Assembly (NCBI RefSeq): GCF_003003215.1
Contig: NZ_PVUF01000005.1
Span: 1-64,000 of the forward strand
DNA from: Tritonibacter scottomollicae
GTDB taxonomy: Bacteria; Pseudomonadota; Alphaproteobacteria; Rhodobacterales; Rhodobacteraceae
Direction: 5' to 3'
DNA length: 64,000 nt
Shown: piece after piece, positions 1 through 64,000 of the stretch
Layout: each line of letters opens with the position of its first letter
Position numbering within the stretch: the stretch's first letter is position 1
Made by a program: the position numbers and the translations under genes
The notes under the pieces: generated by a model
What the model was told of the DNA's origin: nothing
Database searches by the model: none
The model's input: the letters and a program-made list of their open reading frames with translations, nothing else

Positions 1-193
1 TCTGCAGCCGCTTCAGTTCCTTCAATTGGTCTGTGCCCATCCCACCGTACTTCTTCTTCCAGCGGTAGAACGTCTGTTCAGTCACACCAATCTGCTGGAT
101 CGCATCCAGACGCGGCATGCCTTGCCCCGTCAGAACCTCGACCTGCCGTAACTTCGTGACAATCTCCTCGGGCTTGGGTCGCTTGTTCGCCAT
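1..193 (-). CDS. IS3-family transposase OrfA, partial (N-terminus only)
   Basis: An ATG at 193 (minus strand) opens a frame that runs uninterrupted to base 1. The 64 visible residues begin MANKRPKPEEIVTKLRQVEV and contain a helix-turn-helix stretch, VTEQTFYRWKKKYGGM, typical of IS3/IS407-type OrfA proteins (HTH_Tnp_1). OrfA binds the terminal repeats and is normally fused to the OrfB integrase by a -1 frameshift. A purine-rich GGAGGAAG ribosome-binding site precedes the start. The C-terminus and OrfB lie beyond the window, so whether the element is intact is unknown. Confidence 0.75.
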   Translation of the reverse strand, partial: MANKRPKPEEIVTKLRQVEVLTGQGMPRLDAIQQIGVTEQTFYRWKKKYGGMGTDQLKELKRLQ

Positions 194-240
194 GGTCTTC
201 CTCCGTTTTCCTAACCATAGCGGAGGACCACTTCAGTGGG
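1..240 (-). mobile_element. Partial IS3-family insertion sequence, cut by window edge
   Basis: The stretch holds the start of an IS3-type orfA reading off the left edge of the window. Upstream of its start codon, on the minus strand, lies TGAAGTGGTCCTCCGCTATGG (read from about 235 down to 215), which begins with the TG expected of an IS3-family terminal repeat. The element's outer boundary is therefore probably between 235 and 245. The other end lies outside the window, so neither the inverted-repeat pairing nor a target duplication can be checked. Confidence 0.5.
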
Positions 241-421
241 GGAGGAGCAGGGGCTTCGGACGCAGTAAGGGCCACCCGCAGCCATTGCTGAATAGGGGGA
301 AGCTTCACGTCTCAGCTCTGCTCGACCGGTCAGGCCAAAACTACGCCTCGCTTTGCGGGTCGCGAAGCGCAGAGGGGCCGCCTGCTGTGCGATCGATGTT
401 TCGACACGACAGCGTTGACGT

Positions 422-2533
422 CTATGCAACCTCACTCATGGGGGACTGAGTGTGACTGGAGCGCAATTCAAACCGTGCGATCATTTCCTCAAGGTGAGAG
501 GCATCCGTACTGAGGGTGTGGCTGGTGGAATTGGACTGTTGGACCATGGCAGCGTTTTCCTGTGTCGCGGCGTCCAAGTGGGAAACGCCGGTATTGATTT
601 CGGCAAGACCGATCGCTTGCTCTTGCGCACTTTCCGCAATGTCCTTGACCAACTGTGAAATGTTCTCGACGCGCGAGAGGATGGATTCCAGAGCCGTACC
701 GGATTGATTTACCAGGCCGACACCCGCCTCAACATGAGAGGAACTCTCTTGGATGTGCGTCTTGATTTCCTTGGCCGCTTCAGCCGAGCGCAGCGCCAAC
801 GACCGAACCTCCGATGCCACGACCGCAAACCCGCGGCCTGCTTCTCCGGCGCGTGCGGCCTCGACACCTGCGTTGAGAGCCAGGAGGTTGGTTTGGAAAG
901 CAATATCGTCAATCACGCCGATGATCTGTGAAATCTGGTGGGAAGACTGTTCGATTGACGCCATGGCGGCGACGGCCTGCTTCACGACGGTCCCATTTTC
1001 CGTTGCTTCGATCTGAGCATCAGATGTGGTTTCCTCGGCTGTTCTCGCTCCGTCAGCTGCAGAGCGAACACTTGCGGTCAACTGTTCCAGCGCCGCTGCA
1101 GTTTCTTCGAGAGTGGCTGCCTGGCCTTCGGTGCGTCGCGACAAGTCATCAGATCCAGACCGAATGTCGTCGGAGCTCTGATGAATGCGCTTTGATGTCT
1201 GCATGATTTCAGACAACGCGTCATTCAGGCGCGCACTGGCAGCATTGAAATCAATCCGCAAGCTTTCGTATTCGCTTGGAAAGCTCTGGTCGAAAGAAAC
1301 GGTCAGCTCGCCCTTTGAAAGACGCGAGAGACCGTCCTTCAGCTCTGCAACCACGAAATCCTGCTCTTCTTTTCGTGCAAGTTGCTCTGCTTCCAAGTCG
1401 AGTGCGTGGCGTCGCATGGACATGGTTTCTTGCTTGAACTTGTAAATTGCATGGGCGAGGCGACTCAGTTCGTCTTTACCTTCGATATCCTTAATGAAGA
1501 CGTCATACTCACCGCTTGCAAATCCATTGACCACGCTCGCAAGATACTTGATGCGTCGGATCATTCCTTCAAAAGCGATCAGGGAAAAAACCAGAACTCC
1601 CAATCCGACCGCAATCCCTGCGACTAAGTGGAGAAGATATTTCCGCTCAGCTTTTGCGGCGACCTGTGCGGACAGATCGTAGGCGCGTTGCCCCATTTCG
1701 ATTTCTTCATCTCGCAGAAGATCGATCCAAGATGTCGATATGTTGAACCACTCGCTCGGCTTCAGGGAGAAATCACCGGTTTCCATCCCACTGGCAACAG
1801 TCTCTCGGGCGGATTGAATGCGCTGGTACGGAGCCATCTCTGAAAGACCTGTGTACCAATCCTCCGCATCGAGAAGGAGGTTGGCTTCTCGAAGGTACGC
1901 AATTTGCACCGCGTGCCGCGACACATACTTTTCGTAAATGTCGAAATCGAAGCCAGCGGACAGACCGGATGCGCCCATTGCACGCTCCAGGCCAGCGCTT
2001 TCCTTGGCACCAGCTATCAGGTTCTTCACCTCGAGAAGTTTGACAATCGTGGTTTCGGTATGTTCACCGATCGCCGGGCGAGACAGGTCGAGCGTAACTT
2101 CAATCAACGCCGTGTAGACTTTCGCCATTTCAACAGGGGGGAGGCCCAGCGTGTCGACAGTGTTTCGTGTGCCCTCAAGAGCGGCGAGTCGCTCCGAGAA
2201 TGCCTCGTAAGTACGTGGCTGGGTTTCTACAAGGTGTTGCGCACGATCTCCGACTGCCGCGATACTCGCGTTGGTCTCGTCCCGTTGCGCCGTCAGCTCA
2301 GCTTGGAACCGGCTGCCCTTTGAACTGAGGAAGCCAGCGGAGTAGCCGCGCTCCTTTTGAAGGTTGTGGATCAACTGGCTCAACGCGACGCCGTGACCGA
2401 TTTGGGCCGTCGTGGACCTGGCTTCGGTCGCTATGGCGTCAAGGCCTTTGACGTCATCGTACAGCATATATGCCGCGAAGGCAGAAAGCGGTGCGATCAC
2501 AAGGATCATCAGCAGACGAAGTCGGAGTTTCAT
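422..2533 (-). CDS. Methyl-accepting chemotaxis protein with NIT sensor domain
   Basis: A 703-residue chemoreceptor. A transmembrane helix spans about residues 7-24. It is followed by a periplasmic helical domain of about 270 residues with the signature [16 protein letters not shown], characteristic of the nitrate/nitrite-sensing (NIT) family. A second membrane helix lies at about 300-322, then HAMP, then the cytoplasmic signalling domain with its hairpin tip ([22 protein letters not shown]). NIT domains are proposed to bind nitrate or nitrite, but the ligand here is inferred only. The start at 2533 has a GGGAGA ribosome-binding site. No CheR-type pentapeptide ends the protein. No che genes are adjacent, so it probably works with an array encoded elsewhere. 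Confidence 0.93.
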
Positions 2534-3014
2534 TAAACATCTCCCTTGAACAAAAACACGGCAACCAGATCGTCAAACAAAAAAACGGAGCGCTTAGGGA
2601 AACTCCCTCGAAAAGATGAATATTTTCTTTTTGTTTCGAGGGGTTTCATTTGGCGCTTGGAGGTATTAAGCGAAAAACATTCCAAATTAATGTATTTCAA
2701 TATTTTAAAACTACCTCTTCTGGCAATTGGTGTTGACCTGGCGTGCTGTCGAAAAATGACTTCTTTTTACGTTTTTCACGTCAATTTATTTTTGGTTTTA
2801 CGTGGCTCTGCCGTGCAAGTCCGAGTGGTGCGCTTGAGTAGACGCACGGTACGCGGTATGGCAGAATTCTGCGCGCGCCATGGCGAGTGATTGCCAAGGA
2901 AGTCGTCTGCCGCGGCAAAAAGCAGTGCACATTCATTCGCTATTCTGAAAGTTTGAGCACATCGCGGGAGGAACGCGGGACGAACTTAAAATTTTCCTGT
3001 CTTGGGAGGACAGC
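2534..3014. other. AT-rich intergenic region between divergent MCP and TRAP operon
   Basis: No convincing gene. From about 2560 to 2860 the sequence is markedly AT-rich (runs of T and A, TTTTTACGTTTTTCACG-like stretches) compared with its surroundings. A possible 114-codon frame at 2546-2890 has unusual composition and no recognisable family. The segment must contain the promoters of the divergent chemoreceptor and TAXI-TRAP genes. Confidence 0.6.
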
Positions 3015-4001
3015 ATGTTTACTACACTTCTTCGCGGGCCCAAGGGCCTGATCGGATCGGCTGCGCTGGTCGCATTGAGCCTGGGCACACCGGCCCTTGC
3101 GCAAGAGCAGCTCTCGATCGCCACCGGCGGCACCGGCGGCGTCTACTACCCCATGGGCGGTGGTCTGGCCGAGATCATCAACGGCCATGTCGACGGCTAC
3201 TCCGCCACCGCCGAGGTCACAGGCGCGTCGGTCGAGAATATGGGCCTGATCGCAACCGGTGATGCGGATTTCGCAATCGGTCTGGCGGACACCGTGGCGC
3301 AGGCGCACAGCGGCACAGGTCGTTTTGATGGCCAGCAGCTGTCGATGGTCCGTGGCGTGGCCTCGCTCTATGCGAATATGGTGCATATCGTAGCACTCGA
3401 AGGCAGCGGCATCACCGCGCTGGAAGATCTGCGTGGCAAACGCGTGTCCATTGGTGCGCCGGGCTCCGGCACCGAGGTTAACACTTCCGCTATCCTCGAA
3501 GCCAACGGCATCACCTATGACGACATCGAAGAGCAGCGTCTGAACTTCAACGAAACAGCCGACGCGCTGGCCAATGGCGATATCGATGCGGGCTTCCTGT
3601 CCGTCGGTGCGCCGACCTCGTCGATCCTGAACCTCTCCACCACGCAGGACATCGTATTGATCGCCCTGACCGAGGACGAGCTGGCCGCTTCACTTGACGC
3701 AAATGCGACATTTGCCAAGACCACGCTGGTTGGCGGCACCTATACCGGTGTGGACGAAGACCTCACCGTGCTGGGCATTCCCAACGTGCTGACCGTATCG
3801 TCCGAAACTCCGGATGATCTGGTCTATGCGGTGACGAGCGCGATGTTCGGCAACATCAAAGAGTTGCAGGCTGTGCACCCGGCAGCGAAGCAGACCACCG
3901 TTGAGTTCACGCTCGATGCGACACCGGTTCCGCTGCACCCCGGCGCGATCCGCTACTTCGAGGAAATCGGCGCCGAAGTTCCGGACCGCCTGCGTCCGTG
4001 A
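3015..4001 (+). CDS. TAXI-family TRAP transporter solute-binding protein
   Basis: A 328-residue periplasmic receptor with a Sec signal peptide ending near APALA (about residue 29). The mature start contains the TAXI-family signature IATGGTGGVYYPMGGGLAEI. It captures an organic anion, probably a carboxylate or amino-acid-like substrate, and hands it to the fused TRAP permease encoded downstream. The start has a strong GGGAGGA ribosome-binding site. Its stop codon overlaps the next gene, so the three transporter genes form one operon. The actual ligand cannot be read from the sequence. Confidence 0.92.
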   Translation: MFTTLLRGPKGLIGSAALVALSLGTPALAQEQLSIATGGTGGVYYPMGGGLAEIINGHVDGYSATAEVTGASVENMGLIATGDADFAIGLADTVAQAHSGTGRFDGQQLSMVRGVASLYANMVHIVALEGSGITALEDLRGKRVSIGAPGSGTEVNTSAILEANGITYDDIEEQRLNFNETADALANGDIDAGFLSVGAPTSSILNLSTTQDIVLIALTEDELAASLDANATFAKTTLVGGTYTGVDEDLTVLGIPNVLTVSSETPDDLVYAVTSAMFGNIKELQAVHPAAKQTTVEFTLDATPVPLHPGAIRYFEEIGAEVPDRLRP

Positions 4002-4468
4002 CCGGCAGACTAGGTGGAGGAGGGCTTCTGGCCCTCCTCCTGTGCGTCGCGGCGCCTGCGTCCGCCGACGTGCTTGTTGCCACGCGGCCCAATGACGAGC
4101 AGATCGCCCGGTTCTCGGTGCCCGAGGGCAGTGAGTGGTGCGTAAAGTGGCATCACTCGGTCAAAGGGTTCGAAGTCTCGGATTGCTACGAGAACCGCGC
4201 GGGCCAGATGGTCCTCGTATGGTCACATCTGCCGGACTTCGCGGCGGGGCTGGATCATATTCCCGGGCGCGGACGACAGGTGTCGGACGGGCAGGGTGGC
4301 TATTTCATACTCGATATCGACGAGCCGGTGCCCGGCAACACCTATGTGTTGCGCCCGGGGGCGGGGCCGGTCGATCACCGGCTGCAGGTGGGCGACAAGG
4401 TCGTTTCCCTGTCTGCTGTGGCACCGCGCGAGCGGGTGCGGATTACCCTGAGAGGGAAGACTGACTGA
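3998..4468 (+). CDS. DUF1850 protein of the TAXI-TRAP operon
   Basis: A 156-residue protein with an N-terminal signal sequence (hydrophobic core LLALLLCVAAPASA) and a DUF1850 core containing the conserved WCVKWHHSVKGFEV stretch. It starts with GTG overlapping the stop of the binding protein and ends overlapping the permease start, so translation is coupled. DUF1850 genes are habitually found between TAXI binding proteins and fused TRAP permeases. The molecular role is unknown; a periplasmic accessory function in transport is an inference from this context. Confidence 0.88.
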   Translation: MTGRLGGGGLLALLLCVAAPASADVLVATRPNDEQIARFSVPEGSEWCVKWHHSVKGFEVSDCYENRAGQMVLVWSHLPDFAAGLDHIPGRGRQVSDGQGGYFILDIDEPVPGNTYVLRPGAGPVDHRLQVGDKVVSLSAVAPRERVRITLRGKTD

Positions 4469-6480
4469 TGACAACAGACACCGACATCACCCCTGTTCCA
4501 CCACCGCAACCGCGCCTTCTGTTGCGGGCGATTGCCGTGATCGGGATCGCGCTTTCACTGTTCCAACTGTATGCGGCGGGGGTGCAGCCACTGGGCCTGT
4601 TTTTCCAGCGGCCCATCCACCTGGGCTTTATTCTGGTGCTCTGTTTCCTGATCTACCCGGTCTTCGGCCGGGATCAACCGCGCGGTCTGTTGGGCTGGGC
4701 GATCGACGGGCCGCTGATCCTGTGTGGTATCGCCGTCGGGGCCTGGGTGCCCATGAATATCGATATCATCGCCAACCAGATCTTTCCGCGCCAGATTGAT
4801 GTCTGGATGGGGGTCCTGACCCTCTTTGTCGTGCTGGAGGGGGCACGCCGTTCCGTCGGACTTGGCATGACGATCATCGGGGCCTTCTTTCTGGCCTATG
4901 CCTTTGCGGGCTCCCGCGGGGAGTTGCCGTTCCTGTCAGACTGGATGCCCGGCATTCTGAACCACCGCGGCTACCCGCTGGAACGGGTTGCCAGTCAGAT
5001 GACATTGGGTGCCGAGGGGATCTTTGGCATCCCGCTTGGTGTTGCGGCGACTTTTGTCTTTGTTTTTGTGCTGTTCGGGGCCTTTCTTGAGGTCACAGGT
5101 GCTGGCAAGTTCTTCATTGATCTCGCCTATGCTGCGACAGGGCGACAGCGTGGCGGTCCGGCCAAGGCTGCAGTTATCGCAAGCGCCGGCATGGGGTCGA
5201 TCAGCGGATCGGCCATCGCCAATGTGGTCACCACGGGCGCGTTCACCATTCCGCTGATGAAAAAGCTGGGCTATCGGCCCGCACAGGCCGGCGGCATCGA
5301 GGCCGCGGCATCGACCGGCGGCCAGATCATGCCACCCTTGATGGGGGCGGGCGCGTTCTTGATGTCGGAGTTCACGCGGGTGCCTTACGTGGACATCGTG
5401 CTGGTGTCGATTTTCCCGGCAGTGCTCTATTTCGGCGTGGTGTACCTGCTGGTGCATATTGCGGCCATCAAGCAGGGCATGACGGGGCTGAGCGCCACTG
5501 ATCTGCCGCGCACGCGCAAGGTTCTGGCCGAAGGCTGGCATTTCCTGCTGCCGCTTGTGGCCTTGGTGGCGCTGCTGGTGGCTGGATATTCGCCCATGCG
5601 TGTGGGCTTTTATGCCATTCTGTCGATCATGGCGGCAGCAGCGGCGCGGGCCCTTTGGAATTTCGCAGCCTCGGGGCCCAGCATGGCGCGGTTCGTTGCC
5701 ATGTGTCGCAAAGGCATAGAGCTGACGCTGGAGGCGTTGGAACTTGGCGCACGCAACGCGGTTGCGGTGTCGATGGCCTGCGCCGTGGCCGGAATCATTG
5801 TGGGTGTCGTTGGTTTGACCGGCTTGGGCCTGAAATTCTCGGCCATGATGATCGCGTTTTCCGGCGGCAACCTGTTGCTCGCGCTGATCCTGGTGATCAT
5901 TGCATCGCTCATCCTGGGGATGGGGCTTCCGGTGACCGCCGCCTATATCGTGCTTATCATCCTTGTTGGCCCGGCCCTGACCGAGGAGTTCGGGGTGCCG
6001 GTTCTGATCGCGCACCTGGTGGTCTTCTGGTATTCGCAGGACAGCAACGTGACGCCGCCTGTGGCTTTGGCCGGGTTCGCTGGGGCCGCCATCGCGGGGT
6101 CAAAGCCCATGGAAACCAGCGTTCAGGCGTGGAAATACGCCAAAGGGCTGTATCTGATCCCGCTGTTCATGGTGTTCAACGAGGAAATCATCATCGGTGG
6201 CCCGCTGCCGCTGGTGCTGTGGAGCGGGGCAATTGCCATACTCGGGCTGGTGGCATTTGCCGCGGTGCTCGAGGCCTTCTTGTGGCGGCCAATGCAGCTT
6301 TGGATGCGGGTGCTGCTGATGCCCGGCATTGTCGCCTTGTTCTGGCCTGAGCTGATGGTTGAAATCGCCGGTGCGGCTCTTGTTGTGGCACTGCTGGCGC
6401 TGAACTGGATGCAGTCGCGCCGGGATCGGGAGACTGGACAGGATGGGTCCGTCGGCCAGTCTGATCTCAGCCATCCGTGA
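4468..6480 (+). CDS. TRAP transporter fused permease (small plus large subunit)
   Basis: A 670-residue polytopic membrane protein. It is of the 4TM/12TM fusion type in which the small DctQ-like and large DctM-like subunits are one chain. The large-subunit part contains the glycine-rich TRAP stretches GSISGSAIANVVTTGAFTIP and AAASTGGQIMPPLMGAGAF. The second half has another repeat, ILGMGLPVTAAYIVL. It forms the sodium-coupled secondary transporter served by the TAXI receptor at 3015. The start overlaps the upstream stop by one base. Length and architecture are normal for the family. Confidence 0.95.
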   Translation: MTTDTDITPVPPPQPRLLLRAIAVIGIALSLFQLYAAGVQPLGLFFQRPIHLGFILVLCFLIYPVFGRDQPRGLLGWAIDGPLILCGIAVGAWVPMNIDIIANQIFPRQIDVWMGVLTLFVVLEGARRSVGLGMTIIGAFFLAYAFAGSRGELPFLSDWMPGILNHRGYPLERVASQMTLGAEGIFGIPLGVAATFVFVFVLFGAFLEVTGAGKFFIDLAYAATGRQRGGPAKAAVIASAGMGSISGSAIANVVTTGAFTIPLMKKLGYRPAQAGGIEAAASTGGQIMPPLMGAGAFLMSEFTRVPYVDIVLVSIFPAVLYFGVVYLLVHIAAIKQGMTGLSATDLPRTRKVLAEGWHFLLPLVALVALLVAGYSPMRVGFYAILSIMAAAAARALWNFAASGPSMARFVAMCRKGIELTLEALELGARNAVAVSMACAVAGIIVGVVGLTGLGLKFSAMMIAFSGGNLLLALILVIIASLILGMGLPVTAAYIVLIILVGPALTEEFGVPVLIAHLVVFWYSQDSNVTPPVALAGFAGAAIAGSKPMETSVQAWKYAKGLYLIPLFMVFNEEIIIGGPLPLVLWSGAIAILGLVAFAAVLEAFLWRPMQLWMRVLLMPGIVALFWPELMVEIAGAALVVALLALNWMQSRRDRETGQDGSVGQSDLSHP

Positions 6481-6543
6481 TGGTATGAAGCCCCGTGATG
6501 ACGTCGCCCGCGCAAACGCCATCTTCATGACAGGCTTCAGGTC

Positions 6544-8280
6544 ATGAAGATGGCGCGCCCTCTGATGCTGGCGGGGCTGTCGGCCCTGCTGGTCTGGTTC
6601 ATTGCGCAAACCCTCGCGGTGAACACGGCGCGGCGGGAGCTGGATCAAACGCTGTTACTGACCACCCGCGCGGTGGAGGCAGAGGTGGAGCGTTTGCGCG
6701 CTCTGCCTGCTGTCGTTGGTGAAGACGCCCGCATCCGCGACGCGCTTGCGGGCGATGGGCCTTTGCAGGACGCCAATACCTATCTTGAGGCGGTCGCGGC
6801 GCATGTCGGGGCGGAGGAACTGTTTCTTATCAACGCCGAAGGCGACACGATTGCGGCGTCGAACTGGAACACGGACGGCAGCTACATCGGGCAAAATTAT
6901 GCCTTCCGCCCCTATTTTCAGGACGCCATCACAGAGGGCCAGGGGCAATTCTACGCCATTGGTGTCACGACCGGCATTCCGGGGTATTTCCTCGCCGCGC
7001 GGGTCGAGGTCGGCGGTGCCGAGGGCGTCGTGGCGGTGAAACAGGATCTTTCGATCCTTCAGGACACATGGCGCGCGGCAGAGGCGGACATCGCCCTTGC
7101 GGATGAGCATGGCGTTGTATTCCTGTCTGCACGCCCGGATTGGCAATATCGCCCGCTTGTGAACCTGACGCCCGATGCTCTGGCGCAGCTTGTTACTACG
7201 CGCGCCTACGAAGGGGTCGGGCTGGGCGAAACCGCGCCTTTGTTGACGGAGCCGCCGGTCGGCGGTGATGCGCGGGGCCGGAACTGGATCGCGCGGATCG
7301 GAGCGGTTCCGGCAACCGGCGGGCAGGTGGTCGCGATCCGTCCCTTGGGGGCGCTGCAGTTGATGGCCTTCGGGTGGGCAGTGCTGGCCGCGCTGGCGGC
7401 GCTTGCGGTTGCGGCAACCGTCAAGGCGCTTGAACAACGTCGCCAGATCACCGCCTTGCGCCTGTCGCAATCGGAAAAGATGGAAGCCATGGTTGTTGCG
7501 CGCACTGCGGATCTTGCCCGTGAGGTCGATGCACGCAGACAGGCCGAAGCTGACCTGCGCGCCACCCAAGAGGCGCTGATCCATGCGGAGAAAATGGCCG
7601 CCATGGGCCGCATGTCAGCCGCGATCGTCCACGAGATCAGCCAGCCCCTTGCCGCGATGGAGGCAACATTGTCGGCAGCCGAAATGGGCATGAAGCCCCC
7701 GGATGCTGCGACGGTCACCCGGATCGGCAAGGCGCGCGACATGATCCGTCGGATGCAACGCACCACCAAACACCTCAAGAGCTTCGCCCGGAAAGAAAAC
7801 GCCGAACTCAGCCTGATAGATCTGCGCACGCCGTTGAAATCAGCGCTTGATCTGGTGCTGCCCCGGGCCAAGGTGGTTGGTGTCACGCCCGATATTCAGG
7901 TGCCGGAGGGCAAAGTGCCTGTGATGGCGGGGGCCGTCCGGGTCGAACAGGTGATCGCAAACCTGCTGTTGAACGCGCTTGATGCCATCGAGGCCAAACC
8001 GGACTCGTCGGTGACCGTAACGCTGACGACCGAAGGTGATCAGGCCCTCATAGAGGTCTGCGACACTGGGGTCGGGATTTCGGAACAGGACCTGCCGCGG
8101 GTGACGGATCCGTTCTTCTCGACCAAGCTGACAGGCGAGGGTCTGGGACTTGGCCTTGCGATCTGCAAGGCGATCCTGACTGATTTTCGCGGAACACTGG
8201 ATATCTGGTCAGCGCCAGAGCAAGGCACGCGGGTCACCATCGCCCTGCCGATTGGCGAGAAGAAGGAAGAGACACGATGA
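6544..8280 (+). CDS. DctB-like membrane sensor histidine kinase
   Basis: A 578-residue kinase. A transmembrane helix at about residues 6-25 precedes a periplasmic PAS/Cache-type sensor (about 30-270) and a second helix near 275-297. A coiled coil (about 300-350), the H-box AAIVHEISQPLAAMEATL and a HATPase domain with N-box NLLLNALDAI and G-boxes DTGVGIS and GEGLGLGLAIC follow. The architecture matches DctB, the C4-dicarboxylate sensor. Its place directly after a TAXI-TRAP operon suggests it senses that transporter's substrate (inference). The stop overlaps the start of the response regulator. Confidence 0.92.
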   Translation: MKMARPLMLAGLSALLVWFIAQTLAVNTARRELDQTLLLTTRAVEAEVERLRALPAVVGEDARIRDALAGDGPLQDANTYLEAVAAHVGAEELFLINAEGDTIAASNWNTDGSYIGQNYAFRPYFQDAITEGQGQFYAIGVTTGIPGYFLAARVEVGGAEGVVAVKQDLSILQDTWRAAEADIALADEHGVVFLSARPDWQYRPLVNLTPDALAQLVTTRAYEGVGLGETAPLLTEPPVGGDARGRNWIARIGAVPATGGQVVAIRPLGALQLMAFGWAVLAALAALAVAATVKALEQRRQITALRLSQSEKMEAMVVARTADLAREVDARRQAEADLRATQEALIHAEKMAAMGRMSAAIVHEISQPLAAMEATLSAAEMGMKPPDAATVTRIGKARDMIRRMQRTTKHLKSFARKENAELSLIDLRTPLKSALDLVLPRAKVVGVTPDIQVPEGKVPVMAGAVRVEQVIANLLLNALDAIEAKPDSSVTVTLTTEGDQALIEVCDTGVGISEQDLPRVTDPFFSTKLTGEGLGLGLAICKAILTDFRGTLDIWSAPEQGTRVTIALPIGEKKEETR

Positions 8281-9596
8281 CAGCCTGCATTCACATTGTG
8301 GACGATGATGCAGATCATCTGTCGGCGCTGTGCGATTTGGTGGCAACTGCGGGCTATGAGGTCCATGGGTTCGAGGCTGCAGAGGCGGTCCTGGCCGCCT
8401 TGACGGATCCGCCTGATATGGTGATCAGCGATCTGCGCATGCCGGGCATGGACGGGATGGGGTTGCTCAAGGCGCTGCGCGAACAGACCTTGTCCGTCCC
8501 GGTCATTCTGTTGACGGGTCACGGCGATGTCGCACATGCGGTCGAGGCGATCCGCGCAGGTGCTGAGGATTTTCTGGAAAAACCCTATGATTCCGCACAT
8601 TTGCTCTCCGTCATTCAACGCACGCTGAATGCTCAGGCCGCCCGCAACGAGGTGGTGCGTCTTCAGCAGGTCCTGGCTGAACGGGATCGGGTCAGTATTC
8701 TGGGAAAATCACGCGCGATGGCCAGCTTTCGCGATCGCATCGCAGCGCTGGCCTCGGTCGATCTGGACGTGGTCATCACGGGCGACACCGGGACCGGCAA
8801 GGAGCTGGCCGCGCGCGCGATCCATGCGGGCAGTGCGCGTGCAGAGCAGCCGTTCATCGCGATGAACTGTGCGGCCGTTCCGGACGCGATGGCCGAAACC
8901 ATCCTGTTTGGACATAGCGAAGGGGCCTTCGCCCATGATGTGAATGGTCGAGCGGGCAAATTGGAAGCCGCTGACGGCGGCACGCTGATGCTGGATGAGG
9001 TCGAAACCATGTCGCCGGCCATTCAGGCAAAACTGCTGCGTGTCCTGCAGGAGCGTATGGTTGAACGCATCGGTGACACCACGCCACGACCGCTCAATAT
9101 CCGTGTCATCGCGACGACGAAAACGCCATTGCGTCAGCTCGATGCGTTCCGCTCTGATCTCTATTTCAGACTGGCGGGGGTCGAGCTTGCGGCGCCGACC
9201 TTGCGCGAAGCGGGGGAGGATATTCCCCTGATCTTTTCGCACTATGCCCAACTTGCGGCCCGCCGCTACGGGCGTCCTGACCCCGAATTGCCATGGCAGG
9301 CGCAGCAAAAGCTCAAGCGTTTGGGCTGGCCCGGCAATATCCGTGAGCTGAAGGCCTGTGCCGAAGCCTATGCCCTTGGATTGTTTGAGATACCGCAGGG
9401 CGCCGGGGCGTCACCCGGTCCGCTGACACTGGCGGATCGTGTAGCGGAATTTGAGGCGCGTGAGATCGCGGCGGTGCTGGACGCGCATGCCGGCAACACC
9501 CTTCGCGCGGCTGAAACACTTGGGCTTCCACGCCGCACGCTCAACGACAAAATGCGCCGGTACGGAGTGTCCTCGGAGCCTGCGCATAGAGAGTGA
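8277..9596 (+). CDS. DctD-like response regulator with degenerate GAFTGA loop
   Basis: A 439-residue NtrC-family protein. The receiver domain has phosphoacceptor Asp in VISDLRMPGMDG. The AAA+ domain has Walker A GDTGTGKE and Walker B GGTLMLDE. A Fis-type helix-turn-helix lies at the end (NTLRAAETLGLPRRTLNDKM). The loop that contacts sigma-54, normally GAFTGA, reads GAFAHD here, with the glycine-alanine end lost. Canonical enhancer-binding proteins need this loop, so activation of sigma-54 promoters is doubtful. It may act as a conventional DNA-binding regulator instead (inference). It overlaps the upstream kinase by four bases and is surely its partner. Confidence 0.92.
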   Translation: MTACIHIVDDDADHLSALCDLVATAGYEVHGFEAAEAVLAALTDPPDMVISDLRMPGMDGMGLLKALREQTLSVPVILLTGHGDVAHAVEAIRAGAEDFLEKPYDSAHLLSVIQRTLNAQAARNEVVRLQQVLAERDRVSILGKSRAMASFRDRIAALASVDLDVVITGDTGTGKELAARAIHAGSARAEQPFIAMNCAAVPDAMAETILFGHSEGAFAHDVNGRAGKLEAADGGTLMLDEVETMSPAIQAKLLRVLQERMVERIGDTTPRPLNIRVIATTKTPLRQLDAFRSDLYFRLAGVELAAPTLREAGEDIPLIFSHYAQLAARRYGRPDPELPWQAQQKLKRLGWPGNIRELKACAEAYALGLFEIPQGAGASPGPLTLADRVAEFEAREIAAVLDAHAGNTLRAAETLGLPRRTLNDKMRRYGVSSEPAHRE

Positions 9597-9677
9597 CAGA
9601 AGGCCTAGATCGTGGGGTTTGAGCAGGCGCGTGACATCCTGCCCAAACCCGGCGCGCCCGGAGCGAAGCCAATCCCG

Positions 9678-9899
9678 TCAGGAGTGCCACCCACCGGCCA
9701 GCCGTTGGCTCAGCCGCAGGATCGGAGGTCCCGCCACAAAGGCGATCCCTGCGGCAGCGGGCCAGGCCAACGCAAAGGCCCGGGCCCAATTGCCAAGGAA
9801 ATCGGACGACCACCCGAGGTTGATCAGCGTGACCCATAGGGTCATCAGGCTGCACAGCACCAGCGACATCAGTGCTGCGAACAGGATGCGCTGCAACAT
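9678..9899 (-). CDS. DUF2798 small membrane protein
   Basis: A 73-residue protein with two predicted transmembrane helices (about residues 5-27 and 38-60), resembling DUF2798 proteins. The motif WARAFALAWPAAAGIAFVAG fits that family. The function is unknown. It sits two bases downstream of the monooxygenase-like gene on the same strand, so the two are probably cotranscribed. The start has no strong ribosome-binding site and may rely on translational coupling. Confidence 0.75.
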   Translation of the reverse strand: MLQRILFAALMSLVLCSLMTLWVTLINLGWSSDFLGNWARAFALAWPAAAGIAFVAGPPILRLSQRLAGGWHS

Positions 9900-9901
9900 G
9901 C

Positions 9902-10222
9902 TCAGTCTCCGGACGCGGGCGTGGGCGCGGGATCGCCGCTGACATCGGTGAGCTTTTCGATGTAGCAGACCCGCGTCATGCCGGTGGCCAGCACCGCCTT
10001 GGTGTGGTCATACTCAAAATGCCGCGCCAGCGCGTCGGGGCCTGTCCAGCATTCCCACAGGGTAAAGCGCTGCGGATCCTCGATATTCTGGCGCACCTCG
10101 AAGAAGATGCAGCCGGGCTCATCGCGCGTGGTTTCAGCCAAGCCCGCCAGCATGGTTGCTGCGGCTTGCGGATCGGTTCCCGGGGTCAGCTCAAGACCGG
10201 CGCTTACATAATAACGGCTCAT
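9902..10222 (-). CDS. Antibiotic biosynthesis monooxygenase-family (YgiN-like) protein
   Basis: A 106-residue ABM/dimeric alpha-beta barrel protein. The pattern DEPGCIFFEVRQNIEDPQRF followed by LWECWTGPDALARHFE is characteristic of putative quinol monooxygenases such as YgiN. Members oxidise quinols or similar small aromatics without cofactors; the substrate here is unknown. It is divergent from a LysR-type regulator that starts 106 bases away, an arrangement that usually means the regulator controls this gene and its downstream DUF2798 partner. Confidence 0.85.
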   Translation of the reverse strand: MSRYYVSAGLELTPGTDPQAAATMLAGLAETTRDEPGCIFFEVRQNIEDPQRFTLWECWTGPDALARHFEYDHTKAVLATGMTRVCYIEKLTDVSGDPAPTPASGD

Positions 10223-10273
10223 ATCGTCACTCCTTTTGGGTTTGAAGTCTCTTCAGAGTGAGGTTTGGCATTG

Positions 10274-10286
10274 TTCAAAAGTGAAA
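10274..10286. promoter_or_regulatory. Candidate LysR-type operator in divergent intergenic region
   Basis: The sequence TTCAAAAGTGAA is an inverted repeat (TTCA/TGAA arms, four-base spacer) and fits the T-N11-A LysR box when the following A is included. It lies between the divergent monooxygenase-like gene and the LysR gene. It is partly embedded in a longer ATTG...CAAT dyad (10270-10299 region). Binding is inferred. Confidence 0.4.
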
Positions 10287-10328
10287 TATATTGTCAATTG
10301 AAGAAGTCTAAATTCCGGATTTGAAATC

Positions 10329-11243
10329 ATGCTCGATGATGTCGCCTTGTTTGTTCATATCGTTCAGGCCAATGGCCTGGCGGCGGCTGGGGTGCGTCTG
10401 AACATTCCGGCGGCGACGGTGACCCGTCGCCTGCGTCGGCTGGAGGACGCGCTTGGTGTGCAGCTCATCCATCGGTCGGCGCGCAGTTTTGCGCTGACCC
10501 CTCAGGGCAGCGTTTACTATCAGGAGCTGGGTGCGCAGATCGCCCAGATTGAGCGCACCCTTCAGGGGCTGGACGATGATCAGCGCAAAATGGCGGGGAG
10601 CCTGACCGTGGCCGCGCCGACCAATATGTCGCTTCATGTGCTTGAGCCGATGTGGGCGGATTTTGTGGCGCGGTATCCTGATATTCAACTGGATCTAAGA
10701 CTGTCCAATTCCCGTGTCGATCTTGTTGAGATCGGTGCGGACCTCGCGTTGCGTGCCGGGCCGCAACCGGATTCGGCGCTGTTTCAAAAGCGCCTCGGCA
10801 CGGCGCGGACCATCATTGCTGCCTCACCTGAATATCTGGCCAAGGCAGGAACGCCGATGGCGCCTCAGGATCTGGCGGACCATCGCATTATCGGTGTGAA
10901 GGTGCTGCCCTCGTGGGAGCTGACCTGTCTGCAGACCGATGCGCGCACGACCTTGCGATTGACGGCAGCAACCGCGGTGGACGACATCGGGCTGGCGGCC
11001 CGGCTGGCCACGCGAGGGCAGGGGATGACGCTGATACCCGTGTCCGAGATTATCGAGGAAATCCGGTCTGGCGCGCTGATGCATGTGCTGCCGGAGTGGC
11101 GCGGACAGAACCGGGCCATCTACGCCGTCTGGCCAACTGGACGGCTGCTGAGCGCACGGGCCCGTTGCTTTCTCGACTTTATGGCGGAGTATATCGCGGC
11201 CGACCCTTGCTTGCAGGGAGAGGTGCCGCTTGCGTTGACGTAA
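10329..11243 (+). CDS. LysR-family transcriptional regulator
   Basis: A 304-residue LTTR. The N-terminal winged helix (residues about 1-60; LAAAGVRLNIPAATVTRRLR is the recognition region) is followed by a co-inducer-binding domain from about 90 to 295. The protein resembles the CrgA/PA0477-type single-gene regulators that control a divergent target. It is transcribed away from the ABM/DUF2798 pair and probably regulates it and itself. The effector is unknown. Confidence 0.9.
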   Translation: MLDDVALFVHIVQANGLAAAGVRLNIPAATVTRRLRRLEDALGVQLIHRSARSFALTPQGSVYYQELGAQIAQIERTLQGLDDDQRKMAGSLTVAAPTNMSLHVLEPMWADFVARYPDIQLDLRLSNSRVDLVEIGADLALRAGPQPDSALFQKRLGTARTIIAASPEYLAKAGTPMAPQDLADHRIIGVKVLPSWELTCLQTDARTTLRLTAATAVDDIGLAARLATRGQGMTLIPVSEIIEEIRSGALMHVLPEWRGQNRAIYAVWPTGRLLSARARCFLDFMAEYIAADPCLQGEVPLALT

Positions 11244-11493
11244 TGAGCAAGCAGGTGCCTCATAGAGCGGACGCACTGCATTTTTGTATCTGTCGGGCAC
11301 AGAACCCGATAGTATGTCGACAGCCTATTACGCTTGGCGCTGATGGTGAGAGGCTTCACCTTGACTGGCGGGAACATCTTGCAACGTGAACACCACTGGT
11401 ATACTGCCGCATACAGCAAGCTTGACGCGGCTCGCCAAGAGTGTTTGCGAACCCGTTTCAAGCTTCTTCTTACATTGAATCGTCGGGACCGTC

Positions 11494-14283
11494 ATGAGCT
11501 TGTACACAGACTACCTAGAAGAGATCGAAACGCGTAAGAGCGAAGGGCTGCACCCCAAGCCCATCGACGATGGCGCGCTGGTCGCAGAGCTGATTTCTCA
11601 GATCAAAGAGGTCGGCAACCCGCACCGCGAAGACTCGCTCAAGTTCTTCATCTACAACACGCTGCCAGGCACCACGAGTGCGGCGGGCGTGAAGGCGGCG
11701 TTCCTGAAGGAGATTATCCTCGGCGAGGCTGAAGTGGCGGAAATCACGCCGGAATTCGCGTTTGAGCTGCTGTCGCACATGAAGGGCGGTCCCTCCGTTG
11801 AGGTTCTTTTGGATCTCGCACTGGGGCAGGATGCCGATGTGGCAGCGCATGCGGCAGAGGTTCTGAAAACCCAGGTCTTCCTCTATGAGGCTGACATGGA
11901 GCGTCTGGAGGCAGCCCATAAGGCTGGCAATCCAGTCGCCAAGGACGTGCTGCAAAGCTACGCAAAGGCCGAGTTCTTCACCAAGCTCCCCGACATCGAC
12001 GACGAGATCAAGGTCGTGACCTACATCGCCGCCGAAGGCGATATTTCGACGGACCTTCTGTCCCCTGGCAATCAGGCGCACTCGCGTTCGGACCGTGAAC
12101 TGCACGGTAAATGCATGATTTCCGAGGCCGCGCAAAAGGAAATCGAGGCGCTGAAGTTGCAGCATCCCGACAAGCGCGTGATGCTGATCGCCGAGAAAGG
12201 CACCATGGGCGTCGGCTCCTCGCGGATGTCGGGCGTGAACAACGTGGCGCTCTGGACTGGCAAGCAGGCCAGCCCCTATGTGCCCTTCGTGAACTACGCC
12301 CCCGTGGTTGCAGGCACCAATGGCATCTCGCCGATTTTCCTCACCACCGTGGGTGTGACCGGCGGCATTGGTCTGGACCTCAAGAACTGGGTCAAGAAGG
12401 TCGACAGCGACGGCAAGGCGATCCTCAACAATGACGGCAACCCGGTGCTTGAGCAGAAATACTCGGTTGAGACCGGCACCGTGCTGAAGATCGACACCAA
12501 GACCAAGATGCTCTTGGACGAAGACGGCAAGGAACTGGTTGATGTCTCCTCCGCGTTCACGCCGCAGAAGGTCGAGTTCATGAAAGCGGGCAGCTCTTAT
12601 GCTGTGGTCTTTGGCAAGAAGCTGCAGACATTTGCGGCCGAAACCCTCGGCATCGAGGTTCCGCTGGTCTTTGCTCCGGCCAAGGAAGTCAGCCATGAGG
12701 GCCAAGGCCTGACTGCGGTTGAGAAGATCTTCAACCGCAACGCGGTGGGCAGCACGCCGGGCAAGACCCTGCATGCGGGCTCTGACGTGCGGGTAAAGGT
12801 CAATATCGTCGGCTCGCAAGACACCACCGGCCTGATGACCTCGCAGGAACTGGAGGCCATGGCGGCCACCGTGATCTCGCCCACCGTCGATGGTGCCTAT
12901 CAGTCCGGCTGTCACACCGCCTCGGTCTGGGACAAGAAGGCACAGGCCAACATTCCGCGCCTGATGAACTTCATGAACACCTTCGGCCTGATCACCGCGC
13001 GTGATCCCAAAGGTGAGTATCACGCGATGACCGACGTGATCCACAAGGTGCTGAACGACATCACCGTGGACGACTGGGCGATCATCATCGGCGGCGACTC
13101 CCATACCCGCATGTCCAAGGGCGTGGCCTTTGGCGCCGACTCCGGCACCGTGGCACTGGCTCTGGCCACCGGCGAGGCGACCATGCCGATCCCTGAAACG
13201 GTCAAGGTGACCTTCACCGGCACCATGCAGGATCACATGGACTTCCGTGATGTCGTGCATGCCACGCAGGCCCAGATGCTGAAGCAATTCGGCGACAACG
13301 TGTTCCAGGGCCGGATCATCGAAGTGCACATCGGCACCTTGCTGGCGGATCAGGCCTTTACCTTCACCGACTGGACCGCGGAGATGAAGGCGAAGGCCTC
13401 CATCTGTATTTCGCAGGACGATACGTTGATTGAATCGCTCGAGATCGCCAAGAGCCGCATTCAGATCATGATCGACAAAGGCATGGAAAACGCCGCCGGC
13501 ACGCTTCAGGGTCTGATCGACAAGGCCGATCAGCGTATCGCGGAGATCAAATCCGGTGAAAAACCGGCGCTGTCGCCCGATGACACCGCGAAGTATTTTG
13601 CCGAGGTTGTGGTTGATCTCGATGTGATCGACGAGCCGATGATCGCCGACCCGGATGTCAACAACGAGGATGTCTCCAAGCGCTACACCCATGACACCAT
13701 CCGTCCGGTGTCTTACTACGGCGCGCAGAAAAAGGTCGATCTCGGCTTTGTCGGCTCCTGCATGGTGCACAAGGGCGATATGAAGATCGTCGCCCAGATG
13801 CTCAAGAACCTTGAGAAAGACCAGGGCAAGGTGGAGTTCAAGGCGCCATTGGTGGTCGCGGCTCCAACCTACAATATCGTCGACGAGCTCAAGGAAGAGG
13901 GCGACTGGGCGATCCTGCAGAAATACTCGGGTTTTGAGTTCGATGATCTGTTCCCCAAGGGTGAGGCGCGGACCGAGTACGAGAACATCCTGTATCTGGA
14001 GCGTCCGGGCTGTAACCTCTGCATGGGCAATCAGGAAAAGGCCGCCAAGGGCGATACCGTTCTGGCGACCTCCACACGCCTGTTCCAGGGCCGTGTGGTT
14101 GAGGATGCGGCCGAGAAGAAGGGCGAGTCCCTGCTGGCCTCGACACCAGTGGTGGTCCTGTCCGCCATTCTTGGCCGGACCCCCAGCATCGAGGAGTATA
14201 AGGCAGCGATCAAAGGGATCGACCTGACCAAATTCGCTCCCCCGCTGGAAAAGCCGGCTGGCGCTCGCTCCGCTCACTTCTGA
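11494..14283 (+). CDS. acnB: Aconitate hydratase B / 2-methylisocitrate dehydratase
   Basis: A 929-residue AcnB-type aconitase, the usual length for this class. The N-terminal HEAT-like domain (about 1-160) is followed by the swivel and catalytic domains. Cluster ligands are the cysteine in YQSGCHTASVWDKK or GFVGSCMVHKG and the pair in ERPGCNLCMGNQEKA. It interconverts citrate and isocitrate through a [4Fe-4S] cluster in the TCA cycle, and AcnB enzymes may also act on 2-methylisocitrate. The start MSLYTDYLEEIE fits the family although the ribosome-binding site (GGGAC) is weak. It is a single-gene unit ending in a hairpin terminator. Confidence 0.97.
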   Translation: MSLYTDYLEEIETRKSEGLHPKPIDDGALVAELISQIKEVGNPHREDSLKFFIYNTLPGTTSAAGVKAAFLKEIILGEAEVAEITPEFAFELLSHMKGGPSVEVLLDLALGQDADVAAHAAEVLKTQVFLYEADMERLEAAHKAGNPVAKDVLQSYAKAEFFTKLPDIDDEIKVVTYIAAEGDISTDLLSPGNQAHSRSDRELHGKCMISEAAQKEIEALKLQHPDKRVMLIAEKGTMGVGSSRMSGVNNVALWTGKQASPYVPFVNYAPVVAGTNGISPIFLTTVGVTGGIGLDLKNWVKKVDSDGKAILNNDGNPVLEQKYSVETGTVLKIDTKTKMLLDEDGKELVDVSSAFTPQKVEFMKAGSSYAVVFGKKLQTFAAETLGIEVPLVFAPAKEVSHEGQGLTAVEKIFNRNAVGSTPGKTLHAGSDVRVKVNIVGSQDTTGLMTSQELEAMAATVISPTVDGAYQSGCHTASVWDKKAQANIPRLMNFMNTFGLITARDPKGEYHAMTDVIHKVLNDITVDDWAIIIGGDSHTRMSKGVAFGADSGTVALALATGEATMPIPETVKVTFTGTMQDHMDFRDVVHATQAQMLKQFGDNVFQGRIIEVHIGTLLADQAFTFTDWTAEMKAKASICISQDDTLIESLEIAKSRIQIMIDKGMENAAGTLQGLIDKADQRIAEIKSGEKPALSPDDTAKYFAEVVVDLDVIDEPMIADPDVNNEDVSKRYTHDTIRPVSYYGAQKKVDLGFVGSCMVHKGDMKIVAQMLKNLEKDQGKVEFKAPLVVAAPTYNIVDELKEEGDWAILQKYSGFEFDDLFPKGEARTEYENILYLERPGCNLCMGNQEKAAKGDTVLATSTRLFQGRVVEDAAEKKGESLLASTPVVVLSAILGRTPSIEEYKAAIKGIDLTKFAPPLEKPAGARSAHF

Positions 14284-14353
14284 TCACCTGACCGAAGGGG
14301 CGGGGCACGCTCTCGTCCCTTTTTCGAGCAGGTTTGAGCTCTAACAAAACCAC

Positions 14354-14388
14354 AAGGCGCGCTCTATCAAGGGCGCGCTTTCTTTATT
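14354..14388 (+). terminator. Rho-independent terminator of acnB
   Basis: A GC-rich hairpin (GCGCGCTC / GGGCGCGC arms, TATCAA loop) is followed by TTTCTTTATTT, about 75 bases after the acnB stop codon. Confidence 0.75.
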
Positions 14389-14578
14389 TGCGGATCACCT
14401 GACCGGACGTGGAATTTTTGCACGCGACAATGCCCCGTAAAGACACCGATATTCTGCCGTTAAATGGCTGGAAACCATATGATTCACGAAGTCTAAAGGC
14501 CTTGTCGACTAATTTTTCATCAGAAGTTTGGCGTGCCGCTCATTTTGTTTCGGGCGGATTGGTAACGAGGATCCGAGA

Positions 14579-16996
14579 ATGTTTCGTTTGAGTAATCTCA
14601 AGCTTGGCTTGAAACTGCCTATTATGATCGCACTGCCCGTAGTGATAATTGTTCTTGCGTCGGGGGCATTGCAGCTGTCGCAGATGTCGCAGGCAGTCGA
14701 TGAAGAACACAAGGCGACATACGAGGGCTTTGTGCAGGGACGTAAGCGCGCGCTGGAATGGTGGCTGAACGAGGTGCAGGGCGAAGTGGTGGCGCTGCGG
14801 TCCAGCTTCGCAATTCAGACAGCGGTGACCGAATTTTCGCAGGCCTGGAAGGCGGTCGATGGCGATCCGCAAGCACAGCTGCGCCAATCCTACATCGTCG
14901 ACAATCCGCACCCGGTGGGAGAGAAGGACGTCCTGGAAAATGCCGGGGACGGGTCCGGATGGTCCGCAGTCCACCAGCGCCATCACGGCGGGCTGCGGGC
15001 GTTCCTGCAATCTCGTGGATATTACGATCTGTTCCTCTTCGATATGGACGGGAATCTGATCTATTCGGTGTTCAAGGAAGACGATTTTGGTCTGAACTTT
15101 GAGACTGGGAAATACAAGGACTCCGGTCTCGGAGAGGTGTTCCGGGAGGGGCGCTCACTGGCCGAGGGGGCATTCTACATGACGTCTCTTGCGCCTTATG
15201 CACCAAGTGCCGGCGCGCAGGCCATGTTCATGTCGACGCCGATCTTTGTTGACGGGCAGCAGGCTGGCGTTCTGGCTGTGCAGTTTCCGCTCGACGGGAT
15301 CATGCGCATCCTGTCTCAGTCCGAACAGATGGGCCAGACCGGTTTCATTTATCTGGTCGATCAGAACGGCATGTCGTTAACGGAGTCGCCGCATGAAGGC
15401 GGGTTTTCTGCCTATGATGTACTGCCGGAGCGTGAACAGATCCGCGCGGCTCTCGCGGGGGAGCATCAGTATTTTGATCCGGCGATCGGGGTTGGCGGGC
15501 ATGACGTGATTTCTGTCGCTGATAGCGTGACCATACCAAACGGAGAACGGTGGGGACTGGTCTATGAAATTGACCGTTCAGAGGCGATGGCGGTTGTCAA
15601 TAAGGCGACGACCAACGCGTTGATCGAACTGGCGGTTACCAGTCTTCTGGTGGTGCTGGCGTCCTGGCTCGCAGTGCGCGGCGTTGTCAAACGTCTGGAG
15701 CGGCTCGCCGGTCACGTGGAAGAGCTGGCAGATGAAAACTACAACGAGGAAATCACCGGACGGAGCATCGGCGATGAGGTTGGATTTATCTCCAAGACCC
15801 TGTCCAATCTTCAGGTTCGGCTGCAGGAAGGTGCTGCCGCTAAGGAGCGCGAAAAGGAGATTCAGGAAGGCAATGCAATGGTGGTGCGTACGCTTAGCAA
15901 CGCCTTGATGAACCTTGCAAAAGGCGACTTCCGCAACAAGGTGCTGAAGTTCTTCCCGGTTGAGCACAAGAAGCTTCGCTACAGCATCAACGATGCGATG
16001 ACGGAGCTGAGCACGGTGATTGAATCTGTGCGTGAAACGGCGGAGAGCATTGCTCAAGGCGCGATAGAAGTCAGCTCTTCTGCCGATGATCTGTCGTCGC
16101 GCACTGAAAGCCAGGCCGCAACGCTGGAGCAAACGGCTGCGGCTCTGGAGCAGGTCACCTCGAGTGTGAAATCGGCCAATGACAACGTTCTCAATGTTGA
16201 GCATACGGTCACGCAAGCGCGTGGAATGGCCGAGGAGAGCGGAACCATTGTGAAAGAGACGATCGACGCGATGAACGGGATTGAGGAGTCGTCTCAGAAG
16301 ATCAGCAACATCATCAGCGTTATCGATGACATTTCTTTCCAGACCAACCTCTTGGCGTTGAATGCCGGTGTCGAGGCCGCCCGTGCGGGAGAGGCTGGAC
16401 GTGGCTTTGCCGTGGTGGCATCGGAGGTGCGCGGCCTGGCGCAGCGGTCATCCGAGGCCGCGCTTGAAATCAAGGCGCTGATCGAAACCAGTGGCCATCA
16501 GGTTGGTCGCGGTGTGCAGATGGTTGACAAGACCGGCAACGCGCTGACCCAGATCGTTGATCAAGTGAAGCATATCTCGGTCCTGATCAACGAGATTGCA
16601 CAATCCTCTCAGGAGCAATCCACGGCACTTACCGAAATCAACATTGGCATGTCGCAGCTTGATCAGGTGACACAGAGCAATGCCGCAATGGTCGAGGAAA
16701 ATACCGCTGCCGCCCACATGCTGCGGTCGGATTCGGATCGCCTTGCGCAATTTGTGGGCCGCTTTCAGACCCAGAATCAGCGCGGTGAGGGCGAGGCGTC
16801 GCAAGGCACCGTGGCCGTGGATGCCACAGCGACCGAGATTGCGCCGACAGACCACATCGCTGCACCGGCCAGCCATGCGGAATCGGAGCCGAAAGCCAAC
16901 GATGAGGACACCGGCGGGCAGGCGCAAGTGGCGTCCGACCCCACTTCGGACGTGCAGCCCGCAAAGCGTGCCAACGAGCGATGGGCTGATTTCTAA
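14579..16996 (+). CDS. Methyl-accepting chemotaxis protein with dCache sensor and C-terminal tether
   Basis: An 805-residue chemoreceptor. The ATG at 14579 (MFRLSNLKLGLKLP) is preferred over an upstream in-frame codon because ACGAGG precedes it and a membrane helix starts at once. A periplasmic dCache-like domain occupies about residues 40-340 (LFLFDMDGNLIYSV, GFIYLVDQNGMSL). A second membrane helix, HAMP and the signalling domain with tip [20 protein letters not shown] follow. The acidic tail ends in ERWADF, resembling the NWETF-type pentapeptide that tethers CheR/CheB. The ligand is unknown. Confidence 0.93.
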   Translation: MFRLSNLKLGLKLPIMIALPVVIIVLASGALQLSQMSQAVDEEHKATYEGFVQGRKRALEWWLNEVQGEVVALRSSFAIQTAVTEFSQAWKAVDGDPQAQLRQSYIVDNPHPVGEKDVLENAGDGSGWSAVHQRHHGGLRAFLQSRGYYDLFLFDMDGNLIYSVFKEDDFGLNFETGKYKDSGLGEVFREGRSLAEGAFYMTSLAPYAPSAGAQAMFMSTPIFVDGQQAGVLAVQFPLDGIMRILSQSEQMGQTGFIYLVDQNGMSLTESPHEGGFSAYDVLPEREQIRAALAGEHQYFDPAIGVGGHDVISVADSVTIPNGERWGLVYEIDRSEAMAVVNKATTNALIELAVTSLLVVLASWLAVRGVVKRLERLAGHVEELADENYNEEITGRSIGDEVGFISKTLSNLQVRLQEGAAAKEREKEIQEGNAMVVRTLSNALMNLAKGDFRNKVLKFFPVEHKKLRYSINDAMTELSTVIESVRETAESIAQGAIEVSSSADDLSSRTESQAATLEQTAAALEQVTSSVKSANDNVLNVEHTVTQARGMAEESGTIVKETIDAMNGIEESSQKISNIISVIDDISFQTNLLALNAGVEAARAGEAGRGFAVVASEVRGLAQRSSEAALEIKALIETSGHQVGRGVQMVDKTGNALTQIVDQVKHISVLINEIAQSSQEQSTALTEINIGMSQLDQVTQSNAAMVEENTAAAHMLRSDSDRLAQFVGRFQTQNQRGEGEASQGTVAVDATATEIAPTDHIAAPASHAESEPKANDEDTGGQAQVASDPTSDVQPAKRANERWADF

Positions 16997-17451
16997 GCCC
17001 ATCGCCGGATGATACCGTGCAGTATATCGGTCGGGGTACCGGCCGGCAGTGACTGGCGGGAGAGCATTGGTGGCGGAGCAGGAAGGCCTGTGCTGCTTCG
17101 CGATTTTGATACTGGGTCGAAACCGGGGCATGCCACGCCTTCGCTTCCGATTGCGCGAGCCGACTGTGAAAGTGAGCTTGCCAGATCACCACTTAGGCGG
17201 CTGCATGCAGATTGCCTCAGATGGCCGACACGAATGTGCAAGTCCTCCCTGTGGCAGGTCCGCGAGCGAGGAAGGCTGAGACGGGTCTGCAAGGGGCATA
17301 CGATTTCCGGCGCTAACTTGGCTTGAATTAGACGTGACAGTGCGCAGCGCCCCGGATTTGCTACGACATGCGTTTGGTTTCCGGGAGGTGGACACAGGAG
17401 CGGGCGACGCGGTGCAAGACCACGTCGCCCGTAGCAAGTGCTGAGGAAGGT
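16997..17451. other. Intergenic region without a supported gene
   Basis: Several short open frames occur on both strands but none has a recognisable family, consistent codon use or a convincing ribosome-binding site. The only structure seen is a hairpin at 17401-17431. The region lies between convergent genes. Confidence 0.5.
17401..17431 (-). terminator. Hairpin downstream of the binding-protein gene
   Basis: CGGGCGACG and CGTCGCCCG form a perfect nine-base stem around a 13-base loop, 20 bases past the stop of the minus-strand gene at 17452. There is no T-tract, so it may be a stabilising or Rho-assisted terminator. Confidence 0.5.
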
Positions 17452-18219
17452 TCAGTTGGACGGGATGCCGGAAGCTGCGTTCAGCTCCGTCTTCACGGCC
17501 TCCAGTTCGCCGGAGGCCTCAAGCGCGTCATAGGCGGCCTGAAGCCTAGCGGCGAGGTCTGCGCCGCCGTCCATTTCAGAGGAAATCTGCAGATATCCCA
17601 ATGCCTCGGCAACGGGCAGTTCTGTTGCCGCGAATTGTGCCACTTCGTCTGGCGTAAAGCTCTGGTTCAGGAGATCCCAGCCCACCAACTCGTTGATGAT
17701 AAAGGCGTCGATGCGCCCCTTCTGAAGCTTCTTGAAGTTGGACAGATCATTGGACGCGGTCTGCACCACATAGGTGCCCGCCTCGCCCAGTGCCCAGAAC
17801 TCCTCGGTATAGGGATAGCCCAGCGTGGCGCCGAATGTGGTTCCCGCCAGATCGTTCAGTGTCTGCCATTCGGGCAACGGGTCGTCCTTACGGTAGAAGA
17901 ACACGATGCGACCGGTGGAAACCGGGCCGACCTCGATCAAGCCGCTCTGATCCGCGAGATCGTTCCAATAGCTCGCGCCATGCATCTGGCCGTTGCGGGT
18001 CAGTTCCAGACCTCTGTTCCAGGGCATGTATTCAAACGTGATCTCGACGTCAGCGTCGGCGGCCAGACGGGCCACCAGACCGTTGACCACGCCATCGTTG
18101 GGCAGTGCTGCGCCGGTCATCGGGGCGTATTCGCCCGTTGCGATGCGCACGGGGTCTGCCATCAGCGGCGTGGTCACTGCCGTCAACGCGAGGGCGACGG
18201 CACTCAATGTGTGTTTCAT
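17452..18219 (-). CDS. Orphan periplasmic amino-acid-type solute-binding protein
   Basis: A 255-residue protein starting MKHTLSAVALALTAV with a signal peptide cleaved near PLMA (about residue 20). The rest fits the SBP_bac_3 fold: an ATGEYAPMTG start and two lobes, with GATLGYPYTEEFWAL in the hinge region. The start at 18219 has GGAG ten bases upstream and places the signal peptide at the N-terminus, unlike the longer open frame. No ABC permease or ATPase is adjacent. It may feed a distant transporter or act as a sensor partner. The ligand is unknown. Confidence 0.8.
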   Translation of the reverse strand: MKHTLSAVALALTAVTTPLMADPVRIATGEYAPMTGAALPNDGVVNGLVARLAADADVEITFEYMPWNRGLELTRNGQMHGASYWNDLADQSGLIEVGPVSTGRIVFFYRKDDPLPEWQTLNDLAGTTFGATLGYPYTEEFWALGEAGTYVVQTASNDLSNFKKLQKGRIDAFIINELVGWDLLNQSFTPDEVAQFAATELPVAEALGYLQISSEMDGGADLAARLQAAYDALEASGELEAVKTELNAASGIPSN

Positions 18220-18609
18220 GATCGTTTTGCTCCGAGGTGGATGAGATGCACGAAATTGTCCAACGAGAGTGCTAATCAACAATTGCCGACCTCAGATGGT
18301 TTTGCGTTTTTTACGTCGGATTTGATTCTAGGCGGCGTGTATCGGCGATGCAGGGTTGCGCTGAGCGACTAGCAGTATGTTGAAAAATGCAAAGTTCCGG
18401 GGTTGAAATCTGCCTTCTGAATTCCGTGTCAGGCCGCATGTCAGGCGAAAAACTGCCTTAATTACAGTGCTCTCCAAAAAGTGAACCGAACGGTTCATGC
18501 GGCAGTCTTTTCAAGTCCTGTTCGCGAAATTCTTACATGTTATCTCGGGTCCCAGTCGGGTCCGGGGATGGAGGATGGCCGGCTGACACTTACTTAGGAG
18601 ACTCATATC
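18220..18609. other. Divergent promoter region of binding protein and porin
   Basis: No gene is visible. The region holds the promoters of the minus-strand binding protein and the plus-strand porin, plus an inverted repeat at 18482-18497. Confidence 0.5.
18482..18497. promoter_or_regulatory. Inverted repeat upstream of porin gene
   Basis: TGAACCG-AA-CGGTTCA has perfect seven-base arms around a two-base centre, a form common for TetR-family or other dimeric regulators. It lies 113 bases before the porin start, near where a promoter would be expected. The regulator is not identifiable here. Confidence 0.4.
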
Positions 18610-19728
18610 ATGAGCACCAAATCCCTTGCGGTGGGCTCCAGCACGCTTGCGCTGACAGCCCTCCTTGCGGCGCCCGCGTTTGCCGGCCCCACCTACACAT
18701 CCGACAACGGTGGTTCCTTCCGCTGGTACGGTCAGCTCAACCTAGCCTATCAAGGCTATGATGATGGCGGTGAGGACTATAATCGCCTGGTCGACAACGG
18801 GAACTCCGGCTCTCGTGTCGGGTTCTGGCTGGAACAGCCCTTTGGCGAGAACACACTGAAGTTCCGTTTCGAGACATCCTTGTCGCTGCGCGCGTCTGAC
18901 GGTGTGAACCAGAACGATCAGGGTGATATCACCGACTGGACGCGGAGCGACCTGCGTCACGTCGATCTGCAATGGCACACTCCGCGCTATGGTACCTTCT
19001 CCATCGGTCAGGGCTCCATGGCCGCTGACGGTGCAACTGGCATCGATCTGTCCGGTACCGGCGTCGCGGCCAACACATCCGTTGCAGATGCAGCGGGCGG
19101 GTATTTCCTGCGGGATGCGGGCGGCAACCTGACCGGGATCGAAATCGGCGATGTCTTTGCGACCTTTGACGGCTCCCGCCGGGGCCGTGTGCGCTATGAC
19201 TCGCCAGACTTTGCCGGGTTCACCGTCTCCGCGTCTTATGGTGAGGATATCCTGACCAAAGATGCCGACACCGAGCAGTATGACATCGCCTTGAACTATG
19301 AGAACGAAGATCTGGGTGACTTCACCGTTGCGGGTGCTCTGGCTGTGAGCTGGACCGACAAGGGCGGCGCGGACACCCGTGACACCATCGCCTCTGCTGC
19401 GGTTCTGCACGAGCCGACAGGCCTGTCGCTGAGTGCGGCGTCGGGTGATCGGGACACCGGTGGCAACTATGGCTATGTCAAGCTGGGGTACACTGCGAAC
19501 CTGATCTCCGTCGGTGCGACATCCTTCTCCGTCGATTATTATGACGGCTCGGACCTGGTGTCGGTCAACGACAGCGCCGAATCCTTTGGCGTCGCGGCGG
19601 TGCAGAAGTTTGATCGTCAGAACCTTGAGGCCTATATCGCGTACCGCGAGTACTCCTATGACGACAGCTCCGCCACCAACTACCAGGACGGCTCCGCCAT
19701 TCTGGCGGGTGCGCGCTGGAAGTTCTGA
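18610..19728 (+). CDS. Rhodobacterial outer-membrane porin (Porin_4 type)
   Basis: A 372-residue protein with a signal peptide ending at APAFA (about residue 25). A mature 16-strand-like beta-barrel sequence follows, rich in alternating hydrophobic residues, and ends in the C-terminal phenylalanine (GARWKF) needed for outer-membrane assembly. Features such as GSFRWYGQLNLAYQG, DLRHVDLQWHTPRYGTFSIGQ and acidic loop segments are typical of Rhodobacter/Roseobacter general porins. TAGGAG precedes the start at a good distance. It is a single-gene unit closed by a strong terminator. Confidence 0.93.
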   Translation: MSTKSLAVGSSTLALTALLAAPAFAGPTYTSDNGGSFRWYGQLNLAYQGYDDGGEDYNRLVDNGNSGSRVGFWLEQPFGENTLKFRFETSLSLRASDGVNQNDQGDITDWTRSDLRHVDLQWHTPRYGTFSIGQGSMAADGATGIDLSGTGVAANTSVADAAGGYFLRDAGGNLTGIEIGDVFATFDGSRRGRVRYDSPDFAGFTVSASYGEDILTKDADTEQYDIALNYENEDLGDFTVAGALAVSWTDKGGADTRDTIASAAVLHEPTGLSLSAASGDRDTGGNYGYVKLGYTANLISVGATSFSVDYYDGSDLVSVNDSAESFGVAAVQKFDRQNLEAYIAYREYSYDDSSATNYQDGSAILAGARWKF

Positions 19729-20033
19729 TCGGATCATGCCATTGACGGTGATCTAAATTCGAGCGACCGGACCGGGCAAGGGGCTTCCTACCTCGTGCAC
19801 CGATCCCGGTGCGGTCTCTCGCATGATGCTGCGCCCCCCGGTTCCTCCGGGGGGCGTTTGCACATCCGGGCCAGCTTGGCCCCATAAAAACCGGGGAAAC
19901 CGCCGGTTTGGGCCGCTTCCGGCGCGGATCAGGCCTTATGCCCCTTGCACCGCGCGGCGCTGGCCAATAGAAGGCCTCAAATTGTCTGGGGGCGGAGCCT
20001 GCGCGCGCGCCCCGAATCTCTATGGGGAATATG
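19729..20033. other. Intergenic region with porin terminator and tig promoter
   Basis: It contains the porin terminator (19831-19859) and the region upstream of trigger factor. No additional gene is supported. Confidence 0.5.
19831..19859 (+). terminator. Strong hairpin terminator of the porin gene
   Basis: CGCCCCCCGG and CCGGGGGGCG pair around a TTCCT loop, followed by TTTG. It lies about 100 bases after the porin stop. Confidence 0.75.
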
Positions 20034-21365
20034 ATGCAGGTCACAGAAACTCTGAACGAAGGTCTGAAGCGCGGCTACGCGATCACCATTCCGGCCACCG
20101 AGCTGGAAGAGAAGGTCAACGTGAAACTGGCCGAGGCGCAGCCCGAGATCGAGATGAAGGGCTTCCGCAAGGGCAAGGTCCCGATGCCGCTTCTGAAGAA
20201 GCAGTTCGGTCCGCGCCTCATGGGCGAAGTCATGCAGGAAGCTGTCGATGGTGCGATGAACAAGCACTTCGAAGACTCCGGTGACCGTCCGGCGATGCAG
20301 CCCGACGTCAAGATGACCAACGAAGACTGGAAAGAGGGCGACGACGTCAACGTCGAGATGTCCTATGAAGCGCTGCCCGAGATCCCCGAAGTGGACGTCT
20401 CCGGTGTTGCACTGGAAAAGCTGGTCGTGAAGGCCGAAGACGAAGCCGTCACCGAAGCGCTGGAAAACCTGGCGTCCTCCGCACAGGACTTCGAGGCCCG
20501 CGAAGAGGATGCCGCGTCCGAGGATGGCGATCAGGTTGTCATCGACTTTGTCGGCAAGGTCGACGGCGAAGCGTTCGAAGGTGGTTCCGCCGAGGATTAC
20601 CCGCTGACGCTGGGCTCCAACTCCTTCATCCCCGGCTTCGAAGAGCAGCTGGTTGGTGTGAAGACCGGTGACGAAAAAGACGTGACCGTAACCTTCCCCG
20701 AAGAATATGGCGCAGAGCACCTCGCGGGCAAAGAAGCCGTGTTCTCCTGCACCGTCAAGGAAGTCAAAGCCCCGAAAGCGGCCGAGATCAATGACGAGCT
20801 GGCGACAAAATTCGGTGCCGAAGATCTGGACCAGCTGAAGGGCCAGATCGCCGAGCGTCTGGAAGCAGAATATGCCGGTGCCGCACGTCAGGTGATGAAG
20901 CGCGCCGCGCTCGACGCGCTGGCTGATCTGGTGTCCTTCGACCTGCCGCCGAGCCTGGTTGAGGCCGAAGCCAAGCAGATCGCACACCAGCTGTGGCACG
21001 AGGAAAACCCGGACGTCCAGGGCCACGATCACCCGGAAATCGAAGCCACCGACGAGCACAACAGCCTCGCCGAGCGCCGCGTGCGTCTGGGCCTGCTGCT
21101 GGCCGAAATGGGTCAGAAAGCCGAAGTCGAAGTGACCGAGCAGGAAATGACCCAGGCGATCATGCAGCAAGCACGCCAGTATCCGGGTCAGGAACGCCAG
21201 TTCTTTGAATTCATCCAGCAGAACGCACAGATGCAGCAGCAACTGCGCGCGCCGATCTTCGAAGACAAGGTCATCGACCTGGTGTTCGAACAGGCGCAGG
21301 TCTCCGAGAAAGAGATCTCCAAAGAAGAGCTGCAAAAAGCTGTTGAGGCGCTCGAAGAAGAGTAA
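20034..21365 (+). CDS. tig: Trigger factor (ribosome-associated chaperone / prolyl isomerase)
   Basis: A 443-residue trigger factor. The N-terminal ribosome-binding domain carries the signature [17 protein letters not shown]. It is followed by the FKBP-type isomerase domain ([20 protein letters not shown]; about residues 150-245) and a long helical C-terminal chaperone domain. It binds nascent chains at the exit tunnel. Three in-frame ATGs lie close together (20022, 20031, 20034). The last is chosen because [14 protein letters not shown] is the usual rhodobacterial N-terminus and TGGGGA lies just ahead. Clp protease genes, common neighbours elsewhere, are absent. Confidence 0.97.
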
Positions 21366-21387
21366 TTTCTTCCGATGTGACTTATTC

Positions 21388-21418
21388 AAAGGCCGTCCTT
21401 CTGGGGCGGCCTTTTTTG
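21388..21418 (+). terminator. Rho-independent terminator of tig
   Basis: AAAGGCCG and CGGCCTTT pair around a TCCTTCTGGGG loop, followed by a run of six T, 23 bases after the stop codon. Confidence 0.9.
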
Positions 21419-21785
21419 TTGCCGCGCGTGGCCTCTTGAAGGTCAACGCATGAAGAGGCTGAGCGGTGGGGCGTTGCCCATGCCAAGGTGCTTGCTGCAG
21501 TCGACGTCAGAGCGGGGGCGGCGATAAATACGCGCGCCAGACAGCTGGAAACGCACGAGTTTCTGTAGGTGAGTTTGGCTTTGTCAAATCTACCTGCAGG
21601 TGTTCTGTCGCGCCGAAAGCCGATAAAACACTCCGCCCGCGCCAGTTTGCGGGGAACGGAGTGGCTATTTTCCCTCGATTCCGGTGATTTATGGGCTTTT
21701 CTTTACACGCGAAAAGTCCATTAACTTTGAAATCTTGAATATACGCGGGCAATCCGGCACACTATCGGAGTATTGGGACAAGTTC

Positions 21786-22727
21786 ATGTCGGTCAGAAAG
21801 GTCCACTCACCGGTAAACCTATATCTCGGCGTCATAGTGGCACTGATATGCGCCGTCATGGTGGCGCTGAATGTAAGTGTTGGGGCCTATGCTTTGGCCG
21901 CGATCCTGATGGTGGTTTTGCTGACCCTGCTTGCCGATCTCTACGCTTTGATGCGCGCGCGACGTTTGCCGGTGCGGGTTGAAATGGTTCTGGTCCTTGT
22001 CGCGATTGCGATTCTCGTCGCGATTTGCCAGTTCGGCGCCGAGGCGGCGTTCTATGCCTTTCCTGTCGTAGTCGGGGCATTTCTTGTGCGGCAGGGGTGC
22101 TTCCCGCTGTTGTTTTCCAGTGCGTTCTTGGTGGCGGTTGTGCCGGTGATTGGCCTGTGTGCTGCCGACTGGCAGATCGCGATCCGGCTGGGACTGGCCT
22201 TGCTGCTTTGTCTGGGGTTCTTGTGGTTTGCCGCGCAACGCATTGCCGAAGCGCAGAGCCGTCTCGAAACCAGCGTCATCCAGGATCCGTTGACCGGATG
22301 CTTCAATCGCCGTCATCTGGCCCGGCTGTCGGAGGCGGAAGATCTGTCCGCGGCTTCGCTGATCCTCTTCGATCTCGATTACTTCAAGAGTGTGAATGAC
22401 ACTTTTGGCCATCCCACTGGGGATTTTGTACTCCGGGCCGTGACAACCCTGGTGCGTCAACAGCTGGACAAGGGTGACTTGTTGTTTCGCATCGGCGGTG
22501 AGGAGTTCCTGGTGCTGCGGCTCAAGCCCGAGGAAGGCACCACCCGTGCCCTTGCAGAGCAGTGCCGGCAGCGGCTTGAAGCCTCGCGCATATTGGCGAC
22601 CCGTCGGATCACCGCGACGTTCAGCTGTGCGGATTTCGCGGGCCGTTCTCAGATTGAACCGGTTCTAGGCCAGGCGGACGCCGGGTTGCTGCAAGCCAAG
22701 CGGGCAGGGCGCAATCGCGTCGTCTGA
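21786..22727 (+). CDS. Membrane-bound GGDEF diguanylate cyclase
   Basis: A 313-residue protein with about five or six transmembrane helices (roughly residues 10-155) and a C-terminal GGDEF domain. The domain has the DPLTGCFNRRHL opening and the active-site motif RIGGEEFLVLR, so it is predicted to make cyclic di-GMP from GTP. The start at 21786 (MSVRKVHSPVN) is preferred over an upstream in-frame ATG because GGGA lies eight bases ahead. No RxxD inhibitory site is evident upstream of the active site. It stands alone; c-di-GMP usually controls the switch between motility and attachment. Confidence 0.9.
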   Translation: MSVRKVHSPVNLYLGVIVALICAVMVALNVSVGAYALAAILMVVLLTLLADLYALMRARRLPVRVEMVLVLVAIAILVAICQFGAEAAFYAFPVVVGAFLVRQGCFPLLFSSAFLVAVVPVIGLCAADWQIAIRLGLALLLCLGFLWFAAQRIAEAQSRLETSVIQDPLTGCFNRRHLARLSEAEDLSAASLILFDLDYFKSVNDTFGHPTGDFVLRAVTTLVRQQLDKGDLLFRIGGEEFLVLRLKPEEGTTRALAEQCRQRLEASRILATRRITATFSCADFAGRSQIEPVLGQADAGLLQAKRAGRNRVV

Positions 22728-22785
22728 TGCGTCGGGCCGCCCCTGCGTCAACAGGAACGGCCGGTTTCGTGTGCAAAGGCTTCGG

Positions 22786-24744
22786 TCAGAGCGCGATCTT
22801 GAACCGGGCAAACCCGTCCGGACCATCCCCGGCCGGAGTGATTGTCACGCCCGGCACGTTGGCGGCATAGTCAGCGGCTTTGGGGCCGGTATCAAACAGA
22901 ACCGTGGTGTCGGGCAGGGGCGCAAAGCTCCAGTTGCCGTCTGCCTTGGGGCTGATGGTGCCCTGTTCCACGATGTAGCGCACGATCACGTCACGGTTGG
23001 TGTCCGGCCCCTCGAATATGATTGTATCGCCCATGGCGCCGGGGAAGCTGCCCCCACCGCTGGCGCGGTAGTTGTTGGTGGCGATGATGAAGGTCTCTGC
23101 GGGATCAATCGGCGCGCCATTGAACTGCAGGTTCACGATGCGGTTGGTGTCAGGATTGATCACGTCGCCCTTGGCGGAGAACATCGGCGGCTGGCTCAGG
23201 TCGATCTGATAGGTCACCCCATCGATCACATCAAAGTTGTAGCTCGGGAATTCCGGGTTCAGCAGCAGCTGATCCGCCGTGCCGGGCTCAACCTGGTTGA
23301 ACATGCCCGCCGAGCGCTCCAGCCAGTCCTTGACCTGCTGGCCGGTCACTTTCACCGCGCGCACGGTGTTGGGATAAAGGTAGAGATCGGCGACATTCTT
23401 GATCGCCACATCACCAACAGGGACATCGGTGTAATACTCCGGCCCGCCACGTCCGCCAGCCTTGAAGGGCGCCGCTGCGGAGAGGAGCGGCAGGCCTTCA
23501 TGTTCGGTGCCCTTGAGCATCTGTTCGATGTACCAGGTCTGCGCGATGGACACGATCTGCACCGACGGATCATCCGCCACCAGCGCAAAATAGCTGTGCA
23601 GTGGTGCATCGGTTTTCCCCACCGCGCGGCGCACATAGGCCAGCGTCGCGTCGTGATCCGCCTGCACCGCGTCAAGCACGCTCTGGTCGCTTTCCACAAG
23701 CGCGGTGACGCTGCGGTCCTCGTTGCGCTTTGAAATCGGCCGCGCTTCGGAGGCATGCCCCACCACGCGCCAGCCCTTGCCGTCGCGTTCCAGCATCAGG
23801 TCGATCAGCCCCATGTGGCTGCCCCAATAGCCGCCCATGACGGCGGGTGTGCCGTGGATGGTGCCCTTGTCGGCATCAACGCCTGCAAAATCCGCATAGG
23901 TGGAGGAGGGGAACACTAGGTGGCTGTGTCCGGTCATGATCGCGTCAATGCCCTCGACTGCCGCCAGCGGAACGGAGGCGTTCTCCATCCCCTCGCTCAG
24001 ATCAGCAGAGCCGATGCCGGAATGTGACAGCGCAATAATGATGTCTGCGCCTTTCTCCTTCATCTCTGGCACATAGGCGCGGGCGCAGTCGACGATGTCG
24101 CGCGCCTGCACGTTGCCCTCGAGATGCTTGCGGTCCCAGTTCATCACCTGCGGCGGCACAAATCCGATGATGCCGATCTTGATCGGATGGGTGTTGCCCG
24201 CACCATCCGTCAACTCGCGATCAAGCAGCACATAGGGCGGCAGCAAGGTTTCGTCCTCGCGCGGGGAGGCGCCGGTCTTTTTGGCGATATTGGCGCAGAC
24301 CACCGGGAACCCGGCGCCAGCCAGCGATTTCATCAGAAAGGAGATGCCGTAGTTGAATTCATGATTGCCCAGCGTTGAGGCATCGAAGCCTACGGTGTTC
24401 ATCGCGGTGATGACCGGATGCTGGTCGCCCTCCTTCATACCCCGTTCATAGGCAATGTAGTCGCCCATCGGGTTGCCCTGCAGGAAGTCGCCGTTGTCCA
24501 CAAGCAGCGAATTGGTGGCTTCGGCGCGGATGTCACCGATCAGCGACGCGGTTCGGGCAAGGCCCACGGTGTCCACCGGCTTGTCGCCGTAATAATCATA
24601 AGGAAACACATGCACATGCAGGTCGGTTGTCTCCATCAATCGCAAATGGACCTGGCCAGCGGCGGCCAGGGCGGAAAACGGATGCAATGCGATTAGGCCG
24701 GCACTGCCAGCAAGAAAGGACCGACGATCAAGGTGAAGCGGCAT
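22786..24744 (-). CDS. cpdB: 2',3'-cyclic-nucleotide 2'-phosphodiesterase / 3'-nucleotidase, Tat-exported
   Basis: A 652-residue periplasmic enzyme. The N-terminus DRRSFLAGSAGLIAL carries a twin-arginine signal. The metallophosphatase domain (about 30-320) has all metal motifs: TTDLHVHVFPYDYY, DNGDFLQGNP, LGNHEFNYG, SHSGIG and GHSHLVFP. The C-terminal 5'-nucleotidase domain follows (PSYNFDVIDGVTYQIDLSQP). It hydrolyses 2',3'-cyclic nucleotides and 3'-nucleotides to nucleosides and phosphate for scavenging. Family length is about 650. It appears monocistronic. Confidence 0.93.
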   Translation of the reverse strand: MPLHLDRRSFLAGSAGLIALHPFSALAAAGQVHLRLMETTDLHVHVFPYDYYGDKPVDTVGLARTASLIGDIRAEATNSLLVDNGDFLQGNPMGDYIAYERGMKEGDQHPVITAMNTVGFDASTLGNHEFNYGISFLMKSLAGAGFPVVCANIAKKTGASPREDETLLPPYVLLDRELTDGAGNTHPIKIGIIGFVPPQVMNWDRKHLEGNVQARDIVDCARAYVPEMKEKGADIIIALSHSGIGSADLSEGMENASVPLAAVEGIDAIMTGHSHLVFPSSTYADFAGVDADKGTIHGTPAVMGGYWGSHMGLIDLMLERDGKGWRVVGHASEARPISKRNEDRSVTALVESDQSVLDAVQADHDATLAYVRRAVGKTDAPLHSYFALVADDPSVQIVSIAQTWYIEQMLKGTEHEGLPLLSAAAPFKAGGRGGPEYYTDVPVGDVAIKNVADLYLYPNTVRAVKVTGQQVKDWLERSAGMFNQVEPGTADQLLLNPEFPSYNFDVIDGVTYQIDLSQPPMFSAKGDVINPDTNRIVNLQFNGAPIDPAETFIIATNNYRASGGGSFPGAMGDTIIFEGPDTNRDVIVRYIVEQGTISPKADGNWSFAPLPDTTVLFDTGPKAADYAANVPGVTITPAGDGPDGFARFKIAL

Positions 24745-24892
24745 GGTCTACTCCTTCAAATGAAATTGGCCCCGAGATCGGGGCGTCAGGCAATGACGTA
24801 GCCAAAGCATGTGACACTTGTATTTCAACAGGCCAGAATTTGACTATCCGGTCAAATGATTTGGACGCATCCCGCAGAGCGTGCCGCAAGTC

Positions 24893-25360
24893 TCAGCGCA
24901 GCCCGGTTTCCTCCAGCATGCCGCGCCGCTTGGCTTCGTAATAGTACCCGCGGGAGTAATGCTTTACCGCATTGTCGTGGCTGCCATCCGAAATCATCCA
25001 CGCCCCGCGCAGGTAGCGCACGGCGAATTTCAGATTGGTGTCTGCATCCAGAAGATCCTTGGGCTTGCCCTTGAATCCCATTGATCGTGCCGTCGCGGGC
25101 AGGATTTGCAGCAGGCCGTAGTAGGGGGAGTTTGTTGCCCAGGGGCGATGGGTGCTCTCACGCACGGCCAGTCTGTGAACGAGGCTGCGGGGCACCTCAT
25201 AGTGATCTGCCCAATAGTTGATCTTTTTACGCAGCTCCGGTGTCTCATTCGGGTAAAGTGGGGGATTATAAGCGCGCGTGACCGGTTCGGTCTTGGCGCA
25301 TCCAGCCACGGAGCTGAGGGAAAAGGCCGCCAAAGTCCAAAGCAGATGTCGACGGTGCAT
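24893..25360 (-). CDS. Lytic transglycosylase-like lipoprotein (SLT domain)
   Basis: A 155-residue protein beginning MHRRHLLWTLAAFSLSSVAG followed by Cys, a lipoprotein signal with lipobox SVAGC. The SLT/lysozyme-like domain contains the catalytic glutamate context LAVRESTHRPWATNSPYYGL and the family's GLLQILPATARSMG. It should cleave peptidoglycan glycan strands at the membrane. The start at 25360 is chosen because the lipobox then sits about 22 residues in. It is small compared with MltE/Slt enzymes and lacks other domains. Confidence 0.87.
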   Translation of the reverse strand: MHRRHLLWTLAAFSLSSVAGCAKTEPVTRAYNPPLYPNETPELRKKINYWADHYEVPRSLVHRLAVRESTHRPWATNSPYYGLLQILPATARSMGFKGKPKDLLDADTNLKFAVRYLRGAWMISDGSHDNAVKHYSRGYYYEAKRRGMLEETGLR

Positions 25361-25810
25361 GGGGCTGTCTCGCAATAATTTCTCTGGCGGTAGATTACCG
25401 GTCTCGTCCATGGTCGCAATCCCCGAGTTTCCTGCGAGGCGAAGCCTTGCCGATCATGTCGGAGGACACCGGCTGACTGACCTTTCCTGCCGAGGTGATT
25501 ACAGGTCGGCTATATGCATAGCCTGTGGCAAGCAGTTGAGTTTTAAGAAAATATCGGCAGAAATTATGGTTGTTTATTGGGGCTTAGGACCTCGTTCAAC
25601 TATCTTAAATTTTAGGATTGAAATCCTGCGCCGTTAAGGTGTCGGTAAGGTGTTTAATGGCAATGTTACGGTGCATCTGGAGACAGGTGGCGCTGGCGCC
25701 GCAAGGCTTAAAGCAGGTTTAGGACGGGACCACTCGCCCCCGTGTAACGGGATAACCTGAATAAGGGACAGATATAAAAATCACTGTCCTGCCATATTAC
25801 AAGGTGCTCT
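25361..25810. other. Long flagellin upstream region
   Basis: No gene is supported. AT-rich stretches around 25540-25625 precede a CtrA-like site at 25635. The last 170 bases should hold the flagellin promoter and leader. Confidence 0.5.
25635..25649 (+). promoter_or_regulatory. CtrA-like site upstream of first flagellin
   Basis: TTAAGGTGTCGGTAA reads TTAA-N7-GTAA, one mismatch from the CtrA consensus TTAA-N7-TTAA. It begins 176 bases before the flagellin start. The second flagellin has the same pattern at nearly the same distance (170 bases). CtrA binding is inferred. Confidence 0.45.
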
Positions 25811-26656
25811 ATGTCCAGCATTCTGACCAACAACGGCGCAATGGTTGCGCTGCAGACTCTCAAATCCGTCAACGACGACCTCGGCAAAACCCAGACCAGC
25901 ATCTCCACTGGTAAAGAGGTGGGCACAGCCAAAGACAACTCCGCTGTGTGGGCAATCTCCAAAACCATGGATTCCGACATTGCAGGTTTTGAAGCGATCG
26001 AGGAAGGTCTCGCTGTCGGCGAAGCCACCGTTGCCGTCGCCTCCGCTGGTGCCGAGCAGATCGTGGAAAAACTGACCGAGATGAAAGAGCTGATCGTCTC
26101 CGCCCAGTCTGAAAACGTTGACCACGGCAAGATTCAGACCGATATCGACTCCAAGGTTGAGCAGGTCGAAGCCATCATCTCCGCAGCACAGTTCAACGGT
26201 GCAAACCTGTTGAAAGATACCGTTGACGGCACGGAGTCTTCGCTGGGTGTTCTGGCCTCCCTCGACCGTGTTGGCGCTGGTGGTACAGTGACTGCTGTCG
26301 AGATTGAAATTGACGCTGTAGGCTTTGAATCCAGCCTGGATCTGGCAAGTGACCTGACGACGATCACCGACACGGCCACTGCTGCAAGCGCATTGGGTGA
26401 GATCGAAACCTTCCTGCAGACCGCCATCACCGGCGCTGCGGCTCTGGGTGCGGATGCGGCTCGCATCGAAGATCAGTCCGAGTTTGTGGGCAATCTGGTG
26501 GACTCCATGACGATGGGTGTCTCCACCATGACGGACACCAACATGGAAGAAGCCTCTGCGCGCCTGTCCGCGTTGCAGACCCAGCAGGATCTGGCCACTC
26601 AGTCGCTGACCATCGCGAACGAAGCACCAAGCTCGCTGCTGCAGCTCTTCCGCTAA
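25811..26656 (+). CDS. Flagellin, first copy
   Basis: A 281-residue flagellin. The D0/D1 N-terminus (MSSILTNNGAMVALQTLKSV, with FNGANLL near 135) and C-terminal helices (LATQSLTIANEAPSSLLQLF) are conserved. The central D2/D3 part is short, as in other Rhodobacterales. It polymerises into the flagellar filament after export by the flagellar type III system. A second, clearly paralogous flagellin follows 300 bases later. flaF/flbT, often neighbours, are not in the window. A terminator follows its stop. Confidence 0.95.
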   Translation: MSSILTNNGAMVALQTLKSVNDDLGKTQTSISTGKEVGTAKDNSAVWAISKTMDSDIAGFEAIEEGLAVGEATVAVASAGAEQIVEKLTEMKELIVSAQSENVDHGKIQTDIDSKVEQVEAIISAAQFNGANLLKDTVDGTESSLGVLASLDRVGAGGTVTAVEIEIDAVGFESSLDLASDLTTITDTATAASALGEIETFLQTAITGAAALGADAARIEDQSEFVGNLVDSMTMGVSTMTDTNMEEASARLSALQTQQDLATQSLTIANEAPSSLLQLFR

Positions 26657-26683
26657 GGCGCTGAGCTTTCCGGCTAAAATAGA

Positions 26684-26715
26684 CCGCCGGCCCTTTAGCG
26701 GGGCCGGCGGCTTTG
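26684..26715 (+). terminator. Terminator of first flagellin
   Basis: CCGCCGGCCC and GGGCCGGCGG form a ten-base stem around a short loop (TTTAGCG), followed by CTTTGCTG. It lies 27 bases after the stop, so the two flagellins are separately transcribed. Confidence 0.8.
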
Positions 26716-26790
26716 CTGTGTGATGTGCGAGGCGCATGACAGATTGGTGCAGGCAAATCGTAAAGATCAGGCAAACACGGGCAGGCTGCG

Positions 26791-26805
26791 TTAATCCATT
26801 GGTAA
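26791..26805 (+). promoter_or_regulatory. CtrA-like site upstream of second flagellin
   Basis: TTAATCCATTGGTAA reads TTAA-N7-GTAA, the same one-mismatch CtrA pattern as at 25635. It begins 170 bases before the flagellin start. Both copies are preceded by G and followed by G. Confidence 0.45.
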
Positions 26806-26960
26806 GCAATTGTGGATAAAATAGTGTCGCATCTTGCAAATATTGCAGGGCGGCGCCGAACTCCCTTTGGAGCGGCAGTGTCCAAACGGACGCGTGGCGA
26901 TCTTTGAAACGAGGTCTGCACCTGCGGGACGAAAGTTGTCCCACAAGATGGAACCCAGTT

Positions 26961-27812
26961 ATGTCCAGCATTTTGACGAATTTCGGGGCTATGACAGCCC
27001 TGCGCACTTTGAAGGCCATCAATGGTAATCTGATGGATGTTCAAACCTCCATTTCCACCGGAAAACGGATTGGCGAGGCGAAGGACAATTCCGCTGTCTG
27101 GGCCATCGCCAAAACAATGGAATCCGATATTTCGGGGTTCCGCTCCATCGAAGACGGGCTTGCACTTGGCGAAGCAACGGTCGCCGTCGCCTCTGCCGGG
27201 GCGGAGCAGATCGTCGATAAACTGACCGAAATCAAAGAGCTGATCGTCTCCGGTCAATCCGAGAACGTGGATCACGATACGATCCAGCAGGATATCGCCT
27301 CCAAGGTCGAGCAGGTCCAGGCGATCATTTCCGCTGCGCAATTCAATGGTGCCAACCTGCTGGCGAGTGATGTCGACGGGTCCGGTGCGACGTCGGTCGG
27401 CGTTCTGGCCTCGTTGAACCGGGTGGGCGCGGGCGGAGCGGTGACGACCCAGGAAATCGTTGTCAATTCGGTGAATTTTGAATCCAACCTCGATCTGGCA
27501 TCGAACCTCACCAGTATCACTGACACCACCTCTGCGGCCACCGCCCTGTCTGAAATCGAGGGGTTCTTGCAGACCGCAATCACCGGCGCCGCTGCGCTTG
27601 GCTCTTCGTCGGCACGGCTTGAGGATCAGGCTGATTTTGTGGGACGACTGGCAGACTCGATGCAGCAGGGCGTTTCGGTGATGACCGATACCAACATGGA
27701 AGAGGCCTCGGCACGGCTCGCGGCCCTGAAAACTCAGCAAGAGCTGGCCATTCAGTCGCTCACCATCGCCAATCAGGCGCCGCGCCTGTTGCTGCAGTTG
27801 TTCCAGCGATAA
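26961..27812 (+). CDS. Flagellin, second copy
   Basis: A 283-residue paralogue of the first flagellin, with matching N-terminus (MSSILTNFGAMTALRTLK) and C-terminus (LAIQSLTIANQAPRLLLQLF). Most differences lie in the middle (residues about 140-200) and at scattered D1 positions. The ATG at 26961 is chosen by alignment with the first copy; the longer open frame adds 19 residues with no counterpart. The pair probably gives a two-flagellin filament or alternative flagellins (inference). Confidence 0.93.
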   Translation: MSSILTNFGAMTALRTLKAINGNLMDVQTSISTGKRIGEAKDNSAVWAIAKTMESDISGFRSIEDGLALGEATVAVASAGAEQIVDKLTEIKELIVSGQSENVDHDTIQQDIASKVEQVQAIISAAQFNGANLLASDVDGSGATSVGVLASLNRVGAGGAVTTQEIVVNSVNFESNLDLASNLTSITDTTSAATALSEIEGFLQTAITGAAALGSSSARLEDQADFVGRLADSMQQGVSVMTDTNMEEASARLAALKTQQELAIQSLTIANQAPRLLLQLFQR

Positions 27813-27857
27813 CAGACTGGGGCATCCCGCGACTGCTGGGATGCGTCATCAACATGA

Positions 27858-27888
27858 AAAAGGGCCGCCCTATCTGGGCGGCCCTTCT
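27858..27888 (-). terminator. Bidirectional terminator between flagellin and rplI
   Basis: AAGGGCCGCCC and GGGCGGCCCTT pair around a TATCT loop. On the minus strand it is followed by a T-tract (complement of GAAAAA), so it ends the rpsF-rpsR-rplI operon. On the plus strand it may also end the second flagellin transcript. Confidence 0.8.
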
Positions 27889-27916
27889 GTGTCTTTTCAC
27901 TGTCCGATCTCGTGGA

Positions 27917-28540
27917 TCAGGCGTTGGTGTCGTCTTCTTCGGAAGCTGCTGCTGCCGGTGCGTCGCCTTCGTCGTCTTCGGAAGCTGCGCCACCGATGTC
28001 GTCGAACAGTTCAGAGATTTCATACTCTGCTGCGGCTTCTTCTTCAGCGGCCAGTTCCTGGATGGACTTGCCGGAGGCTTGCAGTTCCGCTTCCTCGGGG
28101 GAGCGCGCAACGTTCAGCTCGACGGTCACCATGACCTCGGGGTGCAGGTGCACTTCTGCAATGTGCAGGCCCAGGGTCTTGATCGGCTCACGGATGATGA
28201 CCTGCTTGCGGTCGACCGAGAAGCCTTCTTCGGTTGCAACGTCAGACGCGTCACGGGTGGTGACGGAGCCGTAGAGGTTGCCGCCATCGGAAGCGGAGCG
28301 AATCACGACGAACTGCTGACCGGCCAGCTTTTCACCCAGAGCTTCTGCTTCTTTCTTGGTCTCCAGGTTGCGCGCTTCAAGCTGCGCTTTCCGGGCTTCG
28401 AAAGAGGCGATGTTGCTCTCGGATGCGGTCTGAGCCTTGCCTTGCGGCAGCAGGTAGTTGCGCGCGAAGCCGGGTTTGACGTCGACGACGTCGCCCATCT
28501 GGCCAAGCTTTGCAACGCGTTCAAGAAGGATAACTTGCAT
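27917..28540 (-). CDS. rplI: 50S ribosomal protein L9 with long acidic tail
   Basis: A 207-residue L9. The N-terminal RNA-binding part ([22 protein letters not shown], then [13 protein letters not shown]) and the C-terminal domain (about 75-150) are standard. About 50 further residues form an Ala/Glu/Asp-rich tail ([20 protein letters not shown] and [18 protein letters not shown] regions), longer than the 149-residue E. coli protein. L9 stabilises the base of the L1 stalk and helps keep the reading frame. It is the last gene of the rpsF-rpsR-rplI operon. Confidence 0.97.
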
Positions 28541-28553
28541 GGATCAGGTCTCC

Positions 28554-28781
28554 TTACTTCACAGCGTAGGGCAGAAGGGCGAGGAAGCGGGCGCGCTTGA
28601 TAGCACGGGCCAGCTCACGCTGCTTCTTTGCCGAAACGGCGGTGATACGGCTGGGAACGATCTTGCCGCGCTCAGAGATGTAGCGCTGCAGAAGACGGGT
28701 GTCTTTGTAATCGATCTTCGGCGCATTGTCGCCCGAGAAGGGGCAGACTTTGCGGCGGCGGAAAAACGGTTTGGCTGCCAT
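28554..28781 (-). CDS. rpsR: 30S ribosomal protein S18
   Basis: A 75-residue S18 with the typical cysteine-containing start [18 protein letters not shown] and the conserved [20 protein letters not shown] core. It binds S6 as a heterodimer in the small-subunit platform. It lies between rpsF and rplI with short spacers (28 and 13 bases) in the usual alphaproteobacterial order. Confidence 0.97.
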
Positions 28782-28809
28782 GGTTTAGCGTCCTTTTCTC
28801 AAGCTAAGA

Positions 28810-29163
28810 TCAGCGGCGCTCGCGACGGTTGTCGCGTTCGTCACGTTTCTGCATCTGGACCGAAGGTCCTTCGGCGTGCTCGTCGACCTTGATGGTCAGG
28901 ACGCGCATCACGTCGTCATGCAGGCGCATCAGGCGTTCCATTTCCTGAACTGCAGATGCCGGAGCATCGGAGCGCAGGAAGGCATAGTGGCCCTTGCGGT
29001 TTTTGTTGATCTTGTAGGCCATCGTCTTGACGCCCCAGTACTCGTTGTCGACCAGCTTACCGCCATTGTCGGACAGCACAGCACCGAAGTGTTCGATGAG
29101 GCCTTCAGCTTGCGAGTTGGACAGGTCCTGACGCGCAATCATGACATGCTCATAGAGTGGCAT
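28810..29163 (-). CDS. rpsF: 30S ribosomal protein S6
   Basis: A 117-residue S6. The start at 29163 (MPLYEHVMIARQDLSNSQ) is chosen because a good AGGAG lies seven bases ahead and it matches the family; the longer frame adds 29 unrelated residues. The conserved WGVKTMAYKINKNRKGHYAF stretch is present. The basic tail (KRDERDNRRERR) is normal for alphaproteobacteria. It is the first gene of the operon, and a candidate leader stem is present upstream. Confidence 0.96.
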   Translation of the reverse strand: MPLYEHVMIARQDLSNSQAEGLIEHFGAVLSDNGGKLVDNEYWGVKTMAYKINKNRKGHYAFLRSDAPASAVQEMERLMRLHDDVMRVLTIKVDEHAEGPSVQMQKRDERDNRRERR

Positions 29164-29212
29164 GCGAACTCCTGTTTGTGTCTGGGCGCATTTCATAGGC
29201 AGGGCATAATCG

Positions 29213-29264
29213 CCTTCCGTTGCCCCACCACGAGAGTCTGCGCGGATCAAAGTGATACGGAAGG
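29213..29264 (-). promoter_or_regulatory. Candidate rpsF leader RNA stem
   Basis: On the minus strand CCTTCCGT (29264-29257) and ACGGAAGG (29220-29213) form a perfect eight-base stem enclosing 36 bases. It lies 50 to 101 bases before the rpsF start. Many bacterial rpsF operons carry a leader bound by the S6:S18 dimer. Whether this stem is that element is inferred from position only; its inner details were not matched to the known motif. Confidence 0.3.
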
Positions 29265-29411
29265 AGGCCTCGCTTTAGACGGCTTTCCTCAAAAGCGCAA
29301 CCCACCGCAGCGCGTCTATGAGGGATGGGCGCAGGATGAGGTAAACAGCCCGGGCCAAGTGTTTCCCAATGCGTGCCACACTCCAGCCCCATTCCCGCAA
29401 GAATAACGTGG

Positions 29412-29426
29412 TTAACAAAACGTTAA
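29412..29426 (+). promoter_or_regulatory. Perfect CtrA-type site (TTAA-N7-TTAA)
   Basis: GTTAACAAAACGTTAAC contains TTAA-N7-TTAA with no mismatch and is itself nearly palindromic (GTTAAC arms). It ends 55 bases before the start of the 29482 gene, in good position for a promoter-proximal CtrA site. Confidence 0.6.
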
Positions 29427-29481
29427 CAATGCCTGGAGGGCCTGACCGAAGGCGCCTGGACCAACTGAGGATGTGACTGAC

Positions 29482-30015
29482 ATGACCGCGATCAATCAGA
29501 ACTTTGCCGATTTCTCCCATGGCGCGCGTCCAGTGCAACCCTCGCTGGGGCGGGGTGCGGCGCAATCCCAGGTCAACATTCGTCCCGGCGGGTCGGTGTC
29601 CGCCATGCTGTTGCGTCTGCTCGGCGGTTGCATGGTTTTGGCTTCCATCGGTATCTGGCTCGCGCCAGAGGCCGGTGCCGACCCGCAGCTGGCGTTGGTG
29701 CGCATGGGCATTACGGTCTTCTTGATGTTCCTTGGTCTGTGCCTGCTGCTGCAGCGTGAGACCGCCGATCAGCCGGAATTTCAGTTCGATGCGCAGCGCG
29801 GCGAAATGCGGATCGAAGAGATCCGCGCCGACGGTCGGCCCGTTGTCGTGATGCGCCGCAGCTATCGCTCTTTGGGGGCTGCGCGTTTCAGCGACAAAAC
29901 TCTGCAAATCATCGAGACCAATGGCACTATTTTGCTCGAATTGCCGCTGGAAGGACGCGCGACCCGCAGGTTGTTGATGTCGCAGATCCGCCCGCATCTG
30001 CCTATTCTCGATTGA
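29482..30015 (+). CDS. Conserved two-helix membrane protein of unknown function
   Basis: A 177-residue protein. An N-terminal soluble stretch of about 40 residues is followed by two transmembrane helices (about 42-62 and 71-90) and a soluble C-terminal domain (about 95-177) with alternating hydrophobic beta-like segments (FQFDAQRGEMRIEEI, RSLGAARFSDKTLQIIE). I do not recognise a family. The ATG at 29482 is preferred to a GTG nine bases earlier because GAGG then sits at a workable distance. A perfect CtrA-type site upstream suggests cell-cycle or motility-linked control. Confidence 0.75.
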   Translation: MTAINQNFADFSHGARPVQPSLGRGAAQSQVNIRPGGSVSAMLLRLLGGCMVLASIGIWLAPEAGADPQLALVRMGITVFLMFLGLCLLLQRETADQPEFQFDAQRGEMRIEEIRADGRPVVVMRRSYRSLGAARFSDKTLQIIETNGTILLELPLEGRATRRLLMSQIRPHLPILD

Positions 30016-30270
30016 TCAACAGCATCTGGGGGCGACAGAGGCAGGCAACCTCCTGAACTCTGACCCACGGCGCCTGACATTCACGTGAACAGCGGCCAAT
30101 CCGGGGGGATTTGTCGCGTTCGCGTGTGTAGGTGTGCAAGCACTGTGAAAAGAACCGCAGGGTCGGGTGTTCATATACCAACACCCGATGTTGGGTTTTG
30201 CGGACTAGCTGACGCCAACCGCATGGCCGACATTATGACCATGAAAACCACGACTTTGGAGTCCAAGCCC

Positions 30271-30846
30271 ATGAAAAAGATCCTTCTTGCTGCTGCGCTG
30301 ATCGGTACTGCCGCGACCTCTGCTTTCGCCGCACCAGAGAAATACACTCTGGACTCGAGCCATAGCCAGATCCTGTTCAACTACAACCACCTCGGCTTTT
30401 CGACCACCTACGGCATGTTCTCCGGCTTTGAGGGCGAGATCATGTTCGACCAGGAAGACCCGGCGAACTCCTCCGTCACCGTATCCATGCCGGCAAACTC
30501 CATGCTGACCGGGTGGGAAGCACGCTTCAACCACTTCATGTCCGATGATTTCTTTGGTGCCACCGATGAAGAGATGGTCACCTTCACCTCCACCGGCATC
30601 GAAGTGACCGGCGACGACACCGCCCTGATCACCGGCGATCTGACCCTGAATGGCGTGACCAAGTCGGTCGTTCTCGACGCCAAGCTGAACCAGACGGGTG
30701 AGCACCCGATGGCGAAGAAACCATGGGCAGGCTTTGACGCAACCACCACATTGGTGCGGTCCGAGTATGAGCTGGGCCAGTTTGCCCCCTACGTCAGCGA
30801 CGAGGTCGAAGTACATATCTCCGTCGAGGCGATGAAGGCCGAATAA
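30271..30846 (+). CDS. YceI-family periplasmic protein
   Basis: A 191-residue protein with signal peptide MKKILLAAALIGTAATSAFA and a YceI lipocalin-like domain: YTLDSSHSQILFNYNHLGFS at the start and VTGDLTLNGVTKSVVL-type repeats near 125. YceI proteins bind polyisoprenoid/quinone-like lipids in the periplasm. The start at 30271 has GGAG and gives a proper signal peptide; the longer frame does not. A second YceI domain is fused to a cytochrome b561 at 32837-34069, which suggests a related role in quinone or redox handling (inference). Confidence 0.9.
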   Translation: MKKILLAAALIGTAATSAFAAPEKYTLDSSHSQILFNYNHLGFSTTYGMFSGFEGEIMFDQEDPANSSVTVSMPANSMLTGWEARFNHFMSDDFFGATDEEMVTFTSTGIEVTGDDTALITGDLTLNGVTKSVVLDAKLNQTGEHPMAKKPWAGFDATTTLVRSEYELGQFAPYVSDEVEVHISVEAMKAE

Positions 30847-30877
30847 GCCGCGCCTGCGCCTTCAAGACGATTGAGAG

Positions 30878-30912
30878 TGCCACCGGTGCCAGCGCGCGCC
30901 GGTGGCATTTTT
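30878..30912 (+). terminator. Terminator of the yceI-like gene
   Basis: TGCCACCGG and CCGGTGGCA form a nine-base stem followed by TTTTTG, about 30 bases after the stop. Confidence 0.85.
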
Positions 30913-30929
30913 GTATGCCGCGCAATCCT

Positions 30930-30943
30930 TTGATTGACATCAA
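30930..30943 (+). promoter_or_regulatory. Perfect FNR/FnrL-type box
   Basis: TTGATTGACATCAA matches the FNR consensus TTGAT-N4-ATCAA exactly. Its end is 62 bases before the ABC permease start at 31006, a spacing compatible with activation from about -41. FnrL is the oxygen regulator of this family. Binding is inferred. Confidence 0.6.
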
Positions 30944-31005
30944 CGAGCGCTGCAGAGCATCTGGCCCGCAGGACTTCCCCTTGGAAATATCTGTCAGGTC
31001 TGCCC

Positions 31006-31791
31006 ATGCCGCGTTCTCTTGCCAAGGTCACTGACCACCTGATCCTGATCCTCGGCTGCGTCGTGATGGTCGGGCCGGTTGCGCTGCTGGTGGTGGATCT
31101 TCTGTCTGCTCCGAACCTCTGGCCGCAGTTCCAGACCCTGTTTGGAGCCGATGGGGTGCTTGGATATGATGTCAGCCTCTGGCGCATGCTGGGCAATTCT
31201 GTGCTGCTTGCGCTTGGGGTGGCGACATTGGCCTGCACCCTGTCCCTGCTGGCGGGGTTTGCGCTGGTGTTCTTCCCGCTGCCGGGGCGGGACTGGATCT
31301 TTGGCCTGATGTTGCTGGCAATGTTCTTTCCCATTGAGACACGCATCCTGCCGAGCTTTGCGGTGGTGCATCAGCTGGGGCTGCTGAACAGTCATGCCGG
31401 GATGGTGCTGCCCATCGTTGCCAGTGGCTTTGGCGTGCTGGTGTTCCGCCAGTTTCTGCGACAGGTGCCCAAGGAGTTGATCGAGGCCGCACGTCTGGAC
31501 GGAGCCCACCCGATACGCTGTCTGCGGGATATTATTCTGCCGATCTCTGCGCCGATGATTGCGGCGCTGTTTGCGATCTTCTTTGTGCTGGGCTGGAACC
31601 AATATGTCTGGCCGTTGATGCTGTCGACCACCCGGCAGGACATGGTGACGGTAGTCAGCGGCGTTGTGCGCGCCGGGCCAGATGCGGTGCAGGGGCAGGC
31701 GCTGGCGCTTCTGGCGATGCTGCCGCCGGGGCTGGTGATCCTGCTGTCCCAACGCTGGCTGATGCGCGGATTGACCAGCGGCATCCACTGA
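31006..31791 (+). CDS. Orphan ABC transporter permease, UgpE/MalG type
   Basis: A 261-residue inner-membrane protein with six predicted helices and the permease EAA loop ELIEAARLDGAHPIRCLRDI, typical of the second permease of carbohydrate or glycerol-phosphate importers. The N-terminus and the ending LMRGLTSGIH resemble UgpE. The ATG at 31006 is preferred to an upstream TTG because of membrane-helix placement. No partner permease, ATPase or CUT1 binding protein is nearby, so it is either a relic or works with subunits encoded elsewhere. A perfect FNR-type box precedes it. Confidence 0.85.
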   Translation: MPRSLAKVTDHLILILGCVVMVGPVALLVVDLLSAPNLWPQFQTLFGADGVLGYDVSLWRMLGNSVLLALGVATLACTLSLLAGFALVFFPLPGRDWIFGLMLLAMFFPIETRILPSFAVVHQLGLLNSHAGMVLPIVASGFGVLVFRQFLRQVPKELIEAARLDGAHPIRCLRDIILPISAPMIAALFAIFFVLGWNQYVWPLMLSTTRQDMVTVVSGVVRAGPDAVQGQALALLAMLPPGLVILLSQRWLMRGLTSGIH

Positions 31792-31885
31792 TCGCGCCCC
31801 GGCGACAGGTCGCGGTCGGATCCTGCGGATGCTTGGCATTTTGCGAAAAACTAACTCTTTTCATGCGCATTTTGCCGAGGCGCCA

Positions 31886-31900
31886 TTAAACCATCGTTAG
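31886..31900 (+). promoter_or_regulatory. CtrA-like site upstream of binding protein
   Basis: TTAAACCATCGTTAG reads TTAA-N7-TTAG, one mismatch from the CtrA consensus, and ends 59 bases before the 31960 start. Confidence 0.3.
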
Positions 31901-31959
31901 CCCATGTCGTGAAACGTGAACGCGCATCCCTTCCGTGCCAGCCGTTCAGGAGCCAGCCC

Positions 31960-32745
31960 ATGTCTAACCCCTCTCGTGTCGTCGCCGCCCTTGCCTTTGT
32001 CCTCACTACCCAGCTGCCCGCCATGGCCAGCGCCGAGGATCTGACCATCCTTGCCGGGGACCTGCCACCGATGTTCAACGCCGATGGCACCGGACGCGAA
32101 GCAGAGGTCATCACAACCGTGATGGAACGTTGCGGGCATAGCGTGACCTTTGAGATCCAGCCGTTCACCCGCCATTGGAAGACCTATGCAAATGGCAAGG
32201 GCGACGGAGTTGCCACTGTTCCGCTCGGCATGCCGCTGGACGGTCACCAGAGCGAGGTCTACATCCAGTATCAGAACGGCGTGTCATCCCTGACCGAGGC
32301 CAGCGCCTCCTATGCGGATCTCGGCGCGCTTTCGGGACAGTCGGTCATCGCTTTCATGGGCGCGTCTGAGATTCTGCCGGGGCTGAAGGACGCGGTGCCC
32401 AGCTTCAAGAGCTACAAGGAAGTCGCGGATCAGATCGGCCAGAGCCGGATGATCTTTGGCAAGCGCGTGAACGCGGTGATCGGTGACGGCATGATCTTTG
32501 CCGAATACAATCGCCAGCTGCGCGACCAGGCCGACGACCTGATGTTCGATCCCAATCAGGGCGTGACATTTCAGGCGATCTTTGCGCCCTCCGATTATGG
32601 CATGAATTTCCGCTCCGAGGCGCTGACGGCGGATTTCAACCGCTGCTACAGCGAGGCCAGCGCCGATGGCACCATTGATGCGATCAACAAGAAATGGGCG
32701 GATCAGTATCGCGATACGCTGGGGACACAGTACCTCGGTCACTAA
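31960..32745 (+). CDS. Orphan periplasmic solute-binding protein (SBP_bac_3-like)
   Basis: A 261-residue protein with signal peptide SNPSRVVAALAFVLTTQLPA ending near MASA. The two-lobed fold resembles amino-acid-type binding proteins (LTILAGDLPPMFNADGTGRE at the ligand end, GDGVATVPLGMPLD). The ATG at 31960 has AGGAG upstream and starts the signal peptide. No transporter partner is adjacent; the permease just upstream is of a different (CUT1) class. It is the second orphan binding protein of this type in the window, after 17452. Ligand unknown. Confidence 0.8.
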   Translation: MSNPSRVVAALAFVLTTQLPAMASAEDLTILAGDLPPMFNADGTGREAEVITTVMERCGHSVTFEIQPFTRHWKTYANGKGDGVATVPLGMPLDGHQSEVYIQYQNGVSSLTEASASYADLGALSGQSVIAFMGASEILPGLKDAVPSFKSYKEVADQIGQSRMIFGKRVNAVIGDGMIFAEYNRQLRDQADDLMFDPNQGVTFQAIFAPSDYGMNFRSEALTADFNRCYSEASADGTIDAINKKWADQYRDTLGTQYLGH

Positions 32746-32780
32746 TCTCGCAGCGCGGACGTGAACCTGCAGACATGAGA

Positions 32781-32816
32781 AAAGCCGCCGCGCCTGCTCC
32801 CGGGCGCGGCGGCTTT
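32781..32816. terminator. Bidirectional terminator between convergent genes
   Basis: AAAGCCGCCGCGCC and GGCGCGGCGGCTTT form a 13-14 base stem around a short loop. T-rich tails occur on both strands (GTTG after it, TTTTC on the complement). It separates the binding protein at 31960 from the convergent cytochrome gene. Confidence 0.85.
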
Positions 32817-32836
32817 GTTGTATCCCAGCAGGACGG

Positions 32837-34069
32837 TCACTCGACGCGGGTTGCGGTCAGCTCCACCGTGATATCAACGCCAAAGCCCAGCGTGCCTTCG
32901 TCCTGCGTGCCGGTGCCGACGTTGAAGTCCAGCCGGTTGACTTCGGTGCGACCGCTCATGGTGGCCGTGCCGCCTTCGATCTCCAGCGTGAAGGGCAGGG
33001 TGGTGGGCACTGATTGGTCGCGGATGGTGAGCGTGCCTTGCGCCTCGTAGCTTGTGCCCTCGATCTGCACGATGTCGGCCGCAAACACCGCGGATGGGTA
33101 GGCTTCCGCATCGAAGTAGTCAGCCCCCATGGCCTGATCCGTGACAGATCCCAGCGTCAGCGACGGAATGGCGATCGTCACCTCCACATCACCGGCAGGG
33201 CCGGGCGCGTCGGGCTCGGCGAAGGTAATATTGGCGCTCCAGTCTGCAAAGCTGCCGCTCACGGCGCTGCCCATCTGCACGACCTCGATGCCGAGGGTGC
33301 CGTTTTGGACCGCCCAGCCAGAGCCGTCGGCGGTCTGACTTGCAACTGGCGCGGCAGGTTCCGCGGCGCTGTGTGAGCGTACAAACAGCACCGTGCTGCC
33401 GCCAATCACCATGGTCCACACCAGCACAGCGGTGACAAACGGGAGAACCGAGTGCGTCTGCGCCGGGGGCTCCGGCATGGCGCGCTCACCGGGCAGCATC
33501 CGCAGAAGGGTGCTGTCCTTGTCGATCACATGGTGTTTCAGCGCGCCAGCCACATGGGCGAGGATCGACGCCCCCAGCAGCAGCATGGCATAATAATGTA
33601 TGCTGGCGAACATCTCCGACAGCAGCTCGGATTTCGGTACCATCGGCAGGTTCTGCCCGAACGGCCACCAGATCGGGGCAAACCCGTCCGTCGCGGCGTG
33701 GTGGATCCAGCCTGACAGCGGCACGATCACCATCGCACAATAGAGCACCCAATGCGCGGTTTCTGCCGCCCAGGCCTCCAGCTTGCGATCCGGGTGCAGC
33801 AGGCGCGGTTTCTCCTGGGTGATCGCCCATAGAATGCGCAGCAGCGCCGTGAAGAACACCGTGACGCCAATGGTCTTGTGCAGGGAAAACAGCAGTTTGG
33901 CGCGATCTATCGTGGCTTGGGAGCCGTCGAACTCCGGGCCCTGAATCGTATGGGCGAGAGAGTTGGCGAAATACCCAAGGGGAAAGGCGGTGAGGATCAG
34001 CAAGGCAGTCAGCCAGTGAAAGCTCTTGCTGACAGAGCCATAACTCTGGTGGGTGTTGAGACGGGACAT
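32837..34069 (-). CDS. Cytochrome b561-YceI fusion protein
   Basis: A 410-residue fusion. The N-terminal half (about 1-195) is a cytochrome b561 with four helices and heme-ligand histidines in SKSFHWLTALLI, SLHKTIGV and SIHYYAMLLLGASILAHVAG. A linker with a fifth helix (about 212-232) leads to a periplasmic YceI-like domain (about 250-410; FDFNVGTGTQDEGTLGFG-like ending). It probably links membrane quinone oxidation to a lipid/quinone-binding module (inference). The start at 34069 has a weak ribosome-binding site. A separate YceI protein lies at 30271. Confidence 0.9.
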   Translation of the reverse strand: MSRLNTHQSYGSVSKSFHWLTALLILTAFPLGYFANSLAHTIQGPEFDGSQATIDRAKLLFSLHKTIGVTVFFTALLRILWAITQEKPRLLHPDRKLEAWAAETAHWVLYCAMVIVPLSGWIHHAATDGFAPIWWPFGQNLPMVPKSELLSEMFASIHYYAMLLLGASILAHVAGALKHHVIDKDSTLLRMLPGERAMPEPPAQTHSVLPFVTAVLVWTMVIGGSTVLFVRSHSAAEPAAPVASQTADGSGWAVQNGTLGIEVVQMGSAVSGSFADWSANITFAEPDAPGPAGDVEVTIAIPSLTLGSVTDQAMGADYFDAEAYPSAVFAADIVQIEGTSYEAQGTLTIRDQSVPTTLPFTLEIEGGTATMSGRTEVNRLDFNVGTGTQDEGTLGFGVDITVELTATRVE

Positions 34070-34317
34070 GGGACATCGGTCCTTACTGGGGCTAGCGTTG
34101 GTTCCAACCTAGCAACACACGGGGCGGGCGCAATCATCAGTAGTATTCGCTCATGCACAGGTGATCTGCGCCCTTGAGTCCACGAGTGCGTCCACGCGTG
34201 CGGCGGGCGCTGTTGAATTGTCCACAGCCGCGTGGATTTCACCGAACCCAATGCTTGTGTGCCCGTTCCGCCCCGTTTAAACCAACGCAGAAGACAGTTT
34301 TTTGAATGAGGACAGCC

Positions 34318-35253
34318 ATGTCGATCGCTTTCGTATTCCCCGGACAGGGCGCACAGACCATCGGAATGGGACAGGCGCTGGCCGAGGCCTATCCGGCTGC
34401 CAAAGCCGTTTTTGACGAGGTGGACGACGCCCTGGGCGAACGTCTGAGCACGCTGATCTGGGAGGGTGAAATCGAAGCCCTGACCCTGACTCAGAACGCG
34501 CAGCCCGCACTGATGGCCACCTCCATGGCCGCGATGCGCGCGCTGGAGGCTGAGGGTGTTTCCATCGACAAGGCGAGTTTTGTGGCCGGTCACAGCTTGG
34601 GCGAATATTCCGCCCTGGCGGCCGCCGGTTCGCTGAGCATTGCCGACACGGCCCGTCTGCTGCGCACCCGTGGCCAGGCCATGCAAAGCGCCGTTCCCGT
34701 CGGCGTTGGCGCTATGGCGGCGCTCTTGGGGTTGGATTTTGAGACGGTGAAAGCCGTCGCCGCCGAGGCCGCCGCCGAGGGCGAGGTGGTGCAGGCCGCC
34801 AACGACAATGATCCCACGCAGGTGGTGGTCTCCGGTCACAAGGCCGCTGTGGAGCGCGCCGCCGAGATCGCCAAGGAGAAAGGCGCCAAACGCGCAGTGA
34901 TGCTGCCGGTCTCAGCGCCGTTCCACTGCGCCCTGATGCAGCCCGCCGCCGATGTGATGGCCGAAGCGCTTGCGGGCGTTGAAATCAAGGCGCCTGCGGT
35001 GCCGCTCATCGCCAATGTGCGCGCCGATGCGGTCACTGATCCCGACACCATCCGCCAGTTGCTGGTGGAGCAGGTCACTGGGTCCGTGCGCTGGCGCGAG
35101 AGCGTGCAGGCGATGGCCGCCAATGGCGTCACAGAGTTCTGGGAGATCGGCGCGGGCAAGGCGCTGTCTGGCATGATCCGCAAGATCGACCGCGCCCTCG
35201 TATCAAACCAGGTTGGCACCGACGCCGACGTCAAAGCCGTGACCGGCGCATAA
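34318..35253 (+). CDS. fabD: Malonyl-CoA:ACP transacylase
   Basis: A 311-residue FabD with the N-terminal AFVFPGQGAQTIGMGQAL motif, the catalytic serine in GHSLGEYSALAAAG and the catalytic histidine in SAPFHCALMQPA. It loads malonyl groups onto acyl carrier protein. The ATG at 34318 has GAGGA at a normal distance and starts at the conserved MSIAFVFPG; an ATG twelve bases earlier adds MRTA. fabG follows 20 bases downstream. Confidence 0.97.
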   Translation: MSIAFVFPGQGAQTIGMGQALAEAYPAAKAVFDEVDDALGERLSTLIWEGEIEALTLTQNAQPALMATSMAAMRALEAEGVSIDKASFVAGHSLGEYSALAAAGSLSIADTARLLRTRGQAMQSAVPVGVGAMAALLGLDFETVKAVAAEAAAEGEVVQAANDNDPTQVVVSGHKAAVERAAEIAKEKGAKRAVMLPVSAPFHCALMQPAADVMAEALAGVEIKAPAVPLIANVRADAVTDPDTIRQLLVEQVTGSVRWRESVQAMAANGVTEFWEIGAGKALSGMIRKIDRALVSNQVGTDADVKAVTGA

Positions 35254-35273
35254 TCCATAAGGAAGAGACAGAT

Positions 35274-36011
35274 ATGTTTGATCTGACAGGTAAGAACGCG
35301 CTGATCACAGGCGCATCGGGTGGCATCGGTGGCGACATTGCGCGCGCTCTCCACGCAGCGGGTGCGACTGTTGCGCTGTCCGGCACCCGGCCCGACCCGC
35401 TGCACGCGCTGGCCGAGGAGCTTGGCGAACGGGCGCATGTGGTGACCTGCAACCTCTCCGATGCCGAGGCGGTTGAGGCATTGCCGAAACAGGCCGCCGA
35501 GGTGATGGGCTCTGTTGATATTCTGGTGAACAATGCCGGTATCACCAAGGACAACCTATTCATGCGGATGAAAGACGAGGAATGGCAGAGCGTGCTGGAC
35601 GTGAACCTGACCGCCACCATGCGTCTGTGCCGCGGCGTGTTGCGCGGCATGATGAAGGCGCGCTGGGGCCGCATCGTCAACATCTCTTCCATCGTCGGCG
35701 CCACCGGTAATCCGGGGCAGGGCAACTATGCCGCCGCAAAGGCGGGCATGGTCGGCATGTCGAAATCGTTGGCCTATGAGGTCGCCAACCGCGGCATCAC
35801 CGTGAACGCCGTGGCGCCGGGCTTTATCGCGACCGCGATGACTGACAAGTTGAATGACACGCAGAAGGACGCGATCCTGACGCAAATCCCCGCCGGCCGG
35901 ATGGGAGATTCGAAAGAAATCGCCGCCGCCGTGCTGTATCTGGCTTCTGCAGAGGCCGCCTATGTGACCGGCACAACGCTGCATGTGAACGGTGGCATGG
36001 CGATGATCTGA
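35274..36011 (+). CDS. fabG: 3-oxoacyl-ACP reductase
   Basis: A 245-residue short-chain dehydrogenase of FabG type. The NADPH motif GASGGIGGD, the NNAG motif and the catalytic Ser-Tyr-Lys set (NISSIVGATGNPGQGNYAAAK) are present, with the typical C-terminal VTGTTLHVNGGMAMI. It reduces beta-ketoacyl-ACP in fatty acid elongation. It is cotranscribed with fabD and ends in a terminator before acpP. Confidence 0.97.
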   Translation: MFDLTGKNALITGASGGIGGDIARALHAAGATVALSGTRPDPLHALAEELGERAHVVTCNLSDAEAVEALPKQAAEVMGSVDILVNNAGITKDNLFMRMKDEEWQSVLDVNLTATMRLCRGVLRGMMKARWGRIVNISSIVGATGNPGQGNYAAAKAGMVGMSKSLAYEVANRGITVNAVAPGFIATAMTDKLNDTQKDAILTQIPAGRMGDSKEIAAAVLYLASAEAAYVTGTTLHVNGGMAMI

Positions 36012-36033
36012 TCCGATCCGCGTTGCCCTTTGG

Positions 36034-36066
36034 GAAAGCCGTGTGGGGAACCGCGCGGCTTTCTTC
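36034..36066 (+). terminator. Terminator after fabG
   Basis: GAAAGCCG and CGGCTTTC form a stem around a GC-containing loop, followed by TTCATT, 22 bases past the fabG stop. Confidence 0.7.
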
Positions 36067-36084
36067 ATTATTTCAGGGGCTTGA

Positions 36085-36240
36085 GTGATCAAACTCCGCG
36101 AACCCAGACCACGCGCCCGCTTATGCTGCGGCGCGGAATTCGAGGTCGTCCGCGCGGCCATTTCCAGGGCGAAATGCTGCGCCTGCAACGGCGCTTTACG
36201 GGTTGGAAATGATTTGCGTTGGCTTGCGTCTGTGCTATAG
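36085..36240 (+). CDS. Candidate small cysteine-rich protein between fabG and acpP
   Basis: A GTG at 36085, with CAGGGG six bases upstream, opens a 51-codon frame ending at TAG 36238-36240. It contains paired cysteines: CC at residues 15-16 and a CCAC group (KCCACNGAL) about 19 residues later, which could bind a metal. It is basic and has no family I recognise. It lies just after the fabG terminator. The start, the length and the existence of the gene are uncertain. Confidence 0.25.
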   Translation: MIKLREPRPRARLCCGAEFEVVRAAISRAKCCACNGALRVGNDLRWLASVL

Positions 36241-36393
36241 GCCCCCCATCTTCGTGTTGGCTGGCACCTTGCTTAGCCATCACGCCCCCGTTTCCGGATG
36301 GGGACCCCACCGCCCGCTTGGGCAAAACCAACCCTCCCGAGTGGGTAAGGGCAGAACCGGGCATCATGCCCTGATAAAAAACGAGGAATAGAC

Positions 36394-36627
36394 ATGAGCG
36401 ACGTCGCAGATCGCGTGAAAAAGATCGTTGTAGAGCACCTGGGTGTTGAAGAAGACAAGGTGACCGAGAGCGCCTCCTTCATCGACGACCTGGGCGCAGA
36501 CAGCCTCGACACCGTTGAGCTGGTCATGGCGTTCGAAGAAGAGTTCGGCATCGAGATTCCGGACGACGCGGCCGAGACCATCCAGACCTTCGGCGACGCA
36601 GTGAAGTTCATCTCCGAAGCGTCCTGA
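36394..36627 (+). CDS. acpP: Acyl carrier protein
   Basis: A 77-residue ACP, acidic, with the phosphopantetheine-attachment serine in [13 protein letters not shown]. It carries acyl intermediates of fatty acid and lipid synthesis and is usually highly expressed. ACGAGGAA precedes the start. It has its own terminator and a 150-base leader after the fabG terminator, so it is probably separately transcribed. Confidence 0.98.
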
Positions 36628-36669
36628 TCGGACCCTTCCGCGAGACCTCACGAATTCGTGATTGAAAGG

Positions 36670-36702
36670 GCGGCGCTTTCCTGCGGGGAAGCGCCGCTTT
36701 TT
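36670..36702 (+). terminator. Terminator of acpP
   Basis: GCGGCGCTTTCC and GGGAAGCGCCGC pair around TGCG, followed by TTTTTG, 43 bases after the stop. Confidence 0.9.
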
Positions 36703-36810
36703 GTTTGCTGAGCCTTTGCCTCGCGGTTGAGCGCGCGCGTTCCGCATCGAAAATCAGCCATCTTGTGCTATACTCATGATCATTATGAAAATGATCGGAG
36801 ATGACATCAC

Positions 36811-37554
36811 ATGATGATTTACCCCACAATGGAGTTGCTGGACGGTCGCTGCGTGACCCTCGACAAGGGGAACCTGGATGCGCCGATGGTCTGGCATGTC
36901 GATCCCGTGGAGACGGCGAAGGGATTTGCCGAAGCCGGGGCGCAGTGGATGCATCTGACCGACTTCAACGCCTTGCAGGGCGACGACAGCAATGCGGCGC
37001 TGGTGGAGGAGATCATCCGAACCGCTGGGATCCCGGTGCAACTGGGCGGCGGCATCCGCTCGCGAGAGTGTGCCGAATACTGGATCGACAAGGGGGCAGG
37101 CCGTGTGGTGATCGGGACCATGGCCGCCTATGACCCTGCCGCCGCGTCCGAACTGGCCAAATACCATCCGGATCAGATCGTGCTGGCCGTGGATATCTGG
37201 CAGGGGCAGGTGATGACCGAAGGCTGGCGCAAGTCCGGCGCATGGACGCCGGAGGCCTTTATTGCCGCCTTCGAGAATACGCCTTTCGCGGGCATCGTGG
37301 TCACCGATATCGACAGCGACATGAGCGATCTGGAAGGTCAGCTTGGTCAGGTCTCCGCCCTTGCGGGCCTGGCAAAATCGCCGGTGATCGCCAGTGGCGT
37401 GGTGCGCAGCGTCGATGATATTTCGCGGCTCAAGTATCTGCAGACCATCTCTGGCGCACTAGTGGGGCGGGCCTTGTTCAACAAGACCATCACCGTCGCC
37501 GAGGCTCTGGCCGCCGCACAGCCGACTGCGGAGCCGGTGGCAGAGTTCCTCTGA
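36811..37554 (+). CDS. HisA-like TIM-barrel paralogue with altered active site
   Basis: A 247-residue protein of the HisA/HisF phosphoribosyl-isomerase fold. The barrel start reads YPTMELLDGRCVTLDKG where HisA has PALDLIDG, so the first catalytic aspartate is glutamate. The second aspartate is kept (LAVDIWQGQV) but the arginine normally following is tryptophan. The phosphate loop ASGGV reads ASGVV. GGGIR is conserved. It sits among fatty-acid genes, away from any his genes. It is probably not the main histidine enzyme; its reaction is unknown. Confidence 0.8.
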   Translation: MMIYPTMELLDGRCVTLDKGNLDAPMVWHVDPVETAKGFAEAGAQWMHLTDFNALQGDDSNAALVEEIIRTAGIPVQLGGGIRSRECAEYWIDKGAGRVVIGTMAAYDPAAASELAKYHPDQIVLAVDIWQGQVMTEGWRKSGAWTPEAFIAAFENTPFAGIVVTDIDSDMSDLEGQLGQVSALAGLAKSPVIASGVVRSVDDISRLKYLQTISGALVGRALFNKTITVAEALAAAQPTAEPVAEFL

Positions 37555-38034
37555 CCGCACTGTGCCGATCTGGCGGTGACGCGGGACCGTAGAGCTCTGG
37601 GCCATGCGGTCTTGTGGCGGCTTCAGGCCGTCAATGATGCTGATCTTGTGACGTTCATGACGGCAAGATCCTGCCACGTCACCCCAGACATGCGCCTGTG
37701 CGAGCCCGGGCGAGGACTGATGGGATGGTTTCGTCAAAACGACGGCATTTCTGGGTGAGTGGCTGTTTGTGAACGAACACAGGCCGTAGGGAATTTCTGT
37801 TCCTACGGCCTGCTTTGCTTAAAGAGCCTCATATGGGGGATCCCCGGTTCTTTGCTGCGTCCAAGCTCCAGTATTGCGCATCAGCGTTACCAAAGCCTTA
37901 CAGGCGGTCGAACGCTCACGGTGAATTAACATAAAACTGATCGAACCGCCCCGGCGTCTTCCCGCTCTTGCACCTTTTGGCCATTCCAAGGTAATTGGAT
38001 GGACGAATTGCTGAAGTGCTAAGGAGAGCAAGGA
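37555..38034. other. Intergenic region upstream of fabF
   Basis: No gene is supported. A strong hairpin at 37780-37812 is the main feature. The final 150 bases must hold the fabF promoter, with AAGGAGAGCAAGG just before the start. Confidence 0.5.
37780..37812. terminator. Strong isolated hairpin, possible terminator
   Basis: CAGGCCGTAGG and CCTACGGCCTG form an 11-base perfect stem around GAATTTCTGTT, extendable by A-T pairs. CTTTGCTT follows on the plus strand. It lies 225 bases past the HisA-like gene, rather far for its terminator. Confidence 0.5.
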
Positions 38035-39303
38035 ATGCGTCGAGTTGTTGTTACCGGACTGGGCCTGGTGACCCCCCTGGCATCCGGGGTCGAGGAAACC
38101 TGGGCGCGGCTTCTGGACGGGCAGTCCGGCGCCGGTCCGATCACCCTGTTTGATGCGCAGGAAAGCGGTGTTGCCACGACCTACGCTTGCGAAGTTCCGC
38201 GCGGCGATGGCACCGACGGCAGCTTTAATCCTGACGACTGGGTGGTGAAGAAAGATCAGAAAAAGATCGATGACTTCATCCTCTACGGCATTGCGGCGGC
38301 TGAGATGGCCGTGAAAGATGCGGACTGGACACCCGAGGACGAGGAAAGCCTCCTGCGCACCGGCGTGATGATTGGCTCCGGCATCGGTGGCCTGTCGTCG
38401 ATCGCCGACACCGCCGTGATGATCAAGGAAAAGGGTCCGCGCCGCGTGTCGCCGTTCTTCATTCCCGGCGCACTGATCAACCTGATCTCCGGCCAGGTCT
38501 CCATCCGTCACGGCTTCAAGGGTCCGAACCATTCGGTGGTGACTGCATGCTCCACCGGCGCCCATGCCATTGGTGACGCGTCCCGCCTGATCAAATCCGG
38601 CGATGCGGACGTGATGATCGCAGGCGGCGCCGAGGCGGCGATCTGCGAGATCGGCATCGCGGGATTCAACGCCTGCAAGGCGCTGTCGACAAAGTATGCC
38701 GATGACCCGACCAAGGCCTCGCGCCCTTATGATGCGGACCGCGACGGGTTCGTGATGGGCGAGGGCGCCGGCATCGTGGTGCTGGAAGAATACGAACACG
38801 CCAAGGCACGCGGGGCCAAGATCTATGGCGAGGTTCTGGGCTATGGTCTGTCCGGCGATGCCTATCACATCACCGCGCCGTCCGAGAACGGCGAAGGCGG
38901 TGAACGCTCCATGCGGGCGGCCCTTGCCAATGCCGGTCTGACGGCTGCGGACATCGACTATATCAACGCCCATGGCACCTCCACCATGGCGGACACGATC
39001 GAGCTGGGCGCGGTTGAGCGCCTGCTGGGCGATCACGCGGGCAAGGCGACCATGTCCTCGACCAAATCCGCCACCGGCCACCTCTTGGGTGCTGCGGGCG
39101 CGATCGAGGCGATCTTCTCCATCCTCGCAATCCGCGATCAGGTGGCACCGCCGACCATCAACCTGGATACGCCTGCGGTGGAAACTCCGGTGGATCTGGC
39201 CCCGAATGCAAAACGCGAACGCGAGATCAACGTGGCGCTGTCGAACTCCTTCGGCTTTGGCGGCACCAATGCTTCGGTGATCTTCGGGAAAGTGAGCGAC
39301 TGA
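38035..39303 (+). CDS. fabF: 3-oxoacyl-ACP synthase II
   Basis: A 422-residue beta-ketoacyl-ACP synthase. The Cys-His-His set is complete: VTACSTGAHAIGDA, INAHGTSTMADTIEL and KSATGHLLGAAGAIEA. It condenses malonyl-ACP with growing acyl-ACP. The C-terminus SNSFGFGGTNASVIF is standard. mltG follows one base after the stop, a common pairing in bacteria. Confidence 0.98.
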   Translation: MRRVVVTGLGLVTPLASGVEETWARLLDGQSGAGPITLFDAQESGVATTYACEVPRGDGTDGSFNPDDWVVKKDQKKIDDFILYGIAAAEMAVKDADWTPEDEESLLRTGVMIGSGIGGLSSIADTAVMIKEKGPRRVSPFFIPGALINLISGQVSIRHGFKGPNHSVVTACSTGAHAIGDASRLIKSGDADVMIAGGAEAAICEIGIAGFNACKALSTKYADDPTKASRPYDADRDGFVMGEGAGIVVLEEYEHAKARGAKIYGEVLGYGLSGDAYHITAPSENGEGGERSMRAALANAGLTAADIDYINAHGTSTMADTIELGAVERLLGDHAGKATMSSTKSATGHLLGAAGAIEAIFSILAIRDQVAPPTINLDTPAVETPVDLAPNAKREREINVALSNSFGFGGTNASVIFGKVSD

Positions 39304-39304
39304 T

Positions 39305-40459
39305 ATGTGGCGCAGCCTGGCCTCGAATATGCTGACGATCCTGATCGTCGGCCTGTTCCTCTTCGCGGGCGTGATCCTGTGGGGTAAGAATGAATACTCC
39401 TCCGAGGGTCCGCTGTCGGAGGCAATCTGCTTTCAGGTGCCGAGCGGGACCAATATGTCCCGTGTCAGCCGAAAGCTGGAAGAAGACGGCGCCGTCAGCA
39501 GCAGCTCGATCTTCCGTATTGGTGTGAAATACTCCGACAAGGCGCAGGATCTGAAGGCTGGTAGCTATCTGGTCGAACCCGGCGCGTCGATGGAGAGCAT
39601 CATTGACACCATCACGCGCGGCGGTGCTTCCACCTGCGGCACAGAGATCGTTTACCGCGTCGGTGTCACCCGCGTGCTGGCCGAAGTGCGCGAGCTGGAT
39701 CCGGCGACGAATTCATTCGTTGAACGTGCGGAGTTCGTGCCCGGCGTTGATGAAACCCCTGCGGTTTACACCGAGAAAAAAGCCGAGGCCGACACCCGTT
39801 ATCGGATCGCGCTGGCCGAAGGTGTGACCAGCTGGCAGGTGGTTGAATCGCTCAAAGCCATGGATGTCCTGGAAGGCGACCCCGGCCGTCGTCCCGCCGA
39901 GGGCAGCCTGGCGCCGGACAGCTACGAGGTCCGTCCCGGAACCTCGCGCGAGGCTGTTCTGACCGAGATGAAGGACCGCCAGGACAAGCGCATCGCCGAT
40001 GCCTGGGAGGCGCGCAGCTCTGATGCCGCGGTGGAAAGCCCCGAGGAAATGCTGATCCTTGCCTCGATCATCGAAAAGGAAACCGCGGTGGCGGACGAAC
40101 GTGGCGTGGTGGCATCTGTCTTCACAAACCGTCTCAATCGCGGCATGCGCCTGCAGACCGACCCGACGGTGATCTATGGTGTCACCAAGGGCGAAGGCGT
40201 GCTGGGCCGGGGCCTGCGCCAGAGCGAGCTGCGCGGTGTCACCCCCTGGAACACCTATGTGATCGAAGGGCTGCCGCCGACACCGATCGCCAATCCGGGC
40301 CTGGAGAGCCTGGTGGCTGCGGTGAACCCGGAGCAGACCGATTATGTGTTCTTTGTCGCCGATGGTACCGGTGGACACGCCTTTGCGGAGACGCTGGAAG
40401 AGCACAATCGCAACGTGGCCAAGTGGCGCCAGATCGAAGCTGAGCGCAACAACAACTGA
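39305..40459 (+). CDS. mltG: Endolytic murein transglycosylase
   Basis: A 384-residue MltG/YceG protein with an N-terminal transmembrane helix (about residues 8-28), a LysM-like domain and the catalytic YceG domain. The catalytic glutamate lies in LILASIIEKETAVADERGVV, and the substrate motif NRLNRGMRLQTDPTVIYG follows. It cuts nascent glycan strands and sets their length. It begins one base after the fabF stop, so translation is probably coupled, and a terminator follows. Confidence 0.95.
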   Translation: MWRSLASNMLTILIVGLFLFAGVILWGKNEYSSEGPLSEAICFQVPSGTNMSRVSRKLEEDGAVSSSSIFRIGVKYSDKAQDLKAGSYLVEPGASMESIIDTITRGGASTCGTEIVYRVGVTRVLAEVRELDPATNSFVERAEFVPGVDETPAVYTEKKAEADTRYRIALAEGVTSWQVVESLKAMDVLEGDPGRRPAEGSLAPDSYEVRPGTSREAVLTEMKDRQDKRIADAWEARSSDAAVESPEEMLILASIIEKETAVADERGVVASVFTNRLNRGMRLQTDPTVIYGVTKGEGVLGRGLRQSELRGVTPWNTYVIEGLPPTPIANPGLESLVAAVNPEQTDYVFFVADGTGGHAFAETLEEHNRNVAKWRQIEAERNNN

Positions 40460-40776
40460 TACGACATGAGGGGGGCGCGGCCCCCCTCTTGCTGTCTGCG
40501 GCACATCTCTCAGCCCCGCCGAGCCCCCCTGTCGAACGACCGGGACGGGCTGCGGCCTTTTTCCTCTCCTTCCAGTTTTCTGAGACGCGAGGCTTCGCGG
40601 TGCAGGACCGCCGTTGCCTCTGCGAACGGTTCGGTCAACGCATGTTCATCTGCGGCCTGTAAAACTATGTCAGGCAGCTGGAAAATGTGACGACGCGGAC
40701 CGGGCCCCTCGATGGGGCCGTACTCCGCGCCTCCCGTTTCTCCCATCGGTTTGTTTCGACACGAGGCAGCCCCCTC
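40460..40776. other. Region between mltG and the GTA cluster
   Basis: After the mltG terminator (40468-40490) no further gene is supported. The remaining 280 bases should contain the GTA operon promoter. No CtrA-type TTAA site was seen here; in R. capsulatus the GTA promoter is bound by GafA. Confidence 0.5.
40468..40490 (+). terminator. Terminator of mltG
   Basis: GAGGGGGGC and GCCCCCCTC pair around a three-base CGC/GCG loop, nine bases after the stop. The T-tail (TTGCTGT) is weak. Confidence 0.65.
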
Positions 40777-41130
40777 ATGACACCACAAACCCCAGAAGAG
40801 CTGGTCGAGATCAGCTCTGACCTTCTGCGCTCTCTCCACGACAGTCTCCGGCGTGCGCGTCGGATCAGCGAGGATTATCTCGCCCAGTTCGAGGCCGAAC
40901 AGGACATCAACCCCGACACCGCGCAGTTGAAACCACAGATTGCCAAACTTGATGGCCTGATCCGTGACATCCAGAAAGTGGAGAAAACCCTTGTCGATCG
41001 CAAAGATGCCCCTGGTGCCGCCCGCATGGTGGCGTTCGACCTCTGTGCCGCCCGCGATGAGATCGAGCGCCGCCTGGCTGGCCTCCGTGCCGCACTTCAT
41101 GACGCAGATGTGGCTGGAGGAGATGGATGA
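40777..41130 (+). CDS. GTA g1, small terminase-like protein
   Basis: A 117-residue helical protein starting MTPQTPEELVEISSDLL. It has long amphipathic helices, and GAGG lies 11 bases upstream of the ATG. Its place directly before the large terminase of the gene transfer agent matches R. capsulatus orfg1, which has been identified as the small terminase that recognises DNA for packaging. The longer open frame adds 30 residues that do not look conserved. Its 3' end overlaps the large terminase by 74 bases. Confidence 0.82.
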   Translation: MTPQTPEELVEISSDLLRSLHDSLRRARRISEDYLAQFEAEQDINPDTAQLKPQIAKLDGLIRDIQKVEKTLVDRKDAPGAARMVAFDLCAARDEIERRLAGLRAALHDADVAGGDG

Positions 41131-42400
41131 GCACACCTTGGCGGCGATGCCTTATGTGTTTGATCTCTGGGCGCTGCCGCATCAATGCGCGCCTGTGGGC
41201 GAGTGGCGCGCCTGGGTGATCCTCGGCGGACGCGGTGCGGGCAAGACCCGCGCCGGTGCGGAATGGGTGCGGTCCGAGGTTGAGGGGGCAGAGCCCTTTG
41301 GCATCGGTCGTGCGCGCCGGGTGGCGCTGGTGGGCGAGACCTACGATCAGGTGCGCGACGTGATGATCCATGGCGACAGTGGCATCCTGGCCTGCTCGCC
41401 GCCGGACCGCTGTCCGGAGTGGCGCGCAGGCGAACGCAAGCTGGTCTGGCCCAATGGGGCCACCGCGCAGGCGTTTTCTGCTTCCGACCCCGAGGCGTTG
41501 CGCGGGCCGCAGTTTGATGCCGCATGGGTGGACGAGTTGGCGAAATGGCGCCGCGCTCAGGACGCATGGGATATGCTGCAGTTCGCTCTGCGTTTGGGCA
41601 CGGCCCCGCGCGCCTGTGTGACCACCACACCGCGCAATGTGCCGCTGCTGAAACAGCTGCTTCAGAGCCCCTCGACCGTCACCACCCATGCACCGACCGA
41701 GGCGAACCGCGCCAATCTCGCGTCGAGCTTCCTTGCGGAGGTGCGGGCGCGTTATGCGGGTTCGCGTCTGGTGCGGCAGGAACTGGACGGCGTGATGTTG
41801 GCGGATGTGGATGGCGCACTCTGGACTTCCGCGATGCTGGAGCAGCTCCAACGCCGTGACAGGCCTCCGCTCGACCGGATCGTGGTGGCCGTTGATCCTT
41901 CGGTGAGTGCGCACAAAGGCTCGGATGCCTGTGGCATCATCGTCGCCGGGGCGCAGACGCAGGGGCCGATCTCCGAGTGGCGCGCCTATGTGCTGGCCGA
42001 TCACACGGTCCAGGGGCAGGGACCGGCCGGCTGGGCGCGCGCCGCCATTGCCGCGCGGGATAGCTACCGGGCCGACCGGCTGGTGGCGGAGGTCAATCAG
42101 GGCGGTGCGCTGGTGGGGTCTGTCTTGCGGCAGGTTGACCCTTTGGTGCCCTTCACCCCCGTTCACGCCAGCACAGGCAAGGCTGCGCGCGCAGAACCCG
42201 TGGCAGCGCTGTATGAGCAAGGTCGCGTGCATCATGCAGCGGGCCTGCAAGAGCTGGAGGAGCAGATGTGCCTGATGACAGCGCAGGGATATCGCGGCGA
42301 TGGCTCTCCCGACCGGGTGGATGCGCTGGTCTGGGCGCTGCATGCGCTGATTGTCGGCCCGGCAGAGCAGCATCGCTGCCCCAAGATCCGCCGTCTCTAG
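41057..42400 (+). CDS. GTA g2, terminase large subunit
   Basis: A 447-residue packaging ATPase/nuclease. It shows Walker A GGRGAGKTRAG, a Walker B-like stretch FDAAWVDELAKWR and the RNaseH-like nuclease aspartates in RIVVAVDPSVSAHKGSDACG. It pumps host DNA into GTA heads. The ATG at 41057 is chosen because the following SSAAWLASVP resembles the usual N-terminus of GTA terminases, although no good ribosome-binding site is visible. ATGs at 40964 and 41099 are alternatives. The frame overlaps g1. Confidence 0.93.
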   Translation: MRSSAAWLASVPHFMTQMWLEEMDEHTLAAMPYVFDLWALPHQCAPVGEWRAWVILGGRGAGKTRAGAEWVRSEVEGAEPFGIGRARRVALVGETYDQVRDVMIHGDSGILACSPPDRCPEWRAGERKLVWPNGATAQAFSASDPEALRGPQFDAAWVDELAKWRRAQDAWDMLQFALRLGTAPRACVTTTPRNVPLLKQLLQSPSTVTTHAPTEANRANLASSFLAEVRARYAGSRLVRQELDGVMLADVDGALWTSAMLEQLQRRDRPPLDRIVVAVDPSVSAHKGSDACGIIVAGAQTQGPISEWRAYVLADHTVQGQGPAGWARAAIAARDSYRADRLVAEVNQGGALVGSVLRQVDPLVPFTPVHASTGKAARAEPVAALYEQGRVHHAAGLQELEEQMCLMTAQGYRGDGSPDRVDALVWALHALIVGPAEQHRCPKIRRL

Positions 42401-42599
42401 GGCACGCGCCATCCCAAATCGAACCTGTGAAACGCCCGCCTCGCGCGGGCGTTTTGCTTTTCTATCAGTGGCTTGACGCAAGGTGTTGCGCCCCCGGCGC
42501 GCGCCCTGCTGGCGGGATGTTCAACCCTCTGTGGCAGATTGTTTTCCAACACGACGGGCATCGGCCCAAACGACAACCGGAACGGCAAAGGAGTGCACC

Positions 42600-43805
42600 A
42601 TGGTCTTTGACCTGCTGCGACGCAAGACGGGGCGAGTGGATCAGACGGCGGCTGCGGCCCCGTCGCAAAAGGCCAGCGCTGCGGCGCGGGTGCTGCCCAT
42701 GGGCAATGGCACGCAGGCCGCCTGGGGGCCGCGCGACACGGTCTCTCTGACCCGTGCAGGGTTTCTGGGCAACCCGGTTGGCCACCGCGCGGTGAAACTC
42801 ATCGCCGAGGCCGCCGCCGCGCTGCCATTGGTGCTGCAAAGCGCGGATGCGCGTTATGACAGCCACCCGCTGCTCTCGCTGCTGTCGCGCCCCAATGCGG
42901 CGCAGGCGCGGGCAGAGATGCTGGAAGCGCTCTATGCCAATCTGCTCCTGTCGGGCAATGCCTATATCGAGGCGGTTGCCGCTGATGAGGGCTGGCCGGT
43001 GGAGCTGCACATCCTGCGCCCGGATCGCATGCGGGTGGTGCCGGGGGGTGATGGCTGGCCGATGGGCTATGACTATACTGTCGGCGGCAAGGCGCATCGC
43101 TTTGCGATCGACCCCGCGCGCCCCGCGATCTGCCACCTCAAGAGCTTTCATCCGCTGGACGATCACTACGGTCTGGCGCCGCTTCAGGCTGCGGCCACCG
43201 CGGTCGAGGTGCATGGCGCCGCCGCACGTTGGTCAAAATCGCTGCTGGACAATGCCGCGCAACCTTCCGGCGCGCTGGTCTGGACCGGATCGGACGGGCT
43301 TGGGCAGATGGGCGACGACCAGTTCCGCCGCCTCTCCGAGGAGATCGAGGCCAATTTCCAGGGAGCGCGCAATGCCGGACGGCCGATGGTGCTGGAGGGC
43401 GGTCTGGATTGGAAACAGATGGGTTTCAGCCCCTCCGATATGGAGTTCCACCGCACCAAGGACAGCGCCGCGCGCGAGATCGCGCAGGCCTTTGGTGTGC
43501 CGCCGATGCTCCTCGGCATTCCGGGCGATGCCACCTATGCCAACTATCAGGAGGCCAACCGGGCGTTCTATCGCCTGACGGTGTTGCCCTTGGCGATGCG
43601 GGTGGCGGCGAAACTCTCTGACTGGCTGATGCGCTTTGGCGGAGAAGTTCTGGAGCTGAAACCGGACCTCGATCAGGTACAGGCCCTCAGCACCGAACGC
43701 GAGGCGCAGTGGCGGCGCGTCACGCAGGCGGATTTCCTGACGGAGTCTGAGAAGCGCCAGATGCTGGGCCTGCCGCCGCGCAGCGTGGAGGGGCCGGATG
43801 ACTGA
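42600..43805 (+). CDS. GTA g3, HK97-type portal protein
   Basis: A 401-residue portal protein. The phage portal core shows GNPVGHRAVKLIAEAAAALP, LLSGNAYIEAV and GVPPMLLGIPGDATYANYQE motifs. Twelve copies form the DNA channel at the head vertex. The ATG at 42600 has AAGGAG at a good distance, whereas the longer frame begins in a region of different composition. An eight-base overlap with g3.5 follows. Confidence 0.95.
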   Translation: MVFDLLRRKTGRVDQTAAAAPSQKASAAARVLPMGNGTQAAWGPRDTVSLTRAGFLGNPVGHRAVKLIAEAAAALPLVLQSADARYDSHPLLSLLSRPNAAQARAEMLEALYANLLLSGNAYIEAVAADEGWPVELHILRPDRMRVVPGGDGWPMGYDYTVGGKAHRFAIDPARPAICHLKSFHPLDDHYGLAPLQAAATAVEVHGAAARWSKSLLDNAAQPSGALVWTGSDGLGQMGDDQFRRLSEEIEANFQGARNAGRPMVLEGGLDWKQMGFSPSDMEFHRTKDSAAREIAQAFGVPPMLLGIPGDATYANYQEANRAFYRLTVLPLAMRVAAKLSDWLMRFGGEVLELKPDLDQVQALSTEREAQWRRVTQADFLTESEKRQMLGLPPRSVEGPDD

Positions 43806-44022
43806 CTACCCGTTGCCGCCCTTTGACTGTGCCCCAAGCCAGCGACTGAATGCCCATGAACGCGTGAGCGAAATCCGTCAGGACGCATTGAACCGTCGTC
43901 TGGATCGGATGGAACGGATGATGGAACGACTGGAAAAACGGCTGTGGATCACCGTCTACGGCGTCGCTGCCGTGATCCTTGCGCAGGCCTTTCAGGGCTT
44001 TTTGTCGGTGCAGTTGCCCTGA
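43798..44022 (+). CDS. GTA g3.5, small coiled-coil membrane protein
   Basis: A 74-residue protein. A coiled-coil region (EIRQDALNRRLDRMERMMER) precedes a C-terminal transmembrane helix (about residues 51-70, VYGVAAVILAQAFQGFL). It corresponds by position and size to orfg3.5 of the R. capsulatus GTA. Holin-like roles have been suggested for small membrane proteins in such clusters but are not shown here. Confidence 0.85.
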   Translation: MTDYPLPPFDCAPSQRLNAHERVSEIRQDALNRRLDRMERMMERLEKRLWITVYGVAAVILAQAFQGFLSVQLP

Positions 44023-44057
44023 GCGATAATCAAGATATTTCAGAAAGGTAGAGCGTG

Positions 44058-44630
44058 ATGCTGACAGATCATGAGCCCCGGCTCGAGACCAAATTCGCCC
44101 GCTTTGGCGAGGCGCTGTCCCTAAGCGCCGGAGAGGTGATCGAAGGCTATGCGAGCCTCTTTGGTGCCCCCGATCAGGGCAAGGATATCGTCACCCGTGG
44201 CGCCTATGCGGCATCATTGGCGGCGCATCACTCGCGCGGCAGCAAGGTCAAGATGCTCTGGCAGCATGACCCGAGCCACCCCATCGGCGTCTGGGATGAG
44301 ATCCTTGAGGACGACACGGGCCTGCGCGTCAAAGGGCGCATCCTCACGGAGACCCAGAAAGGCGCAGAGGCCGCCGCCCTGGTGCGCGCCGGGGCCATCG
44401 AGGGGCTGTCGATCGGCTATCGCACCGTGAAGGCGACCCGCGACAAGGAAGGCCACCGGCGGTTGGAGGAACTGCAACTCTGGGAGGTTTCGCTGGTGAC
44501 CTTCCCGATGCTGCCCTCGGCCCGGCTGTCGCGGCTTGCCCGGCGCGAGGCGGAGGCGGCGAAATCCGACGCCTCCGATGCGGGCCTGCGCGCCCTCGCT
44601 GACGCCCTGCGCGCGGCCACCAGACCCTAA
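44058..44630 (+). CDS. GTA g4, HK97-family prohead protease
   Basis: A 190-residue serine protease of HK97 prohead type. It shows GYASLFGAPDQGKDIVTRGAYA, the catalytic histidine in MLWQHDPSHPIG and the catalytic serine in IEGLSIGYRTVKA. It matures the capsid by cleaving the scaffold part of the capsid protein. The ATG at 44058 directly follows a GTG; AAAGGTAGAG precedes both. The capsid gene starts 20 bases downstream. Confidence 0.93.
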   Translation: MLTDHEPRLETKFARFGEALSLSAGEVIEGYASLFGAPDQGKDIVTRGAYAASLAAHHSRGSKVKMLWQHDPSHPIGVWDEILEDDTGLRVKGRILTETQKGAEAAALVRAGAIEGLSIGYRTVKATRDKEGHRRLEELQLWEVSLVTFPMLPSARLSRLARREAEAAKSDASDAGLRALADALRAATRP

Positions 44631-44650
44631 CCCCCGAAAGAGGACCAGAG

Positions 44651-45847
44651 ATGACAGATCATCCATTCACGGGCCACGCGCCCGAGGATGCGGCGACCCC
44701 GCCGCAAAATGTGGCCACGGAAGTGAAACAGGCCGTTTCTCAATTCGTGCAGCATTTCAAGGGGTTCCAAGACGACGTGACCGAGAAACTCAAACAGACG
44801 GAAGAGCGTATGACCATGTTGGATCGTAAAACCCAAACCGCGGCCCGGCCGCATCTGGCGGCGGCGGAGGTCGATGGCGCGCCGCATCAAAAGGCCATGC
44901 AGGCCTATCTGCGCCATGGCGACGAAGAGGGCTTTCGCGGCCTCGACATGGGCACCAAGGCCCTGTCGACGGCGGTGAATTCCGATGGCGGTTTCCTCGT
45001 CGACCCGCAGACCTCGGATGTGGTGAAATCGGTGCTGCAATCCACCGCGTCGATCCGTGCGGTGGCCTCGGTGGTCAATGTGGAGGCGACGTCGTTTGAC
45101 GTGCTGATCGATCATTCCGACGTGGGCGCGGGCTGGGCCACCGAGACCGGCTCGGTCACGGAAACCGGCACGCCCTCCATTGATCGCATCGTGATCCCGC
45201 TGCACGAGCTTTCGGCCCTGCCCAAGGCGTCGCAACGGCTTCTGGATGACTCGGCCTTTGACATCGAGGGCTGGCTCGCGGGCCGGATCGCCGACAAATT
45301 TGCCCGCGCCGAGGCGCAGAGCTTTATTTCGGGCGATGGGATCGACAAGCCCACCGGCATCCTGACCCATCCCACGGTCGACAATGACAGCTGGAGCTGG
45401 GGCAATATCGGCTATGTGGCCACCGGCAGCGACGGCGATATCGGCTCGGCGGATGCGATCATCGACCTGGTCTATGCGCTGGACGCGCGCTACCGCGCCG
45501 GTGCGAGTTTTGTGATGAACTCCAAAACGGCCGGTCTGATCCGCAAGCTGAAGGACGCTGATGGCCGCTTCCTGTGGTCCGATGGTCTTGCGGCGGGCGA
45601 GCCTGCGCGGCTGATGGGCTACCCGGTTTTGGTGGCCGAGGACATGCCGGATGTGGCCTCTGACAGCCTCTCGATTGCCTTTGGCGACTTTGGCGCAGGC
45701 TACACCATCGCCGAACGTCCGGACTTGCGCGTCCTGCGCGACCCGTTCTCCGCCAAGCCGCATGTGCTGTTTTACGCCACCAAGCGCGTAGGCGGCGATG
45801 TGAGCGACTTTGCCGCGATCAAGCTGATGAAATTCGGGCTGAGCTAA
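44651..45847 (+). CDS. GTA g5, major capsid protein (HK97 fold)
   Basis: A 398-residue capsid protein. An N-terminal helical scaffold-like segment (about residues 10-100) is followed by the HK97 core: STAVNSDGGFLVDPQTSDVV, a P-domain and the C-terminal GDFGAGYTIAERPDLRVLRD and KLMKFGLS. The protease upstream would remove the scaffold segment. GAGGACCAGAG precedes the start. Size and order match orfg5. Confidence 0.96.
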   Translation: MTDHPFTGHAPEDAATPPQNVATEVKQAVSQFVQHFKGFQDDVTEKLKQTEERMTMLDRKTQTAARPHLAAAEVDGAPHQKAMQAYLRHGDEEGFRGLDMGTKALSTAVNSDGGFLVDPQTSDVVKSVLQSTASIRAVASVVNVEATSFDVLIDHSDVGAGWATETGSVTETGTPSIDRIVIPLHELSALPKASQRLLDDSAFDIEGWLAGRIADKFARAEAQSFISGDGIDKPTGILTHPTVDNDSWSWGNIGYVATGSDGDIGSADAIIDLVYALDARYRAGASFVMNSKTAGLIRKLKDADGRFLWSDGLAAGEPARLMGYPVLVAEDMPDVASDSLSIAFGDFGAGYTIAERPDLRVLRDPFSAKPHVLFYATKRVGGDVSDFAAIKLMKFGLS

Positions 45848-46022
45848 GCGCTTAGGCCCGGATGACGGGGCCGGCAGCCCGGCTCCGTCGGCGGGTGCGT
45901 GCCTCATGGGTTTGTCGTCCAGCTGCTCCCTCCGTCCGAGCGGCAGACCCGGTGCGCACCCGTCCAAGGGACGGCGCGGCAGAGACCGCGTGAGGGAGAT
46001 AGATTTTCAGCGGAGAGAGCCG

Positions 46023-46625
46023 ATGATTTTGCACGAACTGACCCCGCTGCCCGACAGCATTTTGCCGCTCGCGGCGTTCAAGGCGCATCTGCGTCTGGGC
46101 ACCGGTTTTGGCGAGGAGGCGTTGCAGGACGCGGTGCTTCTGGCCTTCTTGCGCGCCAGCCTCGCGGCGATCGAGGCGCGCACCAACAAGGCGCTCTTGA
46201 CGCGCGACTATGAGTGGCGGCTGAACGAATGGCCCCGCGTGGTGGAGCTGCCGGTGGCGCCGGTTTCAAGCGTCTCGCAGGTGGCGCTGGTGGATCAGAC
46301 CGGCGCGGAGACGGAGGTGCCCGTGGCGGCCTATGCGCTGGCACCCGACGCCCATGCTCCGCGCCTGACGCCGCGCGCGGCGGTCTGGCCAATGATGCCC
46401 TCGGGGGGCGGCGCGGTGATCCGCTTTACCGCCGGGATGGCCGCAACATGGGACGCGCTTCCGGCCGATCTGGCGCAGGCGGTGATGTTGCTGGCGGCGC
46501 ATTATTATGAGTATCGCGATGACACCTCGCTGCATGCGGGCTGCATGCCCTTTGGCGTGGCGAGCCTGTTGGACCGGCACCGCATGCCGCGCCTGAGCCT
46601 GTCCCGGAGCGGGGTGCACTCATGA
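46023..46625 (+). CDS. GTA g6, head-tail connector protein
   Basis: A 200-residue protein with the phage head-tail connector/adaptor pattern: LPLAAFKAHLRLGTGFGEEA, AIEARTNKALLTRDYEW and a C-terminal LLAAHYYEYRDD. The ATG at 46023 follows AGCGGAGAGAG, whereas the longer frame adds 39 unrelated residues. It corresponds to orfg6, an adaptor ring between portal and tail. g7 starts before its stop. Confidence 0.9.
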   Translation: MILHELTPLPDSILPLAAFKAHLRLGTGFGEEALQDAVLLAFLRASLAAIEARTNKALLTRDYEWRLNEWPRVVELPVAPVSSVSQVALVDQTGAETEVPVAAYALAPDAHAPRLTPRAAVWPMMPSGGGAVIRFTAGMAATWDALPADLAQAVMLLAAHYYEYRDDTSLHAGCMPFGVASLLDRHRMPRLSLSRSGVHS

Positions 46626-46960
46626 GCGCGCCGCGATTGAACCGCCCATTGCGGCTGGAAGATCCGCAAGCGACCAGCGATGGCGCCGGGGGATTTGACA
46701 TCACTTGGGTCGAGCTGGGCCAGCACTGGGCCGAGGTTGACGCGCTGACGGGGCGCGAGAGTGGCCGACGTGGCACCTCCGTCTCGCTCCAGCGCTATCG
46801 GATTACCCTGCGTGCCGCCCCGGTGGGATCAAACGCGCGCCCCAAACCGGACCAGCGGTTTCGCGAAGGCAGTCGCATCTACAAGATCGACGCCGTGGCC
46901 GAGCGCGACATGGACGGGCGTTACCTCACTTGTTTCGCAACAGAGGAGCTGGCCACATGA
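46622..46960 (+). CDS. GTA g7, head closure protein
   Basis: A 112-residue phage head-closure (SPP1 gp16-like) protein, with LNRPLRLEDPQATSDGAGGF and WAEVDALTGRESGR, and the RYRITLRAA beta segment typical of the family. It matches orfg7. It overlaps g6 by four bases and g8 by four bases, so translation is coupled along this part of the operon. Confidence 0.9.
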   Translation: MSAPRLNRPLRLEDPQATSDGAGGFDITWVELGQHWAEVDALTGRESGRRGTSVSLQRYRITLRAAPVGSNARPKPDQRFREGSRIYKIDAVAERDMDGRYLTCFATEELAT

Positions 46961-47364
46961 CCTATGCGCTGTCTCACAGCCTGCAAACCGCCGTCTACCA
47001 GCACCTGATCGGCGATGCCGCGTTGGCGGCAGAGGTGGGCACCGCGATCTACGACATGCTGCCTGCGGGCACGCTTCCGGGGATCTATGTGACCCTCGGC
47101 GCTGAGAGCGTGCGGGACCGATCCGATGTCACAGGCGGCGGCGCGCTGCATCGCTTTACCGTGACCGTGGTCGCCAATGCGGCCGGGTTCAGTGCGGCCA
47201 AACGCGCGGCGGCGGCGATCTCTGACGCGCTGGTGGATGCGCCGCTGACCCTCGCACGCGGGCATCTGGTGGGGCTGTGGTTCGACCGCGCCAACGCCAA
47301 GAGGCTGAGCAACGGGGATCGCTCCATTGCGCTGCGGTTTTCCGCGCGTCTTGAAGACTCCTGA
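46957..47364 (+). CDS. GTA g8, tail terminator-like protein (DUF3168)
   Basis: A 135-residue DUF3168 protein (MTYALSHSLQTAVYQHLIGD, then GTLPGIYVTLGAESVRDRSD). By position and family it corresponds to orfg8, a stopper/tail-terminator type connector. The ATG overlaps the stop of g7 and has GAGGAG upstream, which rules out the longer frame. Confidence 0.9.
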   Translation: MTYALSHSLQTAVYQHLIGDAALAAEVGTAIYDMLPAGTLPGIYVTLGAESVRDRSDVTGGGALHRFTVTVVANAAGFSAAKRAAAAISDALVDAPLTLARGHLVGLWFDRANAKRLSNGDRSIALRFSARLEDS

Positions 47365-47399
47365 ATGAAATTCAACGCATTAACAGAAGGACCTCACCC

Positions 47400-47812
47400 A
47401 TGAGTGCTCAAAACGGCAAGGATCTCCTGATCAAGGTGGACATGACCGGCACCGGCAGTTTCACCACCATCGCAGGCCTGCGTGCCACCCGTATCAGTTT
47501 CAACGCCGAGAGCGTCGATGTGACCAGCCTCGACAGTGCGGGCGGCTGGCGCGAGCTGTTGGGCGGAGCCGGCGTGCGGTCGGCAAACCTCTCAGGCCGG
47601 GCGTGTTTCGCGATGCCAACACCGACGAGCGTGCGCGGCAGTTGTTCTTTGATGGCGAGACCCCAGCGTTCCAGGTGGTGATTCCGGATTTCGGCACCGT
47701 CGAAGGGCCGTTTCAGGTCACAGCGCTGGAGTACGCAGGCAGCCACAATGGCGAGGCCACCTATGAGCTGTCGCTGGCCTCCGCCGGTGCGCTGACCTTT
47801 ACGGCGGCCTGA
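47400..47812 (+). pseudogene. GTA g9, major tail protein, broken by one-base frameshift
   Basis: The gene starts well (MSAQNGKDLLIKVDMTGTGS) and reads to ANLSG at 47597. It then loses the family sequence and stops at 47681. The expected continuation, VFRDANTDERARQLFFDG and IPDFGTVEGPFQVTALEYAG, is in the -1 frame from about 47600 to 47812. Restoring one base near 47598-47600 joins both parts into a normal 137-residue orfg9 protein. The junction (GGCCGGG) is not a classical slippery site. It may be a real mutation or an assembly error. Confidence 0.85.
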
Positions 47813-47815
47813 GCC

Positions 47816-48139
47816 ATGGCAAACCCCTATGCAGGCGAAGTGACGCTGGTGCTCAATGGTCGGCTGCAGGTGCTGAAGCTGACACTGGGCGCGCTGGCGG
47901 AACTGGAGGCGGAGCTGGGCGAGGGTGACTTGATCTCCCTGGTGCAACGCTTTGAAACCGGGCGGTTTTCCTCGCGCGATATGCTGGCGCTCTTGGCGGC
48001 GGGGCTGCGTGGCGGCGGGTCTGAGATCAGCCGCGAAGATCTGGCGCAGGCCGAGATCAAGGGCGGCGTAATGCAGGCCACCAAGGTGGCGGCGCAATTG
48101 TTGGCGCTCAGTTTCGCGCTGCCTGCGGGGGATGCATGA
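47816..48139 (+). CDS. GTA g10, tail assembly chaperone-like protein
   Basis: A 107-residue GTA-family protein with LVLNGRLQVLKLTLGALAEL at its N-terminus, as in gene transfer agent orfg10 proteins (GTA TAC class). It begins three bases after the broken g9 and overlaps the next gene by four bases. Together with the following gene it is thought to help assemble the tail around the tape measure (family inference). Confidence 0.88.
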   Translation: MANPYAGEVTLVLNGRLQVLKLTLGALAELEAELGEGDLISLVQRFETGRFSSRDMLALLAAGLRGGGSEISREDLAQAEIKGGVMQATKVAAQLLALSFALPAGDA

Positions 48140-48351
48140 GCCGTGCGGCAATGCTGGACTGGCCGGCCCTGATGCGGGCCGGGATGCTGGGGCTGCGGCT
48201 GACCCCGCGCGAGTTCTGGCAACTGACCCCGGCAGAGCTGCGGCTGATGCTGAACCTTGATGCCGGCACACCGCCCATGGACCGCGACCGCCTGAGCCAT
48301 CTGATGACGCAGTTCCCGGATCAGATCAACGACGTGAACCAACCGGAGTAA
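48136..48351 (+). CDS. GTA g10.1, small tail assembly chaperone (phage TAC family)
   Basis: A 71-residue protein containing LRLTPREFWQLTPAELRLML, the signature of the rhodobacterial phage TAC/DUF2376 family. It overlaps g10 by four bases. It corresponds to the small gene between orfg10 and orfg11 in R. capsulatus. Confidence 0.88.
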   Translation: MSRAAMLDWPALMRAGMLGLRLTPREFWQLTPAELRLMLNLDAGTPPMDRDRLSHLMTQFPDQINDVNQPE

Positions 48352-48354
48352 CCC

Positions 48355-49014
48355 ATGGCAAACACGACAGATTCCGACTTTGGATCCCAGGCGGGGCCGC
48401 TGGAGGACAGCCTTGGCGATGCCGCCGGGATGGCGGCGCAGTTCACCGCCGAGATGGACCGGGTGCGCGCGGCCTTTGCGGCGACCCAGGCCGATGCGGC
48501 CGATTTTGAAACCGGCCTGAGCCGGGGGCTGCGGCGCGCGATGAAGGATCTGGTGGTGGATGGCGACAGTCTGAGCGATGCGCTGGAAAGCCTCGCGAAG
48601 ACGATGATCAACACCACCTTCAACTCCGCCATGCGCCCGGTGACGGATCACCTCGGCGGGTTGGTGAGCGACGGGATCGGCGCGCTGGTCGGGGGCATCC
48701 TGCCCTTTGCCGACGGCGCGGCCTTCAGTCAGGGCAAGGTCACGCCCTTTGCACGTGGTGGCGTGGTGTCCTCGCCGACGCATTTCCCGATGCGCGGCGG
48801 GCTGGGGCTGATGGGCGAAGCGGGACCGGAGGCGATCCTGCCGCTGGCACGTGGCCAGGACGGCAGCCTCGGGGTGAAGACGCAAGGCGGCGGCACATCT
48901 CCGACCGTGGTGATGAATGTCTCCACCCCCGATGTGGCCGGGTTCCAGCGTTCGCGTGGGCAGATCGCCGCCCAGATGAGCCGCATGCTCGCACGCGGAA
49001 ACCGTAATAGGTAA
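48355..49014 (+). CDS. GTA g11, short tail tape measure protein
   Basis: A 219-residue protein with helical segments (MAAQFTAEMDRVRAAFAATQ) and a C-terminal glycine-rich domain (PFADGAAFSQGKVTPFARGG, then LGLMGEAGPEAILPLARG) found in phage tape measure proteins. The GTA tail is short, and so is the protein. It matches orfg11. Confidence 0.9.
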   Translation: MANTTDSDFGSQAGPLEDSLGDAAGMAAQFTAEMDRVRAAFAATQADAADFETGLSRGLRRAMKDLVVDGDSLSDALESLAKTMINTTFNSAMRPVTDHLGGLVSDGIGALVGGILPFADGAAFSQGKVTPFARGGVVSSPTHFPMRGGLGLMGEAGPEAILPLARGQDGSLGVKTQGGGTSPTVVMNVSTPDVAGFQRSRGQIAAQMSRMLARGNRNR

Positions 49015-49027
49015 GGAGGGTAAGCCC

Positions 49028-49660
49028 ATGAGTTTTCACGAAGTTCGTTTCCCGGAGACGCTCTCTTTCGGCTCTGTTGGCGGGCCGGAGCGGCGCACGG
49101 ATGTGGTGACGCTGGCCAATGGCCATGAGGAACGTAACACCCCATGGGCCCATGCAAGGCGGCGTTATGATGCGGGGCTTGGCCTGCGCGGACTTGAGGA
49201 TATTGCCGCGCTGATTGCCTTTTTCGAGGCCCGCCAGGGCCAGCTCCATGGGTTTCGCTGGAAGGACTGGACCGACTATGCGTCATCGCTGCCGGGTCAG
49301 GATGTAACGTTTGAGGATCAGCTGATCGCTTTGGGTGATGGCGACACCAACAGGTTTCAACTTGCCAAACGCTACCGCTCCGGCCCGCATGAATACCTGC
49401 GTCCGATCAGCAAACCCGTGGCGGGCACTGTGCGCCTTGGGATCGACAATGAGGCGCTGGTGGAGGGTGTGGATTATGACCTCGACCTGACCACGGGCGA
49501 GGTGACGCTGGCCTATGTGCCGGAAATTGGCCGTGAAATCCGTGCCGGGTTTGAGTTCGACGTGCCTGTCCGCTTTGACACGGATCGCATCCAGACCTCG
49601 GTGGCGTCGTTTCAGGCGGGCGAGGCCCCGAATGTGCCAGTGGTGGAGGTGCGTGTGTGA
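49028..49660 (+). CDS. GTA g12, distal tail protein (DUF2460)
   Basis: A 210-residue DUF2460/TIGR02217 protein: MSFHEVRFPETLSFGSVGGP, then GQLHGFRWKDWTDYAS. It corresponds to orfg12, the distal tail protein that joins tail tube and baseplate. AAGGAGGG precedes the start. Its stop overlaps the start of g13 by one base. Confidence 0.93.
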   Translation: MSFHEVRFPETLSFGSVGGPERRTDVVTLANGHEERNTPWAHARRRYDAGLGLRGLEDIAALIAFFEARQGQLHGFRWKDWTDYASSLPGQDVTFEDQLIALGDGDTNRFQLAKRYRSGPHEYLRPISKPVAGTVRLGIDNEALVEGVDYDLDLTTGEVTLAYVPEIGREIRAGFEFDVPVRFDTDRIQTSVASFQAGEAPNVPVVEVRV

Positions 49661-50538
49661 TGGATCGCGAGGGCTTAAACACGCATCTTAAATCTGGGAC
49701 CACCACGGTGTGCCGCGCTTGGGCCGTCAGTCGCGCCGACGGGGTGACGCTGGGGTTCACCGACCATGACCGGGATCTGAGCTTTGACGGCGTGACATTC
49801 CGCGCCGGAACCGGCCTCACGGCGCGCAGCCTGATGCAAAGCACCGGGCTTGCGGTCGACAACAGCGAAGCACTCGGCGCACTCAGTTCCGATGCGGTGC
49901 GCGAGGCGGATATTGAATCCGGGCGCTATGATGGGGCTGAGGTGCGGGCGTGGCTGGTGAACTGGGCCGACACCACTCAGCGCGCCTTGCAATTTCGCGG
50001 CTCCTTGGGCGAGATCCGCCGCGCAGGTGGCGCGTTTGAGGCTGAGCTGCGCGGCCTGACCGAAGGGTTGAACCAGCCGCTGGGGCGGGTGTTTCAGACG
50101 CCCTGTAGCGCGGTTCTGGGGGATGCGGCGTGTGAGTTTGACCTCAACACTGCGGGTTATGTCACTGAGGTATCAGTGGAAAACATCGACGAGGGGCAGC
50201 ATTTCACATGGGGTGCGCTCGATGGGTTCGCGCCGGAGTGGTTCACCGGCGGGCGGCTCACGGTGCGGAGCGGCGCAGGTGCTGGTCTGTGGGCACCGAT
50301 CCGGTCGGACAGTATGAGCGAGCGCCGTGAAATCACCCTCTGGCAGCCGATCCGCGCGGATATTCAGCCCGGTGACCGGGTGCGTCTGACCGCAGGCTGT
50401 GACAAGCGCATGAGCACCTGTCGGCTGAAGTTCGACAATCTGGTGAACTATCAGGGCTTTCCCGATATCCCCGGCGAGGACTGGATGGTGGCGGTGCCCA
50501 AACGCAATGGCCAGAACACCGGCGGCAGCCGCCGATGA
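49660..50538 (+). CDS. GTA g13, tail hub protein (DUF2163)
   Basis: A 292-residue protein with an N-terminal DUF2163 domain (WAVSRADGVTLGFTDHDRDL) and a C-terminal phage BR0599-like domain. Four cysteines, two in TPCSAVLGDAACEFD and two in AGCDKRMSTCRLKF, could hold an iron-sulphur cluster, as known for the related lambda gpL. It matches orfg13. The ATG at 49660 is preferred to an adjacent GTG. It overlaps g14 by four bases. Confidence 0.92.
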   Translation: MDREGLNTHLKSGTTTVCRAWAVSRADGVTLGFTDHDRDLSFDGVTFRAGTGLTARSLMQSTGLAVDNSEALGALSSDAVREADIESGRYDGAEVRAWLVNWADTTQRALQFRGSLGEIRRAGGAFEAELRGLTEGLNQPLGRVFQTPCSAVLGDAACEFDLNTAGYVTEVSVENIDEGQHFTWGALDGFAPEWFTGGRLTVRSGAGAGLWAPIRSDSMSERREITLWQPIRADIQPGDRVRLTAGCDKRMSTCRLKFDNLVNYQGFPDIPGEDWMVAVPKRNGQNTGGSRR

Positions 50539-50963
50539 GCCGCGACATCAACACAGAGGCGCTAGGTGTGGCGCGGCAATGGCTGGGCACGCCCTATAGA
50601 CATCAGGGGGCCACGCGGGGCGCGGGCTGCGATTGTCTCGGGCTGATCCGGGGCATCTGGCGCAGCCTATATGGCACCGAACCCGAACCCGTGCCGCCCT
50701 ATACCCGCGACTGGGCCGAACGCGGCACCGAGGAACGCCTGTGGCGGGCGGCGCTGCGGCATATGCAGCCCGTCCACCACGCAGCGCCCGGTCAGGTGAT
50801 CCTGTTTCGTATGCAAGGGGGTGCTGTGGCCAAACACCTTGGCCTGCAAAGCAGCGCGTCCCGTTTCATCCATGCCTACAGCGGTCATGGCGTGGTCGAG
50901 AGCGCGCTGACGCCCGCATGGCAGCGGCGCATCGTGGCGCGCTTTGCCTTTCCCGCAGAGTGA
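50535..50963 (+). CDS. GTA g14, NlpC/P60 cell-wall peptidase
   Basis: A 142-residue NlpC/P60 hydrolase. The catalytic cysteine lies in GAGCDCLGLIRGIWRSLYG and the histidine in AVAKHLGLQ. It corresponds to orfg14, a tail-tip peptidase that opens the recipient's peptidoglycan for DNA entry. It overlaps g13 by four bases. Confidence 0.93.
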   Translation: MSRDINTEALGVARQWLGTPYRHQGATRGAGCDCLGLIRGIWRSLYGTEPEPVPPYTRDWAERGTEERLWRAALRHMQPVHHAAPGQVILFRMQGGAVAKHLGLQSSASRFIHAYSGHGVVESALTPAWQRRIVARFAFPAE

Positions 50964-51021
50964 GCGAGCGGGCCGCGGCCCGGACTTTCTCCACCCCAAC
51001 GATCCCTGAGGAGGACATATC

Positions 51022-54000
51022 ATGGCGACATTGGTACTGGCGGCGGCAGGCTCCGCCGTGGGCGGGGCAATCGGCGGCTCTGTGGCGGGGCTGTCGACGG
51101 CGATCATTGGTCGCGCGGTTGGTGCAACCCTGGGCCGGGTCATTGACGAGCGCCTCTTGGGCAGTGGCAGTGCTGCGGTGGAAACCGGCAAGGTCGACCG
51201 GTTTCGCATCACCACCGGCAGCGATGGTGAGCCGATGGCGCAGGTCTTTGGGCGTATGCGGTTGGGCGGGCAGGTGATCTGGGCGACAGAGTTTGTCGAG
51301 ACCGCTACCACCACATCCTCGGGCGGCAAGGGCTCTGCCCCCAAACGCACCACCACCAGCTATTCCTACAGCCTGTCGATGGCGGTGGCGATCTGCGCGG
51401 GCGAGATCACACGGGTGTCGCGGGTCTGGGCCGATGGCGAGGAGGTCGCACTGCGCGATCTCAATATGACCGTCTACCGGGGCAGTCAGGACCAGCAGCC
51501 CGACCCGCTGATGGAGGCGGTGGAGGGCGCGGGCCAGGTGCCTGCCTATCGCGGCACCGCCTATGTGGTGTTTGAAAACCTCGATCTGGAGCGGTTCGGC
51601 AACCGGGTGCCGCAGTTCTCATTCGAGGTGCTGCGCGCGGAGCAGCCCTCGGGCGAGACCTACGACCAGGATCTGGCGCAGATTGTGCCCGGCGTGGCGC
51701 TGATCCCCGGCACGGGCGAATACAGTCTGGCCAGCCAGCCGGTCTATATGCAGCACGGGCCCGGCGCGCAGAAAGCCGCCAATATCAACCAGATCTCCGG
51801 CGCGACCGATCTGGTCGCCTCGGTCGATGCGCTGTCTGAGGAGCTGCCGCAGGCCGAGGCGGTGTCCATGGTGGTGTGCTGGTTTGGCGACGATCTGCGC
51901 TGTGGTGACTGTACCCTAGCGCCGAAGGTGGAGCAAAAACTGGCGGATGGGTCGATGCCGTGGCAGGTGGCGGGGCTCAACCGGGCCAGTGCGGACGAGG
52001 TCATCAAGGACGCGGGCGCAGCCGTTTATGGCGGCACCCCGGCGGATCAGGCGGTGGTGCAGGGCATCCAGCACCTGAACGCCCAAGGCAAGCGGGTGAT
52101 GTTTTACCCGTTCATCCTGATGGAGCAGCAGGCGGGCAATGATCTGCCCGATCCCTACAGCTCTGCCGAGGGCCAGCCGGTGCTGCCGTGGCGGGGGCGG
52201 ATCACGCTCTCGACCGCGCCGGAGCGCGCAGGCAGCCCGGATGGCACTGCGCTCGCGGATACGGAGGTCGCTAGCTTTCTGGGCACCGCACAGGCCAGCG
52301 ATTTCACTATCTCGGGCGGGCAGGTGAGCTATCACGGCCCCGATGAGTGGAGTTTTCGCCGATTTATTCTGCATTACGCAGCACTTTGTGCAGCGGCTGG
52401 CGGCGTCGAGGCGTTCTGCATCGGCTCGGAACTGCGCGGGTTGACGCAGATCCGGGGGGCGAGCGGCTTTCCCTTTGTGCAGGGGCTGAAGGATCTTGTG
52501 ACCGAGGTGCGCGCGCTCTTGGGGCCGGAGGTCAAACTGGGCTATGCGGCGGATTGGTCAGAGTATTTCGGCTATCAGACGCCGGAGGGCGACCATCTGT
52601 TTCACCTCGATCCGCTGTGGTCCGACCCGCAGATCGATTTCATCGGTATCGACAATTACATGCCGCTCAGCGACTGGCGCGAGGGGGAGGATCATCTCGA
52701 CGCGCAGGAGTGGCCTGCGATCTATGATCTCGGCTACCTCAAGGCCAATATCGAGGGCGGTGAGGGCTATGACTGGTATTATCATTCCCCTGAGGCCGAA
52801 GCGGCGCAGATCCGCACGCCGATCACCGATGGTGCTTATGATGAGCCGTGGATCTATCGCAACAAGGACATCCGCAGCTGGTGGTCGCTGCCGCATCACG
52901 ACCGGATTGGCGGGGTGCGGTCCGAGACCGCGACCGATTGGGTGCCGCAATCCAAACCGATCTGGTTCACCGAACTCGGCTGTGCGGCCATCGACAAGGG
53001 CACCAATGAGCCGAACAAATTCCTTGATCCCAAAAGCTCTGAATCGCAATTACCGCGTGCCTCCAATGGCTTGCGCGACGATCTGATCCAACAGCAGTAC
53101 CTGCGCGCGCAGCTGACATACTGGCAGGAGGCAGCGCATAATCCGACTTCCAGCGCCTATGGCGGCGCGATGGTGGACCTGAGCCACGCCTATGTCTGGG
53201 CCTGGGACGCGCGGCCCTTTCCGGCCTTTCCCAACCGGGTGGAGGTCTGGGACGATGGCGAGAATTACGCACGCGGGCACTGGCTCAACGGGCGCGCGGG
53301 GCAGCGCACGCTGGCCTCTGTGGTGACGGAGATCTGCCGGGAGGCGGGCGTGACGGAGATCGACGCAAGCCAGCTTTGGGGTATTGTGCGCGGCTATGCA
53401 GTCTATGACGTGGCGGAGGCGCGTAGTGCCTTGCAGCCCCTGATGCTGCGCCACGGCTTTGACGCGATCGAGCGCGATGGCACGCTGATCTTTCGGCTGC
53501 GCGACGGGCTGAACGCATTGGATCTGGAGACGGATGCGCTGGCGGTGCTGCCAGAGGTGGACGGCGATCAGGAACAAAGCCGCATGCCCGAGGCAGAGCT
53601 GATGGGCCGGGTGCGCCTGCGCTTTGTCGAATGGGGCGGCAGCCACGACACCGTGGCCGAAGAAGCGGTTCTGCCCGACGAGGCCACCCATGCGGTGAGC
53701 CAGAATGACCTGCCCATGGCCTTGACCCGCGCCGAGGGGCGGCAGGTGGTGCAGCGCTGGCTGGCGGAGGCACGGATTTCGCGTGACACCGCACGCTTTG
53801 CCCTGCCGCCCTCGCGCGCGCTGGAGGTTGCGGCGGGCGATGTGGTGCGCCTGCCGGGGCAGGACGGTGAGGGCGCGGCGCGCTACCGGGTGGACCGGGT
53901 GGAACAGGCCGAGGCGCAGATCCTGGAGGCTGTGCGCATTGAACCCGTGGTCTATCAGCCGCTGGCCACGCCTGAGGATCTGCCGCGTAATGATGCCTTT

Positions 54001-54942
54001 GCCGCGCCCACGCCGGTGTTGCCGCTATTCCTCGATCTGCCCTTGATGCGCGGGGATGAGGTGCCGCATGCACCGCATGTCTGTGCCACGGCGCAGGACT
54101 GGCCGGGCGCGGTTGCCCTCTATGGTGCTGACTTAGGCGGGGAGTTTGCGCTGGAAGAGCTGCTGCCCGCCCGCGCCACCGTGGGGCTGACCAGAACGGA
54201 ATTGCTGGCGGGGCCAATCGGGCGATGGGACAGGGGCGCTGATCTCGAGGTGGAACTGATCGCTGGCACACTGGACAGTCAGGAGCACCTTGCGGTGCTG
54301 GGTGGCGCAAACCGGCTGGCGATCGGAGATGGCAGCCCGGAGAACTGGGAGGTGATCCAGTTTGCTGAGGCCGAGCTGATCGCGCCCAACCGCTATCTGA
54401 TCCGCAACCGCCTGCGCGGCCAATACGGCAGTGACGGGGTGATGCCGGTGGCCTGGCCGGTTGGGTCTTATGTGGTGGTTATGGATGCGGCTGTGGAGCA
54501 GCTGGATCTTGCCATCTCCCAGCGTCGGATTGCGCGCGACTATCGCTTTGGCCCCGCACGGCGGGCCTATGATGACCCGTCTTATGTGGCGCTTTCTGCG
54601 GCCTTTGATGGCGCGGGCCTGCGCCCCTATGCGCCGGTGCATTTGCGTACGCCGGATAGTCTGGGCAATGACATGGCGTTCCACTGGATCCGCCGCACCC
54701 GGATCGAGGGCGACAGCTGGGACATGGAAGAGGTGCCCTTGGGCGAGGAGAGCGAGCGCTACCGTGTGCAAGTGCTCTCGGGCACGACGGTCCTGCGGGA
54801 TGCGCGTGTCTCGACCCCGGCGTGGGTCTATGCGGCGGCGATGCAGATCAGCGATGGCGCCAGCCCCGGCGATGTGGTGCAGGTGGCGCAGATCTCCGCC
54901 CGCTATGGCGCCGGGCCGGTGGCGGAGTGGATCCTCGGCTGA
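51022..54942 (+). CDS. GTA g15, large tail-tip / host-interaction protein
   Basis: A 1306-residue protein, the expected size for orfg15. The N-terminal glycine/alanine-rich stretch (AAAGSAVGGAIGGSVAGLS) is followed by the GTA TIM-barrel domain at about 430-750 (HLDAQEWPAIYDLGYLKANI and IWFTELGCAAIDKGTNEPNK) and a phage tail-tip domain from about 790 onward. It forms the baseplate centre and contacts the recipient cell. GAGGAC precedes the start. Its stop overlaps the next gene by one base. Confidence 0.95.
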   Translation: MATLVLAAAGSAVGGAIGGSVAGLSTAIIGRAVGATLGRVIDERLLGSGSAAVETGKVDRFRITTGSDGEPMAQVFGRMRLGGQVIWATEFVETATTTSSGGKGSAPKRTTTSYSYSLSMAVAICAGEITRVSRVWADGEEVALRDLNMTVYRGSQDQQPDPLMEAVEGAGQVPAYRGTAYVVFENLDLERFGNRVPQFSFEVLRAEQPSGETYDQDLAQIVPGVALIPGTGEYSLASQPVYMQHGPGAQKAANINQISGATDLVASVDALSEELPQAEAVSMVVCWFGDDLRCGDCTLAPKVEQKLADGSMPWQVAGLNRASADEVIKDAGAAVYGGTPADQAVVQGIQHLNAQGKRVMFYPFILMEQQAGNDLPDPYSSAEGQPVLPWRGRITLSTAPERAGSPDGTALADTEVASFLGTAQASDFTISGGQVSYHGPDEWSFRRFILHYAALCAAAGGVEAFCIGSELRGLTQIRGASGFPFVQGLKDLVTEVRALLGPEVKLGYAADWSEYFGYQTPEGDHLFHLDPLWSDPQIDFIGIDNYMPLSDWREGEDHLDAQEWPAIYDLGYLKANIEGGEGYDWYYHSPEAEAAQIRTPITDGAYDEPWIYRNKDIRSWWSLPHHDRIGGVRSETATDWVPQSKPIWFTELGCAAIDKGTNEPNKFLDPKSSESQLPRASNGLRDDLIQQQYLRAQLTYWQEAAHNPTSSAYGGAMVDLSHAYVWAWDARPFPAFPNRVEVWDDGENYARGHWLNGRAGQRTLASVVTEICREAGVTEIDASQLWGIVRGYAVYDVAEARSALQPLMLRHGFDAIERDGTLIFRLRDGLNALDLETDALAVLPEVDGDQEQSRMPEAELMGRVRLRFVEWGGSHDTVAEEAVLPDEATHAVSQNDLPMALTRAEGRQVVQRWLAEARISRDTARFALPPSRALEVAAGDVVRLPGQDGEGAARYRVDRVEQAEAQILEAVRIEPVVYQPLATPEDLPRNDAFAAPTPVLPLFLDLPLMRGDEVPHAPHVCATAQDWPGAVALYGADLGGEFALEELLPARATVGLTRTELLAGPIGRWDRGADLEVELIAGTLDSQEHLAVLGGANRLAIGDGSPENWEVIQFAEAELIAPNRYLIRNRLRGQYGSDGVMPVAWPVGSYVVVMDAAVEQLDLAISQRRIARDYRFGPARRAYDDPSYVALSAAFDGAGLRPYAPVHLRTPDSLGNDMAFHWIRRTRIEGDSWDMEEVPLGEESERYRVQVLSGTTVLRDARVSTPAWVYAAAMQISDGASPGDVVQVAQISARYGAGPVAEWILG

Positions 54943-55226
54943 TGCAGCAACCAGTGCTCTGGGAAGATATTCGCAGCCTTGCGCGGGCGCTTCTGGCCCA
55001 TCCGGAACCCCGGCGTGCGGCGCTCTGTCGGCAAATCCTGCAGGGCGCGGCACGGGCAAAACGTCAGGCGCAGGCCACCGGCCGCTGTCATCCGCGCTGG
55101 GGCGATGGATCTCTGGACCGGGCGGCGCGCTGCTATCCGTTGGCGCCAGAGCCCTTTCCGGGGGACCGGGACTATGCCCATTGCCTGCGCGTGGCATTGG
55201 CTGCTGCAGCCCGCGCGCGAAAATGA
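54942..55226 (+). CDS. Small conserved gene ending the GTA operon
   Basis: A 94-residue basic protein starting MQQPVLWEDIRSLARALLAH, rich in Ala and Arg, with GRCHPRWGDGSLDRAARCYP in the middle. Its ATG overlaps the stop of g15, so it is translated with the GTA operon. I recognise it only as a protein often found after g15 in Rhodobacteraceae; its function is unknown. A longer in-frame extension upstream lies inside g15 and is unlikely. Confidence 0.7.
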   Translation: MQQPVLWEDIRSLARALLAHPEPRRAALCRQILQGAARAKRQAQATGRCHPRWGDGSLDRAARCYPLAPEPFPGDRDYAHCLRVALAAAARARK

Positions 55227-55227
55227 G

Positions 55228-55260
55228 AACGCCCCGGCACCATATGGTAGCCGGGGCGTT
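55228..55260. terminator. Bidirectional terminator after GTA operon
   Basis: AACGCCCCGG and CCGGGGCGTT form a ten-base stem around CACCATATGGTAG, which itself can pair. It starts one base after the last GTA gene. The complement has TCTCATTTTC, so it could also end the cold-shock transcript. Confidence 0.75.
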
Positions 55261-55314
55261 CAAATGTCGGTTCAGCAGAGGCGGATCAGCTGAAGAGCAC
55301 GATCCGCTGGGTGC

Positions 55315-55521
55315 TTAGGCCAGTTCCAGATTGGTGGCGGATTCGCGACCGTCGCGACCTGCCTCGATCTCGAACGTCACTGCCTGGCCATCGGCCAGAC
55401 CGGTCAGACCGGAGCGCTCTACTGCGGAGATGTGTACGAATACGTCGCTGGAGCGGCCATCAACTTCGATGAAACCAAAACCTTTGGTGGAGTTGAACCA
55501 CTTGACGGTACCGTTTGCCAT
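55315..55521 (-). CDS. Cold-shock domain protein (CspA family)
   Basis: A 68-residue cold-shock protein with RNP1 ([10 protein letters not shown]) and RNP2 (VFVHIS) motifs, start [20 protein letters not shown]. It binds single-stranded RNA and DNA and melts mRNA structure. AAGGAACTTTT lies just upstream. An AT-rich leader of up to 200 bases on the minus strand fits the structured 5' leaders of cspA genes. Confidence 0.95.
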
Positions 55522-55881
55522 TTTAAAAGTTCCTTTTTGTCTTTGTCGCCCGCGAACGTGCGGCGACCCGGCAGCTTAACGTCGAAAGCTGGTCGGGTAG
55601 ACAGAACTTCGATAGGATAAGGTTGCTCGAGTATTTTGCCGCGAATCTTGATACATGACAAGTGGGATTCTTCGACATTTTCGATGAGTTTGCGGTGTAA
55701 GCGCATGTGGACACAAGGTAATTTTCACGCCTGTGTTACATTACGCTTGCTGATCAATGCCATCAAGGGATTGCGCTTTGCAAGCGAGGCCTTAGATCAT
55801 TAAGTTGAGCCCCGAGGTGCCGGAATAAGCTGGTGCCCCTCCCGGAGCGCGCGGAGACGCCGCGCAAGAAGGACCAAGCCT
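55522..55881. other. Divergent region of csp and cysE
   Basis: The first 180 bases are an AT-richer stretch that would be the 5' untranslated leader and promoter of the cold-shock gene. The rest is the cysE promoter region. No gene is supported. Confidence 0.5.
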
Positions 55882-56688
55882 ATGTTGGATACGCACAAGG
55901 CCGTCAGGCAGATCGACCCCGTTTGGGGCCGGATCACCGAGGAAGCCGAGACTGCGGTTGCAGAACAGCCGCTGATGGGTGGGCTGATCCACGCCTGTAT
56001 TTTGCACCACAAGACGCTGGACAAGGCGTTGAGTTATCGGATCGCGGCCAAGCTCTGTTCCAACGAAATGTCCATGGTGATCCTGCGCGAGGTGGTCGAT
56101 GGCGCCTATGAGGCCGAGCCGGCATTGGTCGAGGCGGCGCGCGCTGACCTGATGGCGGTCTATGACCGTGATCCGGCCTGCCACCGGCTGTTGCAACCGA
56201 TCCTCTATTTCAAGGGCTATCAGGCAGTGCAGGCCTATCGTGTCGGCCACTGGCTGTGGCAGCAGGGGGATTGGGATCTGGCCTATTTCTTCCAGATGCG
56301 GATCTCGGAAATCTTTGGCGTCGACATCCACCCGGCCGCTCGCATCGGCAAGGGCATCATGATCGACCATGCCCATTCCATCGTCATCGGCGAGACGGCG
56401 GTGGTGGGCGACAATGTCTCCATGCTGCATTCGGTGACGCTGGGCGGGACCGGCAAGGAAGAAGAGGACCGTCACCCGAAGATCGAGGATGGCGTTCTGA
56501 TCGGCGCCGGGGCCAAGGTTCTGGGCAACATCCGCATCGGACACTGTTCGCGCATTGCCGCAGGGTCGGTGGTGCTGCAAGAGGTGCCGCCTTGCAAGAC
56601 TGTGGCCGGGGTGCCGGCCAAGATCGTCGGCGAGGCGGGATGCGACCAACCCTCCGTCAGCATGAACCAGGTCTTGGCGGGCAAGTAG
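55882..56688 (+). CDS. cysE: Serine O-acetyltransferase
   Basis: A 268-residue CysE. The N-terminal helical domain (about 1-140) is followed by a left-handed beta-helix of hexapeptide repeats (IGKGIMIDHAHSIVIGETAV, ILGNIRIG-like, CSRIAAGSVVL). The active-site histidine is in the HAHS and SVTLGG regions. It makes O-acetylserine, the first step of cysteine synthesis, and is normally inhibited by cysteine. AAGGACC precedes the start. It is a single gene. Confidence 0.95.
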   Translation: MLDTHKAVRQIDPVWGRITEEAETAVAEQPLMGGLIHACILHHKTLDKALSYRIAAKLCSNEMSMVILREVVDGAYEAEPALVEAARADLMAVYDRDPACHRLLQPILYFKGYQAVQAYRVGHWLWQQGDWDLAYFFQMRISEIFGVDIHPAARIGKGIMIDHAHSIVIGETAVVGDNVSMLHSVTLGGTGKEEEDRHPKIEDGVLIGAGAKVLGNIRIGHCSRIAAGSVVLQEVPPCKTVAGVPAKIVGEAGCDQPSVSMNQVLAGK

Positions 56689-56941
56689 CCCGCCGCCATC
56701 GCGGCGTTAACCGCTTGCAGATATCTAAAGATGGCTCCGCTGGGGTATTTTGCCGCGCTCAATTGGAATGCCACTGCGACCGCTCCGAGCGACGGGCGAG
56801 CAGCAACCGACCCGTTGGGGCGGTTCGAGCGCTACCAGATCATAGATTTGGGACATGGTGAGAGGGCGGGGGCAAGCAACGTCTTTTGGTCGTAACAGAG
56901 AGGCCAACTGCGGTTAGGTGCGTCAAACCTGCGTTGCAGCA

Positions 56942-57397
56942 TTAGTTCGCTTGTAGCTGATCTCGAACCTGCATCAAGATTTCACCTAGTCTATTGAGAC
57001 CCTTTCCGTCTGGCCCAATCCCCCAATAAGCATCCATTGGGGCGTTCTCGGCAATGTGAGCGGTTCCCGTCGATATGAGCAGTTTTTGTGGAACGTCGTG
57101 GGTCATAAATTTGCATCTGACGGCCTCCAACATGATTGTATCTTTGACCTCTTCCCAATCGGCTCTGAGTGGGATTCTTCTCGTCATACCTAGTGCCTTA
57201 GCGTCCTTCGGCTTCCCACAACTTCTGATGCGTTCGCGATAATCCTCATCGTAGAATTTCATTGCTTGAAAGTAGTGCTCTACAGTTCTCCACCACCGAT
57301 CCTCAAGCGCGACGCCATATGGCGCAAAGTTGGAAAACTCAGAATATGCGTCTGTTTGCGCATAGAAGTAGACGGTGTTCTCAGGCTCTTTGGACAT
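56942..57397 (-). CDS. NADAR-domain protein (putative N-glycosidase), low GC
   Basis: A 151-residue single-domain NADAR/YbiA-like protein. Family motifs are present: YSEFSNFAPYGV, RTVEHYFQAMKF, CKFMTHDVPQKLL and DAYWGIGPDGKGLNRLG. Members cleave N-glycosidic bonds in riboflavin precursors, and some remove ADP-ribose from guanine in toxin-antitoxin systems. The ATG at 57397 has GGAAG upstream and is preferred to a TTG at 57424. The gene is clearly less GC-rich than its neighbours, suggesting horizontal acquisition. No toxin partner is adjacent. Confidence 0.85.
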   Translation of the reverse strand: MSKEPENTVYFYAQTDAYSEFSNFAPYGVALEDRWWRTVEHYFQAMKFYDEDYRERIRSCGKPKDAKALGMTRRIPLRADWEEVKDTIMLEAVRCKFMTHDVPQKLLISTGTAHIAENAPMDAYWGIGPDGKGLNRLGEILMQVRDQLQAN

Positions 57398-57478
57398 ATA
57401 AGATGACTTCCAGAACTGACGCAATTTACACGTACGTTTGGTCTCGAAGCGACCATTGGGATAGGAACTTAGTGCAAT

Positions 57479-57508
57479 AAAAAGGCCCCCGCAAACGGGA
57501 GCCTTTTG
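57479..57508 (-). terminator. Terminator of the pdh operon
   Basis: On the minus strand AAAAGGCTCCCG pairs with CGGGGGCCTTTT (one mismatch) around TTTG, followed by TATTGC. It lies 25 bases past the pdhC stop. Confidence 0.8.
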
Positions 57509-57532
57509 TATTTCGAGATCTCAGGCGAAAGA

Positions 57533-58858
57533 TCAGGCGAGCATCACCATCGGGTTTTCCAGATTGTCGACGATCGCCTTCAACAGATCCGCGCCAAGTG
57601 CGCCGTCGATGACGCGGTGATCGACCGACATGGTGACGCTCATCACGGTGGCCACGGTCAACTCGCCATCGGCGCCGACAACCGGCTTTTTGACGCCGGA
57701 ACCGACGGCCAGAATGCCCGCATGCGGCGGGTTCACGATGGCGTCGAAATTGTCGATACCGAACATTCCGAGGTTGGAGATCGCAAAGGCGCCGCCCTGG
57801 TATTCATGCGGCGCGAGTTTGCGGTCGCGGGCACGTTTGGCCAAATCCTTCATCTCCGCCGACAGAGCCGACAGGGATTTCATGTCGGAGTCTTGCAGCA
57901 CCGGCGTGAACAGACCGCCCTCAATTGCGACCGCAACGGCCACATCGGAGGCTTTCATCTTCAGGACGCGATCCCCGGCCCAGACCGCATTGGCGTCGGG
58001 CACCGATTGCAGCGCCAGCGCCACGGCCTTGATGATGAAGTCATTGACGGAGAGTTTCACACCCCGAGGCTCCAGCTGCTTGTTGAGCTGGGAGCGGAAC
58101 TTCAGCAGCGCGTCGAGCTGGATGTCGCGGCGCAGGTAGAAATGCGGGATGGTCTGCTTGGCCTCGGTGAGACGCGCGGCAATGGTCTTGCGCATGCCGT
58201 CGAGCTTGACCTCCTCAAACTCGCGACCTTCGTACATCTTGGCCACCGCATCGGCGGAGGGGCCGGCAGGTGCAGCAGCAGCTTGAGCTGCGGCGGGCGC
58301 GGTGGTCTTTGCCTCTGCCTTGGGTGCGGCGGTGGCGTTTTCCACATCGACCTTGATGATGCGACCACGCGGACCGGAGCCCTTGATGGAGGCAAGATCC
58401 AGACCCTTGTCGGCCGCGATGCGACGCGCCAAGGGCGAGGCAAAGATGCGCGAGCCATCCGCCGCAGCGGGTGCGGCCGGGGCAGGGGTTGCGCTGGCGG
58501 CGGGGGGGGCAGCGGCTGCGTCGGAGCCTCCTTCGGAGGCCGCCTCCTTATCCGCGTCAGCGGCGGGGGCCGCTTCCGGTTTAGCCGCCGATGTGTCGAT
58601 ATCATCGGCGCTTTCACCATCCTCCAGCAGGACCGCGATGGGGGTGTTGACCTTCACCCCCTCGGAGCCCTCAGCAATGAGGATCTTGCCGACGACACCT
58701 TCGTCCACGGCTTCGAACTCCATGGTCGCCTTGTCGGTCTCGATCTCGGCAATCAGATCGCCGGAGGAGACAGTGTCGCCCTCCTTGACCAGCCATTTTG
58801 CCAGCGTGCCTTCCTCCATGGTGGGAGAGAGGGCGGGCATGAGAATTTCAGTGGGCAT
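57533..58858 (-). CDS. pdhC: Pyruvate dehydrogenase E2, dihydrolipoamide acetyltransferase
   Basis: A 441-residue E2. One lipoyl domain (about 1-80, lysine in [10 protein letters not shown]) and an Ala/Pro-rich linker lead to the E3-binding domain ([20 protein letters not shown]). A second linker and the catalytic domain follow, with [20 protein letters not shown] near the end. It transfers acetyl groups to CoA. It is the last gene of pdhA-pdhB-pdhC, 12 bases after pdhB. Confidence 0.97.
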
Positions 58859-58870
58859 CCTTGCTCTCCT

Positions 58871-60247
58871 TTAGCGGTAGGTCACTTGCTTCACCGCTTC
58901 GATCACCTCGTCGGTGGTGATCAGCGCGTGTTTTTCAAGGTTGGCGGCATAGGGCATTGGGACGTCCTTGCCGGTGCAGGTGATGATCGGCGCGTCGAGA
59001 TAGTCAAACGCCTGCTGCATCACCTCGGAGGCGATATAGCCGCCGACGGAACCCTGCGGGAAGCCTTCCTCGACGGTGACCAGACGGTTGGTCTTCATCA
59101 CCGATTTGATCACCGCGGGCAGGTCCATCGGGCGCAGGGTGCGCAGGTCGATGACCTCGGCGTTGATGCCATCCTCGGCCAGCTTTTCCGCCGCTTCGAG
59201 CGCGTAGGTCATGCCGATGCCGAAGGAGACGATGGTGACATCATCGCCCTTGCGCCAGATCTTCGCCTTACCAAACGGTACGGTGAAATCATCCAGCTTC
59301 GGCACGTCGAAGGACTTGCCGTACATGATCTCGTTTTCGAGGAAGATCACCGGGTTGGGGTCGCGGATTGCCGATTTCAGCAGGCCCTTGGCGTCGGCGG
59401 CAGAGTAGGGCATCGCCACCTTGAGGCCTGGGATCTGCATGTACCATGCGGCATAGCACTGCGAGTGCTGCGCGCCGACGCGGGCGGCGGCGCCGTTGGG
59501 ACCGCGGAACACCATGGGTGCGCCCATCTGACCGCCGGACATATAAAGCGTCTTGGCGGCGGAGTTGATGATGTGGTCGATCGCCTGCATGGCGAAGTTG
59601 AAGGTCATGAACTCCACGATGGGACGCAGGCCACCAAAGGCAGCGCCAGTGGCGATGCCGGCAAAGCCGTGCTCGGTGATCGGCGTGTCGATTACGCGCT
59701 TGGAGCCGAATTCGTCCAGCAAGCCTTGGGTAATCTTGTAAGCGCCTTCGTATTCGGCGACTTCCTCACCCATGACAAAGACGTCTTCGCTGCCACGCAT
59801 CTCCTCGGCCATGGCGTCGCGCAGGGCTTCGCGGACCGTGGTGGAGACCATTTCGGTGCCCTCGGGGTAGTCGGGGCTTTCGTCCACCTCGGGCGCGCTG
59901 GGGGCAGCGGCCTTGGCCGGGGCTTTTTCAGCCTCTGCCGGGGCGGCTTCCGGGGCCGAGGTGTCAGCGGCAGGGGCTGCGGCGACCGCATCCTCGACGC
60001 TTTCGCCCTCTTCGACGAGAATGGCGATGGGCGTGTTCACTTTCACGCCCTCGGTGCCCTCGTCGATCAGGATCTTGCCGACGGTGCCCTCATCCACGGC
60101 TTCGAACTCCATGGTGGCCTTGTCGGTTTCGATCTCGGCGAGGATATCGCCGGAATTTACGGTATCGCCCTCTTTGACCAGCCATTTGGCCAGCGTGCCT
60201 TCCTCCATGGTCGGCGACAGGGCGGGCATCAGAATTTCAGTTGCCAT
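58871..60247 (-). CDS. pdhB: Pyruvate dehydrogenase E1 beta with N-terminal lipoyl domain
   Basis: A 458-residue E1-beta. Unusually compared with gammaproteobacteria, but as in other alphaproteobacteria, it begins with a lipoyl domain (about 1-80; [10 protein letters not shown]) nearly identical to that of pdhC. The transketolase-like E1-beta core follows ([20 protein letters not shown]). The ATG at 60247 starts at the conserved [17 protein letters not shown]; the longer frame adds 21 residues that overlap pdhA. Confidence 0.97.
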
Positions 60248-60264
60248 AGTCTTGGTCTCTCCCC

Positions 60265-61278
60265 TCAGGCGCTTTTCTGCGGCACGTCGGCGGCATAGAT
60301 GTCTGTCCAAAGCTCGTCGAGCGCGGGCTCCGGGCTTTCCTTGGCGAAATCGGCGGACTTGCTTACGATGTCCTTGATCTCCTTGTCGATCGCCTTGAGA
60401 TCCTCCTCCGAGGCATGCTTGCCAGTCAGCAGCATCTCGCGGATCTGTTCGATCGGGTCGCGTTCCTCGCGCATTTTCTGCACCTCTTCACGGGTGCGGT
60501 ACTTGGCGGGGTCGGACATGGAGTGGCCGCGGTAGCGGTAGGTCTTCACCTCGAGGATGTAGGGACCCTTGCCTGCGCGACAGTGGGCGACGGCGCGTTC
60601 GCCGGCCTCTTTCACCGCCAGCACATTCATGCCGTCCACTTCCTCGCCCGCGATACCGTAGGCCTCGCCGCGCTTCCACAGCGCAGGCGACTTGGTCGAG
60701 CGCTGGACGGAGGTGCCCATGGCGTATTGGTTGTTCTCGATCACAAAGACCACTGGCAGATCCCAGAGCTGGGCCATGTTGTAGGTCTCGTAGACCTGAC
60801 CCTGGTTCGCCGCGCCGTCACCGAAGTAGGTGAAGGTGACGCGGTCATTGCCCTTGTATTTGTCGGAGAAAGCCAGGCCGGCGCCGAGCGGCACCTGCGC
60901 GCCGACGATGCCGTGGCCACCATAGAAATGCTTCTCTTTCGAGAACATGTGCATGGAGCCGCCCTTGCCCTTGGAATAGCCGCCCTCGCGACCGGTCAAT
61001 TCGGCCATGACGCCGTTCGGGTCCATGCCACAGGCGAGCATATGGCCGTGGTCGCGGTAGGATGTGACGCGCTTGTCGCCGTCCTCGGCTGCGGCCTCAA
61101 GGCCAACAACAACCGCTTCCTGACCGATGTAGAGGTGACAGAAGCCCCCGATCAGGCCCATGCCGTAAAGCTGACCTGCTTTTTCCTCGAATCGCCGGAT
61201 CAACAGCATCTCGCGGTAGTATTTGGTCAGTTCTTCGGCGGAAACATTTGATTTCTGAGCGCTTTTTCTTGCGGCCAT
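60265..61278 (-). CDS. pdhA: Pyruvate dehydrogenase E1 alpha
   Basis: A 337-residue E1-alpha. The thiamine-diphosphate motif runs from [14 protein letters not shown] to [12 protein letters not shown], and the phosphorylation-loop region [20 protein letters not shown] is present. Together with E1-beta it decarboxylates pyruvate and acetylates the lipoyl groups. It is the first gene of the operon. A palindromic operator candidate lies 29 to 45 bases before the start. Confidence 0.97.
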
Positions 61279-61305
61279 AACGGCTGGCTCCCCCTAAAGT
61301 TTAGG

Positions 61306-61323
61306 TAGTTTAACACTAAACTA
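61306..61323. promoter_or_regulatory. Palindromic operator candidate before pdhA
   Basis: TAGTTTAACACTAAACTA is an 18-base inverted repeat with perfect seven-base arms and a four-base centre. It lies 28 to 45 bases upstream of the pdhA start on the minus strand, where it could overlap the promoter or transcription start. The motif does not resemble the enteric PdhR site. The 230 bases between here and 61553 hold no supported gene. Confidence 0.45.
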
Positions 61324-61553
61324 TCTCATAAAGCATTTTGGACAGGCATGCGAGGAATAATCTAGCGCAATTGCATTTCGAGCATGGAGTTGCCGGGAAA
61401 AGCCGCGTGAGATCAGAGGGCTGACAGCATTTTCCACGCCGCAAACGGGCATCGAGACGCCAACACATGCGGCATTTTCCGACGAAACGCAGGGTGACAG
61501 GAGGAGGCTGACGTCTTGCGATGGGGAAATCAAGCCCCGTCGCGCGGCAGCGT

Positions 61554-61853
61554 TCAGTCGACGATGATTTCGTCGGCACGCACGAGGCCGAGAATGGAGC
61601 GGGACTGTTCGTCGAGCAGATCAAGATCAAGGTAGTCATCGGACAGGCGACGGGTGAGGTTTTCCATCCGCGCAATGTCGTGTTCAAGGCGCTCCAGGTC
61701 TTTTGACAAACCGTCCGCTTCGGCCTGAAGCTCGACACGGCGGAACAGACCAAAATCACCTTGCACGGCGGCGAAGGTGAAATAGGCGCTCAGCAAGAAT
61801 GCCGCGGCAAAGAACAGCAGGGTGCCGAGAGATGGGGTCGATTTTCGCGTCAC
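61554..61853 (-). CDS. FtsB/DivIC-family septum formation initiator
   Basis: A 99-residue protein. A short cytoplasmic end, a transmembrane helix (about 7-27, LGTLLFFAAAFLLSAYFTFA) and a periplasmic coiled coil (about 35-70, ELQAEADGLSKDLERLEHDI) match the FtsB/DivIC family, which links FtsL and FtsQ in the divisome. The start is taken as GTG at 61853 (VTRKSTPSLGTL); the longer frame adds 42 unlikely residues. It precedes pdhA on the same strand with a 275-base gap. Confidence 0.85.
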   Translation of the reverse strand: MTRKSTPSLGTLLFFAAAFLLSAYFTFAAVQGDFGLFRRVELQAEADGLSKDLERLEHDIARMENLTRRLSDDYLDLDLLDEQSRSILGLVRADEIIVD

Positions 61854-62178
61854 GGTGGAGCTGCCTGTAGAAGAATAATGTGCTCGGTCGCGCCAGTTTG
61901 TCCGGCGTCTGTCTTTCGTATGCCACAGGAGAGCTGCGCTGTGAATTCCCAAAAGGAGAACGCCCACGGAGTGTCGCAAAGTCGGGACAGTCTGGTGTAT
62001 TTCGGGCGCATATCAGGCGGGTACAGGCGGCCAGGCGTTCATAGATGGGCAGTCGGCCGGTCAAGCACAGTGTCATCGACACGCGCGGCCGGGGCACTGA
62101 TGGCCCCGACCGCGCTTTTTAGGACAGAGATTGAGTCTCGGCCGCTATCGTATGGCGGCCGCGTAGAAGCCGCGCCGG
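61854..62178. other. Intergenic region between ftsB-like gene and MCP
   Basis: No supported protein gene. It contains a plus-strand terminator-like hairpin at 62083-62120 with no gene upstream on that strand, so a small RNA from about 61950-62120 is conceivable. Confidence 0.4.
62083..62120 (+). terminator. Plus-strand terminator-like hairpin with no obvious gene
   Basis: GCGCGGCCGGGGC and GCCCCGACCGCGC pair with one C-A mismatch around ACTGATG, followed by TTTTT on the plus strand. Both flanking genes read on the minus strand. It could still act as a weak terminator for the minus-strand MCP. Confidence 0.55.
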
Positions 62179-63957
62179 TCAGGCAGCGGATTGCGTGTCG
62201 GTGAAGTCGTCAAGCGTCGCAGAGGCTCCGCCGGTGAACCCCTCCAGCAGGTTGGTGAGGCGGCTCGCCTGCATGCGCATCTCTTGGCTGGCGCCGTAGG
62301 TTTCCTGCACCATTGCGGCGTTTTCCTGCGTCACCTTGTCCAGCTGTGCCACGCCGATGTTGATCTCCTTGATGCCGGCGGCCTGCTCGCCCGAGGAGCT
62401 GGCGATCGCGGATACCATGCCGGAGACATTCGTGACGCTTTCGACGATCTGGGTAAGGGTCTCGGCCGTGGCCTGAACCAGGCGCTCTCCCTCTTCGACC
62501 TGACTGGAGCTGTCCTGGACCAACTGCTTGATCTCGCTCGCAGATTGAGCGGCTTTCATCGCCAGTCCGCGCACCTCGGAGGCGACAACGGCAAAGCCGC
62601 GCCCCGCTTCGCCTGCGCGGGCCGCCTCGACGCCGGCATTCAGGGCCAACAGGCTGGTCTGAAAGGCGATGTCGTCGATGGAGGTGATGATCTGGGTGAT
62701 GTTGGCGGAGGACTCGGAGATCGAGGCCATCGCCTGACGGGCCTTTTGCATGACTTCGCCGCCCTGTTCCGCGCGGCGGCGACCTTCTTCGACCTCGCGG
62801 TCCGCCGCCTGCGCCTGTGCGGCACTGGACTGGACCGAAGCAGACATCTCTTCGAGTGCGGCGGCGGATTCCTCCAGCGTCGCGGCCTGGGTTTCAGCGC
62901 GCTGGGACATTTGATCGGACATGCGCTCCATCTCGCGGGCGTTCTCTTCGACCACGGTGGAGCTTTGGTTCAGCTGTGCCACCAGATCGGCCAGAGAGAC
63001 GGACAGCGCGTTGAAATCATCGCAGAGCGCGGTGTAGCTGGCGCCCAGATCCGACCAATGATCGCTGGGGATCTGCTGGTCAAGCTCGCCGCTTTTGAGG
63101 CCGCTCATGGCGGCGCCGAGGACGTTGAACAGCTCCACTCGACGGGCGTTTTCCTCTTGGTTCTGCCGCTCCAGCGTATCCGCTTCAGAGAGCTGCGTGC
63201 GCAGGTCCTGCAGGTTGCGGGCGATCGTGCCCAGCTCGTCACCGCGGTCCGTGCCGGTGATCTCTGCATCATAGTCCTGCTGCGCCAGTGCATCGATGGT
63301 TTTTGCGGCATCCGCCACCGGGCGGGAGAGTTTGCGGCCAAAGACAAAGGCCACGGCGATCGCGATCAGCGTTGCCGCGACGCTGCTGAAGATCTGGATC
63401 GTCTGACTGATGGAAATCAACTGGTCAACCTGACCCCGAACGGCGGTGCTTTTCTCGCCCAGTTTGTCCTGAAGCCCGTCGATAATGTCGCGCAACTGGC
63501 CAACTGCTGGGATTACGTTGTCGAATACCAGTTCCAGACGCGCGTCGCCCTCGGTGCGTTCGACCTGCTCCAAGGTGACTTCGATGGCATCGAGTTTGGG
63601 GGAGAGTTCAAGCAACGCCTTGTGAGCGGCGGGATCGCGGGCTGCCACCACGCTTGTGCTGAGGAAATTGGCGTCGGCCTTTGCGATTTCGTCGCGGACC
63701 TCGACAATATTGCCGCGCAATTCGTTCAGTCCCTCCGGCATGCCGACAGTATAGGACAGCAGGTCACCGATGCCCTGTTCGATGTCTTCCTTGATCGCGT
63801 CCGTGCTTTTGAGTTGTGTGCTGACGGCGCGGTAATGATAGGTCGCCTGGGTCATTCGCTGATTTGTCATCCAGGATACCGACGCAAGAGCGAGGATCAT
63901 GATGATAAAAATGCTGGCGAAAATGAAAATCTGAGTGCGGAGTGAAAAGTTGCTCAT
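62179..63957 (-). CDS. Methyl-accepting chemotaxis protein with helical sensor domain
   Basis: A 592-residue chemoreceptor. A transmembrane helix at about 8-28 precedes a periplasmic all-helical domain (about 30-185) of four-helix-bundle type, rich in charged residues. A second membrane helix lies near 190-208, followed by HAMP and the signalling domain with tip [20 protein letters not shown]. There is no CheR-tethering pentapeptide (it ends DFTDTQSAA). The ligand is unknown. It is the third chemoreceptor in the window. Confidence 0.93.
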
Positions 63958-64000
63958 GCCTAACTGCCTGACGTATTCATGTGGGCGTGAGTGCCCACCA

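Follow-up and report, generated by a model that had tools for sequence, protein, structure and literature searches.

A probable, very recent single-base null mutation of the tail tube gene g9 in an otherwise complete gene transfer agent cluster of the Tritonibacter/Epibacterium group

Background

The tail of the Rhodobacter capsulatus gene transfer agent (RcGTA) is described in PMC7296036 as five discs, each a hexamer of the g9 protein. A first-pass annotation of the locus reported here held this protein to be essential for gene transfer agent (GTA) particles in R. capsulatus. That claim rests on the structural role; a literature search, which covered mainly listings, together with passages of PMC3646047, PMC8601537, PMC3610622, PMC8224337, PMC9836097 and PMC9765227, returned no g9 knock-out and no frameshifted g9. 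Closer to the present locus, the particles produced by Ruegeria (now Tritonibacter) mobilis 45A6 are considered potential GTAs in PMC3419701, and T. mobilis is termed a model producer in PMC13420450. According to the model of PMC6209664, GTA-plus cells can neither invade a population of GTA-minus cells nor withstand being invaded by them at plausible efficiencies. RcGTA-like clusters are old and conserved, despite this modelled disadvantage of the cells that carry them.

Here, we describe an RcGTA-type head-tail cluster with an interrupted g9 in a bacterium that we place in the Tritonibacter/Epibacterium group, with T. mobilis 45A6 as a probable congener. The stretch of DNA that was analyzed, hereafter the window, is 64,000 bases long and comprises positions 1-64000 of contig C5 in its own genome assembly (G000; 4.68 Mb in 72 contigs).

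Results

Organization of the GTA cluster

The cluster occupies about 40.7-54.9 kb of the window (Table 1). Its genes are numbered by their order, after the RcGTA map. When the cluster was compared with those of two congeners, G011 and G006, all 18 pieces (16 genes and the two halves of g9) aligned to both in the order g1-g15. The 16 other genes, g3.5 and g10.1 included, were open and aligned from end to end or short of it by one or two codons. The first-pass impression that the GTA structural genes apart from g9 are intact is thus borne out for the 16 genes compared with two relatives, and the interruption of the set falls in g9, at 47597/47598. Homologues of g10 carry the name "gene transfer agent family protein". 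A complementing second copy of g9 was considered and rejected, since no second g9-like match was found in the bacterium's own genome assembly.

No Rfam match was obtained at gathering scores within 40000-56000, and a search of a phage collection gave a DNA match to one record, in which 40% of the query aligned at 64% identity. Outside the cluster, a 400-codon open frame at G000:C7:131324 matches DUF6456 (PF20057), which is presumably the family of the GTA activator GafA. At G000:C7:193856-194767 the same genome has a second, distant capsid match (30% identity), perhaps belonging to another prophage.

Table 1. Features of the GTA cluster and of the interrupted g9 gene in the window
Feature	Coordinates	Strand	Evidence
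Open GTA genes g1-g8 with g3.5 (head and connector)	40687..47364	+	Comparison with G011 and G006
g9 N-terminal half, frame 0, 66 codons	47400..47597	+	PF06199 positions 1-64; 66/66 residues identical to G011 and G006
Junction, one base of the Ser-67 codon absent relative to relatives	47597..47598	+	DNA alignment
Out-of-frame tail of the 93-aa truncated product, premature stop	47598..47681	+	ORF 47400-47681; same protein as P0121
g9 C-terminal half, -1 frame	47600..47812	+	PF06199 positions 66-132; 69/70 residues identical to G011, and likewise to G006
Open GTA genes g10-g15 with g10.1 (tail and baseplate)	47816..54942	+	Comparison with G011 and G006

Location and nature of the g9 frameshift

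Both halves of g9, which encodes the GTA major tail (tail tube) protein, were recognized by profile search, each in its own frame. Against PF06199 (Phage_tail_2) the N-terminal half scored 72.6 bits, and the remainder, matched at 47600-47809 in the other frame, scored 79.3 bits; with a gathering score of 23.8, each half passes on its own. Against TIGR02126 the halves scored 45.3 and 39.9 separately, where the cut-off is 37. In place of a full-length match to PF06199 or TIGR02126 in one frame, the window's g9 thus gave two separate halves. Since both exceed the cut-offs separately, the two-frame split is more than chance. The profile matches agree with the first-pass annotation, which had read family-like sequence in frame 0 up to 47597 and in the -1 frame from 47600.

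The same annotation had suggested aligning g9 with that of close relatives. A DNA alignment with G006 and G011, the nearest relatives, shows that the Ser-67 codon of the window lacks one base, between 47597 and 47598; the alignment had 14 rows, eight of them correctly oriented, and the minus-strand rows (G012, G002, G017, G014, G001 and G013) were uninformative. The string GGCCGGG at the junction is the product, or scar, of a single-base deletion in g9. A homopolymer slip was rejected as the cause of the deletion, because comparison with the relatives assigns the lost base to the codon of Ser 67. Of 80 genome loci, 78 have Ser at this residue, as do 150 of 160 loci from the viral collection, and the other loci have Ala (some contigs were counted twice); Ser is also present in all 137-aa g9 proteins compared among the 120 matches listed. 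Protein P0008, from Tritonibacter scottomollicae, differs by two residues from the halves of the window's g9. As the sequence stands, frame 0 reaches a stop at 47681 and encodes 93 residues.

Two readings would allow the broken gene to keep its function. In the first, which had been put forward in the first-pass annotation, programmed -1 frameshifting at GGCCGGG yields a full-length protein with Arg replacing Ser 67. The two frames do overlap, and a -1 slip at this site would give a product of normal length. However, an X XXY YYZ heptamer is absent from frame 0 of the whole ORF 47400-47681, and the RNA fold around the site is not better than shuffles (z = +1.03). Moreover, g9 is a single frame in 13 of 13 congeners having the gene, hence there is no break to conserve, and each of the 240 loci read has Ser or Ala at residue 67 (some contigs counted twice). 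A programmed -1 frameshift gene, in the sense of a conserved slippery heptamer with a stimulatory structure, was therefore rejected: GGCCGGG exists only through the deletion, and we consider recoding at this string vanishingly improbable.

In the second, the tail protein is split, and the N-terminal fragment assembles with a C-terminal fragment re-initiated at GTG 47603. A residual ORF of 69 aa does run from this GTG to 47812, with AGG six bases upstream. Yet GTG 47603 is the Val-69 codon of most relatives, the tail tube protein is one beta-sandwich with a helix according to PMC8718954, and g9 is split in no congener. A two-part tail protein is thus highly unlikely.

g9 in related genomes

In the genus, PF06199 was matched in 14 of 18 genomes, the window's own included, and each of the other 13 has one uninterrupted, full-span g9. 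Three genomes that are 94-100% complete (G004, G007 and G010) are without g9, and their GTA capsid matches reach at most 34% identity or are absent; G008 (67% complete) has neither g9 nor a close GTA capsid match. Among these g9-lacking congeners, DUF6456 occurs in a 413-codon frame in G007 and as a short fragment at a contig end in G004, and was not matched in G010.

In the family, g9 was matched in 235 of 296 genomes, and among the matches listed all span at least residues 1-135. Ninety-one family genomes, lying outside the matches listed or having several matches, were chosen by eye; 80 of them were re-examined and eleven left out. An uninterrupted g9 was found in 77 of these 80, the others being the window's genome with its split gene, G189 with a remnant, and G035, in which g9 is cut by a contig end. 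In the remnant (L132; G189:C14:13000-32999) the g2-g9 junction at about 10000-10700 has one stop inside, and the g10-g15 matches are without stops.

Constraint on g9 and age of the break

Relative to G011, the N-terminal half of g9 has no amino-acid difference and the C-terminal half has one, while the silent changes number 11 and 9, respectively. With G006 as the outgroup, the G000 branch of g9 carries 0 nonsynonymous and 13 synonymous codon changes. At residue 74 the three genomes have three different codons, and this position is unassignable to a branch, which we counted against a young null mutation. For the whole cluster, the ratio of nonsynonymous to synonymous changes is 45:311 on the G000 branch and 31:255 on that leading to G011 (Fisher p 0.54); the cluster is as constrained on the window's branch as in the sister lineage. 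A g9 gene evolving without selection over the whole branch would be expected to show clearly more amino-acid than silent changes. Since g9 is without such decay, it would have lacked function for no more than a small part of the branch, and since selection on g9 and on the cluster appears to have been normal up to very recent times, the mutation is likely young. Also counted against a young null was the lack of an intact g9 with otherwise identical residues among the 137-aa proteins of the 120 matches listed.

The GTA genes at 40774-54939 have a synonymous divergence from G011 of 0.08-0.40, compared with a contig median of 0.70 (175 gene rows, the median being taken over those with dN/dS under 0.4). 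This low divergence may reflect codon selection, which is reported for GTA genes in PMC9765227, or exchange of the cluster between species.

Mutation or sequencing error

The main rival of a recent null mutation is an error of base calling or assembly, with g9 intact in the cell. Neither half of g9 has decayed, and an error would give exactly such a complete absence of decay. The assembly is, furthermore, a draft in 72 contigs, and g9 is uninterrupted in 77 of the 80 family genomes re-examined.

Against this stands a scan for breaks in which the window's contig was compared with 203 G011 genes, whose coding sequence totals about 196 kb. With a dN/dS filter, the scan flagged seven of the 203 G011 genes and, in reverse, 8 of 197 genes of the window's contig; the reverse scan tests G011 and not the window's genome. 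An unfiltered first scan had flagged 17/193 and 21/207 genes, nearly all of them N-terminal start extensions or antisense ORFs. Of the seven flags, one was g9, two were upstream start extensions, three were genes that are open but diverge at their ends, and one was a shadow ORF; one of the eight reverse flags was again g9. The only confirmed break among the 203 orthologues is therefore that of g9, and an error-rich assembly was rejected for this contig. The deletion also lies outside any homopolymer.

The same sequence occurs elsewhere. Window positions 40777-54942 recur without a difference, over 14,166 bases, in the IMG/VR record IMGVR_UViG_2728369517_000005, which has the same g9 deletion. 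The 93-aa protein (P0121) is reported on two contigs, the longer of which is as long as C5 (282,271 bases). As the IMG/VR copy and the second P0121 contig may come from the same strain, and even from the same assembly, they lower the chance of an error and do not remove it. We judge an error to be less likely than a very young break; it is an unlikely account, with a chance well above those of recoding and of a split protein.

In conclusion, a very recent null mutation of g9 in an otherwise complete GTA cluster is the probable explanation. The first-pass annotation had left three readings side by side. Of these, it is the recent disappearance of GTA production that has the most support, given the undecayed gene and cluster, the failure to find a second copy, the position of the deletion and the otherwise unbroken genes of the contig; sequencing error retains a smaller share of the probability, and recoding at GGCCGGG gained no support.

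The Ser-67 region in other g9 genes

A protein search returned, besides P0121, six g9 proteins of other sources whose frame breaks at Ser 67 or a few codons away from it (P0122, P0125-P0128 and P0132), with a query that contained the shifted tail and was biased towards such matches. Among them is P0126 (source name Pseudophaeobacter arcticus MAG), for which 13 contigs are reported. In the viral collection, for which the best 80 rows of each of two scans were taken (queries, the N-terminal half and P0126; some contigs in both), g9 was uninterrupted in 155 of 160 rows, cut by locus ends in four, and had an in-frame stop elsewhere in one. Matches of the P0126 scan that extended to residue 87 had looked like shifted loci, and g9 was found uninterrupted in them. 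In L152, an IMG/VR GTA contig, the g9 frame is interrupted by a stop at about residue 45. Given the query bias and the 155 uninterrupted rows, a Ser-67 hotspot across the Rhodobacterales was not established. We regard as improbable the wider proposal that a natural, very young GTA-minus lineage within a GTA-producing genus coincides with a recurrent break point of g9 in the Ser-67 region across the Rhodobacterales.

Discussion

If the deletion is a true null mutation, loss of a single base of the Ser-67 codon would leave g9 with a frame 0 product of 93 aa, predicted to consist of about half of the beta-sandwich followed by 27 unrelated residues. Lacking the second half of g9, assembly of the tail tube would be expected to fail, and with no tail tube, no functional GTA particles would be made. 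The mutation would be one of this strain or of its immediate ancestry, and may even have arisen in culture. Judging from the sequence, particle production has probably been lost in this bacterium. Since the probable congener T. mobilis 45A6 makes potential GTAs, such a loss would be a derived state.

A null mutation of g9 is an ordinary kind of event; this one would be useful as it is fresh and lies in a genus with a GTA producer. A true null would form, together with the producing congener, a natural pair for the cost of GTA production and for the persistence of broken GTA genes. A sequencing error would limit the relevance of the locus to annotation.

Among the closest known systems are the GTA clusters of the congeners G006 and G011, which have the same genes, with 89.7-100% amino-acid identity per gene to G011, and differ in that their g9 is one 137-aa frame. 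The GTA remnant of G189, a member of the same family, is likewise a GTA cluster with a disrupted g9; there, however, part of g2 is joined to the C-terminal half of g9, and g3-g8 were not matched in the 20-kb stretch. The tail tube protein of RcGTA itself (g9, Rcc01691; PDB 6TBA and related entries) is matched over residues 1-136 by the intact g9 of G011 (E 1.3e-71), and the two halves in the window belong to the same family, PF06199/TIGR02126, whereas the window's frame is broken at residue 67.
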